A DNA stretch of 41,675 bases from a virus. Shown here piece after piece: positions 1 through 41,675 of the stretch (positions are counted from its first letter, which is position 1; each line of letters opens with the position of its first letter). The stretch lies in the IMG/VR virus record IMGVR_UViG_3300020478_000018, positions 1 through 41,675 of that record. One strand, written 5' to 3'. A model generated the notes under the pieces. The model saw only the letters and a list, made by a program, of their open reading frames with translations, ran no database searches and was not told where the DNA came from. Both the position numbers and the translations under genes were made by a program.

Positions 1-103
1 TGGTGAGACAATAAAAACTGGCGTTAAGTATGATCAATCTATTGTAGATAATTACATCCAACCTATAGATGCTTTATCTGAAACTGGAAGCAGAGGAAAT
101 ATA
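1..103. repeat. Terminal overlap, left copy (circular closure)
   Basis: These 103 bases match the last 103 bases of the window (41573-41675) at every position except base 27, which is A here and G at 41599. The match lies inside a coding gene and keeps its frame, so it is best read as the overlap of a circular or circularly permuted contig, not a biological repeat. Removing one copy gives 41,572 bp. Confidence 0.9.
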
Positions 104-229
104 ACGATTAATGTAAACGTGTCTGATAATGTTGTGCAAAATGATCAAGAATTAGCTGATCAGATTTCTAGTGTAGTGTCTCGCAATACTCGTCCCCTCT
201 GGGGACTTGGAGGAGCAGGTGCAGGTTAA
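2..229 (+). CDS. Tape measure protein, C-terminal part (continues from 39654-41675)
   Basis: This is the end of the tape-measure gene cut by the contig opening. The frame read from base 2 is open to a TAA at 227-229 and matches the end of the large open gene on the right edge, residue for residue, apart from Lys here versus Arg there at codon 26-28. The part unique to the left edge (104-226) adds 41 residues, ending in a small Gly/Ala-rich tail. Joined with the right-hand segment the protein has 715 residues. It lies directly upstream of the tail hub gene, with a 3-base gap. Confidence 0.85.
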   Translation, partial: GETIKTGVKYDQSIVDNYIQPIDALSETGSRGNITINVNVSDNVVQNDQELADQISSVVSRNTRPLWGLGGAGAG

Positions 230-232
230 TTT

Positions 233-1675
233 ATGGCAATAACAATTACAGTTAAAGGTGTAGATCTCACTAATTATATTGACTATAAATCTATAGCCAT
301 TGCTGACACTATGGAAGTTACAGGGGATACGCTGTCCTTTAATTTATATAGTCCTGATTCTACGGTTAAACCTGAATGTGGAAACGAGGTTATTTTAACG
401 GATGGTTCAACAAAAGAGTTTGGAGGAATCATCACAAAAGTTGCCAGAGAGAAATATGAAGGTGATGTTGTCCAGTATAACTGCAGTGCAATTGATTACA
501 CGTATATGTTAGATAGAAGGTATGTAAATAAGATATATGATTCCAAGGCTGTTTCTGATGGATCAAATGATAGTATGCTTGAAGATATTTTATTTGATTT
601 AAAGCAAGCCGCAGATAGTGATTCAGTCACAGGTGACAGTTTCTACACAGATTTCTACAACAACTTATCTTCTGCATATGTGTCAATTGGGCCAAATGTA
701 AGACAGCAAGTTTTTCAAAGAACTTTACCCTCTCAGGCGATCAGCAACCTTGCAGAAAGTACAGGTATGGTCTGGTGGATAGATTTCGATAAAAGAGTTA
801 ATTTCAAGCAGTCTACTGAAATGTGGGCTACTTTTCTTCCTACTGTAGATGGATATGATGGAATAGATGTCAGTCAAGATATAGAAAATTACTGGGATTT
901 AAATATGGATGATAGTATCGAGAGCATTGGTACTAAGGCTATTATCCAAGATGCGATTATTCAAAGTACAAGTTCTCAAGTAGATAGATTTGATATTAAT
1001 GCAACTCAAGCAACTAATGGTGCTAAGTTAAATCTTACTCATAGACCTTACAATGAATATTCTATTGGCTCTGTAGTGCGTATTAGGTCAGGGGTGTCTT
1101 TAGTATTAGAACCCCAACAGCTTGATCACGTAACAAGAGATGCTACCGATTATTCTGCTAGTGCAGTTGGTGCTACCTTTTATCCATTTATTAATGTTGG
1201 AAGACAAGGACAAAATGATTCCTACGTTAGATTGAGTCCTGATGCTATCCAGCAAAATGATCAAATTGTAGTTACATATCAATACTCAACTACTGATGAA
1301 CACGAAAATATAGATATAGATCAAGTGGATGCACACGCTGACGCTACAGGTGGAGATGGGATTCACGAGTTTATATTTAGCAGGGGATCAGAGATTGCGG
1401 TTACTGATGTTGTAGACCTAGATGAAATAGCACAGGTTTTACTCGATAGAAAGAGCAAGACGTTAAGAAGAGGTTCTTTTGATTCTTTTACAAAAGGATG
1501 GAAAGCAGGTCAGATGTTTTACCTTAAATGGGATAGAGAAGGGATAACCGAAACTATGTGGGTGATTAACGTTAATAAAACATTGCTTACTCCTGCAGAT
1601 GATCCTTCTCTTAGTGACAATGTAATATTAACTAATGTTCAATTTAGTAATATACCAAGAGGGTTAAAACTGTAA
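233..1675 (+). CDS. Putative tail hub / distal tail (baseplate) protein
   Basis: This 480-residue protein is encoded directly after the tape measure, where siphoviruses place distal-tail and tail-associated hub proteins. The N-terminal third is beta-rich and reads like the ring domain of hub proteins, with a GGIITKV segment near residue 64. A middle stretch (about 172-195, LAESTGMVWWIDFDKRVNF) matches the pattern of gp27/gpD-like hub domains, in which a helix of the type 'ISNLAESTG' precedes a WWID strand. The ATG has no strong ribosome binding site, so expression may depend on the upstream tape-measure gene. The stop overlaps the next start as TAATG. The assignment rests on position and fold impression, not on a diagnostic motif. 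Confidence 0.6.
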   Translation: MAITITVKGVDLTNYIDYKSIAIADTMEVTGDTLSFNLYSPDSTVKPECGNEVILTDGSTKEFGGIITKVAREKYEGDVVQYNCSAIDYTYMLDRRYVNKIYDSKAVSDGSNDSMLEDILFDLKQAADSDSVTGDSFYTDFYNNLSSAYVSIGPNVRQQVFQRTLPSQAISNLAESTGMVWWIDFDKRVNFKQSTEMWATFLPTVDGYDGIDVSQDIENYWDLNMDDSIESIGTKAIIQDAIIQSTSSQVDRFDINATQATNGAKLNLTHRPYNEYSIGSVVRIRSGVSLVLEPQQLDHVTRDATDYSASAVGATFYPFINVGRQGQNDSYVRLSPDAIQQNDQIVVTYQYSTTDEHENIDIDQVDAHADATGGDGIHEFIFSRGSEIAVTDVVDLDEIAQVLLDRKSKTLRRGSFDSFTKGWKAGQMFYLKWDREGITETMWVINVNKTLLTPADDPSLSDNVILTNVQFSNIPRGLKL

Positions 1676-1944
1676 TGCCTGACAATATATCAGATGCAAA
1701 TGCATTATCTAATTTAATATCAGATTTATATACAGAGGTTTTTCAAAGAAATCCTGCTAACCCAAACTCACCCATTACAAGAACTCAACATACAAGGCAT
1801 TTTGTAGCGTTAAGGGATGATTTAAAAACAAGATTACTAACTGCAAGTTCTATAACTTATGTATGGGGATTATCAGGATTTAGTGATGAAGTTCAAGCCT
1901 CTCCCCAATCGGTTAGATGGGGCTTTACAGGAGAATGGGCTTAA
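1675..1944 (+). CDS. Small tail-region protein, unknown
   Basis: This 89-residue protein sits between the tail hub and the first fibre-like gene, with one-base TAATG overlaps at both ends, so it is translated as part of a coupled tail operon. The first half is helical (SNLISDLYTEVF), the middle is rich in Asn, Pro and Thr (RNPANPNSPITRTQHTR), and the C-terminal end is aromatic with WGLSGF and WGFTGEW. It contains no cysteines, signal peptide or membrane segment. It may be a minor tail or baseplate adaptor, judged by location only; I do not recognise the family. Confidence 0.6.
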   Translation: MPDNISDANALSNLISDLYTEVFQRNPANPNSPITRTQHTRHFVALRDDLKTRLLTASSITYVWGLSGFSDEVQASPQSVRWGFTGEWA

Positions 1945-2849
1945 TGACACAACAGATACTAAGACCACAACCCAAATTAGGTTTACATGATCCAGTTGTT
2001 GCAAAGGGATATGTACGTTGGGAGATTACAGATGAGAACGATAAAGTTCTTAGAACAGGAATGGGGTTTGCTGAATCATGGTGGTTCAAATATATCCCTT
2101 CATTTCTAAGGCGATTCTTTCCGTTTGGGCAAAAGAATGCTGTGGTTAATAAAGGAAGAAGTCAATTAGTTAATTGGCTTGCAGGAGATAACACTGTTTC
2201 TCAACCTGCTTATGTGGCAGTTGGGACAGGAACAGGTCTTGTTGCAAGCAGTGACGAAAGACTAGGAACAGCAATTTTGTATACAGGTGGTTCAGTAACT
2301 GCAAAGGGCGTTAATAGTCGTAGTACCTATGCAGGATATTCAGTTAGATATATTGCTTCTTTTGCAACAAATGAAATTACAACAGGTAGCTCTTCCGTTA
2401 ACGTTAGAGAGCTAGGCTTATTTGATGGCTCTGATCCTGCTACAGATAATATGTGGGCAAGGGTTAATGTTAATATTACTAAAGCGAATACTGAAAAATT
2501 AAATATATATTGGTATCTAGTTTTTGAAAGGAGGGAAGGCTTGGCTATAAAAAGTGGAACAAGTATTGGCACAACTGGAAACATTGCTCCAAATGCGAGC
2601 GGTGGGAGTGCATTAACTTTTGCAAGTAATGTAACCGTTCTTATGATTCACAATAACAGCGGTGTTGTAGCTTATATGAAATTTAATGGGTCAATGACAG
2701 GAACTCCTCCTACCGATTATGACCTAGTGTTACAAGATGGGCAAAGTTATATTCAATCTGATGAAGAGATTTCAATAGGCTCTATTTATGTGTATATGAA
2801 TGACACCATAACTATGCCTGATAATCAATTTGTAATTAGGGGGTGGTAG
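1944..2849 (+). CDS. Putative tail fibre / tip protein
   Basis: The protein has 301 residues from the ATG at 1944, chosen because AGGAGA lies 9 bases upstream and the ATG overlaps the preceding stop (TAATG). An in-frame ATG at 1917 lies inside the previous gene and is less likely. Residues about 50-210 resemble a phage tail domain that starts with a segment of the type VVNKGRSQLVNWLAG and contains an AVGTGTG turn and an RELGLFDG motif, a pattern common in tail-tip and fibre proteins. After a linker (RREGLAIKSGTSIG) the last 90 residues form a separate beta-rich module that could be a carbohydrate- or receptor-binding head. It is followed without any gap by another fibre-like gene. Confidence 0.55.
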   Translation: MTQQILRPQPKLGLHDPVVAKGYVRWEITDENDKVLRTGMGFAESWWFKYIPSFLRRFFPFGQKNAVVNKGRSQLVNWLAGDNTVSQPAYVAVGTGTGLVASSDERLGTAILYTGGSVTAKGVNSRSTYAGYSVRYIASFATNEITTGSSSVNVRELGLFDGSDPATDNMWARVNVNITKANTEKLNIYWYLVFERREGLAIKSGTSIGTTGNIAPNASGGSALTFASNVTVLMIHNNSGVVAYMKFNGSMTGTPPTDYDLVLQDGQSYIQSDEEISIGSIYVYMNDTITMPDNQFVIRGW

Positions 2850-3905
2850 ATGGCTATATTAATAACCCCTAGAGTTACTCATGCTACAGCTATAACTGCA
2901 GGTAGCTTTGAGATAACTGGTAACGGTGGACTTTTAGTTAATCCTGCCAACGCTTCAGATAGTAAGGTTCATTATCAGATTCAGAACTCTGACAAGTTTG
3001 TTATGGGTGTTGATGAAACTAATGATAACTTTGTCATTTCGCGTGGAGGAGCATTAGGTACTAATAACGCCTTAAGTATTGATGGTAGTAACGGAACTGT
3101 TTCAATTGGCTCTATGAGTTTTAGTGGAATGACTTGGGATGGAAACGGAATTCCAGTTTCTGGTGGTGGAACAGGTTTAACTACAGTTAATACTGATTCA
3201 ATTTTAACTGGTAATGGAGCTTCTGCCCTAAGTGCTGAAACAACATTTACTTATAGTTCTGGTGAATTAAAAATTCTAACTCCTACAAATGATGCTAATC
3301 CTTTTATTCGTGTCGGAGCGGTTGATGCAGAGTCAGCACAAATACAAGCTGTATTTGACTCAGGTGGTCAAACATTAGATAAATTAGTTATAAGTACAGC
3401 AACTGCAGATGCAGGTGCAGATGAGGGAAGAGTTGAATTTGATATAGATGGAGTAATAGTTCTTGTTGTAGCTGATACAGGTTTAAGATTAAACAGAGCT
3501 GATACTGCAGGAGATGTGACAACTGAGTACCAACAGGGTGCTACTACTGCTTATGTTATGGGGATTGACGACTCTGATTCTAATAAGTTTAAGATTCATT
3601 CGGGTACAGCGTTAGTTGACGATAGTGATATTGAGGTTGACACAAGTGGGAATGTTACAATTAAAAATGGCACATTAACACTTAATACTGCTTTAACTTA
3701 TGCAAATGGTGGTACAGGGCAGAGTACATATGCACAAGGTGATTTAATTCATGCTTCAGCTTCTAACACATTAGCTAAGTTAACTATAGGAACCCCAAAC
3801 CAACAATTAAGAGTAGGGGCAGGAGGCATTCTTGAATACTTTACTCCAGCAACATCAAGTGGAGTCTCAGTCGGTCAAGCAATGGCTTTTGCAATAGTGT
3901 TTTAA
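2850..3905 (+). CDS. Tail fibre-like protein with GGTG repeats
   Basis: This 351-residue, beta-rich protein starts immediately after the previous stop, with GGGGG-type purine sequence just upstream. It carries the repeated segments GGGTGLTTVN (about residues 105-114) and GGTGQSTYAQGDLIHAS (about residues 286-302), plus DGSNGTVSIG and TSGNVTIKNG segments. Repeats of the type 'ANGGTGQSTY-GDLLYAS' are widespread in phage tail fibre and structural fibre proteins, where they form triple-beta shafts. It is low in cysteine and has no membrane segment. Its likely role is a trimeric fibre shaft in host attachment. The fold family is confident; the exact position on the virion is not. Confidence 0.7.
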   Translation: MAILITPRVTHATAITAGSFEITGNGGLLVNPANASDSKVHYQIQNSDKFVMGVDETNDNFVISRGGALGTNNALSIDGSNGTVSIGSMSFSGMTWDGNGIPVSGGGTGLTTVNTDSILTGNGASALSAETTFTYSSGELKILTPTNDANPFIRVGAVDAESAQIQAVFDSGGQTLDKLVISTATADAGADEGRVEFDIDGVIVLVVADTGLRLNRADTAGDVTTEYQQGATTAYVMGIDDSDSNKFKIHSGTALVDDSDIEVDTSGNVTIKNGTLTLNTALTYANGGTGQSTYAQGDLIHASASNTLAKLTIGTPNQQLRVGAGGILEYFTPATSSGVSVGQAMAFAIVF

Positions 3906-3915
3906 GGAGAATTAA

Positions 3916-4302
3916 ATGTCTAATCCACCCAATATAGTAAATGTAGCCCAAATATTTGGTGTAACTGAAACTACAAATTTAACAGGTACATCTCCGACTG
4001 CCCCTACGCCGATTATGCCTAACCCAGCAAGTCATTACACTCATAAAGTGAATATGATTATTGTTTCAAATATTGATGGAACAAATAACTGTGACATTGA
4101 TATTTATATTGATGAAAATACTACCGAGACTTATCTTGCTAAGACAGTAACAATTCCTGCTGACTCATCTCTTAGTTTAATAGATACTCCTTTATATATA
4201 AGTCATGGAGCAACAGGAACAGGCAATAGATTAATGGCAGTTGCTCAAACTGCAGATGACCTAGATGTTGTTGTTAGTTATGAACAGATTACGGATGTAT
4301 AA
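3916..4302 (+). CDS. Small beta-rich structural protein
   Basis: This 128-residue protein has a good ribosome binding site (AAGGAGA, 7 bases before the ATG). It is strongly beta-type, rich in Thr and Asn, with alternating hydrophobic strands such as NMIIVSNIDG and DIDIYIDENT, and a C-terminal VVVSYEQITDV strand. Its plan (strand-rich, one compact domain, no cysteine pairs) resembles the two small proteins after the capsid gene (34465 and 34775), which suggests a decoration or fibre-associated domain. It lies between a fibre gene and three receptor-binding-like paralogues. No specific family was recognised. Confidence 0.5.
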   Translation: MSNPPNIVNVAQIFGVTETTNLTGTSPTAPTPIMPNPASHYTHKVNMIIVSNIDGTNNCDIDIYIDENTTETYLAKTVTIPADSSLSLIDTPLYISHGATGTGNRLMAVAQTADDLDVVVSYEQITDV

Positions 4303-4304
4303 AT

Positions 4305-5063
4305 ATGCCAAGAATACCTGATAAGGCTTCTAATTCCGCATCTTCCATGTGGAAGATGAATGATGTTTATGTTGGACGAAATGGAGATGAATGGCCTGCT
4401 CCTTATGTTCCTAAAATGAAATGTGCTTTTTCACGTTCTACGTCAGGATCGTTAGCAGGTATATATACAGGTGAGTCTAACGGTGATGGTACGAATATCG
4501 GAAGTGGAAGCCCTATGACTTCACCTTGGGGGTATAACTGGAATAGTGTTGATGGGATGAACTTTTGGATTAGTACAACTGGTTCGGAAACTAATTATTA
4601 TTTGAAATGGATTATGTTAGGTACAGCCACATCAACTTATGCTCCATATAATGCCCAAATAACCGTTAGGATTTGTGGTGAATCTTCAAATACAATGGCT
4701 GATTACGCAAGAGTATATGAATATACTAATGACCCATTTACTGTTTCTGGAGGTAGTAATACATATGTACGATATGACATTCAACCTACTGGGAATCAAA
4801 TTGGGAATAACGTTTTAACATTTGGTACTGGATACACAATTGGGATAAAAACTTATCTCAACACGTATTGGACAGGTCATTATTTTGGCGGTACGAATTA
4901 TACCCAAACTCAGGCTCATACTTTATCAAGTGGTTCAACTTGGGACATCTACTGGAACTCTAGCAGTATGAGTTCTAGGATTGCAGGATGGACAGGGAAC
5001 ACAAATAACGGAACAAGTTATACACAAGGGAATCTATTCATGCTTGGTATTGAGGAGGTTTAA
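4305..5063 (+). CDS. Receptor-binding-like tail protein, paralogue 1
   Basis: At 252 residues this is the first of three tandem related genes. The N-terminal 35 residues hold the shared signature WKMNDVYVGRNGDEWPAP, a W-x-M/L-N-D-V-Y ... G-D-x-W-P pattern that I associate with adhesion-type tail proteins of marine phages. The rest is beta-rich with many Tyr, Trp, Asn, Gly and Ser, typical of a carbohydrate-binding jelly roll. Its C-terminal region (TYLNTYWTGHYFGGTNY and SGSTWDIYWNSSS) diverges from the other two copies. Its stop overlaps the next start, with GAGGAGG just upstream for the following gene. Receptor binding is inferred. Confidence 0.5.
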   Translation: MPRIPDKASNSASSMWKMNDVYVGRNGDEWPAPYVPKMKCAFSRSTSGSLAGIYTGESNGDGTNIGSGSPMTSPWGYNWNSVDGMNFWISTTGSETNYYLKWIMLGTATSTYAPYNAQITVRICGESSNTMADYARVYEYTNDPFTVSGGSNTYVRYDIQPTGNQIGNNVLTFGTGYTIGIKTYLNTYWTGHYFGGTNYTQTQAHTLSSGSTWDIYWNSSSMSSRIAGWTGNTNNGTSYTQGNLFMLGIEEV

Positions 5064-5824
5064 TGCCTAGACAACCTAACAATACAATAGCAGTTGGGAT
5101 GTGGAATGTAACTCGTCCCAATCAGCAAAGAAACGCTCATTATGGTGAAAGGTGGCCTATGATGCCACCTAATTATGCAACAGGTTACGTTTCACGAACA
5201 AGTTATTTAACTAGCGGAGATGCTAACCCTGCTTCCACAGGAATTGGTACTTGGGGTGGGCATTATGTTAATGCCTATTATTATCAGGCTATAAGTATGA
5301 GATGTACTAGCCATGATTGGGAATTGCTTGGATGGGGAGGGGCAAATTCAAGTAGCACACAGGGATTGGTTTACTATGATTTCAAAGTGTGGGAAGGTCA
5401 GTATGTGAATGACCCTAGCAAAGAAATTTCTACTTATGCCTCTGCTCAAGCAATGTGGATACCAAACAATGGAAGTCCTTCAGGACAGTCAATGATGTGG
5501 GCGAATGGGTGGTTTAATTCATTAGGAAAACTGACACAGAACACTTGGTATACATTAGGGATGGCTTACACCCAAACCTCTACTCAGTCTTATCATGGTT
5601 TCCCTACCTTTTATCTGAATGGGTCAGGTTATGGAAATTATTTATCATCTACTTCCATGACATCTTCTGCCAGTAATGCGGCAGGAACAACAACTATAAC
5701 TTCAGATTGGGAATGGGCAAGCACTCTGGGGCTTAATACGTCTTCGGGATGGTTTCTTGCAGATATGGGTACGACAAGTTTATATAATGGACAATTTATG
5801 ACTTGTCAGGTGAGGGTCTTTTAA
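5063..5824 (+). CDS. Receptor-binding-like tail protein, paralogue 2
   Basis: At 253 residues this is the middle copy of the tandem set. Its N-terminus carries a degenerate version of the signature (MWNVTRPNQQRNAHYGERWP followed by MMPPNYATGY). It shares several blocks with paralogue 3 (5824): C-T-S/T-H-D-W-x-L near residue 82, YYDFKVWEGQYVN, QNTWYTLGMAYTQ and AAGTTTI. The conserved blocks are separated by variable loops, as expected for a host-range determinant under diversification. A GAGGAGG site five bases upstream gives strong initiation despite the overlap with the previous gene. Confidence 0.5.
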   Translation: MPRQPNNTIAVGMWNVTRPNQQRNAHYGERWPMMPPNYATGYVSRTSYLTSGDANPASTGIGTWGGHYVNAYYYQAISMRCTSHDWELLGWGGANSSSTQGLVYYDFKVWEGQYVNDPSKEISTYASAQAMWIPNNGSPSGQSMMWANGWFNSLGKLTQNTWYTLGMAYTQTSTQSYHGFPTFYLNGSGYGNYLSSTSMTSSASNAAGTTTITSDWEWASTLGLNTSSGWFLADMGTTSLYNGQFMTCQVRVF

Positions 5825-6675
5825 TGCCTAGCTATAGAATCCCAAATCAATCAGCCTATCCACTTCCTCAGAATGCGAGTTGGTGGAAAGGTAACGCTAA
5901 TGGCAAATGGAAAATGAATGACATGCACAGGGCAAGGGCAGGAGATGAATGGCCTCCTACAACTATTCCCCCACCTAATTATGCTGATGGATATTTTCAT
6001 AGATATATAAATCAAGGTCACCATTATTCCCCCAATTGGTTAACCTATAACGATACTTGGGTGAATCAGACTAACTTAAGAAATCAGCACTCAATAGTTA
6101 GCGGATGGTTCAATGCGGTTAGATTTAGATGTACGACCCATGATTGGACATTGCAAGGGATTCAGCATGGCAATAAAACCAGTAGTGGGTCTCAGACTTT
6201 ATATTACAGAATTGGAGTTTGGGAAGGAAATGATGTAAACATTCTTACTGGATCAGGATTAATGGAAGATACAGGAAGTGTCTCCCATGTAATGAATGGA
6301 CAGGGTTGGCCTTATAATAGTTCGGACTTTCTTCTAACTGGTGCTGGTGGTGCTACAGATGGCACAGCAGTTCTTACTCAAAATACTTGGTATACGGTAG
6401 CCATTTTGTACGAACAAAGTTGGAGCGGTACATATTGTGCTTATTCTTATAGCGGAGATACTGGAGGTTATTATTATCCTGGAACGCAACAGTATGGAAC
6501 AGGGACTTTAACTGCTACTAACGCAGGAGGAACCACTACTCTTTATCCATACTTTGAAATGGACGCTTACGGCACTTATGGACAAGGAAATGGTTGGCCT
6601 ACTTTAAGCGGTAATTGGCAGTCAAGTGGTACGTCAGGGCCAATTTCTTCAATCAAGATTAAAGTCTGGCAATAA
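5824..6675 (+). CDS. Receptor-binding-like tail protein, paralogue 3
   Basis: The protein has 283 residues from the ATG at 5824, which overlaps the preceding TAA (TAATG) and follows GAGGGT. An upstream in-frame ATG at 5803 would lie inside the previous gene. The signature WKMNDMHRARAGDEWP is close to paralogue 1, while the body matches paralogue 2: CTTHDWTLQG, YYRIGVWEGNDVN, QNTWYTVAILYEQ and TNAGGTTTL. It is therefore mosaic with respect to its neighbours, as expected of tandem duplication followed by recombination. It is aromatic and Gly-rich and has no signal peptide. The likely role is receptor recognition at the tail tip. Confidence 0.5.
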   Translation: MPSYRIPNQSAYPLPQNASWWKGNANGKWKMNDMHRARAGDEWPPTTIPPPNYADGYFHRYINQGHHYSPNWLTYNDTWVNQTNLRNQHSIVSGWFNAVRFRCTTHDWTLQGIQHGNKTSSGSQTLYYRIGVWEGNDVNILTGSGLMEDTGSVSHVMNGQGWPYNSSDFLLTGAGGATDGTAVLTQNTWYTVAILYEQSWSGTYCAYSYSGDTGGYYYPGTQQYGTGTLTATNAGGTTTLYPYFEMDAYGTYGQGNGWPTLSGNWQSSGTSGPISSIKIKVWQ

Positions 6676-6684
6676 GGAGAAATC

Positions 6685-6999
6685 ATGGCAATAATTGTTA
6701 CTAAAATGTTAGATGTAATGACTGAAGATGGGTATATGACTCAAGAGTATCCTGAGTTTTGCATTATTAAATCACACTTTTGTTATGACCAAGATGACGG
6801 CACATTTGCCACAATCGGACTTGGTGGTGGAACAGAGATTACCAAGGCTCAGTTACATACAAGAGCATTGGAAATTCATGCAAAAGTACCGTTCCTAATT
6901 TCATCAGACCCTGATCTTCCAAACCCACTTAGAGAAAGAACAACCGCAGAAGTTGAAACAATGGTTGACGATTGGTGTGAAGAAAAGAATGTATCTTAA
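6685..6999 (+). CDS. Small protein of unknown function
   Basis: This 104-residue protein follows AAGGAGA seven bases before its ATG. The N-terminal half is strand-rich (MLDVMTEDGYMTQEY, CIIKSHFCYDQDDGTFATIG). The C-terminal half is helical and charged and ends in ETMVDDWCEEKN. There are three cysteines but no CxxC pair. It lies between the receptor-binding paralogues and the lysis-like membrane genes. Position would allow a tail-fibre chaperone or a fibre-tip protein, but no family was recognised. Confidence 0.5.
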   Translation: MAIIVTKMLDVMTEDGYMTQEYPEFCIIKSHFCYDQDDGTFATIGLGGGTEITKAQLHTRALEIHAKVPFLISSDPDLPNPLRERTTAEVETMVDDWCEEKNVS

Positions 7000-7030
7000 A
7001 GTATAATACGCTTAAAGAGAGAGGTTCGTT

Positions 7031-7216
7031 ATGAATTGGATTGGAAAGATAAGACCCCAAATCTTCCTTGCGTTAGTTTCACTTGCAATCATTGCAGTTC
7101 TGGGAATTCAAAAAGAATTAACTGAAATTACAGTTGGATGTATTGCAGGTATTATTGCGTTAGCAAAAGACGTTTTGCAAAGCGATTCTGGTAATGGTGA
7201 TGGAGGTGCAGGGTAA
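7031..7216 (+). CDS. Small membrane protein, holin candidate
   Basis: This 61-residue protein has a hydrophobic segment at about 11-26 (FLALVSLAIIAVLGI) and a second, weaker one at about 33-48 (TVGCIAGIIALAKDVL), followed by a short Gly/Asp/Ser-rich tail. A short N-terminus with basic residues, two helices and a small polar tail is the layout of class II holins. It precedes an XhlA-like membrane protein, and paired small membrane genes after the tail-fibre block are typical of a lysis cassette. GAGAGAGG is upstream of the ATG. The role in lysis is inferred, because I recognise no endolysin beside it. Confidence 0.5.
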   Translation: MNWIGKIRPQIFLALVSLAIIAVLGIQKELTEITVGCIAGIIALAKDVLQSDSGNGDGGAG

Positions 7217-7240
7217 ATTACTTGAAGGAGAATAGGGTAA

Positions 7241-7453
7241 ATGACCCTCTCAGATAAGCAAGCGGAAAGGATTTTTAGCAAGATAGAAGAAATAGAAAAC
7301 ACAATAAAGACAATAAAAATAAATGATTTACATCACATAAATATAAAACTAAGACGATTGGAGGATAATCAAAAATGGATTAGGAGTTTACTGCTAGGAA
7401 CCATATTGGTAATAGTAGCTTCAGCCGTTGGAATTATAATTAGTAATGTTTGA
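7241..7453 (+). CDS. XhlA-like coiled-coil membrane protein (lysis-associated)
   Basis: This 70-residue protein has an N-terminal heptad-rich coiled coil (about 8-48, IEEIENTIKTIKINDLHH and LRRLEDNQ) followed by a single C-terminal membrane helix (about 49-67, LLLGTILVIVASAVGIII). This order, with a W-x-R segment just before the helix, is the hallmark of the haemolysin XhlA family (PF10779), whose members act together with a small holin in phage and PBSX-type lysis. It follows the holin candidate at 7031 by 24 bases and has GAAGGAG upstream. Its C-terminus overlaps the next small gene by eight bases. Confidence 0.6.
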   Translation: MTLSDKQAERIFSKIEEIENTIKTIKINDLHHINIKLRRLEDNQKWIRSLLLGTILVIVASAVGIIISNV

Positions 7454-7607
7454 TGTCTTTTCCCCTAAAGTTTTAATGTCACTTATGCGATTAATAAGAA
7501 TTTGTCGTGATACTGAAAGTATGGAGAGATTTACTAGCGAGGAACAAAGCAAAGTGATGAAAGCATCATGGGAATTAGTAAGAGTTATAAGAGGAGAGAA
7601 GAGATGA
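7446..7607 (+). CDS. Small basic helical protein
   Basis: This 53-residue gene starts inside the end of the XhlA-like gene and ends in an ATGA overlap with the next gene. The protein is predicted to be all-helical, with basic N- and C-termini (LMRLIRICRD, ELVRVIRGEKR) and no membrane segment. The start has no clear ribosome binding site, so it depends on coupling with the upstream gene. The ATGA junction and the lack of any other gene over this stretch favour it being real. Function is unknown. Confidence 0.45.
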   Translation: MFDVFSPKVLMSLMRLIRICRDTESMERFTSEEQSKVMKASWELVRVIRGEKR

Positions 7608-7798
7608 GTGACCAAGACAATATAGAACTAACAGGTGATGATATTAATAAATTGTTTGAAATTAATCCTCTTGCAAAAGAACAGATAATGAGGATATGTG
7701 CAGAAAGGAGGGTTAAGGAACTTGAAGACGAAATTAATCGAGAACGAAAAAACGGTTTCCACGTTGTCCAAGAGCTTGAGACAGGGGGCGAGGATTGA
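7604..7798 (+). CDS. Small acidic helical protein
   Basis: The protein has 64 residues from the ATG at 7604, preferred over an upstream in-frame ATG at 7568 because AGGAGAGAAG lies just before it and it forms an ATGA overlap with the previous stop. The protein is helical and charged (DDINKLFEINPLAKEQIM, RRVKELEDEINRER). A second frame that is also open overlaps its last 100 bases (gene starting at 7698). It could be a small regulatory or structural accessory; nothing more specific is visible. Confidence 0.5.
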   Translation: MSDQDNIELTGDDINKLFEINPLAKEQIMRICAERRVKELEDEINRERKNGFHVVQELETGGED

Positions 7799-8006
7799 AG
7801 CCTTCTATGACCCTGAGAGAGGGCTTTCTGTGGATGTTAACGGTGAAGAGGTTCTTACCGTAAAAGAGTTTCATATGTTTCTTAGTTCATCTGATGGACA
7901 AGTAAAAATTCGTTGTCATGAAAAACATGGTGATATAGATGAGTGGCACGATATTCATGTATCTAATATACATGTTTATAGTGCCATTTCTAGAGGAGAG
8001 TCATAA
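7698..8006 (+). CDS. Small protein with overlapping GTG start
   Basis: This 102-residue reading frame starts at a GTG at 7698, preceded by GAGGA, and overlaps the previous gene for 100 bases in another frame. The portion beyond the overlap (from about residue 34) looks like a genuine compact domain: IEAFYDPERGLSVDVNG, EFHMFLSS, VKIRCHEKHGD and WHDIHVSNIHV. The first 33 residues look less protein-like. The true start may therefore be a TTG at 7764 or 7776, or the domain may be reached by frameshifting from the 7604 gene. The stop overlaps the next ATG (TAATG). Function unknown. Confidence 0.45.
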   Translation: MQKGGLRNLKTKLIENEKTVSTLSKSLRQGARIEAFYDPERGLSVDVNGEEVLTVKEFHMFLSSSDGQVKIRCHEKHGDIDEWHDIHVSNIHVYSAISRGES

Positions 8007-9157
8007 TGCCATCTAGTTCAGCAATTAGTGCAGGAGATACTGTATTAGCAACTCAATATAATGACTTAAGGACTGATGCGTTACATTCTCATGTTAGTGG
8101 GAAACTAACCTCAGTTTATACAACTTCAGAGTTAAGTCTTTCTTCATCAGGGGGATCAGTGGATGTTCAGTTTGATGGAGAAGTTGTAGATGAAGGAACT
8201 CTTGTTGATATAGCAACAACATCAGGTACTCCTCCAACTAATTCCAAGATAGCAATTTCTACAGCAGGAACTTATCTGATTAACGTAGTTAGTGGTGAGG
8301 TAGCGGCAAATCCAACTACTGAGTCTGTTACCTTAGAGGTTTATAAAGATAATTCCCTACATAGTGCAGGTAATACTGGCTTGTATGGATATACGTTAAG
8401 ATTTCAAGGAGATTCGGGAGCTGCTTCAGATGTAGGTGCTTCAGCTAGATTATGGGTTCCTGCTAGTGAGTGGTATGACGGTGTTGCTCCACCTTCCGCT
8501 TTAAGTTACGAAAATACTGGTGGTACTATTTATCAGTATCGTGACTTTGACCCTAACGCAGTTGAAGACCTTCAATATAACCTTAGATTTCCTTTATGGT
8601 CTGGGAATGTTCCTTCTGTAAGTTCTTATTTAACAGCGGCTCTTTACTGGACAGGTAGTGATACAACTTCTGGAAATGTAAGATGGGGAATGGGAGCAAC
8701 TGCGGTTAATGTAGGAAGCACAGTAGGAGCGTATCCTGCAACATCTCCTTCTAACGGAATAACTTCTGCAGGAGAAAAAAGCGACTCTAATGACACAGGT
8801 GGAGTTGCTGACATTAATATAGCAAGGATAGGAGATGAGTTAACATCAGGTGGTTCTACCTATAACGGTATTCCATTCCAAGTTGCCATGTCTTCAACAA
8901 GGCTTTGTTTTGTAAAGCTATATAGAAACTCAACTGATCCTGATGATACGTATAACAATAATGCTCGTTTCATAGGTGCTGAATTTGAGTTTAGAAACAA
9001 TATTGAGCATCAACATGCAAACAGGTTACAGGATTCCTTTGTTTACAATCATACTAGTGGGACTACTTACTTTCACTTTAAGGTAAACGCTACATCTTCA
9101 GATGCGGTTAATATAGGAAGAATACGTTGTGATGTGACAATGCTTGAGGATTCTTAG
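8006..9157 (+). CDS. Tail fibre / C1q-like structural protein
   Basis: This 383-residue protein is the last gene of the rightward arm. It opens with an AISAGDTVLATQYNDLRTDA segment, a short N-terminal motif (GDTVL-A-x-QYN-LR-DA) frequent in phage virion fibre proteins. Residues about 45-120 (STAGTYLINVVSGEV) fit the strand pattern of C1q/TNF-like fibre domains. The centre is Gly/Ser/Thr-rich, and the C-terminal 80 residues are beta-rich and include a YNHTSGTTYFHFKV segment. There is no signal peptide. It is separated from other fibre genes by the lysis-like cassette and followed directly by a terminator. Confidence 0.6.
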   Translation: MPSSSAISAGDTVLATQYNDLRTDALHSHVSGKLTSVYTTSELSLSSSGGSVDVQFDGEVVDEGTLVDIATTSGTPPTNSKIAISTAGTYLINVVSGEVAANPTTESVTLEVYKDNSLHSAGNTGLYGYTLRFQGDSGAASDVGASARLWVPASEWYDGVAPPSALSYENTGGTIYQYRDFDPNAVEDLQYNLRFPLWSGNVPSVSSYLTAALYWTGSDTTSGNVRWGMGATAVNVGSTVGAYPATSPSNGITSAGEKSDSNDTGGVADINIARIGDELTSGGSTYNGIPFQVAMSSTRLCFVKLYRNSTDPDDTYNNNARFIGAEFEFRNNIEHQHANRLQDSFVYNHTSGTTYFHFKVNATSSDAVNIGRIRCDVTMLEDS

Positions 9158-9163
9158 ACAAAA

Positions 9164-9189
9164 AAAAGCCCTCTTAATTGAGGGCTTTT
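9164..9189. terminator. Bidirectional rho-independent terminator
   Basis: A perfect 10-bp stem (AAAAGCCCTC / GAGGGCTTTT) with a six-base TTAATT loop is flanked by A and T tracts on both sides. It lies 7 bases after the stop of the last rightward gene and 16 bases past the end of the last leftward gene, so it ends both converging transcripts. Confidence 0.9.
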
Positions 9190-9204
9190 AATTTATGATT
9201 TTAT

Positions 9205-9624
9205 TTAATTAAATAAAACGTGTGGATTTACTTGTTTAGGTGGTTCTTTTCTTACTGTTCTCGCTTTACCAATTGTAATTCCTCTGCCACCTGATGTTGG
9301 GTTACTAAGTATTGAATGTGACTTCTTTACCTTTATATACGCGTCTTCAGAGTTATAGTGAACTTTTCTTTTAAAACAAAACAAGCAAACCCCATTAGAT
9401 GTTTCTCCATTTGGGGATTCCACTATAAAGTAACATGCATGTTCCCCTATAGGTTTAAACTCTAAAGTGCCATTCTTATATTCTGAGGTTATGCGTTTTA
9501 TAGTTGTTTCTGCATACCCTGAGTAGTGGCTAATCTCTTGTACAGTAAATCTTTTATTTCGTGCAGTTAATATAGACATGCGATAGTCTATATTAAATTC
9601 TTGGTATCTATTCTTTCTTTTCAA
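9205..9624 (-). CDS. HTH protein with a Cys pair
   Basis: This 139-residue protein (TTG start at 9624, inside the end of the upstream gene) is the last gene of the leftward arm. Residues about 25-50 (RFTVQEISHYSGYAETTIKR) form a helix-turn-helix of the type found in small DNA-binding phage proteins. The centre contains a single CLFC pair, flanked by beta-type sequence. The C-terminal 40 residues are basic, with a Gly-rich turn. An in-frame ATG at 9579 lacks a ribosome binding site but would keep the HTH. It could be a late regulator or a replication accessory. Confidence 0.5.
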   Translation of the reverse strand: MKRKNRYQEFNIDYRMSILTARNKRFTVQEISHYSGYAETTIKRITSEYKNGTLEFKPIGEHACYFIVESPNGETSNGVCLFCFKRKVHYNSEDAYIKVKKSHSILSNPTSGGRGITIGKARTVRKEPPKQVNPHVLFN

Positions 9625-9931
9625 CTCTCTCTGTTACCCTAACTGAACTATACTTTGAACCTTCCTGATAGACCTCTTCCAACTGCATGGGAGTAAGGAT
9701 TTGGAATAATTTATTTTTATCCCAACGACCCCCACTTTTCCCCATTACAACTGTAGCAGTAAGATTGTTTACCTCTAACCGATTTGTATTATTAGATTCA
9801 CAATAAGTTAAAAGAGTTTGATCTATTTCTTTCTTTCTATCCTTTAACTCTTTTTCCCAATTTTTAATTTTATTTCTTTCTTTAATAAGTGCCTTAATTG
9901 TTTCATCGTTAGTTTCCATATTTAACACCAT
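9608..9931 (-). CDS. Coiled-coil small protein of the recombination module
   Basis: This 107-residue protein has a charged N-terminal coiled coil (about 10-40, IKALIKERNKIKNWEKELKD) and a small beta domain (NNLTATVVMGKSGGRWDKN). A helix follows, then a lysine- and glutamate-rich tail. Proteins with this plan (helix, then a strand pair with an xxATVxxxxSxxWDxxKLxxIL pattern) are common near phage recombination genes and recall Gp157-type proteins, but I cannot assign the family. It overlaps both neighbours, in line with operon coupling. The ATG at 9919 is an alternative start. Confidence 0.5.
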   Translation of the reverse strand: MVLNMETNDETIKALIKERNKIKNWEKELKDRKKEIDQTLLTYCESNNTNRLEVNNLTATVVMGKSGGRWDKNKLFQILTPMQLEEVYQEGSKYSSVRVTERVEKKE

Positions 9932-10332
9932 TCCAATTTTGTGCTTGAAAGTTGTATTAGGTGACGATTATTACATCTATAAACATAAAACGTAGTTATC
10001 CCAATAACAGTTGTAACCAGTGAATTACTGCTACTCCTTTGTGCCTGCATATCTCCACCACAATGAGGACAAGAGGGAACGAGAATATTAACCATCCTAT
10101 CGGAGCTACTTTTATCATCTTTTACCGTAACCTTTAATGTGGTTTTTATTAAATCAGCATTAGAGCCAACGTATCTAACAAAGTGTACGTTTCCTTTCCA
10201 TATGTCATTAGTGTAGACTCGTATATCTTTTCTTTTCCTGTTCCAGTCAGCCCATCCACAATGGATGCATTTTACATATTCTTCTTGATATAAATTGTTG
10301 CCACACTTGGGACAAGGTTCCTTTAAGACCAT
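9922..10332 (-). CDS. Double zinc-ribbon protein
   Basis: This 136-residue protein carries two zinc-ribbon half-sites. The first is at the N-terminus (CPKCGN at 7-12 and CIHCGW at about 22-27) and would form a complete four-cysteine ribbon. A second CPHCGG lies near residue 88, with further cysteines (YRCNNRH and the C-terminal WC). The middle is beta-rich and basic. Such proteins usually bind DNA or RNA or contact polymerase. It sits between DUF3846-like and coiled-coil genes, overlapping both by about 10 bases. Confidence 0.55.
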   Translation of the reverse strand: MVLKEPCPKCGNNLYQEEYVKCIHCGWADWNRKRKDIRVYTNDIWKGNVHFVRYVGSNADLIKTTLKVTVKDDKSSSDRMVNILVPSCPHCGGDMQAQRSSSNSLVTTVIGITTFYVYRCNNRHLIQLSSTKLEWC

Positions 10333-10601
10333 TCTTCATTCTTTAGCAAAACAACATTTCCAACTATTAGTTGTTGTGCAAGTCGAGATGCAATTTCATT
10401 TGGCTCATAACCTTTTATTAACCCTTCTTCATTGCATAACATTACATCCCACTCAGGTTTTTCAGATACTTGATCGAAAAAGATAGGCACGTTTTCTATT
10501 AACCCACCTACAAATCCTTGCAACTCCTTTAAAGTAAACTCAGTTCCATTATTAGGATTCACTTTTTTTATTGTTCCTGTTGTATCAACTATGTACCCCA
10601 T
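10323..10601 (-). CDS. DUF3846-like protein
   Basis: The protein has 92 residues from the ATG at 10601, which follows GAAGGAGAGAG. A longer reading from TTG at 10622 would place the ribosome binding site inside the gene. The pattern GTIKKVNPNNGTEFTLKELQ, then GFVGGLIENVP, then NEEGL--GYEPNEIASRL and GNVVLLKN, matches my recollection of the DUF3846 family found across phages and some plasmids. The family has no established function, although its 'quasi-ubiquitin' spread near replication genes suggests an accessory role. It overlaps the end of the ERCC4 nuclease gene by 17 bases. Confidence 0.55.
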   Translation of the reverse strand: MGYIVDTTGTIKKVNPNNGTEFTLKELQGFVGGLIENVPIFFDQVSEKPEWDVMLCNEEGLIKGYEPNEIASRLAQQLIVGNVVLLKNEEWS

Positions 10602-11331
10602 TACTGAATCTCTCTCCTTCAATAAATGTTCTAATTTTATTTACAGTTGTTTTTCCAAAACCATCTAATTCTTCTATCTCTTTATCAGTAGCCATAACGA
10701 GAGAATGTAAAGATGGGTATTCATTAGCAAGCACTCCTGCACGTTTAATACCAATTCCCATTCTTTCGTACATTTCCATCAGGGGATTATCTAATAATCT
10801 CCAATCTATATACTTGTGTCTTTTCTTATAAAATACTTCCTCAGTATGTTCTTCTTTTCTCCAAAACCTTAATATAGAAAGAAGTGTTGCTACCAAATGA
10901 TTAGTGTCCTGTACTTCTCTTATTCTTCCACCACTTGCTTCAAACCTTGTAAAGATTGAGTTCAGATAATGGAATGAGAATGGAGATTCCCCCCACCTCC
11001 CCCCTCTTACCTTTTCTTGGACTTTACCAGTTTCAAAATCTACCTTAGTGTGAGAGCCAATTAAAAACAGATATGGCACATCAAACTCTTCAGTCATACG
11101 TGGCAATTGAGTCATGAGCCTTCCATCTCTAAGGCTAGATAAAAGGTCACTAGGAGTTTTCTTTAATTCAACTCCTACTCTGACTTGCTCTATTTTCCCT
11201 TGTTTCTTTAGTCTCCCTATAAACATAAGATCAGAAGTATCAAGAGGAGAAACAATTACTCTTGTATGTTTCTCCAAATGAAACTTTAAGTTCTTATCCA
11301 TAGTAGCTTGGTTAGCGTCAAGTATTATCAT
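10585..11331 (-). CDS. ERCC4/XPF-type structure-specific nuclease
   Basis: This 248-residue protein has the ERCC4 nuclease domain in its first 150 residues: VIVSPLDTSDLMFIG (D31/D34), then VGVELKKTPSDLLSSLRDGR (E55, K57, K58, D62), corresponding to the GDx(n)ERKx(3)D active-site pattern with the arginine replaced by Leu-Lys. Conserved LRDGRLMTQLPRM and FLIGSH segments follow. The C-terminal 60 residues form a helix-hairpin-helix pair (ATDKEIEELDGFGKTTVNKI). XPF/Mus81-type nucleases cut branched DNA at 3' flaps and junctions, which fits its place beside RuvB, RecA-like and helicase genes. ATG at 11331 overlaps the upstream gene by four bases. Confidence 0.85.
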   Translation of the reverse strand: MIILDANQATMDKNLKFHLEKHTRVIVSPLDTSDLMFIGRLKKQGKIEQVRVGVELKKTPSDLLSSLRDGRLMTQLPRMTEEFDVPYLFLIGSHTKVDFETGKVQEKVRGGRWGESPFSFHYLNSIFTRFEASGGRIREVQDTNHLVATLLSILRFWRKEEHTEEVFYKKRHKYIDWRLLDNPLMEMYERMGIGIKRAGVLANEYPSLHSLVMATDKEIEELDGFGKTTVNKIRTFIEGERFSNGVHS

Positions 11332-11870
11332 GAGGACATTTTTCTCCTAGTCATACCGAACCCAAACTTTATTCCATTGTATTGTCCTGTACATGTTTTA
11401 GAGCAAAAGTTAATATGTGGATTTTTTCTCCACCCTCTTTTTGTATACGCTCTTCTAGACGCAGTTAAAAAGGAATCAGTAACAGTGGTTTCTTTTCCAC
11501 AGTTAGTACACTTGAAACTAATATAATTAAGAGTCTTAGAGCATTCCCTGCAAAGTTTTCCCCCTTCAGTCTTTTTACTAATGTTAGGTCTTGCTTTGCC
11601 ACACTTTTTACAGTAAGCGATAAAACGTTTGCGATTTTCCCTATAGATCGTATTAAGCCCTTCTGAGGGATTAATATATTGAGGAAGTTCTGACATAAGA
11701 ATTATTTGTCTAACTCTTTCTCTTGTTAGGCTTATCCCATATTTTTCCAATAAAGTGTCAGCTATTTTCTGTAAAGTAATTTCTTGTTGCTTCTCAACAA
11801 TCTCTAATATTAGTTTCCAGTTTGTTTTAGTTCTCAGGTCAATTTCTTTAGGCATTCTTCCATATGGCAT
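11328..11870 (-). CDS. HTH and zinc-finger DNA-binding protein
   Basis: This 180-residue protein combines two parts. The N-terminal 60 residues hold a helix-turn-helix of the sigma-70 region 4 type (LQKIADTLLEKYGISLTRER followed by VRQI). The rest holds a four-cysteine ribbon (CKKCGK ... CRECSK, about residues 87-110) and a second cysteine set (CTNCGK ... FCSKTC, about 120-161) resembling MYM/FCS-type fingers. This suggests specific DNA binding, possibly a transcription or recombination mediator. ATG at 11870 follows AGGGG by seven bases; the start of the next gene lies just inside its end. Confidence 0.6.
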   Translation of the reverse strand: MPYGRMPKEIDLRTKTNWKLILEIVEKQQEITLQKIADTLLEKYGISLTRERVRQIILMSELPQYINPSEGLNTIYRENRKRFIAYCKKCGKARPNISKKTEGGKLCRECSKTLNYISFKCTNCGKETTVTDSFLTASRRAYTKRGWRKNPHINFCSKTCTGQYNGIKFGFGMTRRKMSS

Positions 11871-11871
11871 A

Positions 11872-12630
11872 TCAGACCCCTATAGCGTTTAAGACTGCAT
11901 CAAATGAAGGGTTGTCCACTTCTTCTCCAATCTTTTCTACATTAATTCTGCATTTCTCTATAACAGCAAAACGATCTTTAGTCTCAGGTGAATATTTAAG
12001 TTGAATTTGTAAATCTACCCATTGTGGCAATTGGTTATTACCTGAGTATTCTGTTCTCTGAGTTTTCTCACCTTTAGCGTTATAAACATTTTGACCATGA
12101 TGAGTAATCACACAATTAAGATTAGAATTTCTAATTGCATCTAGAGAACTCTTCATAGCTTTATTCGCATAACGATAATCAAAGGGAAATAAATCTCGAC
12201 CTTGTGCTTTACGTTTCCTGTTAATCTCTTCCATCTCAACTTCTTGCATCATGTGATTCCAAGTAGTTCCTGTATCAATAACAAGAGTTCCATTGTTATC
12301 ACCTTCTGCCACAACATCCTCAATAACTTGTTTCATATAACGATAAATTTTTACTTCATCTACTAAACTTCTTACCAAGGGAATGTCATTAGTGCCTAAT
12401 GCACTTCTGATAATTTCATCTATCTTTACGTCATCAGGTTTAATAAGTTCATTCTGAAGGGCATTCTGTAAACTCCAGTATGCTCCTTCGGGTTCTAGAC
12501 TAAGAAAGTAAATAGGCTTTGGAGCCGTTAAAGCAAAATAACTTTTACCAACTCCTGTACCTGCCCATACACTCATTACAATCCTTCTTCTGTTCTCTAA
12601 ATAAGATGATAAATCTTCAAAGTTATTCAC
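11872..12630 (-). CDS. RecA-like ATPase (Sak4-type recombinase)
   Basis: This 252-residue P-loop ATPase has Walker A AGTGVGKS at 23-30 and Walker B GTLVIDT ending in D119. It has the small size and RecA-core organisation of Sak4/UvsX-mini proteins, which anneal or exchange single strands in phage recombination. A conserved RDLFPFDYRYANKAM segment and THHGQNVYNAKGEKT are typical of this phage group. It sits between a zinc-finger gene and the ERCC4 nuclease gene. The GTG start at 12630 is well placed behind AGGAGAGAG. RAD52-type or RecT proteins were not seen, so this is probably the main recombinase. Confidence 0.8.
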   Translation of the reverse strand: MNNFEDLSSYLENRRRIVMSVWAGTGVGKSYFALTAPKPIYFLSLEPEGAYWSLQNALQNELIKPDDVKIDEIIRSALGTNDIPLVRSLVDEVKIYRYMKQVIEDVVAEGDNNGTLVIDTGTTWNHMMQEVEMEEINRKRKAQGRDLFPFDYRYANKAMKSSLDAIRNSNLNCVITHHGQNVYNAKGEKTQRTEYSGNNQLPQWVDLQIQLKYSPETKDRFAVIEKCRINVEKIGEEVDNPSFDAVLNAIGV

Positions 12631-12832
12631 TACTCTCTCCTACATACGCTTTTGGTGAAACCCAAATATCCATCTTTCCTAAAGACTTCCTAAGTGGGTT
12701 AATAAATATTTTTATACAATTAGGACACACAGGTGCTTTGTCTGTGTAGTAGGCAAGATGGGGAAGAAAGGTAATCATCTTGTCACACTTAATACATAAG
12801 TCTTGTATGTATTCATCTTGCCTAGGACTCAT
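12623..12832 (-). CDS. Small zinc-finger protein
   Basis: The protein has 69 residues from the ATG at 12832, chosen because AGAGG lies six bases upstream; a GTG at 12853 lies inside the previous gene. It has two cysteine pairs spaced like a treble-clef or ribbon finger (CIKC near residue 13 and CPNC near 36) and a basic C-terminal segment. It is sandwiched between the Cas4-like nuclease and the Sak4-like ATPase with overlaps at both ends, so it is co-translated with them and may act as an accessory to end processing. Confidence 0.55.
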   Translation of the reverse strand: MSPRQDEYIQDLCIKCDKMITFLPHLAYYTDKAPVCPNCIKIFINPLRKSLGKMDIWVSPKAYVGESSE

Positions 12833-13493
12833 CACATACCTCTTTATACGCACATCCTCTACATAACCAAGTAAGAGGAGTTTTCATAGGTAATTCGTCC
12901 TGTGCATTCTTGACCTCAATATATTCTTTGTTGTCTAAGAATCTAGCCCAAAGGACTTCTAATTCATACTCGTCCCAAGTTAATGTATATGATCTAAGTC
13001 TAGGTATTGGGTTAAGGAAACAAACAACAAAGTTCATTTGTGTTCTACCACGCATGTGAGTATAAGCACCTGCTTGATCAACCCAATAAAATTTATCTGT
13101 AAATAATTGTTCTGCAGTTTGAGGTTCTTTTCCCCAAGTTAATTTACATTCGTAATCTATTTCTTCTCCTGCAAAATCTATGTGTCCAACAATGCCATCT
13201 TTTTCTACTGAAAGTTCTTGTGTGGACTCAGGTATTAATAAAGAGAAAAAAGATTTCTCCATTGCTCTACCCATAGTAAAACGATATAGAGTTTGTTCTT
13301 CCCATACAGGTTTATGCAGACGCGAAAGTGCGGTTTGTCTTAAACATAAAGTGAGATCAGATACGTGCATACCTGTTCGTGGTTCTGTTTCATAAGTTTT
13401 GACAAGACGATCTTGCCATTTGTTTTCTTCTAGAGTTTCTCTTGTGGCTTTCAAATCTCTCTCCAAATTTGAAGGGAAGTAAGGAATTTTCAT
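12822..13493 (-). CDS. Cas4/RecB-like PD-(D/E)XK exonuclease with Fe-S cysteines
   Basis: This 223-residue nuclease has the RecB/Cas4 motif order: GHID (D106), E115-C-K117 and the helix DQAGAY (Q140, Y144). A single cysteine at residue 50 and a C-terminal C211-x2-C214-x5-C220 arrangement would supply the four ligands of the Cas4/AddB 4Fe-4S cluster. This architecture is known for 5'-3' or bidirectional ssDNA exonucleases that prepare ends for recombination. There is no CRISPR array in the window, so a recombination role with the Sak4-like ATPase is most likely. ATG at 13493, with a purine stretch directly upstream. Confidence 0.85.
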   Translation of the reverse strand: MKIPYFPSNLERDLKATRETLEENKWQDRLVKTYETEPRTGMHVSDLTLCLRQTALSRLHKPVWEEQTLYRFTMGRAMEKSFFSLLIPESTQELSVEKDGIVGHIDFAGEEIDYECKLTWGKEPQTAEQLFTDKFYWVDQAGAYTHMRGRTQMNFVVCFLNPIPRLRSYTLTWDEYELEVLWARFLDNKEYIEVKNAQDELPMKTPLTWLCRGCAYKEVCDES

Positions 13494-13653
13494 CCTCTTG
13501 TTGCAATATCGTCTTGACTATAATGAAGAGTGGAAGTTAGTCCACAGTTTTCTTATACAGTCTTAAAGAAATTACGGGAGGTAGAACTGTGTACCACTCT
13601 ACAGTTGCAATCATATATTCGGACAAGTCACGAATACTTCCCAAGATTCTTTT
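13494..13653. promoter_or_regulatory. Intergenic region with two inverted repeats
   Basis: This 160-bp gap in the leftward arm has no convincing gene. It contains a GTGGA-6-TCCAC inverted repeat (13530-13545), an AACTGT-10-ACAGTT inverted repeat (13585-13606) and a TTGCAAT sequence repeated at 13501 and 13605. No clear -35/-10 pair was found on the minus strand. It separates the ssDNA-binding-like gene from the Cas4-like gene and may hold an operator or RNA structure controlling the distal half of the operon. Confidence 0.35.
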
Positions 13654-14367
13654 TTAACTTAGAGCAATATGACGCTCGTCTACTCTAGTTATAATTCCTG
13701 CTCGTACTGCTCGATCAATAGTGTCTTTCTGAGATACAAGTTCTATAACTTCATCTTTGTACTCTTCTTCAAACTCTATTGCTTTTGTAGCAATATCTCT
13801 TGTTCTCATATTGTCATCAGGATTTGCAGACAATATTGCCCTTAAAAGATCATGGGCATCTGATATTAAACTTTCGTCCACAACACTTCCACCTTGCTCT
13901 CCTAACGGTGGTGATACAGGATATAGAACAGGTCTACCTGCTTCTCCTGTTCGTGGATTATTTTCTGTGTGGGATTTCCAGTGACAAGTAGCACCTTTAA
14001 TTGGAGTAATTGCCCCACCTGTTAAACTAACTCCTGCATGATCTCTCAAAGCAAACATGAGTCTTACAGCTCTAGTATTTTTATTAGGCTGTTGTCCAAC
14101 AACACTTTGACCATCTTCTGAAACCTGATAAGTTTCAGCATTTCCACCCATTGAATACCATCCTCTTACAGGAGGTTCTAAATCAGGATCATACTCCATA
14201 CCCCTTTTAGCGTATTCATATTCTTCGGGTCGAATCATAATAAATATCTGAGTATTGTAATCACCAGTTTGGTATTCAACCATTTCTACTGTACCGTCAA
14301 AATTATCCCATTGACCTGTTGGGAAATCTTCTAATGACGCACCCCAGTTAATTCCATTAGTAGTCAT
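13654..14367 (-). CDS. Probable ssDNA-binding / replication accessory protein
   Basis: This 237-residue protein lies between the XPD-like helicase and the nuclease genes. Its first 150 residues are beta-rich with a strand pattern suggestive of an OB-like binding domain (FDGTVEMVEYQ, TQIFIMIRPEEYEY, RGWYSMGG, and a conserved GATCHWKSHTE). The C-terminal 80 residues are helical and resemble a small winged-helix (ILSANPDDNMRTRDIATKAI). The N-terminal INWGASLEDFP is shared with the protein encoded at 15967. Replacing a standard SSB would fit the module, but no family motif proves this. Confidence 0.5.
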   Translation of the reverse strand: MTTNGINWGASLEDFPTGQWDNFDGTVEMVEYQTGDYNTQIFIMIRPEEYEYAKRGMEYDPDLEPPVRGWYSMGGNAETYQVSEDGQSVVGQQPNKNTRAVRLMFALRDHAGVSLTGGAITPIKGATCHWKSHTENNPRTGEAGRPVLYPVSPPLGEQGGSVVDESLISDAHDLLRAILSANPDDNMRTRDIATKAIEFEEEYKDEVIELVSQKDTIDRAVRAGIITRVDERHIALS

Positions 14368-14372
14368 ATCTT

Positions 14373-15977
14373 TTATATTCCTTCTATTGCACTTAAAATA
14401 CCATTCGGTATTAAATTTTGTGTCCTACACCGTTGTAAAAATTGAGAAGCACCCGAATCGAGAATGATTGTAGGACAAACATCAGTCTCACTCCGAACAC
14501 CTCTTCCTGCCATTTGGATTAAAGTGGCTAAAGTCTCATGGTCATAATACCTCCTGCTTTCTTCTAGTCTTTTTCTCATTACCTTTGAACCTAAATATGG
14601 ATATGGAATCTTTGCAACAATTACTAACTCACATTCTTTATCAGGCAAGTCAACTGCCTTGTCAAAAGAAGGAGAAACTAAAACTGCAGGGGATTCAGCC
14701 CTTTTAAATTGCTCTAGCACTCTTACTCTATTTTTACTGTTATGTGTAAAAACAAAGTCCTTATGTTTAGTTCTTCTTTCAAAGTATTGAGCAATCTTAT
14801 AGTTAACTGTGTGGATTAAAATCTTCTTGTCTAAATTCTGATTAATAATCCTATCAATCTCATCTACTATTACAGGTAGATTAATATCTATACTTTTAGC
14901 ATTCATCATAGCTGTGGGTCGTAGAATAATTCTTCTATTCTCAGGTGGAAACGTATAAGGCAATCTATAGAACTTAAATTCCCTAGGTGCTATCCCAACC
15001 TTTCTAGCTAACTCCTGTCCTGATGGAATTGTTCCACTCATAATAATGTGTCGTGGAGCGTGATCAAATAAAACTTCTTTAGATTTACTTGTCACCCATA
15101 CAGGCTTAAACTCAACTGCATTTCTATCACGTTCTACAACCCAATCTGATTTCATGGTTTTAATAATCTCAAAAGAATCTTTAACTGATTTTGCTCTCTT
15201 AGCTAAAGATATTTCATCCTTTGTCATATCTTTTGGAGATGCGTCATGAGTTTTACTATATAAATCTTCTATCGCATATCCTCTATCTTCACACCATCTT
15301 TGCCACTGAGGTACAGTTTCATAGTCAGGTAAAGGTAAGTTGTAAAGTCTACTCATTTGTCTATCGTAAAGATTGACACGAATAAACTGTTCTAACATGT
15401 CATCTAATATGTGTCCTTCATCACTTACGATTAAATCAAAATCTCCAAACCCTTTTGGGTTAAAGTTCAACATTGTTAAACCATAAGCGTAATTTGTAAC
15501 TACAATTCTTTTCTCTCGAATGTTGTCTATCTGTTGGAAGTAAGCACATTCATGCCTGATGGGGCATTTAAATTTTTCCTTTCCATCTGTAATAACAGAA
15601 CACTTAGCTTCATCAACATGCATTTCAAAGCAAGCACTATTAGAACATTCTGCATCAGCGTAAGGGTCATCTAAATGACAATGAAAATTATTTCTTCCTT
15701 TTACTGAAACAAAATCTTTATAAAGAGGAGTTACGTTCTCCTCATATTGTTGTTGCTCTAATTTAGTTGCACAAAGAACAAGCACTCTTAAATCAGGATT
15801 GAGTGCTGAAAGCATTAATACTAATCCAGTTTTACCTGTTCCTGTGGGGGCTTCAACAACCTTAACTTTTTCTTCATCTCTCTTATATAACCATTTATCA
15901 CTCTCTATCCATTCAAGTGCATTAATTTGTCCACTTCTTAAAGAGTCATAAGGTAATCCATAATCTTTAGGATTCAT
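14373..15977 (-). CDS. XPD/DinG-like superfamily 2 DNA helicase with Fe-S cysteines
   Basis: This 534-residue helicase has Walker A APTGTGKT (43-50), a DEAH-type box DEGH (186-189) and motif VI QMAGRGVR (488-495). Between motifs Ia and II lies a cysteine-rich insert with Cys at 100, 111, 116, 126, 138 and 144, where XPD, DinG and relatives carry a 4Fe-4S cluster. Such helicases unwind 5'-3' and process R-loops and recombination intermediates. At about 530 residues it is shorter than DinG (about 700) and lacks an N-terminal exonuclease domain. ATG at 15977 overlaps the upstream gene by 11 bases. Confidence 0.85.
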   Translation of the reverse strand: MNPKDYGLPYDSLRSGQINALEWIESDKWLYKRDEEKVKVVEAPTGTGKTGLVLMLSALNPDLRVLVLCATKLEQQQYEENVTPLYKDFVSVKGRNNFHCHLDDPYADAECSNSACFEMHVDEAKCSVITDGKEKFKCPIRHECAYFQQIDNIREKRIVVTNYAYGLTMLNFNPKGFGDFDLIVSDEGHILDDMLEQFIRVNLYDRQMSRLYNLPLPDYETVPQWQRWCEDRGYAIEDLYSKTHDASPKDMTKDEISLAKRAKSVKDSFEIIKTMKSDWVVERDRNAVEFKPVWVTSKSKEVLFDHAPRHIIMSGTIPSGQELARKVGIAPREFKFYRLPYTFPPENRRIILRPTAMMNAKSIDINLPVIVDEIDRIINQNLDKKILIHTVNYKIAQYFERRTKHKDFVFTHNSKNRVRVLEQFKRAESPAVLVSPSFDKAVDLPDKECELVIVAKIPYPYLGSKVMRKRLEESRRYYDHETLATLIQMAGRGVRSETDVCPTIILDSGASQFLQRCRTQNLIPNGILSAIEGI

Positions 15978-16575
15978 AAAACTTTTCAGCGTCCTTTATA
16001 GTTTTACTTATAGCCTTATTAGCTTTTAACTTTTCTAGTATCGGTTTAAATCTGTTGTACTCAAATAGTTCATCAACATATAGTTTTGCTAGGAAGGGTT
16101 GAGATATTCTCATTTCCAATACAGGGTCTAAGAATGCTGTAACTCTGCGGTTAATTTCATTCCAATCTTGTCTACTCTCAGAAGATAAAATTGTTAAACC
16201 TTTTGTTAATAACTGTATTGCTCCTAACGCACTCTCTAACATTGCAGATTTCTGTGCTTCTGCCATGATTTGTTTCTCTAATAAAAGATAATGAGTGATT
16301 TGTTCATCATTATTATTTAAGTGCCTTTGAACATCTTGTACACAACGAAATACTGCCAACCTAACAAAATCTGATCTTGTCTTAATTGGCAATCCTTTTC
16401 CTTTGGCATCTTGAATTAATTCATCTACCATTCTTCCTAATTGAGGATCAATCCTAGATTGGATAACATCAGATTCACCTTTGTCATTTGCAGGTCTTAA
16501 ATTAAATTCCCACTCTTCAACATCCTCTTTAGGTAAATCTTCAATGTTTGCATCCCAATTAATTTCACTTGCCAT
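15967..16575 (-). CDS. RHH-like protein with shared N-terminal motif
   Basis: This 202-residue protein opens with INWDANIEDLP, nearly the same peptide that opens the probable ssDNA-binding protein (13654). Residues about 40-75 (VIQSRIDPQLGRMVDELIQD ... TRSDFVRLAVFRCV) read as a ribbon-helix-helix DNA-binding fold: a strand followed by two helices with TRSDFVR at the turn. The rest is long helices, probably a coiled or dimerising domain. It lies directly upstream of the helicase with an overlap, so it may load or regulate it. Confidence 0.5.
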   Translation of the reverse strand: MASEINWDANIEDLPKEDVEEWEFNLRPANDKGESDVIQSRIDPQLGRMVDELIQDAKGKGLPIKTRSDFVRLAVFRCVQDVQRHLNNNDEQITHYLLLEKQIMAEAQKSAMLESALGAIQLLTKGLTILSSESRQDWNEINRRVTAFLDPVLEMRISQPFLAKLYVDELFEYNRFKPILEKLKANKAISKTIKDAEKFYES

Positions 16576-16577
16576 TC

Positions 16578-16895
16578 TTATATACCTCTCTCTAACCTTC
16601 TTCTTATTTCTGATTCATCTCTAATTTGACCTGATTCGACATACCACCTACCACCATAATTAACTCCTTTATATCTTCCTGATCTTATTGACCTTAAAAG
16701 ACTTTGAGGAGATTCGTTTAATCTATCTGATGCTTCTGATAAGTTATAGAAATTAGATAGAATAGATTGAACTTCTGATTCGACTTCTGCAATGCGAGAT
16801 TCAATCTCTTTTTTCTGATCTTTTAAAACAAATATTTCTTCAGATAAATCTTGTACAATTTTTATCCCTTCTATCCCTACATCAAAGTTTGACAT
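16578..16895 (-). CDS. Coiled-coil plus excisionase-like winged-HTH protein
   Basis: This 105-residue protein has an N-terminal coiled coil (about 12-50, DLSEEIFVLKDQKKEIESRI) joined to a small winged-helix domain of the MerR/excisionase type (YNLSEASDRLNESPQSLLRS and IRSGRYKGVNYGGRWYV). Such domains bind DNA and often act as accessory initiator, excision or recombination factors. There is no integrase in the window, which argues against an excision role. It ends two bases before the RHH-like gene and follows a 97-bp gap containing a hairpin. Confidence 0.6.
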   Translation of the reverse strand: MSNFDVGIEGIKIVQDLSEEIFVLKDQKKEIESRIAEVESEVQSILSNFYNLSEASDRLNESPQSLLRSIRSGRYKGVNYGGRWYVESGQIRDESEIRRRLERGI

Positions 16896-16940
16896 TTTAA
16901 TTTATATATTCCTTTATGGGTTTCTTGTATGTTGTATACA

Positions 16941-16969
16941 GGGTGGCAGGATTAATAGGTCTGCCACCT
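16941..16969. promoter_or_regulatory. Nine-bp stem-loop between HTH genes
   Basis: GGGTGGCAG at 16941-16949 pairs with CTGCCACCT at 16961-16969, with one G-T pair and an 11-base loop. It follows the palindrome TGTATACA (16933-16940) and lies in the 97-bp gap between the HTH gene at 16993 and the coiled-coil gene at 16578. No T-tract follows the stem on the minus strand, so it is more likely an operator or mRNA processing/attenuation element than a simple terminator. Confidence 0.45.
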
Positions 16970-16992
16970 ATGTTATATTTATAATATATAGA

Positions 16993-17442
16993 TTAATAAG
17001 CCATCTCAGGAATGTTTAATGAAAACCAATGCTTTCGGTTAAGTTCATCACGAACTACCGCTGTGTGTTTTCCATCTTCTGTATTGATGTGTGTAATCTT
17101 GTGAGATTTAAAATCTTCAAATCTAGCATTACAATCACTGCAATTATCTACAACAGATAATTCAATAATCTCTTTCCCTTCAACTTCCATTCTTAATTCT
17201 CCTGTTGTTGGGGGAAGTCCATTTTGTTTCCGAATTCTAGATACTTGTCTAGTAAGATTTAATTCATTAATCCAACGACTCATAGTTGAAGGTGATATCC
17301 CTAAAGCATCACTTGCTTGTTTCTGTTCGCCCCTAGATTGAATTAGGGCATCAAGGATTAGAGTATCTATCTCTTTTCCAAACTTATATTCCATCATATA
17401 CATGGTGGAAGTTTTTCTAATTATTTTTTGCAAAATATTCAA
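16993..17442 (-). CDS. Fis-like HTH protein with zinc-type Cys pair
   Basis: This 149-residue protein contains a Fis/HTH_8-type helix-turn-helix (residues about 29-62, LDALIQSRGEQKQASDALGI with SPSTMSRWI) followed by a CSDC pair and a beta-rich C-terminal half (KHWFSLNIPEMAY). The start is uncertain: TTG at 17442 or 17433 (the latter nine bases behind AAGGAG), or ATG at 17403 without a ribosome binding site. It overlaps the end of the RuvB-like gene, so the two are likely translated together. A regulatory role in recombination or in switching the operon is plausible. Confidence 0.55.
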   Translation of the reverse strand: MNILQKIIRKTSTMYMMEYKFGKEIDTLILDALIQSRGEQKQASDALGISPSTMSRWINELNLTRQVSRIRKQNGLPPTTGELRMEVEGKEIIELSVVDNCSDCNARFEDFKSHKITHINTEDGKHTAVVRDELNRKHWFSLNIPEMAY

Positions 17443-18337
17443 CTCCTTTTGTTGTGGCTACTCTTCCCCTAGGTGTTCTTTCTATTAAATCCATTTCTAT
17501 TAAATGAGGTTCATAGATTGATTCAATAGCTTTTTCATCTATATTAGTTTGAAGTGAAAGTGCTTTTAGTCCTACTGGATTAAGATCAAATTTATAAATT
17601 AAAGTATCTAGAATTTCAAAGTCGTTAGATGTTAATCCATTTTCATCTATATCTAGATTTCTTAATGTTGTTCTAACAATAGGTTCGTTAATTAGAATTG
17701 TATGAGAAACAGTTGCAGTGTCTCTGCATCTTTCTAGTAAACGATTAGCTGTACGAGGATTTCTTCTTGAGGAAAGGGAAAGGTGGTCGAGAGCTGTATC
17801 TGAAATATCTAATTGCATCTTATGGGCATTTATATAAATGATCTTTTTGATCTCTTCATATGAATATCTTGTAAGTTGCACAATAAATCCAAATCTTTCT
17901 CTAAAAGGTGGAGCGAGTAAACCTAGATCAGTTGTTGCTCCAATAAGTGTGAATGGGCGTAGATTAATTCTTCCACCCCATCCCATAGGATTGTCGATTG
18001 TGTAATCAGTCATAGCTGTATATAAAGTTTCTTGAAGTTTCTTAGGAAGTGCATGAATTTCATCTATAAACATAAATTCATGTTCATGGATTTCTAATAA
18101 GGCATCATAAATGATATTGTGAGATTCAATTACAGGTGCAAGAAAGTGATGACACGAACTGTCAAATTCATTAGCAATTATATTTGCTAAAGTTGTTTTT
18201 CCTAAACCACTTGCTCCATGTAAAAGAATATGGGGAAAAGGTTCATTACGCATTTTAGATGCGTTTAATGAAACCTTAATTGATTTCTTAATTTTGTCTT
18301 GTCCAATATATTCGGTTAAATTGTCAGGTTGTAACAT
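17417..18337 (-). CDS. ruvB: RuvB-like Holliday junction helicase
   Basis: The protein has 306 residues from the ATG at 18337; a TTG six codons upstream is the alternative. RuvB features are in order: GQDKIKK near the N-terminus, Walker A GASGLGKT (41-48, Ala replacing the usual Pro), Walker B MFIDEIH (89-95), sensor 1 GATT (133-136), the arginine-finger segment PPFRERFG (143-150) and the sensor 2 segment RRNPRTANRLL. The C-terminal winged helix (NPVGLKAL and ERTPRGRVATT) is also present. Host RuvB has about 340 residues. RuvB drives Holliday junction branch migration. No RuvA or RuvC partner is visible; the XPF-like nuclease could resolve junctions instead. Confidence 0.9.
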   Translation of the reverse strand: MLQPDNLTEYIGQDKIKKSIKVSLNASKMRNEPFPHILLHGASGLGKTTLANIIANEFDSSCHHFLAPVIESHNIIYDALLEIHEHEFMFIDEIHALPKKLQETLYTAMTDYTIDNPMGWGGRINLRPFTLIGATTDLGLLAPPFRERFGFIVQLTRYSYEEIKKIIYINAHKMQLDISDTALDHLSLSSRRNPRTANRLLERCRDTATVSHTILINEPIVRTTLRNLDIDENGLTSNDFEILDTLIYKFDLNPVGLKALSLQTNIDEKAIESIYEPHLIEMDLIERTPRGRVATTKGVEYFAKNN

Positions 18338-18614
18338 AATTTTTTTCCATCTCAATGGGTGGACTATTATTGTCTCATATAGGGTTTCAGAATAAAACCC
18401 TTTTTGGACTGAATTTTCTAATAATTTTTTTTCATGAATTATAATTCACTGGTGGGGAACGAGATTAAGAACAGTTGGGAGACTACCCCCAAGAAATAGT
18501 GAGCCACACTAAATCTTCTTTTGCACAATTTACATGCAGAGTCCTTTTCGGAGTCTTCCTTATCTCTTTTTAGTTAAGACTCAATGCTACCCCACGCTTG
18601 AATTTAGTTAAGAA
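18338..18614. promoter_or_regulatory. 277-bp gene-free leader region before ruvB
   Basis: No supported gene lies here. The region holds a direct repeat TTTAGTTAAGA at 18569-18579 and 18603-18613. On the minus strand a GTGGGG segment just downstream of the first repeat can pair with CCCCAC about 140 bases later, and a TTGGG/CCCAA stem lies inside that span. The A-rich run before the ruvB start gives only a weak ribosome binding site. The arrangement suggests an operator plus a structured leader or small RNA on the ruvB transcript, but no tRNA or known riboswitch fits. Confidence 0.35.
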
Positions 18615-18968
18615 CTAGCTTTTGCTTTTAGCTGAATCTTTTCCTTCTTCAGCTTTATTGCGAATAACTATTCTTTTCTTGAGAACTATTTTTCTCTGAT
18701 CATCTACAGCATCAACTGTAAAGTCACCGGAATCGAGTTTTCGTATAACAAAACCTTCTACGAATTCATCTTCCGATAAACCTTCAATTGAAGTTAAAGC
18801 TGTTGCTAAAGATAGAGTGTAGCTTTTCTCTTTTTCAGATTGTGCTTCCTCTGCTTCTCTAACCATATCCCCAACTAACATAGAATGCAGTCGAGTTCCT
18901 GCTTTAGCTACTCGACCTTCTCCAAAGGGAATATCTTGATCTTTGAATGATTCTTTAATAGATGGCAT
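18615..18968 (-). CDS. Small unknown early protein
   Basis: This 117-residue protein has a charged, Ser/Lys-rich C-terminus (KAEEGKDSAKSKS), a helical centre (VREAEEAQSEKEKSYTLSLA) and a beta-type patch (GDFTVDAVDDQRKIVLKKR). There are no cysteines or membrane segments. ATG at 18968 follows AGAGAGA. It precedes the leader region of ruvB and probably marks the end of the small-gene block. The family is not recognised. Confidence 0.6.
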   Translation of the reverse strand: MPSIKESFKDQDIPFGEGRVAKAGTRLHSMLVGDMVREAEEAQSEKEKSYTLSLATALTSIEGLSEDEFVEGFVIRKLDSGDFTVDAVDDQRKIVLKKRIVIRNKAEEGKDSAKSKS

Positions 18969-19048
18969 TCACTTCTCTCTCTTTAAATTCACTTAGTTGA
19001 TAAACAATAGACCGTCTTGAGGTGGCTAATCTCTTAACTGTTTATTTA

Positions 19049-19276
19049 TTAGATTCCTCTTAATCTCCATAGCAATGAAATTGCTCTTTCTTTATTACCT
19101 AAAACTTTATTCAGTCCTTCCCATTCACCTGCTAAAATAAACATAAAGTTCATTGAAAGGTCTGAGTTGTTTTTAATCTTTCTTTCTATAGTTTCAATTC
19201 TTTCTTGAATTTCATTTAAGGTCATCATGGAATCCACTACATTGTCATAAATCCTGTCGTTTCCCTCATGACTCAT
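19049..19276 (-). CDS. Small unknown helical protein
   Basis: This 75-residue protein is predicted to be nearly all helical, with a coiled-coil stretch at about 18-38 (TLNEIQERIETIERKIKNN) and a conserved-looking aromatic patch FMFILAGEWEGL near the middle. It begins inside the end of the preceding zinc-type gene (11-base overlap). The size and charge pattern fit small phage-encoded modulators of host proteins, but nothing specific was recognised. Confidence 0.55.
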   Translation of the reverse strand: MSHEGNDRIYDNVVDSMMTLNEIQERIETIERKIKNNSDLSMNFMFILAGEWEGLNKVLGNKERAISLLWRLRGI

Positions 19277-19526
19277 TTTCTTTTACCTCTAAATTAGTGA
19301 AGATACGGTGTTCATAAACTGATTCACATGTTAAACATGTGTAAATTGTTATTTTTATTTCGTGTTGAGGTGAATCATCAGCAGGTAAATATCTTTGTAA
19401 TTCCACTGAATTGTTATGCCAATTATGTTTAAATTCTCCATACTTAGATTCTTTACAATCAAGAATGTTTTCACCCCTATGGATCAATTGACTACTTTCC
19501 ACTTTCTGCTCCTTTTGCATATTCAC
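19266..19526 (-). CDS. Small CxxC protein
   Basis: This 86-residue protein initiates at GTG 19526, well placed eight bases behind AGGAGG; an ATG six bases later is the alternative. The C-terminal half contains TCLTCESVYEHR, a single CxxC, with one further cysteine near residue 24 (LDCKESKYGEF). The remainder is His- and Asn-rich (HNWHNNS) and could supply more metal ligands. It overlaps the next gene, in line with coupling. Function unknown. Confidence 0.55.
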   Translation of the reverse strand: MNMQKEQKVESSQLIHRGENILDCKESKYGEFKHNWHNNSVELQRYLPADDSPQHEIKITIYTCLTCESVYEHRIFTNLEVKENES

Positions 19527-19527
19527 T

Positions 19528-20121
19528 TTAAATTCCTCCTCCAGTTTCTAAAAGTACATTTGAACCTTTTGCCACTTGATTAGTAGCTAGATGTGCCTCG
19601 TCTGCTTTAGTAATAGGAATCTTTACTTTAGGGATTACGTCATTTAATCCTTCCATTTCTCTTTCAATTCTAGACAGTACAGTTCTTGCATATCTTTCTG
19701 AGTTATCAAATAAGTGTGTCTTAAAAAATGCTTTTGTTTGTTTGTCTGCATTACTTACGAATCCAATATGATCTTGAATTTCTTTTAAACTACAGACGCG
19801 TTTAACTCTTATTTGACTAAAAATAGGATCACCATCAGGTGTTTCGCCATTAACAATATCTTTATGGAAATACAGAAATCCATTAACAGCTTGTCCAAAC
19901 TGAAAATGCCTTAACCAAAAATCCTTATAGTTTTTTTCTGTAATACTTGGAATCCCTATTATTAATGGAAGGGTTGTGATTAATTCTGTAATTGGATTTT
20001 GCAAATACTCCATATCTTCCATTGTCATAGAGTCAGTATTTCTTCTAAGTGGATACCCATCAATACATCTTTTATCTGGATTCCATCCTTTTATTTTTGA
20101 TATATCCCACCAATAACTCAT
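19528..20121 (-). CDS. Unknown early protein, 197 residues
   Basis: The protein has an aromatic N-terminus (MSYWWDISKIKGWNPDKRCI) and a proline- and isoleucine-rich segment (PLIIGIPSITEK). The middle is compact (FWLRHFQFGQAVNGFLYF), and the C-terminal third is long and helical. It is cytoplasmic, with no signal peptide or membrane helix strong enough to call. AGGAG sits eight bases before the ATG, which overlaps the stop of a 23-residue membrane peptide (ATGA). The family is not recognised. Confidence 0.6.
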   Translation of the reverse strand: MSYWWDISKIKGWNPDKRCIDGYPLRRNTDSMTMEDMEYLQNPITELITTLPLIIGIPSITEKNYKDFWLRHFQFGQAVNGFLYFHKDIVNGETPDGDPIFSQIRVKRVCSLKEIQDHIGFVSNADKQTKAFFKTHLFDNSERYARTVLSRIEREMEGLNDVIPKVKIPITKADEAHLATNQVAKGSNVLLETGGGI

Positions 20122-20189
20122 TTAGTTTCTCCTGTTAAAATCCATATGGATAAAATAATTACTGTAAAAACAAAGACTGATCTAATCAT
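20118..20189 (-). CDS. 23-residue membrane micropeptide
   Basis: ATG at 20189 starts six bases after the preceding stop, with GGTGA upstream. The peptide is MIRSVFVFTVIILSIWILTG plus a short polar tail: one uninterrupted hydrophobic helix of about 16 residues. Its stop overlaps the next start (ATGA), which supports genuine translation. A small phage membrane peptide in the early region might affect the host envelope or superinfection, but this is inference. Tiny size limits confidence. Confidence 0.45.
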   Translation of the reverse strand: MIRSVFVFTVIILSIWILTGETK

Positions 20190-20195
20190 GCTTTA

Positions 20196-20708
20196 TCACC
20201 ATTCTTCTATGAAAATATTATTTGTCATAGAAACTTCAGTTTGATCCCATGATTGACTGTCTAAATTCAATAATGAATCTCGATCAACCTTTGTAACGTA
20301 AAACTCACTATCAGGTTTATTTCTGTGAAAGTAACCGATTAATAAAAGATCATCTAAGTCTTCATCAGCCATTTCTAAAATTCCTGTTAAAAAAATACTT
20401 GAGTCCACAAATTCTGTTGCTATAACCTGAGAAACCATTCCATATTCTTTAACATTATTTTTTTGTAAGAATGATCCTAGTTCTAGCCTTAAATCTTCTG
20501 CTTTTATAGACTCAAGCATTTTTACGTCTAATTCATTTTGTTCTGTAAAATAACAAACCATTACTGGTAGTAAATGTGTAGCAAACTTTTCGCCTAGATT
20601 CTCTCTATCTGATAAAGCATCATATGATCCTTCCATCAAGATTTTTAAAATCACAGCTTTTTGGTTAATGGGATCAACAAATGTTGAACCCTTAATTGGA
20701 TATTTCAT
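20196..20708 (-). CDS. Unknown early protein, 170 residues
   Basis: This soluble acidic protein has a helical first half (VILKILMEGSYDALSDRENL, LPVMVCYFTEQNELDVKMLE) and a beta-rich second half (FVDSSIFLTGILEMADEDLD, EFYVTKVDRDSLLNLDSQSW). The C-terminal end is acidic and aromatic (NNIFIEEW). There are no metal motifs. It lies between a small gap and the membrane micropeptide, which begins six bases after its stop. The family is not recognised; it could be an inhibitor or adaptor of a host enzyme. Confidence 0.6.
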   Translation of the reverse strand: MKYPIKGSTFVDPINQKAVILKILMEGSYDALSDRENLGEKFATHLLPVMVCYFTEQNELDVKMLESIKAEDLRLELGSFLQKNNVKEYGMVSQVIATEFVDSSIFLTGILEMADEDLDDLLLIGYFHRNKPDSEFYVTKVDRDSLLNLDSQSWDQTEVSMTNNIFIEEW

Positions 20709-20839
20709 AAATTACCTTTAAAATAAGTACAGCTTTCACGTTTAGCTGAAAAGTGAACCTTGCGACAAACTCAGACATAAGAAAGCAGAAATGCCAATGC
20801 TAGCGTTCTGAGATATGTATTTCATCTTTGGAGGTTAAA

Positions 20840-21163
20840 TTATTCCTCGATAGTTAAACATTCTTTATCGTTATCGCATTCTGAAACTTCTGCATAATCG
20901 ATCATAGCGACCTTTCGATTAAAAAGAACCTTTAACACGATTCCTTCTTGATTAGCAAACCCTTTTGCAACACCGTCAATAGTCGTGTCAGCTTCTTTCA
21001 GCATTTCATCATCTACGTTGTTAACAATATGTTTAACGTATTCAGTTAAAGATTCTGACGCTTCTTTTTTAGTTGAATAAACTGTTTCTTCTGAATAGCT
21101 AGGAAGATATCCATGATCTCCTGCTAAAACGTGGTAATGTAATTTTTCATGTTTATTTTTCAT
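20840..21163 (-). CDS. Small unknown early protein
   Basis: This 107-residue protein has a His-rich start (KNKHEKLHYHVLAGDHG), a helical middle (EASESLTEYVKHIVNNV) and a beta-type C-terminal half ending in an acidic tail with two cysteines (SECDNDKECLTIEE). It overlaps the end of the next upstream gene by 11 bases. Its N-terminal YHVLAGDHGYLPSYSE pattern recalls small phage proteins of the 'DUF' class, but none can be named. Confidence 0.55.
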   Translation of the reverse strand: MKNKHEKLHYHVLAGDHGYLPSYSEETVYSTKKEASESLTEYVKHIVNNVDDEMLKEADTTIDGVAKGFANQEGIVLKVLFNRKVAMIDYAEVSECDNDKECLTIEE

Positions 21164-21626
21164 TTTGTTGCCTTTCTATTTTTGTGATTACTTTAGGTGG
21201 AAGGACTTGTAAGTCATTCTCAAGAATTAAATTAGAGAAAAGAGTATTTCTGATTTTCTTAATATCTTCTATATCTGATTTCTCTATTAAATCTTCTTCA
21301 ACCTGAGTCATGACTTCTAATCCATAATGAATGACTTTTGCCATTCTCAATCTTCCTTTTGGGCTTAACATGAAACCTAAGACTTTTGATTCTAGATATA
21401 CTTGTTCTGTATCTTCACCAAGTTCTTCTTTAATCTCATCATTTCTTTTGTCCATTTGAGTACATGCATCTTCTAAAAGGCTTGCAACAAATTTAGATTG
21501 ACCTGCATTTCCAATACAATATTCACAATCTTTTTGAAGGTCTAAATACCCTTTAATAAATGGTCTTGCTAATCCCATCCACCTAGGTGCTAGATTTATT
21601 GTTTTTAGTTCTTGTTTTTCACTCAT
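21153..21626 (-). CDS. Unknown early protein, 157 residues
   Basis: This mainly helical protein has a CEYC pair near residue 34 and a conserved-looking GQSKFVASLLEDACTQMDKR segment. The middle contains LSPKGRLRMAKVI. ATG at 21626 overlaps the previous stop by eight bases. The KFVASLLEDA pattern looks like an amphipathic helix used for protein binding. No known family was assigned. Confidence 0.55.
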   Translation of the reverse strand: MSEKQELKTINLAPRWMGLARPFIKGYLDLQKDCEYCIGNAGQSKFVASLLEDACTQMDKRNDEIKEELGEDTEQVYLESKVLGFMLSPKGRLRMAKVIHYGLEVMTQVEEDLIEKSDIEDIKKIRNTLFSNLILENDLQVLPPKVITKIERQQNEK

Positions 21627-21879
21627 CTTTTATTTCCTCTATATCTTTAGATACTCCAAATATTCCTGTTGCAATTTCTTCCATAATCCCTTGACCTGTT
21701 TGATTATGTGGTCGCTGAAAGATTCTAAATCTATCTATACCTTCATAATCTTGATATGCCCTTATAACTAATTCTCCATTCCAACTCTTTATATTTGTAT
21801 CCATTCCTTGAGTTGCAAAACCTCGCCTAGATACAGGTTGATTAACATGATTATTAATTTGACCCCAAAAATGTGACAT
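21619..21879 (-). CDS. Small unknown early protein
   Basis: This 86-residue protein has a beta-rich centre (NIKSWNGELVIRAYQDYEGI and DRFRIFQRPHN) framed by polar ends. ATG at 21879 is preceded by GGAGAGAAAG. It sits just downstream of the longer conserved phage protein at 21906 and overlaps the next gene by eight bases. No family was recognised. Confidence 0.55.
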   Translation of the reverse strand: MSHFWGQINNHVNQPVSRRGFATQGMDTNIKSWNGELVIRAYQDYEGIDRFRIFQRPHNQTGQGIMEEIATGIFGVSKDIEEIKDE

Positions 21880-21905
21880 TTCTTTCTCTCCAATTAAATT
21901 AACTT

Positions 21906-22901
21906 TTACTTAAATGTGTTTTTACAATTTATTGCTACTGCTTCACCTCCAATACTAATTTCATTTGGTTGAGGTTTTAATGTAATCTGTACTTCTAAAT
22001 TACAGATTAAACAGTATGAGTTTGAGTATTTAACATCTGATTGATCACTAGGAATAAATGGTAATTCCTCAAACATATCTTTTATATTTTCTTTCTTCCA
22101 ATAATCAGTAGGAATATCTTCCCAATTAGCTAATGAATGTCCTCTAAGATTTATACTTTCTTCAGCTTGATGTTTAAGTACCGTTAGGTTTCTATAAATT
22201 CCTAGTGCTGTTAATGCACTTGGAACGTCTTCATCTTCTGGATAATTTTCACTTGAATATCCTGCACCATGAAATAACTCGTTAGTTATATGTTCGTTAA
22301 TATCAGTAATAAGTTTTTCTTTTCTTTGAGTCATATCTTCATCTTCAAAATATTCAGAGTTAGTAAAATCTATCTCATTACTATTACTGTAGATAAAATC
22401 TTTAACTTCACTTTCTAAATTACCAATGTATTGATTAGATTGTCTTTCTGAAAAATCTTCTTCATTTAATACAGGGTGCATTGTTAATTCTTCATGAATT
22501 TGTTCAATAGCTTGAATGTACTGAATATAATCAAGGTTGTATTTTAGACTTCCTTGTGGAATTAAAATTTGTTCAATCCACCCACAAAGCCAATGCCCAA
22601 AACGTACTATTTCATGTTCTTGTTTATACTCAATTCCTAATTCAGATAATCGTTTAATAATTTCATACCAATTGGATTCAGTTAATAAATCACTATCTCT
22701 ATTTCTTGCATAAACTACAAATTGTTTATATGGGGCTGTCCCCATAAAATTATCGTAACTATCCCAACTAGATAAACTTTGATGAGTCCATTCTTCTAGA
22801 CTAGGTTTATATTCAGTTAACGTATATTCTTGTAAATAATTTGATGGCAATTCGCCATTAATTAAGTAATAAGGGCGTTCTTTAGAAAAATTCTTTGGCA
22901 T
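21906..22901 (-). CDS. Conserved phage protein of the HWxxGWxE family
   Basis: The protein has 331 residues from the ATG at 22901, chosen for GGAGA six bases upstream; a further ATG at 22985 lacks a ribosome binding site. Its core has the succession RNRDSDLLTESNWYEIIKRL, VRFGHWLCGWIEQILI and LTMHPVLNEEDFSE. That sequence pattern (RDSD...S-N, then GHW..GW.E, then PVL.E.DFSE) recurs in uncharacterised proteins of actinobacteriophages that I recall, without any assigned function. A CLIC pair near the C-terminus is unique here. The likeness gives a weak hint about the host. No catalytic motif is visible. Confidence 0.55.
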   Translation of the reverse strand: MPKNFSKERPYYLINGELPSNYLQEYTLTEYKPSLEEWTHQSLSSWDSYDNFMGTAPYKQFVVYARNRDSDLLTESNWYEIIKRLSELGIEYKQEHEIVRFGHWLCGWIEQILIPQGSLKYNLDYIQYIQAIEQIHEELTMHPVLNEEDFSERQSNQYIGNLESEVKDFIYSNSNEIDFTNSEYFEDEDMTQRKEKLITDINEHITNELFHGAGYSSENYPEDEDVPSALTALGIYRNLTVLKHQAEESINLRGHSLANWEDIPTDYWKKENIKDMFEELPFIPSDQSDVKYSNSYCLICNLEVQITLKPQPNEISIGGEAVAINCKNTFK

Positions 22902-23062
22902 TTCGTTTCTCCAAAATTTGCGGTTAATATAAGGATTTTTTTCATTAGTGATAAAAAAAATCAAAAAATTATGACCCAAAACCATTTCTGATCTTGAGCC
23001 ATAAATTTTTATATTTTATAGAAATTATTCTTTATAAATTATTTCTATATTTATTTATTACT

Positions 23063-23587
23063 TCATTGGCAATCTTCCTCTAAATTCTTAGTTACTTTAA
23101 TTCCATCTTTTGTTGTATGGTAAGTAAACTTTTCTTCATCTTCTATAATTGCTTCTGAGATTTTACCCTCTATTTTTTCTATCTCTTCTTTTAAATATTG
23201 ATCAGATTCTCTTAAAATATCTTTTAATCTTCTATCAGTTCTTTCTTGAGATTCTTTTATTTCTCTTTCAGCATGTTCTTGAACTTTTTCTATTTCTTTT
23301 GCTGCTTTTGATTCATAAGCATAAGGCAATGCTTTGGAAAGTTTTTTATATAAACTTTCTACATCTTCATATCTGCTAAGAAAAATACTTACTTCAGAAT
23401 ACTGCTTAATATCTTCAGAAGAATTAATTTCTTTAAGTTTTATACAAAGACCACCGTCACTAAGATCAATAACATCTATATTTTGTTGAAAATCATCAGG
23501 ATTAATAGAGTTTTTCTTTGATGATCCAAAATGAAAGTTAATTGAATTAATTGTTTGATCTTCAATATTAAAAGGACTATTTCTCAT
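23063..23587 (-). CDS. Coiled-coil early protein
   Basis: This 174-residue protein has a beta-rich N-terminal part (INFHFGSSKKN, DVIDLSDGGLCIKLKE) and a long charged coiled coil at about 92-150 (AAKEIEKVQEHAEREIKESQ onward). This is a typical design for oligomeric scaffolds or inhibitors. It overlaps the neighbouring coiled-coil gene by four bases, suggesting a two-protein complex. Function unknown. Confidence 0.6.
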   Translation of the reverse strand: MRNSPFNIEDQTINSINFHFGSSKKNSINPDDFQQNIDVIDLSDGGLCIKLKEINSSEDIKQYSEVSIFLSRYEDVESLYKKLSKALPYAYESKAAKEIEKVQEHAEREIKESQERTDRRLKDILRESDQYLKEEIEKIEGKISEAIIEDEEKFTYHTTKDGIKVTKNLEEDCQ

Positions 23588-23934
23588 TTTTTTACCTTTT
23601 TAATTTCCTTATCATATTTTGGTGCTAAATTTTTTATTTTTTCTTTTCTTGCCTCCATTCTTTTTTCTTTTGCTAATTGTTCTCTATAAAGATATGGAAC
23701 GTCTCTATCCCATTTATCTCTAGATGCTTTATCAAAAGTTAAATTTAGAAATTCATCAGCAACATCTAAAAGATCATCAATTTTTTCTTGATGTTCATCA
23801 AACATATCTAATGCTGAATCAATGTTAGATTTAATTTCATCTAAACTACTTTCCATCTGATCTAATTTATCTCTAAATTCAACTCTAAAACGCACATAAA
23901 GATTTTTCATTAAAATATCTTGAGCATTTTCCAA
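23584..23934 (-). CDS. Coiled-coil early protein, partner of 23063 gene
   Basis: This 116-residue protein has a long central coiled coil (RDKLDQMESSLDEIKSNIDS, FDEHQEKIDDLLDVADEFL) and a lysine-rich tail ending in KEIKKVKK. It is translationally coupled to the following coiled-coil gene (ATGA-type overlap of four bases). The pair lies near the start of the early operon, where phages often encode host-takeover factors. Function unknown. Confidence 0.6.
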   Translation of the reverse strand: MENAQDILMKNLYVRFRVEFRDKLDQMESSLDEIKSNIDSALDMFDEHQEKIDDLLDVADEFLNLTFDKASRDKWDRDVPYLYREQLAKEKRMEARKEKIKNLAPKYDKEIKKVKK

Positions 23935-23953
23935 CTAATAACCCTCCAATTAA

Positions 23954-24127
23954 TTAGTCATAACCTAAGAAATCTTTAATATCTCTTAACTTATAAACTC
24001 TTTTATTTTCATATGTTTTAATAAAAATCTTTTTGTCCCCTAGACTTATTCCATGCTCATTAAAAATAACTTTTAATTGTTTTTTATTTACAAAGTTAGC
24101 CATGAGAACGTTTAATTCATAACTCAT
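23954..24127 (-). CDS. Small basic protein, 57 residues
   Basis: ATG at 24127 follows AGGA by eight bases. The protein (MSYELNVLMANFVNKKQLKV start) is basic and has alternating hydrophobic residues, with a KTYENKRVYKLRDIKDFLGY C-terminus suggesting a small alpha/beta fold. It follows the 49-residue Cys protein gene after only three bases. An internal ATG at 24103 would give 49 residues. It might bind nucleic acid, given its charge; no family was recognised. Confidence 0.5.
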   Translation of the reverse strand: MSYELNVLMANFVNKKQLKVIFNEHGISLGDKKIFIKTYENKRVYKLRDIKDFLGYD

Positions 24128-24130
24128 AAA

Positions 24131-24280
24131 TTAATTCCTAATTTCTTGTGGAAACTTTTGATTTGAGTATGATTTTTTAGCACTACTAATCTGATTCAAA
24201 CATCTTGCATCAATAAGTGACATTGGATAAATAAATTTACCCTCTAAATATCTACATACAATGCAAATACAATTTTTCAT
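24131..24280 (-). CDS. Micro Cys protein, 49 residues
   Basis: ATG at 24280 has a strong GGAGG ribosome binding site three to four bases before it. The peptide starts MKNCICIVCRYLEGKFIYPM, with three N-terminal cysteines (CxCxxC) and a fourth near residue 27 (DARCLNQ), enough for one zinc site. It is one of a string of four very short cysteine-rich genes between 24131 and 24865. Function unknown. Confidence 0.5.
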   Translation of the reverse strand: MKNCICIVCRYLEGKFIYPMSLIDARCLNQISSAKKSYSNQKFPQEIRN

Positions 24281-24407
24281 AATACCTCCATTAATAAATT
24301 GTTTAATAAATCTTTAGATACATTAAATTCGCGTTTAATATATCTAGAGGTTTTTTAAACCAAACAAAAAAATTATGAGAGCAGTTTTTTGTCATGCTCA
24401 GGACATG

Positions 24408-24444
24408 TGCGATAAGAAAAATAAGAAATAAAAAAATTATCGCA
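24408..24444. repeat. GTGCGATA inverted repeats
   Basis: TGCGATAA (24408-24415) is mirrored as TTATCGCA (24437-24444), and ATGTGCGATA (24405-24414) is mirrored again as TATCGCACAT (24505-24514). The 24437 copy overlaps the stop codon of the 44-residue Cys gene. Three copies within 110 bp suggest a protein-binding site or a transcript stem rather than chance, though the loop of 21 bases is long for a terminator. Confidence 0.4.
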
Positions 24445-24571
24445 ACATAAGTTTTCTCTTAAATCTTTTTATTTTGCAGATTAAACATGTGTAGTAAGTA
24501 CATCTATCGCACATTAAAACTTCTACACTAGATGGAATGTTTAAAACTATTTCTAATCTTTCATTACGCAT
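24437..24571 (-). CDS. Micro zinc-finger protein, 44 residues
   Basis: ATG at 24571 overlaps the end of the preceding gene and has GGAAAG upstream. The peptide holds CDRCTYYTCLIC, four cysteines in two CxxC pairs separated by only four residues, followed by a basic tail (KIKRFKRKLMLR). This is compact enough to bind a single zinc ion and contact nucleic acid. It belongs to the cluster of tiny Cys-rich genes at 24131-24865. Confidence 0.5.
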   Translation of the reverse strand: MRNERLEIVLNIPSSVEVLMCDRCTYYTCLICKIKRFKRKLMLR

Positions 24572-24776
24572 AAATACTTTCCAAGGTTTTCCATATATTG
24601 TTGATTAAAAACTCTTTTCTAGTCGAGATATGCAAAATCTCATTTTTTTGAGTCGTTGCACAATAACCTTGTTGAGGTAAACCTTTTGTAATAGTTGGTT
24701 TAAATAATTCTATGAAACCACAACCATCACATTTAATATATAAATGTGTTTTTATATCACCATTAGAAGAACTCAT
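24564..24776 (-). CDS. Small zinc-type protein, 70 residues
   Basis: The N-terminal half contains YIKCDGCGFIELFKPT and then a GYCATTQ cysteine, giving three cysteines and nearby histidines (H12, H49) that could complete a zinc site. The C-terminal half is helical (RKEFLINNIWKTLESIYA). ATG at 24776 overlaps the preceding stop as ATGA, with purine-rich sequence upstream. It is a member of the small Cys-rich gene string; function unknown. Confidence 0.5.
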   Translation of the reverse strand: MSSSNGDIKTHLYIKCDGCGFIELFKPTITKGLPQQGYCATTQKNEILHISTRKEFLINNIWKTLESIYA

Positions 24777-24865
24777 TTCTTTTTTCCTTTAATATCTAAT
24801 TTCCAACAATGTCCTAGAATTCCATGTGCAATTCCACAATGTAAACAAATACCCAAATCATTCAT
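24773..24865 (-). CDS. Micro Cys protein, 30 residues
   Basis: ATG at 24865 follows GGAGG by about six bases, an excellent ribosome binding site. The peptide contains CLHCGIAHGILGHC: a CxxC pair, two histidines and a third cysteine, a layout suited to one zinc ion. It ends in a lysine-rich tail, and its stop overlaps the next start (ATGA). It is the first gene of the small Cys-rich string. Function unknown. Confidence 0.5.
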   Translation of the reverse strand: MNDLGICLHCGIAHGILGHCWKLDIKGKKK

Positions 24866-25101
24866 AATTAACCTCCATTAATAAATGAATTTGTTCTTTA
24901 ATGTTGATTGTTCAACACTTGAAAACCATATTTGAAATTTCAATTGTCAATTAAAACCATCTAAATAATTTCGGCAAAAATAGAATGATTTTTTAAACAG
25001 AGAAAAAATAAATATGATTTTCAAAAATTGAAGAATTCAAAAAAAATCGAAATCGAAAAAGTTTTATACTTGTAAAAAATTCTGTTTTTTTCCCAAACCA
25101 A
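24866..25101. other. AT-rich gene-free spacer
   Basis: No supported gene lies in this 236-bp AT-rich stretch. It holds the inverted repeat at 24902-24917 and, on the minus strand, a TTGACA at 24950-24945 without a matching -10 box. A transcript for the small genes downstream must either start here or read through the hairpin at 25102-25129. Confidence 0.5.
24902..24917. promoter_or_regulatory. Operator-like inverted repeat
   Basis: TGTTGA-TTGT-TCAACA is a perfect six-base inverted repeat, located about 37-52 bases upstream of the first small Cys-rich gene. Its size fits a dimeric HTH repressor site. Transcription from here would run leftward into 24865. Confidence 0.4.
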
Positions 25102-25129
25102 AACACCGCATCTTTTCGGATGCGGTGTT
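25102..25129. terminator. Strong stem-loop terminator
   Basis: AACACCGCATC pairs perfectly with GATGCGGTGTT over 11 bp around a six-base TTTTCG loop. It lies 24 bases beyond the stop of the first leftward gene. On the minus strand the stem is followed by TTGGTTTGGG and then an A-run rather than a clean T-tract, so termination may be partial and regulate the rest of the leftward operon. Confidence 0.7.
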
Positions 25130-25153
25130 AGGTTTTTAGGTTGCTGGTTGGTG

Positions 25154-25774
25154 TTAGCTTTTCTTTTCTCGAGAAGCCTTTTGCAACTCTACTTCGAATG
25201 AATCCAATTCGATGTTATAGCGGCTCCACACTTTGCCTATTGGTCTTCCAGAGACGACACTATCCTGACCCACAAAGTAATCCTTATTCCTCTTCTGAGG
25301 TTGGTCAACGGTGGTAGCAAACTCTATACCCTCTTTTCCATCAACGAAGTATAAAGTGATGCTATTTACTCGCTGTTTTAGTTCAAGGATTTTCAGAAGT
25401 TTTTTAATGTTTCCTGCAGTGTTCAATCCTTTTATGAGATCGTCGACATGAGAATTCACTAATGGATTATCATTCACTTTTGATGTGTCTTTTGCTTTTA
25501 GCTCTGCTTTCTGTTTCCTAACTAGTGAATCAAATATTTTCTGCACCACTGCAGGGTCTTTTCTATGTTGGAAGTTCGTCACTGGATAGTCTTCCGTTGG
25601 TAGGAAGGTAGCAATGAGATTGTCTGCAAACATCTCTTTTATGCTATCCCATTGGTCGAATGAGAAGATTTTTAACGTTCCTTCACTATCTGGAATATCT
25701 GTAACATACATCAATTCCGATTCGTCGATCTCGAAAGTTTCTAACTCTGTATTTTCAATATTTTCTGTAGTCAT
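25154..25774 (-). CDS. First leftward gene, unknown function
   Basis: The protein has 206 residues from the ATG at 25774, supported by AAGGAA seven bases upstream. An in-frame ATG at 25870 would add a very basic 32-residue leader and lacks a good site. The protein is acidic at the N-terminus (NTELETFEIDESELMYVTDI) and has an EGTLKIFSFDQWDSI segment, a helical centre and a beta-rich end (NSITLYFVDGKEGIEFATTV). It is the most promoter-proximal leftward gene and is closed off by its own terminator, so it is probably expressed earliest and most strongly. The family is not recognised. Confidence 0.6.
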   Translation of the reverse strand: MTTENIENTELETFEIDESELMYVTDIPDSEGTLKIFSFDQWDSIKEMFADNLIATFLPTEDYPVTNFQHRKDPAVVQKIFDSLVRKQKAELKAKDTSKVNDNPLVNSHVDDLIKGLNTAGNIKKLLKILELKQRVNSITLYFVDGKEGIEFATTVDQPQKRNKDYFVGQDSVVSGRPIGKVWSRYNIELDSFEVELQKASREKKS

Positions 25775-25944
25775 TTTATTTCCTTTTTTTTCAATGATTT
25801 TATTCATCTTTTTTACACGTCTTTTTATGTTGCTTAATCCTTTCTTTTCTTGTGCGTGTATTTGCTTCATATGTCTATTTTATAGATTCTATAGCCAGCC
25901 GACCAGATAACCATAGGGTTACAAACAACATGGGTAAAAAATAT

Positions 25945-25988
25945 ACTGAGTTGTGTATAGTGAGATATATGGCTTATATTGTCAAGCC
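25945..25988 (-). promoter_or_regulatory. Candidate leftward promoter with inverted repeat
   Basis: On the minus strand TTGACA (25985-25980) is followed, about 18-20 bases later, by CTATACA-type sequence that could serve as a -10 box. The -35 region is embedded in GGCTT-8-AAGCC (25971-25988), an operator-like inverted repeat. The spacing is longer than ideal. Confidence 0.4.
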
Positions 25989-26019
25989 TAGCTAAATAGC
26001 CTGTTAATATAGTTAGTTA

Positions 26020-26028
26020 TGCTAAAAT
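26020..26028 (+). promoter_or_regulatory. Candidate rightward promoter (extended -10)
   Basis: TGCTAAAAT matches an extended -10 element (TG-N-TAAAAT). It lies about 50 bases before the first rightward gene, in the intergenic region between the two arms. No good -35 is present at 17 bases, as is common for extended -10 promoters. Confidence 0.45.
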
Positions 26029-26078
26029 GCGGCTATGACTCAGAGAGATAACTGGAGATATCGGAGAGAAGGATTAAT

Positions 26079-27380
26079 ATGGATATGTTAAGAATGAGAG
26101 TTTCGACCGTATTGGCGATTGCTTTGACGGTCTCTTTAATGCTCGTGGGAATTGTGGGGTTGGTTGTAAGTTACTTAAACCCTATAAGTGAATGGATACT
26201 TCCTTACCTTGCCCCATGTTTTGATTATGTTGGATGTTGGATTGAGCCTTCCTTTATTTACATGAGTGGCATAGTTGAAACATTAAATGCCAATTGGCTT
26301 ATAACGTTGCCCACTTCTCTTGCAGTTCTCTTTATGGGATTACTGCAACCCGAATCTCGTAGGAATATAAGAGCCTTTCCCAGTAAAGTTCTTTCAGCAT
26401 ATCGCAAAGTATGTTCATGGCGTGATTGGCTCTTTGCCAAGATTGAATACCTAAACGGTGAATCAGTTAAATGGAAGAGGACTTTCAACATACTCAAGTC
26501 TCCCTACACATTATTACGTGCATTCGGGCTAAGTCCACAAATGGCCATATCTCTCTTGGCGGTCGGCTCTACCGCAGGAACTGGAGTCATAGTCAACGAA
26601 ACCGTCTTAGCCGAGCGTTCCTTCTCTAACGGAGATTCAGGTGTTTACCTTGCTCCCCTAGATACTCCTTCTTATTTTGACGATAAGGACAATACGTTAA
26701 GGATTAACCTAGGTGCTGTGCCAGTAAGAGAGATTACTATTGAGAATGTATCAGCAGGTACGGTTTACTCAGGAGATGCCGCAGGGCAAAAGGTTTCAGC
26801 ATTACCATCAACTTGTGGGGCTAACGGAAGTACAGCTTGTACTGAAGCAGTATTAATATCAGGTAACCCAACTGTTACAGGAGATAATGCTTTTACAGGA
26901 ACAAGGTTACAAATAGGTACGTTTATAATTGAGAAGTCTAGATGCAAGAGCATGGACTTCAGCGATATAGACGCACATACAATAGTTATAGAGCATAATG
27001 CCAGCGATGGACAAAGTATTACCCAAACTTCTGGTAACGCGAGAAACAGAGCTATAGGAGGAGGACACCATCAAGCAGAAGCTATGGTGACTAGTGGAGG
27101 TACTTATGACCGTATCTGGATTGACGCTCCTAATAGCGGGGTAAATGGAAAGATAGGTAAATTAACCCTAAGTAACTTGTGGACGAAGGGTGGAAGCTGT
27201 ACTTTCAAGAACATGGACATAGGTGTGTTAAAAATCCTACAGAATGAAGTTGGACATGACGGCAACTTGGTTACAAAGGAATTTGAGGTGGGATCAACCG
27301 TTACTGGGGCTAACTGGACTGTAACCGATAATGTTGAGTTAGTCTTCTCTGAACCTGATCTAGATAAGGGTAACGAGTAA
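26079..27380 (+). CDS. Membrane-anchored protein with beta-rich exposed domain
   Basis: This 433-residue protein is the first gene of the rightward arm. The N-terminal 90 residues contain hydrophobic helices at about 9-32 (VSTVLAIALTVSLMLVGIVG) and 73-90 and a less certain one near 38-50. After a basic stretch there is another helix at about 152-172 (MAISLLAVGSTAGTGVIV). From residue 175 on it is beta-rich and low-complexity (HTIVIEHNASDGQSI, TYDRIWIDAPNSGVNGKIGK), resembling a right-handed beta-helix. GGAGAGAAGGA precedes the ATG. Its place before packaging genes is unusual. It could be an envelope protein or a minor virion component; I recall similar proteins only from uncultured marine phages. 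Confidence 0.55.
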   Translation: MDMLRMRVSTVLAIALTVSLMLVGIVGLVVSYLNPISEWILPYLAPCFDYVGCWIEPSFIYMSGIVETLNANWLITLPTSLAVLFMGLLQPESRRNIRAFPSKVLSAYRKVCSWRDWLFAKIEYLNGESVKWKRTFNILKSPYTLLRAFGLSPQMAISLLAVGSTAGTGVIVNETVLAERSFSNGDSGVYLAPLDTPSYFDDKDNTLRINLGAVPVREITIENVSAGTVYSGDAAGQKVSALPSTCGANGSTACTEAVLISGNPTVTGDNAFTGTRLQIGTFIIEKSRCKSMDFSDIDAHTIVIEHNASDGQSITQTSGNARNRAIGGGHHQAEAMVTSGGTYDRIWIDAPNSGVNGKIGKLTLSNLWTKGGSCTFKNMDIGVLKILQNEVGHDGNLVTKEFEVGSTVTGANWTVTDNVELVFSEPDLDKGNE

Positions 27381-27413
27381 TAGCAAAGTAATATAAGTAT
27401 ATAAGAGGAAATT

Positions 27414-28067
27414 ATGGTCGAGAAAACAATATCTAGTTTAGAAGAACATTATGGTTCACCCATTTTAAATGAAGAGGGTGACTCAATATGTGGCAGGGGC
27501 AAAAAGGATGGCGGCATTTGCCGTTTTGAGGCAGGTTGGGGGACAGACCACCTAGGTTTTGGAGCTTGCAAACACCACGACTCAGAAACCAAGATGGACA
27601 TAAGCCCTCTCACAAAAGGAAGAGTCATATACTCTGGAATCGCTAAGAACTCACGACTCAAAGACCACTTACAACAGGAGGAGACCAGAACAGAACTAGA
27701 CAATCTAGATGGAGAAATAGTCCTTCTTCGTGCCATGTTAAAAATTCTCGTAGAAAAGTATGGTGAGAAAGTTGTAGATGACGAACTCTTTGATGTACTG
27801 GAGTATGGAACAGATTTTGATACAGTAGATCAGCAAACAAGAAGTCTAGTTAACCTAGTAGATAAGATCAGCTCTAGCATTAAACGCAAATACGAAGTTC
27901 TTCAAATTGCAGGAAGTACCATTACTAGAGCAAGAGTCAGAGAGTACATCAGTAGTATTCAATTATCTTTAGGTCAAGTCTTAAGAAACGAATGTCCTCA
28001 TTGCCATAAAAAACATAATCAACGAGATCAGGCTATTGAAGCTATAAAGAGAGTTGGTGACCTCTAA
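27414..28067 (+). CDS. Small terminase subunit (probable)
   Basis: This 217-residue protein is encoded ahead of the terminase ATPase gene. The N-terminal 60 residues form the zinc-knuckle-like motif seen in many phage small terminases: C26, C36 (GGICRFEAGWGT), H46 and C52 with H54/H55 (GFGACKHH), of the 'GxPCxxxAGxGTxHxGxGxCxxHxG' type. A charged helical centre follows (LDGEIVLLRAMLKILVEKYG), with a second CPHCHKKH at about 196-203. It would recognise phage DNA and stimulate the ATPase. Stop and next start overlap (TAATG). Confidence 0.7.
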   Translation: MVEKTISSLEEHYGSPILNEEGDSICGRGKKDGGICRFEAGWGTDHLGFGACKHHDSETKMDISPLTKGRVIYSGIAKNSRLKDHLQQEETRTELDNLDGEIVLLRAMLKILVEKYGEKVVDDELFDVLEYGTDFDTVDQQTRSLVNLVDKISSSIKRKYEVLQIAGSTITRARVREYISSIQLSLGQVLRNECPHCHKKHNQRDQAIEAIKRVGDL

Positions 28068-28552
28068 TGTATGAATATAAAGTAAAAATCACAAGAGTGG
28101 TGGATGGAGATACGGTAGATGCAGAACTGGATTTAGGTTTTGATATTATCTATCGAGATAGAATCAGGCTTATGGGGATCGATACTCCTGAGTCAAGAAC
28201 ATCAAACAAGCGAGAAAAGATACTTGGAAATAAATCCAAGGAAATGCTCAAGGCTCTTGTTAAAGAGAACAAGGGATATATTACGCTTGAGACTACCAAA
28301 GAGGGTAAAGGTAAGTTTGGAAGAATCCTTGGATACTTAAACACAGAGAAAGAGTTTAACTCTCCTTCATTTAACCAAATGTTGATTAACGAAGGTCACG
28401 CTAGACCATACTTTGGTGGAAGCAAAGATGAATTAGGAGAATGGACTAAAGAAGAGGGGGATTGTAATTGTAAAGGTAAAAAGGCATTTAGTCGCTGTAC
28501 TGGAACATGGTACAGGTGGACTAGAAATGGATATGTAGGATTTGATGACTAA
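28067..28552 (+). CDS. Staphylococcal nuclease-like (SNase) protein
   Basis: This 161-residue protein has the SNase fold motifs: VVDGDTV (11-17), RLMGIDTPE (34-42) and KFGRILG (83-89). The catalytic residues correspond to R34, E42 and R86, with D15/D39/T40 for calcium. A C-terminal Cys cluster (GDCNCKGKKAFSRC) is an addition outside the classic domain. There is no signal peptide, so it acts in the cytoplasm. Between the two terminase genes it could act in packaging or in DNA degradation. Start overlaps the previous stop. Confidence 0.85.
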   Translation: MYEYKVKITRVVDGDTVDAELDLGFDIIYRDRIRLMGIDTPESRTSNKREKILGNKSKEMLKALVKENKGYITLETTKEGKGKFGRILGYLNTEKEFNSPSFNQMLINEGHARPYFGGSKDELGEWTKEEGDCNCKGKKAFSRCTGTWYRWTRNGYVGFDD

Positions 28553-29343
28553 TGCCAAGATCGGTAGCTGATACAGCAAGCATCTCTATCCTGTCAGGAA
28601 TGAGAGAACGATCTATCGCAGAAGAACGAGCGTATGACCATCCTGCATACTTCCATGAGTACGTCTTTAATCAAACACTTCCTCCATTTCAATGGGAGAT
28701 CATGGAAACACTATTGGAAGGGCATACTAACCCTAGTAATAGTGACGTAAACCCTCTCCTTATACTTGCCCCTAGAAATCATGGAAAGACTGCTATAGCG
28801 GCAGAAAGTTTTCCTCTTTGGAAAGTCGGAAGAAATAGATTTGAAATGGTTCAAATCATATCTAGCGTTATCTCTCTTGGAATAGAACGTATGGGGAAAA
28901 TAGAATCCTGCATACGTTTTAATGAGAAATACAAACAAATGTTCGGAAACTTATATCCCGAAGAACAAAAAGAATACACATGGAAGACTGATCGAATGGA
29001 AGTCGTTAGAGATAAATCTGCGGCATGGGAAAGTGGAGATATTCAGCGTGACGCTACGTTTGCTTGTTTTGGAATAACAACTAGCGTGGAAGGGGGAAGA
29101 TCAACTCTTCAGATTTATGATGATGTTGTGAGTATGGAGAATAGTCAAAGTGAAACTTCTAGAAGAAATGTTTCTACAAAGTTTTGGATGTCGTTTGACC
29201 CAATGCTCATGCCCAAGGGACAACAGATATTCCTCGGTACGAGATTTCATTATGATGATCTCTATGCAGAACTTATACCTATATTAGATACAGAGAATTT
29301 ATATACAGACCTTTATCCGAATATGTACGAGGAGACTCCATGA
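28552..29343 (+). CDS. Large terminase, ATPase domain (split gene, part 1)
   Basis: This 263-residue protein carries the motor domain of the large terminase: Walker A APRNHGKT (73-80), Walker B LQIYDD (186-191) and the coupling motif GTRF (229-232) followed by HYDDLYAEL. The normal protein continues with an RNase H-like nuclease, but this gene stops shortly after the coupling motif; the nuclease is encoded separately from 29486, with a 48-codon gene in between. The two proteins presumably assemble into one packaging motor. Stop and next start form an ATGA overlap. Confidence 0.9.
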   Translation: MPRSVADTASISILSGMRERSIAEERAYDHPAYFHEYVFNQTLPPFQWEIMETLLEGHTNPSNSDVNPLLILAPRNHGKTAIAAESFPLWKVGRNRFEMVQIISSVISLGIERMGKIESCIRFNEKYKQMFGNLYPEEQKEYTWKTDRMEVVRDKSAAWESGDIQRDATFACFGITTSVEGGRSTLQIYDDVVSMENSQSETSRRNVSTKFWMSFDPMLMPKGQQIFLGTRFHYDDLYAELIPILDTENLYTDLYPNMYEETP

Positions 29344-29486
29344 AGAAAAAAATATTGATTGGCTCAATGTTTGGTGCTACAGCTTTAATGGCAGGAATTG
29401 CATGGAAAGTTAAAAATGTTCGTATGTGGAAGGATATAGAGAGTACCCTTCCTTTTCCTAGAGCAAAGAAACTTGGAGACAAATAA
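29340..29486 (+). CDS. 48-residue membrane peptide between terminase halves
   Basis: MKKKILIGSMFGATALMAGI opens the peptide: basic N-terminus and one hydrophobic helix of about 18 residues, then a basic, polar tail (VKNVRMWKDIESTLPFPRAK). It overlaps the ATPase gene by ATGA and the nuclease gene by TAATG, and GAGGAG lies in the previous gene just before its ATG, so it is translated within the packaging operon. It looks like an insertion at the joint of the two terminase domains. Possible roles include lysis timing or membrane anchoring; none is proven. Confidence 0.55.
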   Translation: MKKKILIGSMFGATALMAGIAWKVKNVRMWKDIESTLPFPRAKKLGDK

Positions 29487-30358
29487 TGGGAGTCAGGATA
29501 TATCAGGCGATTAAACCTGATGGTTCAGTCCTATGGGAAGAGGAACGACCTCTTGAATGGCTTGAGAAGAAAAAGCGTTCAATGCCACCATCATTATTTA
29601 ACGCTCAGTATCAAAATGATCCTTCTGGAATGAAGGGAGTTAAGTTTGATATTGATTGGTTACATTTTTATGACGATATAACCATACCTCCAATACATAG
29701 GCTTATAGGGATGCAAGGTGGTGATCCTGCAACTTCTACATCTGAAAGTGCTAATTACTTTGGGCATTGCACAGCAGGGAAAGACCCTGATACTGGAATA
29801 GTTTATGTTCTCGATTTTGCATTTGGTAAAATCCCTGCTCCTAAACATCTTGAGTTTCTTCACGCTCAATATTCAACATGGAGAGCAAGGGGGCTTAATA
29901 TATCTAAAGTTATTTTAGAAACAAATGGGCCACAGCAAGCTACAACTCAGCACTTAATTAATCAGACGCGAAATGACCCTAGGGGTTCAATGCCTATTGA
30001 GACAATAGTGCCTAAAGGATCTAAAGAGCAAAGATATGATGGAATAATTCCTTTTATTGCTAATGGCTCTATTAGATTTAAGGGTAAAAGACGAGGGGAC
30101 GATATATACATGGCAGATGAAATAGGGTTTAAAGAATTCCAACAGGAATACTCTGCTTTCCCTAGAGGGGGAAGAGATGATATTCTTGACGCACTATGGA
30201 TTGCGGTTAATCAACTGACTTCATCTGTAGATGCGGTTGCAATCAGTGATGAGCAACTTGTAGAAGAAGATAAATATATAGAGCCTTTGGATACTCCACG
30301 AGAAAGAGTGTTAAGTACAACGGCTAGACCTAGTTTATTTCATAGAGGATTAAGGTGA
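29486..30358 (+). CDS. Large terminase, nuclease domain (split gene, part 2)
   Basis: This 290-residue protein is the C-terminal half of a large terminase. It starts with a linker strand (RIYQAIKPDGSVLWEEERP) and SLFNAQYQNDP, the segment that normally joins the ATPase to the nuclease. The RNase H-like core follows, with GGDPA (D80), VILETNG (E145) and GGRDDILDALW (D231, D232, D235) supplying the metal ligands. It cuts concatemers during headful packaging. TAATG coupling to the 48-residue ORF keeps it in step with its partner. Confidence 0.9.
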   Translation: MGVRIYQAIKPDGSVLWEEERPLEWLEKKKRSMPPSLFNAQYQNDPSGMKGVKFDIDWLHFYDDITIPPIHRLIGMQGGDPATSTSESANYFGHCTAGKDPDTGIVYVLDFAFGKIPAPKHLEFLHAQYSTWRARGLNISKVILETNGPQQATTQHLINQTRNDPRGSMPIETIVPKGSKEQRYDGIIPFIANGSIRFKGKRRGDDIYMADEIGFKEFQQEYSAFPRGGRDDILDALWIAVNQLTSSVDAVAISDEQLVEEDKYIEPLDTPRERVLSTTARPSLFHRGLR

Positions 30359-30362
30359 TCAC

Positions 30363-31922
30363 ATGGGTAGATTTCAAAATGCTTGGAACGCTCTACGAAC
30401 CAAAACAGAAGAAGAAGCAATTAATTATTCTGCATCTCAATCATCCGAACCTGATGAGCATCTGTGGAAAAAGTTAGGAACAGGTACGAGTAATAATACG
30501 AATAACCTTTCTGATCTTACTCAACAGCAAACATTAGATTACGCTCAATACTTCTATAAAAGTAATCCTATAGCTAAAAGGATTATTGACCTTACAGCAG
30601 AATATGTAATCGGTGATGGGATTAAATATGTAGCTGAAGACAATGCTGTCCAAGAGATACTTGATGCCCATTGGACTGATCCTACAAACAATTGGACTAT
30701 TAACCAGTTCTCAAGAGTTAGAGACTTAGGTTTAACTGGTGAACTATGTATACCTGTTTATGTAAACGAAAGTAATGGACACGTTACTCTTGGAAACATA
30801 GATACAGGAATGATAGATGTTGTTATAGAGAATCCTCATAACAGCATGAAACAACAGATGATTATCCTAAAGAAAATTGCAGGAGAACCATATCGTAGAG
30901 CATACAAGATAATAGATGTATCTAATGCTCCTATAGGAACAAAAGAATATGGCAGATTGGTAGGACTAACCTGTGGTGAGGTTAAAGGTGGAGAGTTTGA
31001 GTTAGGAGATATAATCGAACCTAAACATGGACGAAGTAAATATAAGTGCAAAGTTGCAGGTGCATGTTTCTTCTTTACTGTTAATAACCCAATGACTGCT
31101 GATCGTGGTTGGAGCGACCTCCTCCCTGATATGGATTGGATAGATGCTCATGACCAATTTCTTTTCTCTTCAGTAGAGAAAGCAATAGAGTCATCTAAAT
31201 ATGTACTTGATGTAACTTTAACCGGTAAAAACGAACAACAGATTCGCGAGTGGTTAAGAAATCAATCTGCTCTAAAGCCTGGACAACGATTTGCTCATAA
31301 CGAGAACGTCTTTCAAGAATTTAAAACTCCTGACTTACGATTAGAAGATAGTGCGAGTTTAGCTTCAGTATTAAAGAATCATGTTCTAGCAGGGGCAGGT
31401 CTTCCTCCTATATGGTTCTCAGAGTCGTTAACCTCTAGAGCATCTGCTCCCGAAATGACTGAACCTGCATACAGACATCTTAAGATGAGACAAAAATATA
31501 TCTCTTACATAATGAGTAGAATTTTCAGGTATGTATTAGATACAGCAATTATTTATGGCAGACTAAGACAGGATGGTCGATATAGCGATAGGAGTCTTGC
31601 AAGTATTGAATCTGCAAGTTTCTATCTACGTATGCCCGAAGTTTCATTTAGAGACCAAAGAGCAAATGCAATTGCTATACGCTCTATATCTACTGCACTT
31701 AAAGATGCAACAGCTAATGGGTTTATTGATACAGAAGAAGCCGAAAGAATATTTAAGAGATACTTAGGACTTACTGGAATTGATGCAGGAAAAGATGAAC
31801 CTGCACAGAAACGTGGAGTATATGATGTGGATATGACTCTTTCAGAGTTATTTCAGACCACTACGGAGTCTACACATTTTAATGGCTTTACATACTACAC
31901 TTTCCCCGATAGAGTTAAATAA
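30363..31922 (+). CDS. Portal protein
   Basis: This 519-residue protein starts four bases after the terminase nuclease gene. Its features fit the SPP1/HK97-like portal fold: an N-terminal arm, the clip and stem regions with YKSNPIAKRIIDLTAEYVIG, a central LRLEDSASLASVLKNHVLAG, then LPPIWFSE and a long C-terminal helix set. The portal forms the 12-subunit ring at the head vertex through which the terminase packages DNA. Its position after the terminase and before the protease/capsid gene supports this. Confidence 0.85.
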   Translation: MGRFQNAWNALRTKTEEEAINYSASQSSEPDEHLWKKLGTGTSNNTNNLSDLTQQQTLDYAQYFYKSNPIAKRIIDLTAEYVIGDGIKYVAEDNAVQEILDAHWTDPTNNWTINQFSRVRDLGLTGELCIPVYVNESNGHVTLGNIDTGMIDVVIENPHNSMKQQMIILKKIAGEPYRRAYKIIDVSNAPIGTKEYGRLVGLTCGEVKGGEFELGDIIEPKHGRSKYKCKVAGACFFFTVNNPMTADRGWSDLLPDMDWIDAHDQFLFSSVEKAIESSKYVLDVTLTGKNEQQIREWLRNQSALKPGQRFAHNENVFQEFKTPDLRLEDSASLASVLKNHVLAGAGLPPIWFSESLTSRASAPEMTEPAYRHLKMRQKYISYIMSRIFRYVLDTAIIYGRLRQDGRYSDRSLASIESASFYLRMPEVSFRDQRANAIAIRSISTALKDATANGFIDTEEAERIFKRYLGLTGIDAGKDEPAQKRGVYDVDMTLSELFQTTTESTHFNGFTYYTFPDRVK

Positions 31923-31933
31923 CGTATACTTTG

Positions 31934-31972
31934 TTGACAAGAATCTCATTTACGAAATAAAATCGCTATAAT
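31934..31972 (+). promoter_or_regulatory. Promoter of the protease-capsid gene
   Basis: TTGACA (31934-31939) is separated by 18 bases from TAAAAT (31958-31963), a near-consensus sigma-70 pair; TATAAT (31967-31972) lies just downstream. The intergenic region also contains GAGG seven bases before the capsid ATG. An extra promoter in front of the capsid gene would give the high expression this protein needs. Confidence 0.65.
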
Positions 31973-31989
31973 AGCTTTACGAGGTTAAT

Positions 31990-34227
31990 ATGCCTAAAGC
32001 AGTTGAAGATTGTGTAGAAGAGATATTGGCTGATCCTGATTTTCAACCCGAATTAAAAGAGGGTGAAGATAGAAAGTCAGCCGCTTATGCTATTTGCACA
32101 GCAAGAATGAAGGAATCGGATACCGAAAAAGAAGAAGAAATGTTAGAAAGCACACAGACCATTAAACGTCTTCTACAATTTGAAGCTCAATCATTAGACG
32201 ATACAGGAAGTGATTGGCGTATTCGTATCATCAATGCAGGAACATCAAAGAACAATAGAGAGTATCCTCTAGATGTCCTTCATAGAGATGCCTTAATTTT
32301 TGAAGGAGTTCCAGTTCATGCAGGTAATGGTAGAGATCATTCTCCTGAAGAACGTGGAGTTAAAAGTATTGTTGGGTTCATTAAGAATGTGGATAGAGTC
32401 CCCGAAGGACTTGATGCCACATTTCATGTTTCAGACCCAACTCTAAAAGACACACTTCTAGATTTACATAAGGAAGGAGTGTTAAGCAATGTCGTTGGAT
32501 TCAGCATTGTTGCTGAAGGACGATGGCAAACTAATGTAGTAAATAGATCAGAGCGAGCAATACAGCTAGTAAGAGCCGACTCTGTAGATTTGGTTAGAGA
32601 ACCTGCCGCAGGGGGTAAATTCCTTGCAGTTGCAGAGTCAGAAGAAGTTATCCATAAAGAAGAAGTTATTAATACAATTCCTTTTAAGGAGGGAAAAACA
32701 ATGGAAATAACTGAAGAAAAGTTACAGGAACTTCTTGTCGAAGCCTCCGAAAAGGGTGTTCAGTCTTATAAAGAGAGCGTCCAAGATGAAGAGGTAGAGG
32801 AAGTAGAAGAAGTAGAGAATCAGGAAGAGGTTAGTAAAGTCGAAGAGGCTCTTACTCAACTGAGTTCCACTCTGTTGGATTCAGCTATCATGGGTGCAAG
32901 CCTACCTGATATTGCCGAGCAAAGAATTCGCACTCAATTTGAGGGCAAGCCTTTTGATGCTACTGCCGTTCAGAAGGCAATTGCAGATGAGAAGGACTAT
33001 CTTGCTACCTTAACTAAGGTTGCAGTAGAGAATGTTACTAGCAGTAAAACAGAGATTGTTGCTGATGAAGGCGACAAGAAACTTGCTAGACTAGACGCAT
33101 CTTTCACACCTTCTAGAGTTATTACAACTAAAGATGGTCAGAGAGTTAAAGGATATCGAACCTTTACAGAAGCATATTGCGACTGGACAGGAAAGAATCC
33201 TCTAGAAGTCGGACGAGAAGAAGTTTGGGAAGCATGGATGAATGGCTCAAAAGGCTACGCATCTTGGCGTGAAGAGTCTGTTAACAAACTATATACGGAA
33301 GCATTGGCTACATCTGATTGGGCTGAAGTTGCCGCAGATAGAATGCACAAGGCTATGATAAGCAACTATGGTGATCTTCCTCAGTATCAAGATTGGAAGA
33401 AGGTTGCCAAAGTTATTAGCGTTAATGATTACCAAGCATACCGAGACATCAAAGTTGGTGGATTCGCAGACTTAGCAGTTGTTGCGGAAGCAGGAACTTA
33501 TGCTAACCTGACCAATCCTACCGATGAAGAGACTTCAGTCACCATGCAGAAGCGTGGTGGTATTGCGTACCAAATAACACGCGAATTGGTACTGAATGAC
33601 AATATCGGAGCTGTAGCAGAGATTCCTAGAGAACTCGCTCGATCTGCCGCTAGAACTCTTTACAAGCAAGTCTTTGACATAATGGGTTCAAACAACCACA
33701 CATACACTCCTGACTCAAAAGCTGTGTTCCATGCAGACCATGCAAATACAGGAACAACGGCTCTATCTATTGCAGGAATGAATGCTGCCACTATAGCTAT
33801 GAGAAGTCAGACTAGATACGGTGCTAGTGCTGATGTACTTGGAGCCGCAAATGCTCCTGCTACATTGGTTGTACCTAACGAACTGACTAGCTTGGCACAA
33901 AGGATTGCAAATCCTAGCACACACATGATTACTCAGTTAACTGCTGATGCCGATGCTGACATCGATACTGCTCAATTCGGAGGAGTAGATGTTGTAACGG
34001 TTGACTACTGGACAGATGCAGATAACTACTTCTGTGTAGCAAGTCCTGATCAAGCCGCAGGAATTGTGGTTGCGTTCTTAAATGGACAAGAAGAGCCTGA
34101 TCTGTTTATACAGAATGACGAGACTCAAGGTGATACTTTCACCAATGACGTACAAAGTATTAAAGTAAGGCACGAGTTCAACACAACTGTTGCTGACTAC
34201 CGCCCACTTTACAGGCAAGAGGGATAA
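31990..34227 (+). CDS. Prohead protease-major capsid fusion protein
   Basis: This 745-residue protein has an N-terminal segment (DCVEEILADPDFQPELKEGE, KSAAYAICTARM) typical of capsid-protease fusions. A maturation-protease-like domain follows at about 60-215 (VGFIKNVDRVPEG, VLSNVVGFSIVAEG, SVDLVREPAAGGKFLA). A glutamate-rich coiled linker (about 240-290) precedes the capsid domain (about 350-745, GGIAYQITRELVLNDNIGAV, AVFHADHANTGTTAL). A strong ribosome binding site inside the gene (32685-32693) would let the capsid part be made alone as a 508-residue protein from 32701. It has its own promoter and is followed by a strong terminator. Confidence 0.85.
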   Translation: MPKAVEDCVEEILADPDFQPELKEGEDRKSAAYAICTARMKESDTEKEEEMLESTQTIKRLLQFEAQSLDDTGSDWRIRIINAGTSKNNREYPLDVLHRDALIFEGVPVHAGNGRDHSPEERGVKSIVGFIKNVDRVPEGLDATFHVSDPTLKDTLLDLHKEGVLSNVVGFSIVAEGRWQTNVVNRSERAIQLVRADSVDLVREPAAGGKFLAVAESEEVIHKEEVINTIPFKEGKTMEITEEKLQELLVEASEKGVQSYKESVQDEEVEEVEEVENQEEVSKVEEALTQLSSTLLDSAIMGASLPDIAEQRIRTQFEGKPFDATAVQKAIADEKDYLATLTKVAVENVTSSKTEIVADEGDKKLARLDASFTPSRVITTKDGQRVKGYRTFTEAYCDWTGKNPLEVGREEVWEAWMNGSKGYASWREESVNKLYTEALATSDWAEVAADRMHKAMISNYGDLPQYQDWKKVAKVISVNDYQAYRDIKVGGFADLAVVAEAGTYANLTNPTDEETSVTMQKRGGIAYQITRELVLNDNIGAVAEIPRELARSAARTLYKQVFDIMGSNNHTYTPDSKAVFHADHANTGTTALSIAGMNAATIAMRSQTRYGASADVLGAANAPATLVVPNELTSLAQRIANPSTHMITQLTADADADIDTAQFGGVDVVTVDYWTDADNYFCVASPDQAAGIVVAFLNGQEEPDLFIQNDETQGDTFTNDVQSIKVRHEFNTTVADYRPLYRQEG
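32685..32703 (+). promoter_or_regulatory. Internal ribosome binding site within the capsid gene
   Basis: TAAGGAGGG (32685-32693) is followed after seven bases by an in-frame ATG (32701), inside the protease-capsid gene, exactly between the protease part and the scaffold-like acidic segment. This is the best Shine-Dalgarno match in the area and would initiate a 508-residue capsid protein that starts MEITEEKLQELL. It would provide the excess of capsid over protease, as in lambda C/Nu3 and other nested gene pairs. Confidence 0.75.
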
Positions 34228-34254
34228 ACCCTTAAAGGTTAACTCCCACAATTA

Positions 34255-34300
34255 AAAGGGGAGAGGGAGGTAAAATCTCTCCCTCTTCCCTTTATTTTTT
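34255..34300 (+). terminator. Strong rho-independent terminator after capsid
   Basis: A 15-bp stem AAAGGGGAGAGGGAG / CTCCCTCTTCCCTTT (one G-T pair, nine-base loop) is followed by ATTTTTTT. It lies 27 bases after the capsid stop and separates the capsid transcript from the following head genes. Confidence 0.85.
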
Positions 34301-34317
34301 TATGAGGTATTTTTACA

Positions 34318-34455
34318 ATGACAACAGAGAGTAAGCCGAAGCCAAAAAGGACAAGAAAGCCCAAGGCTTGTGATTGTGGTGTATGCCGAAAAGCATCTGC
34401 ATCCTCAAACCCTTCCCATGTGGCTAAACAGAAAGCTAAGTGCAAAAACAGGTAG
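34318..34455 (+). CDS. Small basic Cys protein (head region)
   Basis: This 45-residue protein has a very basic N-terminus (KPKPKRTRKPKACDCGVCRK), a CDCGVC set and a fourth Cys near the C-terminus (KCKNR), likely to hold zinc. GAGGT lies nine bases before the ATG. It sits between the terminator and the head decoration-like genes. It could bind DNA in the head or act as a scaffold accessory; its coding character is supported by the spacing and the strong basic composition. Confidence 0.5.
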   Translation: MTTESKPKPKRTRKPKACDCGVCRKASASSNPSHVAKQKAKCKNR

Positions 34456-34464
34456 GAGATTATA

Positions 34465-34764
34465 ATGGCAGTTAATTCGTTAGTTAAGAATGTAACTTCA
34501 GCAGGTACAGCAGAACGAATTTCTGCAACTCATATACTTTGCTCTTCAGTTACATTTAGAGCAAAGAAAGGCAATACAACTGACATCTATCTAGGTGACA
34601 GTTCTGTTGCAGATACCTACCCTGACTTAGACGCAAATCAAACAATAACTTTTGAAGCACCAACAATAGCAGGAAATGTAGAAGGTATAGACCTATATAA
34701 TATTTGGGTAGATGCTGATACGAATGGTGAGGGAGTTGACGTTTGGTACAACACGATAGGATAA
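34465..34764 (+). CDS. Small head decoration-like protein
   Basis: This 99-residue, beta-rich protein (VTSAGTAERISATHILCSSV, TTDIYLGDSS, YNIWVDADTNGEGVDVWYNT) has GTAGGAG upstream. Its predicted small jelly-roll is like those of capsid decoration proteins and head fibre bases, and it lies straight after the capsid and its terminator. It is similar in style to the following protein (34775) and to 3916. No cysteine network or membrane segment. The role is assigned by position and fold impression. Confidence 0.5.
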   Translation: MAVNSLVKNVTSAGTAERISATHILCSSVTFRAKKGNTTDIYLGDSSVADTYPDLDANQTITFEAPTIAGNVEGIDLYNIWVDADTNGEGVDVWYNTIG

Positions 34765-34774
34765 AGGAGTAATA

Positions 34775-35131
34775 ATGAGTGTTAATACTACTGAAAGAAC
34801 CCTTTATTCCGCTCAAGTTATTTCAGCATCAGGAACAGCTTCTGCCTCTATAGAATCAGGACGCTTTAATGAAGCAACTATTTATATAAAAGTTACAGAT
34901 AAATCAGGAACAAGTCCTACAATTGATTTTGATGTAGAGACTTCTCCTGATAACTCTGATTGGCATAAAGATTCAGATGTCACTCAGATTAATGATCCTA
35001 CTACTACTTACTATGCACCTGTAGTTAAGGTGACTGAATGTATGGGTAAGTATATTAGGTTAAATCCCACAGTAGGTGGAAGTGGTTCCCCTAGTATGAC
35101 TGTAACAGCTCAAGTGGTGCTAAAGGGATAG
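34775..35131 (+). CDS. Small head-associated protein
   Basis: This 118-residue, beta-rich protein has AAAGGAG before the ATG. It contains SGTASASIESGRFNEATIYI, DFDVETSPDNSDWHKDSD and a strand SMTVTAQVVLKG at the end. That pattern is seen in small capsid-decorating or head-tail adaptor proteins of siphoviruses. It lies 10 bases after the previous gene and four before the connector gene, so it is part of the head-completion block. The exact role is unknown. Confidence 0.5.
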   Translation: MSVNTTERTLYSAQVISASGTASASIESGRFNEATIYIKVTDKSGTSPTIDFDVETSPDNSDWHKDSDVTQINDPTTTYYAPVVKVTECMGKYIRLNPTVGGSGSPSMTVTAQVVLKG

Positions 35132-35135
35132 TTAA

Positions 35136-35861
35136 ATGGCTACAACTTTAGAAACTATTAGGTCTGAGATAAGAAACATTACAGGGACTTTCCCCTTTTT
35201 TACTGGTGAAAATGAAATTGGGGATAATGTAATTGACCAATCTATTGATCAGGCAATTAATGTTTACAGTCGAGATTTCCCTAGAATTATAGTAGAAAGC
35301 GAGGTAGGAGATAGTGGCAATTATTACCCACTAAGTAATTTAACTTCTTGGGAGGATGATTTTTCTGAGATACGCCAAATAGATTATGATGCAGGTAATC
35401 GGATTTCTTCAGATGAAGCACCCCAGTTCCTTTCAGAAGATAATGGAGATTGGAAATACTATCGAGATGCTACGACTAGATATTTCTATTTGCCAAACCA
35501 TTCTCCTGACTCAGATACAACATTACTGGTTACTTACAGTGCAAGGCACACATTGGACTCGACCACTTCAACTATTCCTGCACAACATGAGAAAGCAGTA
35601 GTATATTTATCAGTTTCCGAACTCGCTTCTACCCTTCAGTTTCATGCAGAAAAGGCAATAGACCCTCCTGCAGGTGCTAACTATATTTCAATGAGAAATA
35701 AAGGTAGTGGCTTCCGTTCTGTTGGAACACATTTTAAAGAAAAGTATGTCAACGAATTAGGTGGAGAAGATTTAGTTGGAGCAAGCCATTGGAGAGAGTT
35801 TGATCAAGAGTTTATAACTGGTGACTCATACTTCTTCCATAGCTATGCAGGAAATAGTTAA
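35136..35861 (+). CDS. Head-tail connector / adaptor protein (putative)
   Basis: This 241-residue protein begins with a helix (TLETIRSEIRNITGTFPFFT) and has a beta-rich middle (YYPLSNLTSWEDDFSEIRQI) and a helical part with VVYLSVSELASTLQFHAEKA. Position after the capsid and decoration genes and before the tail-terminator candidate fits an Ad1/gp6-like head-completion adaptor. No diagnostic motif was seen. Stop and next start overlap by one base (TAATG). Confidence 0.5.
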   Translation: MATTLETIRSEIRNITGTFPFFTGENEIGDNVIDQSIDQAINVYSRDFPRIIVESEVGDSGNYYPLSNLTSWEDDFSEIRQIDYDAGNRISSDEAPQFLSEDNGDWKYYRDATTRYFYLPNHSPDSDTTLLVTYSARHTLDSTTSTIPAQHEKAVVYLSVSELASTLQFHAEKAIDPPAGANYISMRNKGSGFRSVGTHFKEKYVNELGGEDLVGASHWREFDQEFITGDSYFFHSYAGNS

Positions 35862-36394
35862 TGACTACAGGTAATGCAGTTGATACAGGATCGAGTCAGT
35901 ATCTTAGACCAGTTCTTGAAGAAGGAATATATAAGATATTAGATTCTATAGACTGTAAAAATATATATACGGCTGAATTGCCCCCATTAACTACTGAACA
36001 AGATTTTGTTAACAAGTTACAGGTAAATCGAGGTTTAGCCCAACCCGAATATGAAGGTTGGTTTATGCACAGAAGAACTATTGCCAGTACAGATTCTAAT
36101 ATTAATAGTTATAATCAATATAATACTGTTCATGGTATTATGATAATCGGATTAGCATATCATGGAACTTTTGACGAATCTTATAAATATATGCAAGACA
36201 AAGGTGAACAATTATTTTGGACTCTAGAAAAAAATAAAGATATTCTTGGAGATGGGAATATAAAATTTATTGACAGTTTAGGGGTCAGGTATTCGTTTGA
36301 ACAATTTGGTGAAATGTATATGTACAGAAGCGAAACCACCTTTGATGTGCATAGAGTAGTAAACGAGTCTTTAGGTCGCTCTTATAGCGGATAA
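35861..36394 (+). CDS. Neck / tail terminator protein (putative)
   Basis: This 177-residue protein follows the connector and precedes the major tail protein, where siphoviruses encode head-closure and tail-terminator proteins. It has a mixed alpha/beta pattern (VLEEGIYKILDSIDCKNIYT, HGIMIIGLAYHGTFDESYKY, YRSETTFDVHRVV) resembling the small two-layer fold of tail terminators such as gpU. One cysteine is present, with no metal motif. Assignment is mostly positional. Confidence 0.5.
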   Translation: MTTGNAVDTGSSQYLRPVLEEGIYKILDSIDCKNIYTAELPPLTTEQDFVNKLQVNRGLAQPEYEGWFMHRRTIASTDSNINSYNQYNTVHGIMIIGLAYHGTFDESYKYMQDKGEQLFWTLEKNKDILGDGNIKFIDSLGVRYSFEQFGEMYMYRSETTFDVHRVVNESLGRSYSG

Positions 36395-36406
36395 CGGAGG
36401 AATCAA

Positions 36407-37558
36407 ATGCCATTAACAAGTGCAAGAGAACAAATTGGTATAGGAAGGCAAAGTGCTATTGGAAGTGCTGTAGCTCTAAATGCCCTTCATACTGTTGTTG
36501 CTGATGCAGGTTCATTTACAGCTTCAGAGAATTATGAACAAATTCTAGATACAGGTAGAAGGGGTTCTGAGACTATGGACTTCAACTCTCATCAAGGAGT
36601 TGGTTTCACTGAGATATCCTTTGACTTCCCATTAATGTACGGAAGTGGAACAGCGGCGGCTAATAACGCAGGAAGCATTGTAGGTATTCTTTTAAGGAAT
36701 CTCTTGGGAACAGGTGCAAGTGGTTCTGGGGCTACTGATGCTTTAAGGCAAACTAGAATAGCTAGTACAAGCAATTGGAAAAATCAATTCCGATTAGGTA
36801 GTAGTAAAGAGTATTTAACTGTTGCAAGAAAAATACTTGCACAAAACTCTGAGGCAACAGATGTCGAGTATATTGGCTGTAGGGTTAATGAGTTAACTAT
36901 CTCTGCTAATTCGGGAGAAGGTTTTGTAACGTGTAGCACATCTTTAACTGGAAGAACTTCTACTACAATTGATATGCAAAACCAAGCTGACTTTTTACTT
37001 TCTACTACAAGTGAAGATTTACAAAGAGGTTGGGAAAACATATCAGTTTCAACTTGGCCTAATAAAATTGTAGGCACAACTGTTACTAATATAATTTCTT
37101 GGGATGTTACATTCTCCAGAGAAGCTACTCCGATATTTTCTGCAGGTAACTCGCAAGACTATTCAGATTTATATCTTGGCCCATTGGAAGTTACATTTAG
37201 TGTTGTATGCGACATAGAAGATGCAACTCAATTATCTGCTTTTAGGGCTAATACTAAAGGTAATACGCAGTTAGCTCTTAGTATGGGTGCGGCTTCTGTT
37301 ACAGCCGCAACAAACAGGGCATTTGTAATAGGTATGGCAAATTCAACAATTATGGAAGATGCCCTAGAAATAGATACAAGTGGTTCTTATGCCACTGTAG
37401 CCCTATCAGGTCGAGGCTTGGCTAACGGTGTAGGTGTTGCAGTTATACCATCAGGTGATACTTTCACTACTTCTACGAACTTATCAGGGGTTACTCCTGT
37501 TGAAGTTCTAATCCATGAAATGGGTGTAGACGGTACAACTGGCCCCGATTATTCATAG
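36407..37558 (+). CDS. Major tail (tube) protein
   Basis: This 383-residue protein has GGAGGAATC before the ATG and is the largest gene between the neck genes and the chaperone pair. The N-terminus has IGRQSAIGSAVALNALHTVV and the body alternates beta strands with Gly/Ser/Thr loops, as in the beta-sandwich tube proteins, with an extra Ig-like C-terminal portion possible (AFVIGMANSTIMEDALEIDT). Order relative to the G/GT frameshift genes and tape measure is diagnostic for the tail tube protein. A hairpin follows its stop. Confidence 0.75.
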   Translation: MPLTSAREQIGIGRQSAIGSAVALNALHTVVADAGSFTASENYEQILDTGRRGSETMDFNSHQGVGFTEISFDFPLMYGSGTAAANNAGSIVGILLRNLLGTGASGSGATDALRQTRIASTSNWKNQFRLGSSKEYLTVARKILAQNSEATDVEYIGCRVNELTISANSGEGFVTCSTSLTGRTSTTIDMQNQADFLLSTTSEDLQRGWENISVSTWPNKIVGTTVTNIISWDVTFSREATPIFSAGNSQDYSDLYLGPLEVTFSVVCDIEDATQLSAFRANTKGNTQLALSMGAASVTAATNRAFVIGMANSTIMEDALEIDTSGSYATVALSGRGLANGVGVAVIPSGDTFTTSTNLSGVTPVEVLIHEMGVDGTTGPDYS

Positions 37559-37574
37559 TTCTCTCTCTCTCCGC

Positions 37575-37600
37575 AAGGTAATGATGACGATCATTGCCTT
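37575..37600 (+). terminator. Stem-loop after the major tail protein gene
   Basis: AAGGTAATGAT and ATCATTGCCTT pair over 11 bp (one G-T) around a GACG loop, followed by TGTTTGGTT. The T-tract is poor, so it may be an attenuator that lowers expression of downstream tail genes relative to the abundant tail tube protein. Confidence 0.55.
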
Positions 37601-37632
37601 GTTTGGTTAAAGGTTACAGTAAAGGTGTAAGC

Positions 37633-37980
37633 ATGGTAACTCAAGCAGAAGTGTTAGCGGAGTTAGAGGATGAAGGTTATCAAGTAAACAAACGAACTCT
37701 TGGTTACTGGAGGGAGAGGGGACTATTGCCACCATTAGAACGAGATGGTCAGCAGTATTATTGGGAAGAAGAAGTTGTTGATAGAGTTAAGGATTTATGT
37801 AGTAAAAGAGAAGGAGGTGTTTTATCTGTATTAAACTTAGAGGGGAATTTATTTCAAGTAGAGAGAATTGAAATAAAGAGTTTAAGGGGAGTCCCAACTG
37901 CAATCATATATTTTGTAGATGGAAATTTTATATTAAAGAAATTGAGAGAGGGTTTGCTTAATGCCATATCCAGCATCTAA
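37633..37980 (+). CDS. MerR-like winged-HTH protein in the tail cluster
   Basis: The protein has 115 residues from the ATG at 37633, which has AAAGGTG upstream; an in-frame ATG at 37594 would overlap the hairpin. Residues about 4-52 form a MerR-type winged helix: QAEVLAELEDEGYQVNKRTL, then GYWRERGLLPPLERDG and YYWEEEVVDRVKDL. The C-terminal half is beta/alpha without a drug- or metal-binding motif. The gene lies between the tail tube gene and the tail-assembly chaperones. It may regulate late genes or be an adaptor that reuses the fold. Confidence 0.6.
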   Translation: MVTQAEVLAELEDEGYQVNKRTLGYWRERGLLPPLERDGQQYYWEEEVVDRVKDLCSKREGGVLSVLNLEGNLFQVERIEIKSLRGVPTAIIYFVDGNFILKKLREGLLNAISSI

Positions 37981-38317
37981 AAAGAAAATTACATTAGAAG
38001 AAGTAGGAAGTCCTGAGTATTGGTGTGAGTTCCATTTAATGGGTGGAATGAAATTTGAGGATGTTAAGAGGTTGTTTGGGGATCAGAGAGATGAGGAAAT
38101 TCCTGAAGTTGAATATATTGATCAATTGTTTAGCACATTAGTTATAGACTGGAATTTACCTGCAGAAGATGGGGGAAGTGTTCTTCCTATACCATCTGTA
38201 GATCAGGAGTCTATAGGTAAGTTACCTAATATGGTTGTTACTTTTTTAGTTGAACAAATGACAGCAGATGACACAGAACTTACAGATTCAGTTGAAAATT
38301 TAGACGTTCCCTCCTAA
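37961..38317 (+). CDS. Tail assembly chaperone, G-like (zero-frame product)
   Basis: This 118-residue acidic protein (EYWCEFHLMGGMKFEDVKRL) overlaps the MerR-like gene by 20 bases and lies upstream of the tape measure, as lambda G does. Near its end, A AAT TTA (38296-38302) is a perfect -1 slippery heptamer in the zero frame. The downstream frame is open to 38556, so a fraction of ribosomes would make a longer G-T type protein. Chaperones of this type coat the tape measure during tail assembly and are absent from the virion. Confidence 0.75.
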   Translation: MPYPASKKKITLEEVGSPEYWCEFHLMGGMKFEDVKRLFGDQRDEEIPEVEYIDQLFSTLVIDWNLPAEDGGSVLPIPSVDQESIGKLPNMVVTFLVEQMTADDTELTDSVENLDVPS

Positions 38318-38343
38318 TTGGATTTACTTCCTCTACAGGAGGG
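38296..38343 (+). promoter_or_regulatory. Programmed -1 ribosomal frameshift element
   Basis: The heptamer A AAT TTA at 38296-38302 lies in the zero frame of the chaperone gene. Six bases later CCCTCC (38309-38314) can pair with GGAGGG (38338-38343). The stop of the zero frame (38315-38317) is in the loop, and the -1 frame is open from 38296 through 38556. Slippery site, 5-9 base spacer and downstream stem are the three parts of a canonical frameshift signal. Confidence 0.75.
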
Positions 38344-38556
38344 GAAATTCCTACAGAAATGTGGGATATTGTATTGGCAGATCAAATAGGAACAAGTGCA
38401 TGGGATGTCAGGGAAAATGCTACGGCATGGGATGTACTTAGATATAGAGAATGGGCAAGTGCTAAAAGTGCAGGAGAAAAAGTTGCTTCTCAGAGAGCAA
38501 GGGCAAGATCAATACAGTCTCCTAAGAGACCCTCAAGAAGAGGAAGAAGAAGATAA
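38302..38556 (+). CDS. Tail assembly chaperone, T-like extension (frameshift product)
   Basis: This is the -1 frame continuation of the G-like gene: after 114 zero-frame codons it adds 84 residues, giving a 198-residue fusion. The extension includes PTEMWDIVLADQIGTSAWDV and a strongly basic end (SIQSPKRPSRRGRRR). An internal ATG at 38359 follows GGAGGGG, though at longer than usual spacing, so separate translation is possible. The T part is expected to bind tail tube subunits. Its stop overlaps the next start (TAATG). Confidence 0.7.
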   Translation, partial: RRSLLIGFTSSTGGEIPTEMWDIVLADQIGTSAWDVRENATAWDVLRYREWASAKSAGEKVASQRARARSIQSPKRPSRRGRRR

Positions 38557-39641
38557 TGTTTAGTGTACAAATTGTAGCCAGTGAAAATGTAAGCACTCTT
38601 AGAAGTGCTATATATAAGCAATTAGCTTCTGCAGATAAGATCAATACAGCTTTAAAGAAGATAACGGATGACATGTCTAAACAGTTACTACGAGTTTATG
38701 AAGAAACACCTCAAAGCAAAACGTTTAGGACAACCATGGAAACTTTTGGTGATCTTGGTAATTCTCTAAGACCTGACAGTTTTGATATAACCGTTACAGA
38801 TAATACTGCATCAATTACTTGGATGCCGAATCCCGAAGACATGTCTTTAAATGCTTCCCCTGCAATGCATACAAGCGGAATATGGAATAAAGTATTTTTG
38901 CTTGATCATGGCAATCAACATGGACTTGATGTAGCCAAGATGGAAGCTGAGTCTACACCTGCTTCTAACAATGCAGGTTATGTTAATGAAGAGGTAAAGA
39001 GAAGAATTAAAAAAGAAGGCTTTAGGTCAACAATGGGTTCTGGTATGTCATCATGGAGAGGTGGCATGGAAGGGACTGAAGGTGGAAGAAAGTGGTTTAC
39101 AGAACAAAACTATACTGAAGAAGAAGGTTGGTTCAATCAAGGGGCAATATCTAAAAAGTTTGGAACAAGTACGGATAAACCTGTAAGGATGAGTTTAGAC
39201 CGAGAAACAGGAAGAATGGCTCCACTCAGCCCTAGTCGAGGAATAAGTAGAACAGAGAATATTACAGTTCCTCATGGAGATCAGACAGCTAGAGCAATTG
39301 ATACAGGTGATTATGAACGTGGGGCTTTTAGAACAGCAATATTTGAATGGGCTGAAAAAAGCGGTATTCCAAAATCTGCATGGTCAGCAATAGCGAATAG
39401 GATTGCAGAGGGTGGAACCCAACCTGCTAATCCCCCATTAATGAAAGGAAACTTATGGGAGGATGATAGTTATCAAGTTCCTACGAATCGGTTATCAGCA
39501 ATCCTCAATCACCATCTAGCTGATTTACTTGAGCGTATTGTTGAAGGCGTAATACAAGAATTTGCGAAACGAGCAAGTGGCAAAAGCTATGCTCAATATA
39601 GAGATGTAGCTACAGGAAGATACACTTCAAAACCTAGTTAA
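38556..39641 (+). CDS. Tail-region protein before the tape measure
   Basis: This 361-residue protein is coupled by TAATG to the frameshifted chaperone gene. The N-terminus is helical (STLRSAIYKQLASADKINTA) and the middle is rich in Gly, Ser and Trp (GFRSTMGSGMSSWRGGMEGT). The C-terminal half is helical and charged (FEWAEKSGIPKSAWSAIANR, LADLLERIVEGVIQEFAKRA). No recognised family. Minor tail proteins and tape-measure partners are often encoded here. Confidence 0.55.
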   Translation: MFSVQIVASENVSTLRSAIYKQLASADKINTALKKITDDMSKQLLRVYEETPQSKTFRTTMETFGDLGNSLRPDSFDITVTDNTASITWMPNPEDMSLNASPAMHTSGIWNKVFLLDHGNQHGLDVAKMEAESTPASNNAGYVNEEVKRRIKKEGFRSTMGSGMSSWRGGMEGTEGGRKWFTEQNYTEEEGWFNQGAISKKFGTSTDKPVRMSLDRETGRMAPLSPSRGISRTENITVPHGDQTARAIDTGDYERGAFRTAIFEWAEKSGIPKSAWSAIANRIAEGGTQPANPPLMKGNLWEDDSYQVPTNRLSAILNHHLADLLERIVEGVIQEFAKRASGKSYAQYRDVATGRYTSKPS

Positions 39642-39653
39642 TAGGAGACTTTA

Positions 39654-41675
39654 ATGACAACACCGAGTGGTGGATCGGGTGCAAGAGTTGATATATCACT
39701 CAACTCTAAAGCCGCTATTAAGCAATACGATCAGTTAATTGCTAAAACAAAAGAGTATATGCTCGTTCTCAGTAGAGCTACTGGAAAGAGTGTAGCTGAC
39801 CTTGGGCCAAAGGTAGCTTCTGCAGAGGCTAGAAAAGCAATATTAGAAGGGGATGCTAAAGGTAATAGATATAAGTCTGCAAAAGCACTTTATGGTACAT
39901 CTTTACCCTCAGATGTTGGAAGAGAGGTTGTTAAAAGGCGAAAAGAAGAAGAAGATGCTTGGCGTGAAAGAATTACTGCTAATCGAGATAGAAGACGTAA
40001 AGCTATATTAGATCATAGGGCAACTGTACAAGCAGAACAGGATGCTCAATTAAAAGCAGAAGAAGAAGCTAGAAAAAAATCAGAAAAAGTTGAGAATGCT
40101 GAAGAAAAGAAGAAAGAGCAAAAACGTCAAAAGAGAAACGCGAATGCCAGAAAGAGGAGAGCGGCTAGGAGAAGGGCTGAAGAGAGGCTACAGGCTACAG
40201 CCGATAAATCCCTTGAAAGCGGTCAAGGGATGCTCAATATCCAAAAGGATCTTGGAATACAGGCAGGACTTAATACAGCAGGTGTTTATAAGCAAAGAGC
40301 ATCTTTAGAAAAATTAATCTCTACTCAGGCTCAACGTAAGATTCTTGGAGAACAAGTCGTTCAAAATATCAGAAGGCAAATTGTTGAGATGCAACGCCTA
40401 GGAGCTGAAGTAGCAAAGACAAGTCAAAGAATGGTCTTTATGCAGGGGTCTAGCGTAGGGGCCCAAGTAGGAATAAGAAAACTTTCATCTGCCGCTCAAG
40501 GTGCTATGTTAGGAATGAGTGCTTTAAATGGGGATGTTATGGGATTAGCCTTTAGCTTGATCTTCTTGCAGTTCTCAGGCTTCTTGCCTATATCTCTTGG
40601 TATAGCCGCAGCAACAGTTGGAATGGTTGGATTGGTTAAAGCAACTAAATCTGTCATTAAGAATCTAGAAGAGAAACAAATAAAGAAATTTGGAGGAGCA
40701 TTCTTTTTAGCTACTGGAAGCATCCATGCTTCTGAGATTGCCACTCAAAGATCAACGAAAGCTGTTGAGGATTTGTCATTAAAACAAGAGCATGAGCTTT
40801 CTTTAATTAATGCCCTTAATAAAGCACAAGCAACTCTCTTGACCAATGGTATAGAACCTACAAATAAAGCATTAGCTGTAGCTAGAAATGCTTGGTTAGT
40901 GGCTACCGCAGGGAACATGGAAGCTGAAGAAGCTATGGATGCCATGTTGCAAACTACTGTGAAATATATGAGAGATGGAGGAGATATTGTTAGTTTCGTA
41001 GATCAACAAGGCAGGAGCTTTAAAGCCTTTGGTGATATGGCGGCAAATGCTTTGTTCATGTTAAATGAAACATCTGCAATGACTGATGTCACCGTTAGGG
41101 ATGTAATGAAGGTTGTTGATGAACATAATGTCTCATTATCTACTTTAAGGGATGAATATGTTACAGCGTTAGAAACAGCAATGGATTTTAATGGCGGAAT
41201 GGGAACTCTGGGTACTACAGTAGGTAACCTTCATGAAGGATTATCTGAAACAATAGGTTTACTTGATTCTCTTTCACTGGGTTCTAAATTATCTGCTGAA
41301 CAACTTGATGCTTCTAATGAGGCTTTAGGTGGGGTTGGAACAACCTTGGAACCCAGTGGGAAAATTAATAGGGCATTGGAAACTGCAAGGGATAGACTTA
41401 AAGAAGTTGCAGGTAGTAGCAAGGGTGTCAATGAAGTGTTGGCTGAATTTAATCAACAGGCATCTCATATGGGGATACCCGAATCTAACCTTAAAAACTT
41501 ACAACACTTTGCTGACGTTATGGCAGACCTAAGACATCAGATTGACCTTTCTGCTGAAGGAATGATTCATCTTGGTGAGACAATAAAAACTGGCGTTAGG
41601 TATGATCAATCTATTGTAGATAATTACATCCAACCTATAGATGCTTTATCTGAAACTGGAAGCAGAGGAAATATA
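39654..41675 (+). CDS. Tape measure protein, N-terminal part (continues at 1-229)
   Basis: The frame is open from the ATG at 39654 (TAGGAG eight bases upstream) to the end of the window, 674 codons, and continues across the contig junction to 229, giving 715 residues. Features fit a tail tape measure: long helical charged regions (about 85-165, lysine- and arginine-rich, RKKSEKVENAEEKKKEQKRQ), a hydrophobic stretch at about 280-325 (LSLIFLQFSGFLPISLGIAA-like) that may insert in the host membrane, and helical repeats after it. By the 1.5 angstrom per residue rule the tail would be roughly 107 nm. It follows the chaperone pair, as usual. Confidence 0.85.
   Translation, partial: MTTPSGGSGARVDISLNSKAAIKQYDQLIAKTKEYMLVLSRATGKSVADLGPKVASAEARKAILEGDAKGNRYKSAKALYGTSLPSDVGREVVKRRKEEEDAWRERITANRDRRRKAILDHRATVQAEQDAQLKAEEEARKKSEKVENAEEKKKEQKRQKRNANARKRRAARRRAEERLQATADKSLESGQGMLNIQKDLGIQAGLNTAGVYKQRASLEKLISTQAQRKILGEQVVQNIRRQIVEMQRLGAEVAKTSQRMVFMQGSSVGAQVGIRKLSSAAQGAMLGMSALNGDVMGLAFSLIFLQFSGFLPISLGIAAATVGMVGLVKATKSVIKNLEEKQIKKFGGAFFLATGSIHASEIATQRSTKAVEDLSLKQEHELSLINALNKAQATLLTNGIEPTNKALAVARNAWLVATAGNMEAEEAMDAMLQTTVKYMRDGGDIVSFVDQQGRSFKAFGDMAANALFMLNETSAMTDVTVRDVMKVVDEHNVSLSTLRDEYVTALETAMDFNGGMGTLGTTVGNLHEGLSETIGLLDSLSLGSKLSAEQLDASNEALGGVGTTLEPSGKINRALETARDRLKEVAGSSKGVNEVLAEFNQQASHMGIPESNLKNLQHFADVMADLRHQIDLSAEGMIHLGETIKTGVRYDQSIVDNYIQPIDALSETGSRGNI
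41573..41675. repeat. Terminal overlap, right copy (circular closure)
   Basis: This is the match to bases 1-103; it differs only at 41599 (G here, A at 27), changing an Arg codon to Lys in the tape measure. The single difference points to population variation or a read error rather than two separate genes. Confidence 0.9.

Follow-up and report, generated by a model that had tools for sequence, protein, structure and literature searches.

In the textbook view, RuvB is a motor driven by RuvA, which directs it to junctions and governs its cycle of ATP use. According to excerpts of the cryo-EM work on RuvAB, domain III of RuvA docks onto the presensor-1 hairpin of RuvB and the Arg21–Glu128 distance acts as a gate for ADP release (PMC9477746), and an Arg adjacent to Walker B contacts DNA (PMC10272136, excerpt). 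In temperate phages such as HK620 and staphylococcal phages, Sak4 lies in a module with an SSB (excerpts of PMC5499656 and PMC5928155), and phages replicating in S. aureus require both proteins (PMC5499656, excerpt). Furthermore, Magroviruses, the viruses of marine group II archaea, are head-tail viruses which encode an ERCC4-type nuclease, but carry a DNA polymerase B and a ligase of their own, and excerpts of their description do not mention RuvB (PMC10160649).

The phage studied here resembles the Sak4–SSB modules in carrying Sak4 beside a candidate SSB, but adds RuvB, a DinG/XPD helicase, a Cas4-like nuclease and an XPF-type nuclease. With the bacterial RuvAB complex it shares a RuvB with three domains, the ATPase core, sensor 2 and the head-domain motif RTPRGR, whereas RuvA and RuvC are missing and the gate, the Walker-B-adjacent Arg and the hydrophobic hairpin contact are lost. 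A literature search, with subscription papers and preprints outside its coverage, found no account of a viral RuvB of this kind.

A conserved recombination unit in a complete phage genome

The window, i.e. the whole stretch of DNA analysed (41,675 nucleotides), is a complete metagenomic tailed-phage genome of 41.6 kb with a circular map, its ends overlapping by 103 nt with one mismatch. Because the genome is complete, absences of gene families apply to all of it. A relative with a genome of 41,914 bp has an identical gene order in circularly permuted form, and seven fragments bring the family to nine records. Capsid, portal and terminase searches returned distant phages only, the best being Microcystis phage Mae-JY22 (30–31% for capsid and portal). 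The Sak4 alignment found no host relative among GTDB genomes, no tRNA genes were found in the genome, and a sigma-70 scan gave 43 sites, which is fewer than the 80 in shuffles.

Profile searches for each protein recovered the five enzymes claimed in the earlier note, namely RuvB, the DinG/XPD helicase, the Cas4/RecB-like nuclease, Sak4 and the XPF/ERCC4-HhH nuclease, all in the leftward direction and with intact catalytic motifs, which are conserved among the relatives (Table 1). Their description as one unit was borne out, since both complete maps hold the whole enzyme set in the same order and the seven fragments are compatible with it over the stretches they cover. As a full module, the five-gene set is nevertheless incomplete: a candidate SSB and small genes of DNA-binding type, encoding RHH-like, HTH and zinc proteins, are interspersed and also belong to it.

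Table 1. Genes of the leftward unit, from upstream to downstream
Feature	Position	Strand	Support
RuvB-type AAA+ motor, 306 aa, RuvA-coupling residues lost	17417..18337	-	Pfam, NCBIfam, model, fold match
HTH (Fis-type) protein with C-terminal CxxC domain	16993..17442	-	HTH_8 2.9e-5
Small protein, coiled coil and HTH_17-like	16578..16895	-	HTH_17 0.0012, below cut-off; conserved
202-aa protein, ribbon-helix-helix-like N-terminal half	15967..16575	-	sequence reading; no profile match
DinG/XPD superfamily Fe-S helicase, 534 aa	14373..15977	-	phrog_2488 2.8e-82
SSB candidate, OB-fold-like N-terminal part and C-terminal winged helix	13654..14367	-	model, DUF669
Cas4/RecB-like nuclease, Fe-S Cys (CLRQ ... 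CxxCxxxxxC), D..ExK	12822..13493	-	phrog_1706 2.5e-8
Small Cys-rich protein between Cas4-like nuclease and Sak4	12623..12853	-	conserved in 9/9 records
Sak4-type RecA-core annealing protein	11872..12630	-	phrog_124 7.5e-14, AAA_24 8.8e-12
HTH and zinc-ribbon protein, weakly conserved	11328..11870	-	
XPF/ERCC4 nuclease domain with (HhH)2, active-site motif GVELKKTPSD	10585..11331	-	ERCC4 3.3e-7
Gp157-like coiled-coil protein, end of unit	9608..9931	-	phrog_434 C-terminal part 1.8e-9; name is our own reading

In agreement with the earlier note, family searches found no polymerase, primase, replicative helicase, RuvA or RuvC. PolA was absent at E<=1 from all seven records searched, and PolB, DnaB, the DnaG zinc ribbon, Prim-Pol and PriS from all three; the polymerase search is defined by these families. 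Neither RuvA_N (PF01330) nor RuvC (PF02075) was found at E<=1 in seven records, five of which are fragments, and no RuvA or RuvA domain III was found at E<=10 in the nine family records. A polymerase hidden in the 359-aa gene at 21906-22985 was rejected as well, as this gene had no replication-enzyme match and is conserved at 30–37% only, unlike the enzymes. Among tailed phages of 42 kb it is ordinary to have no polymerase of one's own, and its lack here is not a distinctive trait.

RuvB and its RuvA-responsive residues

The ruvB gene starts with an ATG at 18337, with an in-frame TTG at 18355. Its product has the three-domain architecture of RuvB in Pfam (RuvB_N 1.5e-46, lid 3.7e-14, RuvB_C 5.8e-22) and scores above the NCBIfam RuvB equivalog cut-offs (326 vs 282 and 308.8 vs 299.05 bits). 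The predicted model (pLDDT 94.3) matches solved RuvB with a Z of 35, and the AAA+ core matches MgsA and clamp loaders with a Z of 19. RuvBs of the phage family are 39–44% identical to 19 bacterial RuvBs in the alignment, and in a tree built by a quick method only they group outside 80 bacterial RuvBs on long branches.

A residue comparison of four phage-family RuvBs with the 80 bacterial proteins revealed that the motor is kept: Lys, Thr, the Walker B DE, Asp129, the arginine finger and the sensor-2 Arg are all present and sensor 1 is also intact, while the DNA-binding arginines of the head domain (RTPRGR) are retained in three of the four members; the fourth, L097, is truncated in this region. 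By contrast, the RuvA-coupled control features, i.e. the Arg21–Glu128 gate and the hydrophobic presensor-1 hairpin, are lost in all four. Arg21 and Glu128 are invariant in the 80 bacterial RuvBs, but the phage family has Q, A, Q and E at the first position and T throughout at the second. The Arg beside Walker B, found in 79/80 bacterial proteins, is A in 4/4 phage members, and hairpin position 116, which is I, L, F or V in 79 of the 80, is occupied by N, Y, T or A. The hairpin is also shorter, with 18–21 residues compared to 25 in every bacterial RuvB; by itself this length is not diagnostic of RuvA loss, since 11 of 13 viral RuvBs paired with a mini-RuvA (see below) have 21 residues as well. 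The loss of these control features is the real novelty of this RuvB and was missing from the earlier note. These residues suggest that the phage RuvB may migrate junctions without RuvA, or with another partner, although host RuvA could still be present beside it.

Among named phages, RuvB matches are confined to 34 of 50,697 records. The view that RuvB is common in them was rejected, because four of the six inspected matches represent host DNA with ruvA or host genes adjacent; the other two, L103 and L179, could be either phage or host. A single-protein query of IMG/VR gave no match, but alignment queries did, and at least 43 loci there carry RuvB with an HMM score >100. The rarity of RuvB in phages proposed in the earlier note thus applies to named phages but not to IMG/VR viral contigs. 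Some of the latter pair RuvB with an adjacent “mini-RuvA”, in which a zinc ribbon carries domain III of RuvA. Like the phage studied here, these pairs have a viral RuvB but no canonical RuvA_N domain; unlike it, they encode RuvA domain III beside RuvB, and Arg21, Glu128 and a hydrophobic residue 116 are kept in 13/13. Where no mini-RuvA was detected, 17 of 31 viral RuvBs also keep both gate residues, so that absence of RuvA does not force gate loss. Comparing gate loss with mini-RuvA absence gave a Fisher p of 0.003, which is not a fair probability because the viral RuvB rows share ancestry.

Partner enzymes and small genes of the unit

The canonical XPF active site reads ERKxxxD. Like archaeal XPF and Hef, the phage nuclease has an ERCC4 domain (30.7 bits against a Pfam cut-off of 24) followed by HhH; its C-terminal (HhH)2 remains below the cut-off (HHH_2 5.8e-5), but the alignment runs through the C-terminal part of the solved XPF matched in the PDB, presumably Aeropyrum XPF. 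Hef is the best NCBIfam match (4.5e-8), far below its cut-off. In contrast to the archaeal proteins, the phage nuclease lacks a helicase domain and has ELKKxPSD in 6/6 records, in which E-x-K and D are kept and the K-to-D spacing is one residue longer than in the canonical site; D34, E55, K57 and D62 are invariant in all six. Among 14 control genomes, the ERCC4 family was matched only in the four archaea and RuvA only in the ten bacteria. The earlier suggestion that XPF may stand in for RuvC fits the gene content, with RuvC absent from 7/7 records and XPF present in all six which cover its place.

The helicase carries GTGKT (Walker A), DEGH, GRGVR (GRGxR) and six conserved Cys in the six records holding the whole gene. 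Archaeal XPD was the top PDB match of a four-sequence profile (9e-9), but NCBIfam ranks YoaA/DinG (6e-24) ahead of rad3 (1e-3) and PADLOC matches type IV DinG, which weakens a reading as archaeal XPD. The XPD-like protein of the earlier note is hence retained as an Fe-S helicase with SF2 motifs which is equally DinG/YoaA, and “DinG/XPD Fe-S helicase” appears the safer name. The other seven proteins scanned with PADLOC gave no defence-system reading, with general AAA and weak HTH matches only. For the Cas4/RecB-like nuclease, whose motifs are present in all nine records, Pfam Cas4 stayed below its cut-off (15.1 vs 22.7 bits, 0.025), and the protein is filed here as Cas4/RecB-like only.

Sak4 is 64–91% identical to its relatives and had no tblastn match in the 50,697 phage records. 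Read directly in the sequences, its Walker A is GTGVGKS (STGVGKS in one relative), and the Walker B motif LVIDT is present in seven of nine records, with L003 cut off before the motif and L105 differing. The SSB candidate has no Pfam or PHROG match. Its predicted model has a pLDDT of 72.6, and the protein matches viral DUF669 models (E 3e-4) and nothing in the PDB under 1e-3, Stn1 of CST being a weak hit at 6e-3; SSB is a weak call. It shares the N-terminal motif INWxxxIEDxP with the 202-aa protein, which is 54–72% identical in the relatives covering it. The HTH protein encoded next to RuvB is conserved at 45–57% in the three relatives covering it and is a candidate RuvB partner or regulator.

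Possible mechanism, alternatives and implications

At a probability of about one half, we favour Sak4/SSB recombination-dependent replication with host synthesis, a RuvA-independent RuvB and XPF as the junction nuclease. We infer each biochemical step, RuvA independence and the order of events from the protein families. DNA ends would be resected by the Cas4/RecB-like nuclease, the duplex opened 5′ to 3′ by the DinG/XPD helicase and single strands coated by the OB/winged-helix protein. Sak4 would anneal strands and start strand invasion or annealing, which would supply the host polymerase with primers and generate concatemers to be packaged. The branch point would then be moved by a RuvB hexamer, and the XPF-HhH nuclease would cut branches and flaps to render the concatemers packageable. 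RuvB would act without RuvA, as both its ATPase core and the DNA grip of its head domain are preserved, whereas the residues for RuvA domain III binding and nucleotide exchange have been lost; if another protein targets it to DNA instead, the HTH protein would be the best candidate. The part of this scheme already proposed in the earlier note, recombination-dependent replication which borrows host synthesis, is consistent with the conserved unit, the lack of polymerase and primase matches and the Sak4–SSB precedent (PMC5499656, excerpt), although the missing polymerase is not distinctive. More tentatively, and at somewhat less than even odds, RuvB may be uncoupled from RuvA through loss of the whole RuvA-responsive circuit and, together with the XPF-type nuclease and perhaps an adaptor of HTH type, form a junction machine of bacterial-type (RuvB) and archaeal-type (XPF/Hef) parts, whereas in other phages domain III, attached to a zinc ribbon, is all that was retained of RuvA.

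RuvB might instead need a phage subunit which has no relationship to RuvA and binds the altered hairpin, the HTH protein being the likeliest one. The HTH gene overlaps the ruvB 3′ end in the studied genome (17417-17442), G003 (L004 5965-5993) and L002, its product accompanies RuvB in 4/4 records, and the hairpin, though remodelled, is still present (strands 113–115 and 123–125 in the predicted model); we nonetheless consider this unlikely, as HTH_8/Fis-type proteins are usually regulators and the altered hairpin varies within the phage family, unlike an expected docking site. That the protein is an ordinary RuvB which works with host RuvA, its residue changes being drift, seems still less likely. 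It passes the equivalog cut-offs, the model still has a hairpin, and cross-species hetero-complementation of RuvA and RuvB is mentioned in an excerpt of PMC9477746. However, both gate partners are gone in all four members, yet the ATPase core is strictly conserved, which is not a drift-like pattern, and the module mixes lineages, given the distribution of ERCC4 and RuvA in the control genomes. We are equally sceptical that RuvB, instead of acting on Holliday junctions, has been co-opted to start replication or to package DNA as a dsDNA translocase or loader: the lack of a DnaB match, the resemblance to MgsA and clamp loaders and a report of Mycoplasma RuvBs with helicase but without branch-migration activity (PMC3364216, excerpt) would agree with such a role, but the match to the RuvB fold is far stronger (Z 35) and the neighbours of RuvB include an annealing protein and a nuclease of junction type.

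If RuvA-independent action is true, a natural RuvB which has the motor but lacks the control residues would reveal the requirements of the motor on its own and would represent a minimal, possibly self-sufficient tool for branch migration. Moreover, the series of viral RuvBs with full loss, with a mini-RuvA and with intact residues makes the Arg21–Glu128 gate testable by comparing natural variants. Overall, our analysis adds a complete phage lineage with no detectable polymerase, whose conserved core is predicted RuvB and XPF junction processing and not DNA synthesis.

Genome map and recombination module

Although IMG/VR labels the window (41,675 bp) linear, it represents a whole circular map of about 41.57 kb, since its two ends share 103 nt with a single mismatch, within the tape-measure gene. 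A relative, IMGVR 3300030329_003902 (G003; 41,914 bp), is likewise complete and circular, with a 100-nt end overlap of 99% identity. It was cut at another gene, and the two maps are circular permutations of each other with gene order alike over most of their length. Among the structural genes (Table), the large terminase is split in two around a 48-aa ORF; in G003 this slot holds an ORF that reads from its sequence as PAPS-reductase-like. A Staphylococcal-nuclease-type endonuclease (PF00565, 1e-12; phrog_452, 7e-36) lies just before the terminase genes, and head protease and major capsid protein are apparently fused in one 745-aa ORF (phrog_29592, 1e-107; PF25209, 3e-35), with Microcystis phage Mae-JY22 as best named relative (31%). 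A 433-aa protein of no family, whose sequence reads as hydrophobic segments at the N terminus followed by a beta-rich part, is 86% identical in the partial relative G012 and finds no match in G003, which has another membrane-type ORF at that place.

Features of the window phage, its relative G003 and viral loci encoding a mini-RuvA
Record	Positions	Direction	Feature
Window	1-103 and 41573-41675		overlapping ends
Window		rightward	head and tail genes
Window	about 25.9 kb to 9.2 kb	leftward	early unit
Window	25102-25129		terminator-like hairpin
Window	9164-9189		terminator-like hairpin
Window	17417-18337	leftward	RuvB
Window	16993-17442		HTH protein
Window	15967-16575		RHH-like protein
Window	14373-15977	leftward	helicase
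Window	13654-14367		SSB candidate
Window	12822-13493	leftward	Cas4-like nuclease
Window	11872-12630	leftward	Sak4
Window	10585-11331	leftward	XPF
Window	26079-27380		433-aa protein
Window	28067-28552		endonuclease
Window	28552-29343		terminase ATPase
Window	29486-30358		terminase nuclease
Window	31990-34227		protease-capsid ORF
G003	6368-7147		PAPS-reductase-like ORF
L120	1431-1817		mini-RuvA
L125	1704-2213		mini-RuvA
L126	3036-3455		mini-RuvA
L131	2909-3355		mini-RuvA
L135	4255-4665		mini-RuvA
L137	9553-10017		mini-RuvA
L138	9553-10017		mini-RuvA
L139	9474-9989		mini-RuvA
L140	5300-5764		mini-RuvA
L141	9531-9995		mini-RuvA
L142	4527-4991		mini-RuvA
L143	2577-2990		mini-RuvA
L145	5404-5823		mini-RuvA

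The earlier note had recognized five recombination enzymes in one leftward unit, a claim strengthened here by the complete genome and the conserved gene order. In transcription order, the module encodes RuvB, an HTH protein, a coiled-coil/HTH protein, an RHH-like protein, a DinG/XPD helicase, an SSB candidate, a Cas4-like nuclease, a small Cys-rich protein, Sak4, an HTH/zinc protein, XPF, DUF3846, a zinc protein and a Gp157-like protein. This order is the same in both complete maps and, over the genes they cover, in seven partial records (L002, L003, L005, L105, G012, G013 and G014), with two kinds of exception: L005 and G012 have DUF3846 before XPF, and G013 and G014 lack single small genes. 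RuvB occurs in 4/4 records covering its place, XPF in 6/6, and Sak4 and the Cas4-like nuclease in 9/9; because the remaining records are fragments, all five enzymes occur together only in the two complete maps. RuvB, helicase and Sak4 matched their families at levels well outside chance; the XPF match was moderate and, by Pfam, that of the Cas4-like protein weak. Kept across relatives are XPF residues D34, E55, K57 and D62, the Cas4-like D..ECK and four Cys, and the helicase motifs GTGKT, DEGH and GRGVR with six Cys. Family-specific HMMs for XPF, Cas4-like and Sak4 gave no match at E<=1e-4 in the other screened viral RuvB loci (sampled as stretches up to about 21 kb long rather than as genomes), and the helicase HMM matched one, L099, whose RuvB-family match is a divergent AAA protein (71 bits). 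Since these HMMs were nearly silent elsewhere, the five-gene set appears, within the limits of the screen, restricted to this phage family.

Searches by family, which included positive controls, detected DNA polymerase A, RuvA_N and RuvC in 0/7 records each, and polymerase B, DnaB, the DnaG zinc ribbon, Prim-Pol and PriS in 0/3 each, in line with the absences listed in the earlier note. Early proteins without known function gave no replication-enzyme match in Pfam or PHROGs. The missing polymerase, stressed in the earlier note, is an ordinary trait: phages of ~42 kb commonly rely on the host polymerase, so this absence alone is unsurprising.

RuvB in a module where no RuvA was found

We aligned the four RuvBs of the family with 80 from GTDB genomes. 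All ATP-motor elements are kept, namely Walker A Lys47-Thr48, Walker B Asp92-Glu93, the sensor-1 Thr, Asp111 (Asp129 in cryo-EM numbering, mapped by motif), the arginine finger and sensor-2 Arg195, as are head arginines 287, 290 and 292. Four features near-invariant in bacteria are altered. Bacterial proteins have R at position 3 (Arg21) in 80/80 cases, against Q, A, Q and E in the family, and E at position 110 (Glu128) in 80/80, against T in 4/4. The Arg that adjoins Walker B, at position 96 (mapped by motif to Thermus R101), is found in 79/80 and replaced by A in 4/4; the I, L, F or V at hairpin position 116, also present in 79/80, gives way to N, Y, T and A in the family. According to PMC9477746, the presensor-1 hairpin is bound by domain III of RuvA, which promotes nucleotide exchange and activates the ATPase, and the Arg21-Glu128 distance reports gate opening for ADP release; according to PMC10272136, the Arg adjoining Walker B contacts DNA. 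Given these published roles, the losses strike the RuvA-responsive circuit and one DNA contact, with the motor and the DNA grip of the head domain spared. The confident structure model (pLDDT 94.3; hairpin strands of three residues each, 113-115 and 123-125) matches solved RuvB with Z up to 35, versus 19 to 20 for MgsA and clamp loaders. We put the probability that the family RuvB is RuvA-independent at about 0.5.

Scanning IMG/VR with a five-member viral RuvB alignment yielded at least 67 loci. At least 43 viral loci, three from the window's own family, have a RuvB HMM score >100. Directly upstream of ruvB, 13/43 loci among the matches listed carry a small ORF, here called mini-RuvA, with an N-terminal zinc-ribbon-like Cys pattern followed by a stretch matching RuvA domain III. 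A bacterial-only RuvA HMM detected L120 (3.9e-6), L125 (1.2e-4), L143 (1.7e-4) and L135 (2.2e-3), and the remainder were gathered by iteration. Comparison of the 13 with 58 bacterial RuvAs by hhalign gave 95% over the last 50 columns, a partly circular value because they were gathered with RuvA in the profile. With Pfam RuvA_C, five mini-RuvAs were scanned: L120 fell just under the cut-off (22.8 vs 24 bits), L125 and L143 were weak, and L126 and L140 silent. The RuvA N-terminal domain (PF01330) was found in 0/32 viral RuvB-locus records tested. The mini-RuvA looks like a RuvA of which the RuvB-binding domain is left, placed on a new module that would bind DNA or protein.

Every one of the 13 RuvBs paired with a mini-RuvA retains Arg21 and Glu128, and position 116 is hydrophobic in each. 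Among the 31 listed viral RuvBs without one, window included, both gate residues (Arg21 and Glu128) are kept in 17 and not in 14, three of which lost or did not align one residue only. These counts fit a loss of the gate where there is no RuvA domain III, but the rows share descent, some are near-copies and adjacency was judged within the fetched stretch only. Hairpin length was dropped as evidence for RuvA loss, since a 21-residue hairpin also occurs in 11/13 mini-RuvA-paired RuvBs and is uninformative by itself. Outside the family, RuvBs on contigs of 36-210 kb (L119, L127, L130, L136, L146 and L098) have 13-15-residue hairpins and partly or fully lost Arg21/Glu128.

Candidate partners and a possible replication route

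In the window, G003 and L002 the HTH gene overlaps the ruvB 3′ end, and every record with RuvB also has it; its product could be the subunit that recognizes DNA in place of RuvA, or a regulator. In the predicted structure of the SSB candidate, strands of an OB-like region are accompanied by a winged helix. Among viral structural models it matches DUF669 proteins best (3e-4). In the PDB the top match is a CST complex chain (6e-3), which we read as Stn1; cullin, RPA2 and further winged helices are among the other, weak matches. RPA2/STN1 have the same OB plus winged-helix architecture, which is tentatively assigned here. An N-terminal motif, INWxxxIEDxP, is shared by the SSB candidate and the RHH-like protein, occurs in only these two genes within the window, G003 and L002, and is perhaps a common docking peptide.

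In the proposed mechanism, the Cas4/RecB-like nuclease would resect DNA ends, the helicase would open the duplex and the SSB candidate would coat single strands. Sak4 would then anneal or invade, priming host synthesis and building concatemers, while RuvB would move the branch and XPF cleave it. Headful-type packaging from concatemers may follow, which the circularly permuted maps fit. A precedent is provided by S. aureus phages, in which, according to PMC5499656, Sak4 and its cognate SSB are required for replication. For specialists, the interest lies in a RuvB that appears to lack the RuvA control circuit, within a module free of RuvA and RuvC, and in the series of viral RuvBs surrounding it.

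Follow-up and report, generated by a model that had tools for sequence, protein, structure and literature searches.

The large terminase is normally a single protein, and its gene is a hallmark for defining and detecting tailed phages. Two-gene terminases are nevertheless already known, given that in most Arthrobacter phages of cluster AY the terminase ATPase and nuclease are encoded by two consecutive genes (PMC11920828). In the Bastillevirinae, TerL is split by introns, which are spliced out (PMC11878797). Apart from the cluster AY precedent, our search of the literature on split terminases returned mostly nothing relevant. The PHROGs collection holds separate terminase families of ATPase length (phrog_4758) and of nuclease length (phrog_5573), and these may reflect further two-gene cases.

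Here we describe a split large terminase in the IMG/VR virus record IMGVR_UViG_3300020478_000018, analyzed over positions 1 to 41,675 (the window). Its sole large terminase is encoded by an ATPase gene (part 1) and a separate gene for the lid plus nuclease (part 2). As in cluster AY (BillyTP, PP978841), separate and consecutive ATPase and nuclease genes lie between the small terminase and the portal. The lineages differ, however, with BillyTP matching phrog_19179, phrog_21277 and phrog_9 and the split group described here matching phrog_38. The BillyTP break follows the lid, with about 15 residues between it and the first nuclease Asp; that of the split group precedes the lid and lies about 80 residues ahead of the equivalent Asp. 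The BillyTP terminase genes overlap by 17 nt and have neither spacer nor cargo; the junction of the split group carries exchangeable cargo. The split-group terminase is of independent origin from that of cluster AY, and its break point and cargo site set it apart from BillyTP.

Results

Organization of the terminase locus

Rereading the ORFs upheld the coordinates, frames, and ATGA and TAATG overlaps given by an initial annotation of this DNA (Table 1). Part 1, the micro ORF and part 2 occupy three different frames; part 1 and the micro ORF share ATGA (29340-29343), and the micro ORF and part 2 share TAATG (29484-29488). The same annotation had a 144-base spacer exactly filled by the micro ORF. 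The ORF does have 144 coding bases plus a stop, but the spacer, from the part 1 stop to the part 2 ATG, measures 142 bases.

Table 1. Features of the split terminase locus, with positions in the window
Feature	Position	Strand	Basis
Probable small terminase	27414..28067	+	position (synteny) and motif GxCR..AGWGTDHxGxGxCKxH
SNase-family endonuclease, immediately 5′ of part 1	28067..28552	+	Pfam SNase E 1e-12, phrog_452 E 7e-36
TerL part 1, ASCE ATPase, 263 aa	28552..29343	+	PHROG_38, AF2, dN/dS
GAGGAG Shine-Dalgarno-like site (putative) for the micro ORF, within the last codons of part 1	29326..29334	+	sequence reading
Micro ORF, 48 aa, single-helix membrane, in junction	29340..29486	+	hydrophobic stretch, dN/dS
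TerL part 2, lid/linker segment and complete RNase H-like nuclease, 290 aa	29486..30358	+	PHROG_38, AF2
Portal protein	30363..31922	+	phrog_10963 E 5.2e-33

The stop of the SNase-family gene overlaps the ATG of part 1. The putative small terminase gave no significant Pfam or PHROG match, and its gene is kept in 14 of 15 records, the 15th (L008) beginning inside part 1. Both terminase halves lie upstream of the portal and protease/capsid (31990) genes, as is usual for a large terminase. A six-frame profile search of the window found no second terminase. Rather than one polypeptide, TerL corresponds to two ORFs in different frames, both in the window and in all 14 of its relatives.

Elsewhere in the window, the 745-aa product of positions 31990-34227 looks like a head protease fused to a capsid protein; its nearest named relative is in Microcystis phage Mae-JY22 (31%). 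A RuvB-like Holliday junction helicase (17417-18355) and a helicase of the DEAD/Helicase_C_2 family (14373-15977) are also encoded. Upstream of the terminase operon, a gene conserved in most relatives (26079-27380) encodes a product of 433 aa that has multiple hydrophobic segments and matched no family.

Domain identity and position of the break

Comparison with terminase families bore out a complete ATPase and a complete nuclease, divided at the linker. Part 1 matched positions 257-463 of the PHROG_38 (large terminase) profile (E 1.3e-33) and part 2 positions 482-713 (E 1.6e-40), so that the halves are collinear and do not overlap; neither half was matched in a Pfam search. Part 1 has a Walker A motif (LAPRNHGKT), a Walker B motif (LQIYDD) and a coupling motif (GTRFH), all conserved in relatives, and closes with a C-terminal extension of 15-20 aa, LYTDLYPNMYEETP, which in most split proteins ends LYTDLYPxxxE. 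In part 2, the acidic residues are D80, E145 and D231/D232/D235; D80, E145, D232 and D235 are invariant or nearly so in the alignment, and the nuclease acidic triad is present.

The AF2 model of part 1 (pLDDT 84.6, pTM 0.81) matched the PhiV-1 terminase (Z 22.9) and the ATPase domain of T4 gp17 (Z 17.0), aligning with the latter as far as gp17 residue 306. At the sequence level part 2 matched no solved structure, and fold comparison was therefore used; its AF2 model (pLDDT 82.4, pTM 0.76) matched the PhiV-1 terminase (Z 16.5), the HSV pUL15 nuclease (16.3) and the G20c nuclease (16.2). The D6E nuclease (Z about 16) also aligned with the N-terminal lid portion of the part 2 model (residues 1-247). 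On these models, and with a lid boundary in T4 gp17 set partly from background on that protein, the break is placed before the lid: the ATPase core is predicted to end ahead of it, and the lid to be carried on the nuclease chain.

Fused PHROG_38 terminases (L020, L021, L029, and PhiV-1, the nearest solved fold) have the same motifs, folds and order but, unlike the split group, are single polypeptides. The distance from GTR to NAQYQ is 56-78 residues (mode 56) in fused relatives and 72-77 in split proteins when both pieces are summed, and thus no linker residues are missing. The LYTDLYPxxxE tail of part 1 looks similar to the hinge strand at the start of part 2 (VRIYQAI), which would suit a strand duplication at fission, although the identity is too low for proof.

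A conserved split in related phages

Protein-guided scans of IMG/VR yielded 14 related contigs carrying 12 different metagenome identifiers; the evidence base is thus uncultured contigs, many of them partial. By our reading of those identifiers, the group consists of uncultured, probably marine phages. The window is 53-92% identical to these relatives in part 1 and 48-89% in part 2, and the split lies at the same point in all 14. A whole-record PHROG_38 search of the 14 records found only the two halves and no other terminase. Outside the split group identity does not exceed 37%, and nearly all of about 85 distant IMG/VR relatives have a single open frame. No cultured relative above 30% was found among 50,697 phage records, and the best relatives in a scan of genome contigs were only 24-31% identical, so that no host was identified.

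Both terminase halves are under strong purifying selection, with dN/dS of 0.04-0.09 for part 1 and 0.05-0.17 for part 2. The window is a single metagenomic contig, which might by itself suggest a sequencing or assembly error or a decaying pseudogene. However, the same break recurs in 14 other contigs with differing junction contents, dN/dS is far below 1 for both halves, and every record lacks an alternative terminase; we give this explanation a vanishingly small chance. The artefact reading of the split was refuted by the relatives.

The split sequences are monophyletic, set apart by a single branch (support 100/100), in a tree built from 12 split terminases and 18 fused ones, and a single fission event in the ancestor of the group fits this tree. 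The stem of the split clade is long, at 3.1 substitutions per site, and consequently the point at which it joins the fused relatives is weakly resolved and its exact sister unsettled. Within the clade, L007 groups with L006 (98/96) and L008 (94/91).

Other arrangements were seen among more distant sequences. In one relative of about 30% identity (L066:2687-3511 and 3388-4473; also L068), ATPase and nuclease ORFs overlap in differing frames, which may point to a frameshift or to a separate splitting event. The ATPase and nuclease of a MAG-borne terminase (L121:4722-5579 and 5533-6270) also lie in different frames, which may reflect a sequencing frameshift or a recoded gene. Two MAG contigs (L116:3465-4244 and L118:4863-5507) have ATPase-only terminase ORFs with no nuclease half by profile; in L118 this ORF is followed by a phosphoglycerate kinase-like ORF.

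Variable contents of the junction

What is stable is the split; the junction varies in content, and this cargo site ranges from 8 to about 920 nt across records. In the window and L001 it holds only a single-helix ORF of 48-49 aa. In L002, L003 and L004, a micro ORF of the window kind is accompanied by a 110-aa ORF with one hydrophobic helix and an otherwise coiled-coil-like sequence. L005, L015, L016 and L017 have a 43-aa single-helix ORF. L006 and L008 have one of 39-41 aa, together with a PAPS-reductase-like ORF of 258-265 aa (E 6e-37 and 8e-40 to phrog_424). The junctions of L045-L047 contain an unrelated ORF of 117-123 aa with a CxxCPLPxC motif and no family match. Finally, the junction of L007 is empty: its ATPase and nuclease genes, separated by one ORF in the window, are directly adjacent, joined at TAATG and in different frames. 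L007, apparently free of cargo yet split, shows that a spacer is not required; most simply read, it lost its cargo while the halves remained separate. Across the group, small unrelated genes have repeatedly entered, left or replaced one another at the junction, and the halves have never rejoined.

A membrane plus coiled-coil gene occurs at three places around the terminase genes (L002:4938-5270, L007:3579-3989 and L005:120-707). In L007 it immediately precedes part 1, and in L005, L015 and L017 it sits farther upstream; these differing positions indicate that genes move among the gaps of the terminase operon. Its L002 copy, the 110-aa gene of the junction, gave a weak match to an Rz-like spanin (E 0.04).

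The micro ORF of the window has a hydrophobic stretch at residues 5-21. It matched no Pfam or PHROG family, lysis families (holin, spanin) included, and a search for it outside terminase junctions returned only already known loci. Short single-helix ORFs are present in 11 of the 15 junctions, and the kinds share a pattern of a Met-Lys-rich start, helix, Lys, an aromatic/acidic stretch and a final Pro. From this pattern, common descent is likely though not proven; identity between kinds is 24-33%, so that one gain plus one loss is not firmly separable from several gains. Within subfamilies, dN/dS was 0.13-0.27 (window/L001/L002) and 0.06-0.18 (L005/L015/L016), with Fisher p of 1e-3 to 1e-6, in keeping with translation of this ORF, originally described as 48 codons with one helix.

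That description also had the membrane micro gene splitting the terminase, and here the relatives disagree: L007 has no micro ORF and L045-L047 have the unrelated ORF of 117-123 aa instead, and all are still split; in L002-L004, L006 and L008 a further gene has joined the micro ORF. L007 and L045-L047 also bear on whether the peptide functions within the terminase, perhaps tethering the motor to the membrane or helping it assemble, with the split existing to express it. The recurrence of similar ORFs in most junctions and the purifying selection on them would suit such a role, but the ORF is missing from these four still-split records and diverges far faster than the terminase halves. We regard this role as improbable; the micro ORF is probably cargo rather than part of the terminase. 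Its helix and neighbouring genes make a function in lysis or in the membrane plausible.

Expression of the two halves

Translation signals at the junction vary. GGAGGA is found at the equivalent site 5′ of the micro ORF in L001, L002, L004 and L008, and in the window GGAG lies a few bases 5′ of the part 2 start. Several relatives have no clear ribosome site there but keep the stop/start overlap, an arrangement consistent with termination-reinitiation.

If ribosomes instead frameshifted or bypassed the junction, some full-length fused terminase would be made; the halves are indeed adjacent and in order, and conservation extends to the termini of part 1 and to the start of part 2. Most records, however, would need bypass of unrelated sequence or several shifts. 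Neither the window nor L007 has a slippery heptamer, and the frame ahead of the part 2 ATG is open for only 1-8 codons (5 in L007). The conserved start of part 2 takes the form ATG-Gly/Ala-Val-Arg, which also argues against recoding. We consider recoding quite improbable.

Terminase genes are known intron targets (PMC11878797), and in the Bastillevirinae, as in the split group, the terminase reading frame is interrupted by an intervening sequence; a mobile intron, intein or homing-endonuclease invasion that is spliced out therefore has to be weighed. Unlike in those phages, no intron was found in the split group, and both ORFs have their own starts and stops. A scan of nine sources at Rfam gathering thresholds found no intron or ribozyme, and no endonuclease was recognised in any junction. 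The 142-nt gap of the window is shorter than typical group I introns, which counts against this explanation, as do stop and start codons placed exactly at the gap. L007, with no intervening RNA, is still out of frame. The absence of an intron or homing endonuclease here, as first annotated, thus stands; we see only a very slight chance of such an element. The premise that splits of this kind come from introns or homing endonucleases was too strong, given the consecutive genes of cluster AY (PMC11920828). Taken together, the conserved start and stop codons at the junction, the lack of recognisable intron RNA and of slippery sites, and the 1-8 open codons argue against both splicing and recoding.

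Discussion

We think it very probable that these phages have an obligate two-gene large terminase, translationally coupled and assembling in trans, with a junction that serves as a gene-cargo site. Fission would have occurred once, in the ancestor of the group, within a variable loop that joined the ATPase core to the lid, leaving the ATPase core on one polypeptide and the lid and RNase H nuclease on another. We infer that both halves are made from one operon through stop/start coupling at ATGA and TAATG; the two subunits would then most likely come together in trans at the portal vertex to form the terminase. The break point would then have become a tolerated insertion site for genes. On this view a single-helix membrane micro gene has entered it, followed in different phages by a coiled-coil membrane gene, a PAPS-reductase-like gene or the unrelated 117-123 aa gene, and one lineage has shed all of its cargo.

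What makes the locus interesting is less a membrane gene splitting the terminase than a two-gene terminase that carries cargo. A stable two-gene terminase breaks the single-protein assumptions made in annotation, and it serves as a natural test of the need for a covalent link between ATPase and nuclease. Because the lid goes with the nuclease chain, a break at this place could allow a test of lid-motion models that couple ATP hydrolysis to the nuclease domain. More tentatively, and with the odds somewhat against it, one can envision a motor whose translocating ATPase core is physically separate from the lid and nuclease, so that in the course of packaging the lid and cutter might associate, dissociate or change in stoichiometry, and a junction that is a recurrent site of cargo acquisition. 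If this is true, a cargo-acquisition site would sit within the most conserved gene of tailed phages.
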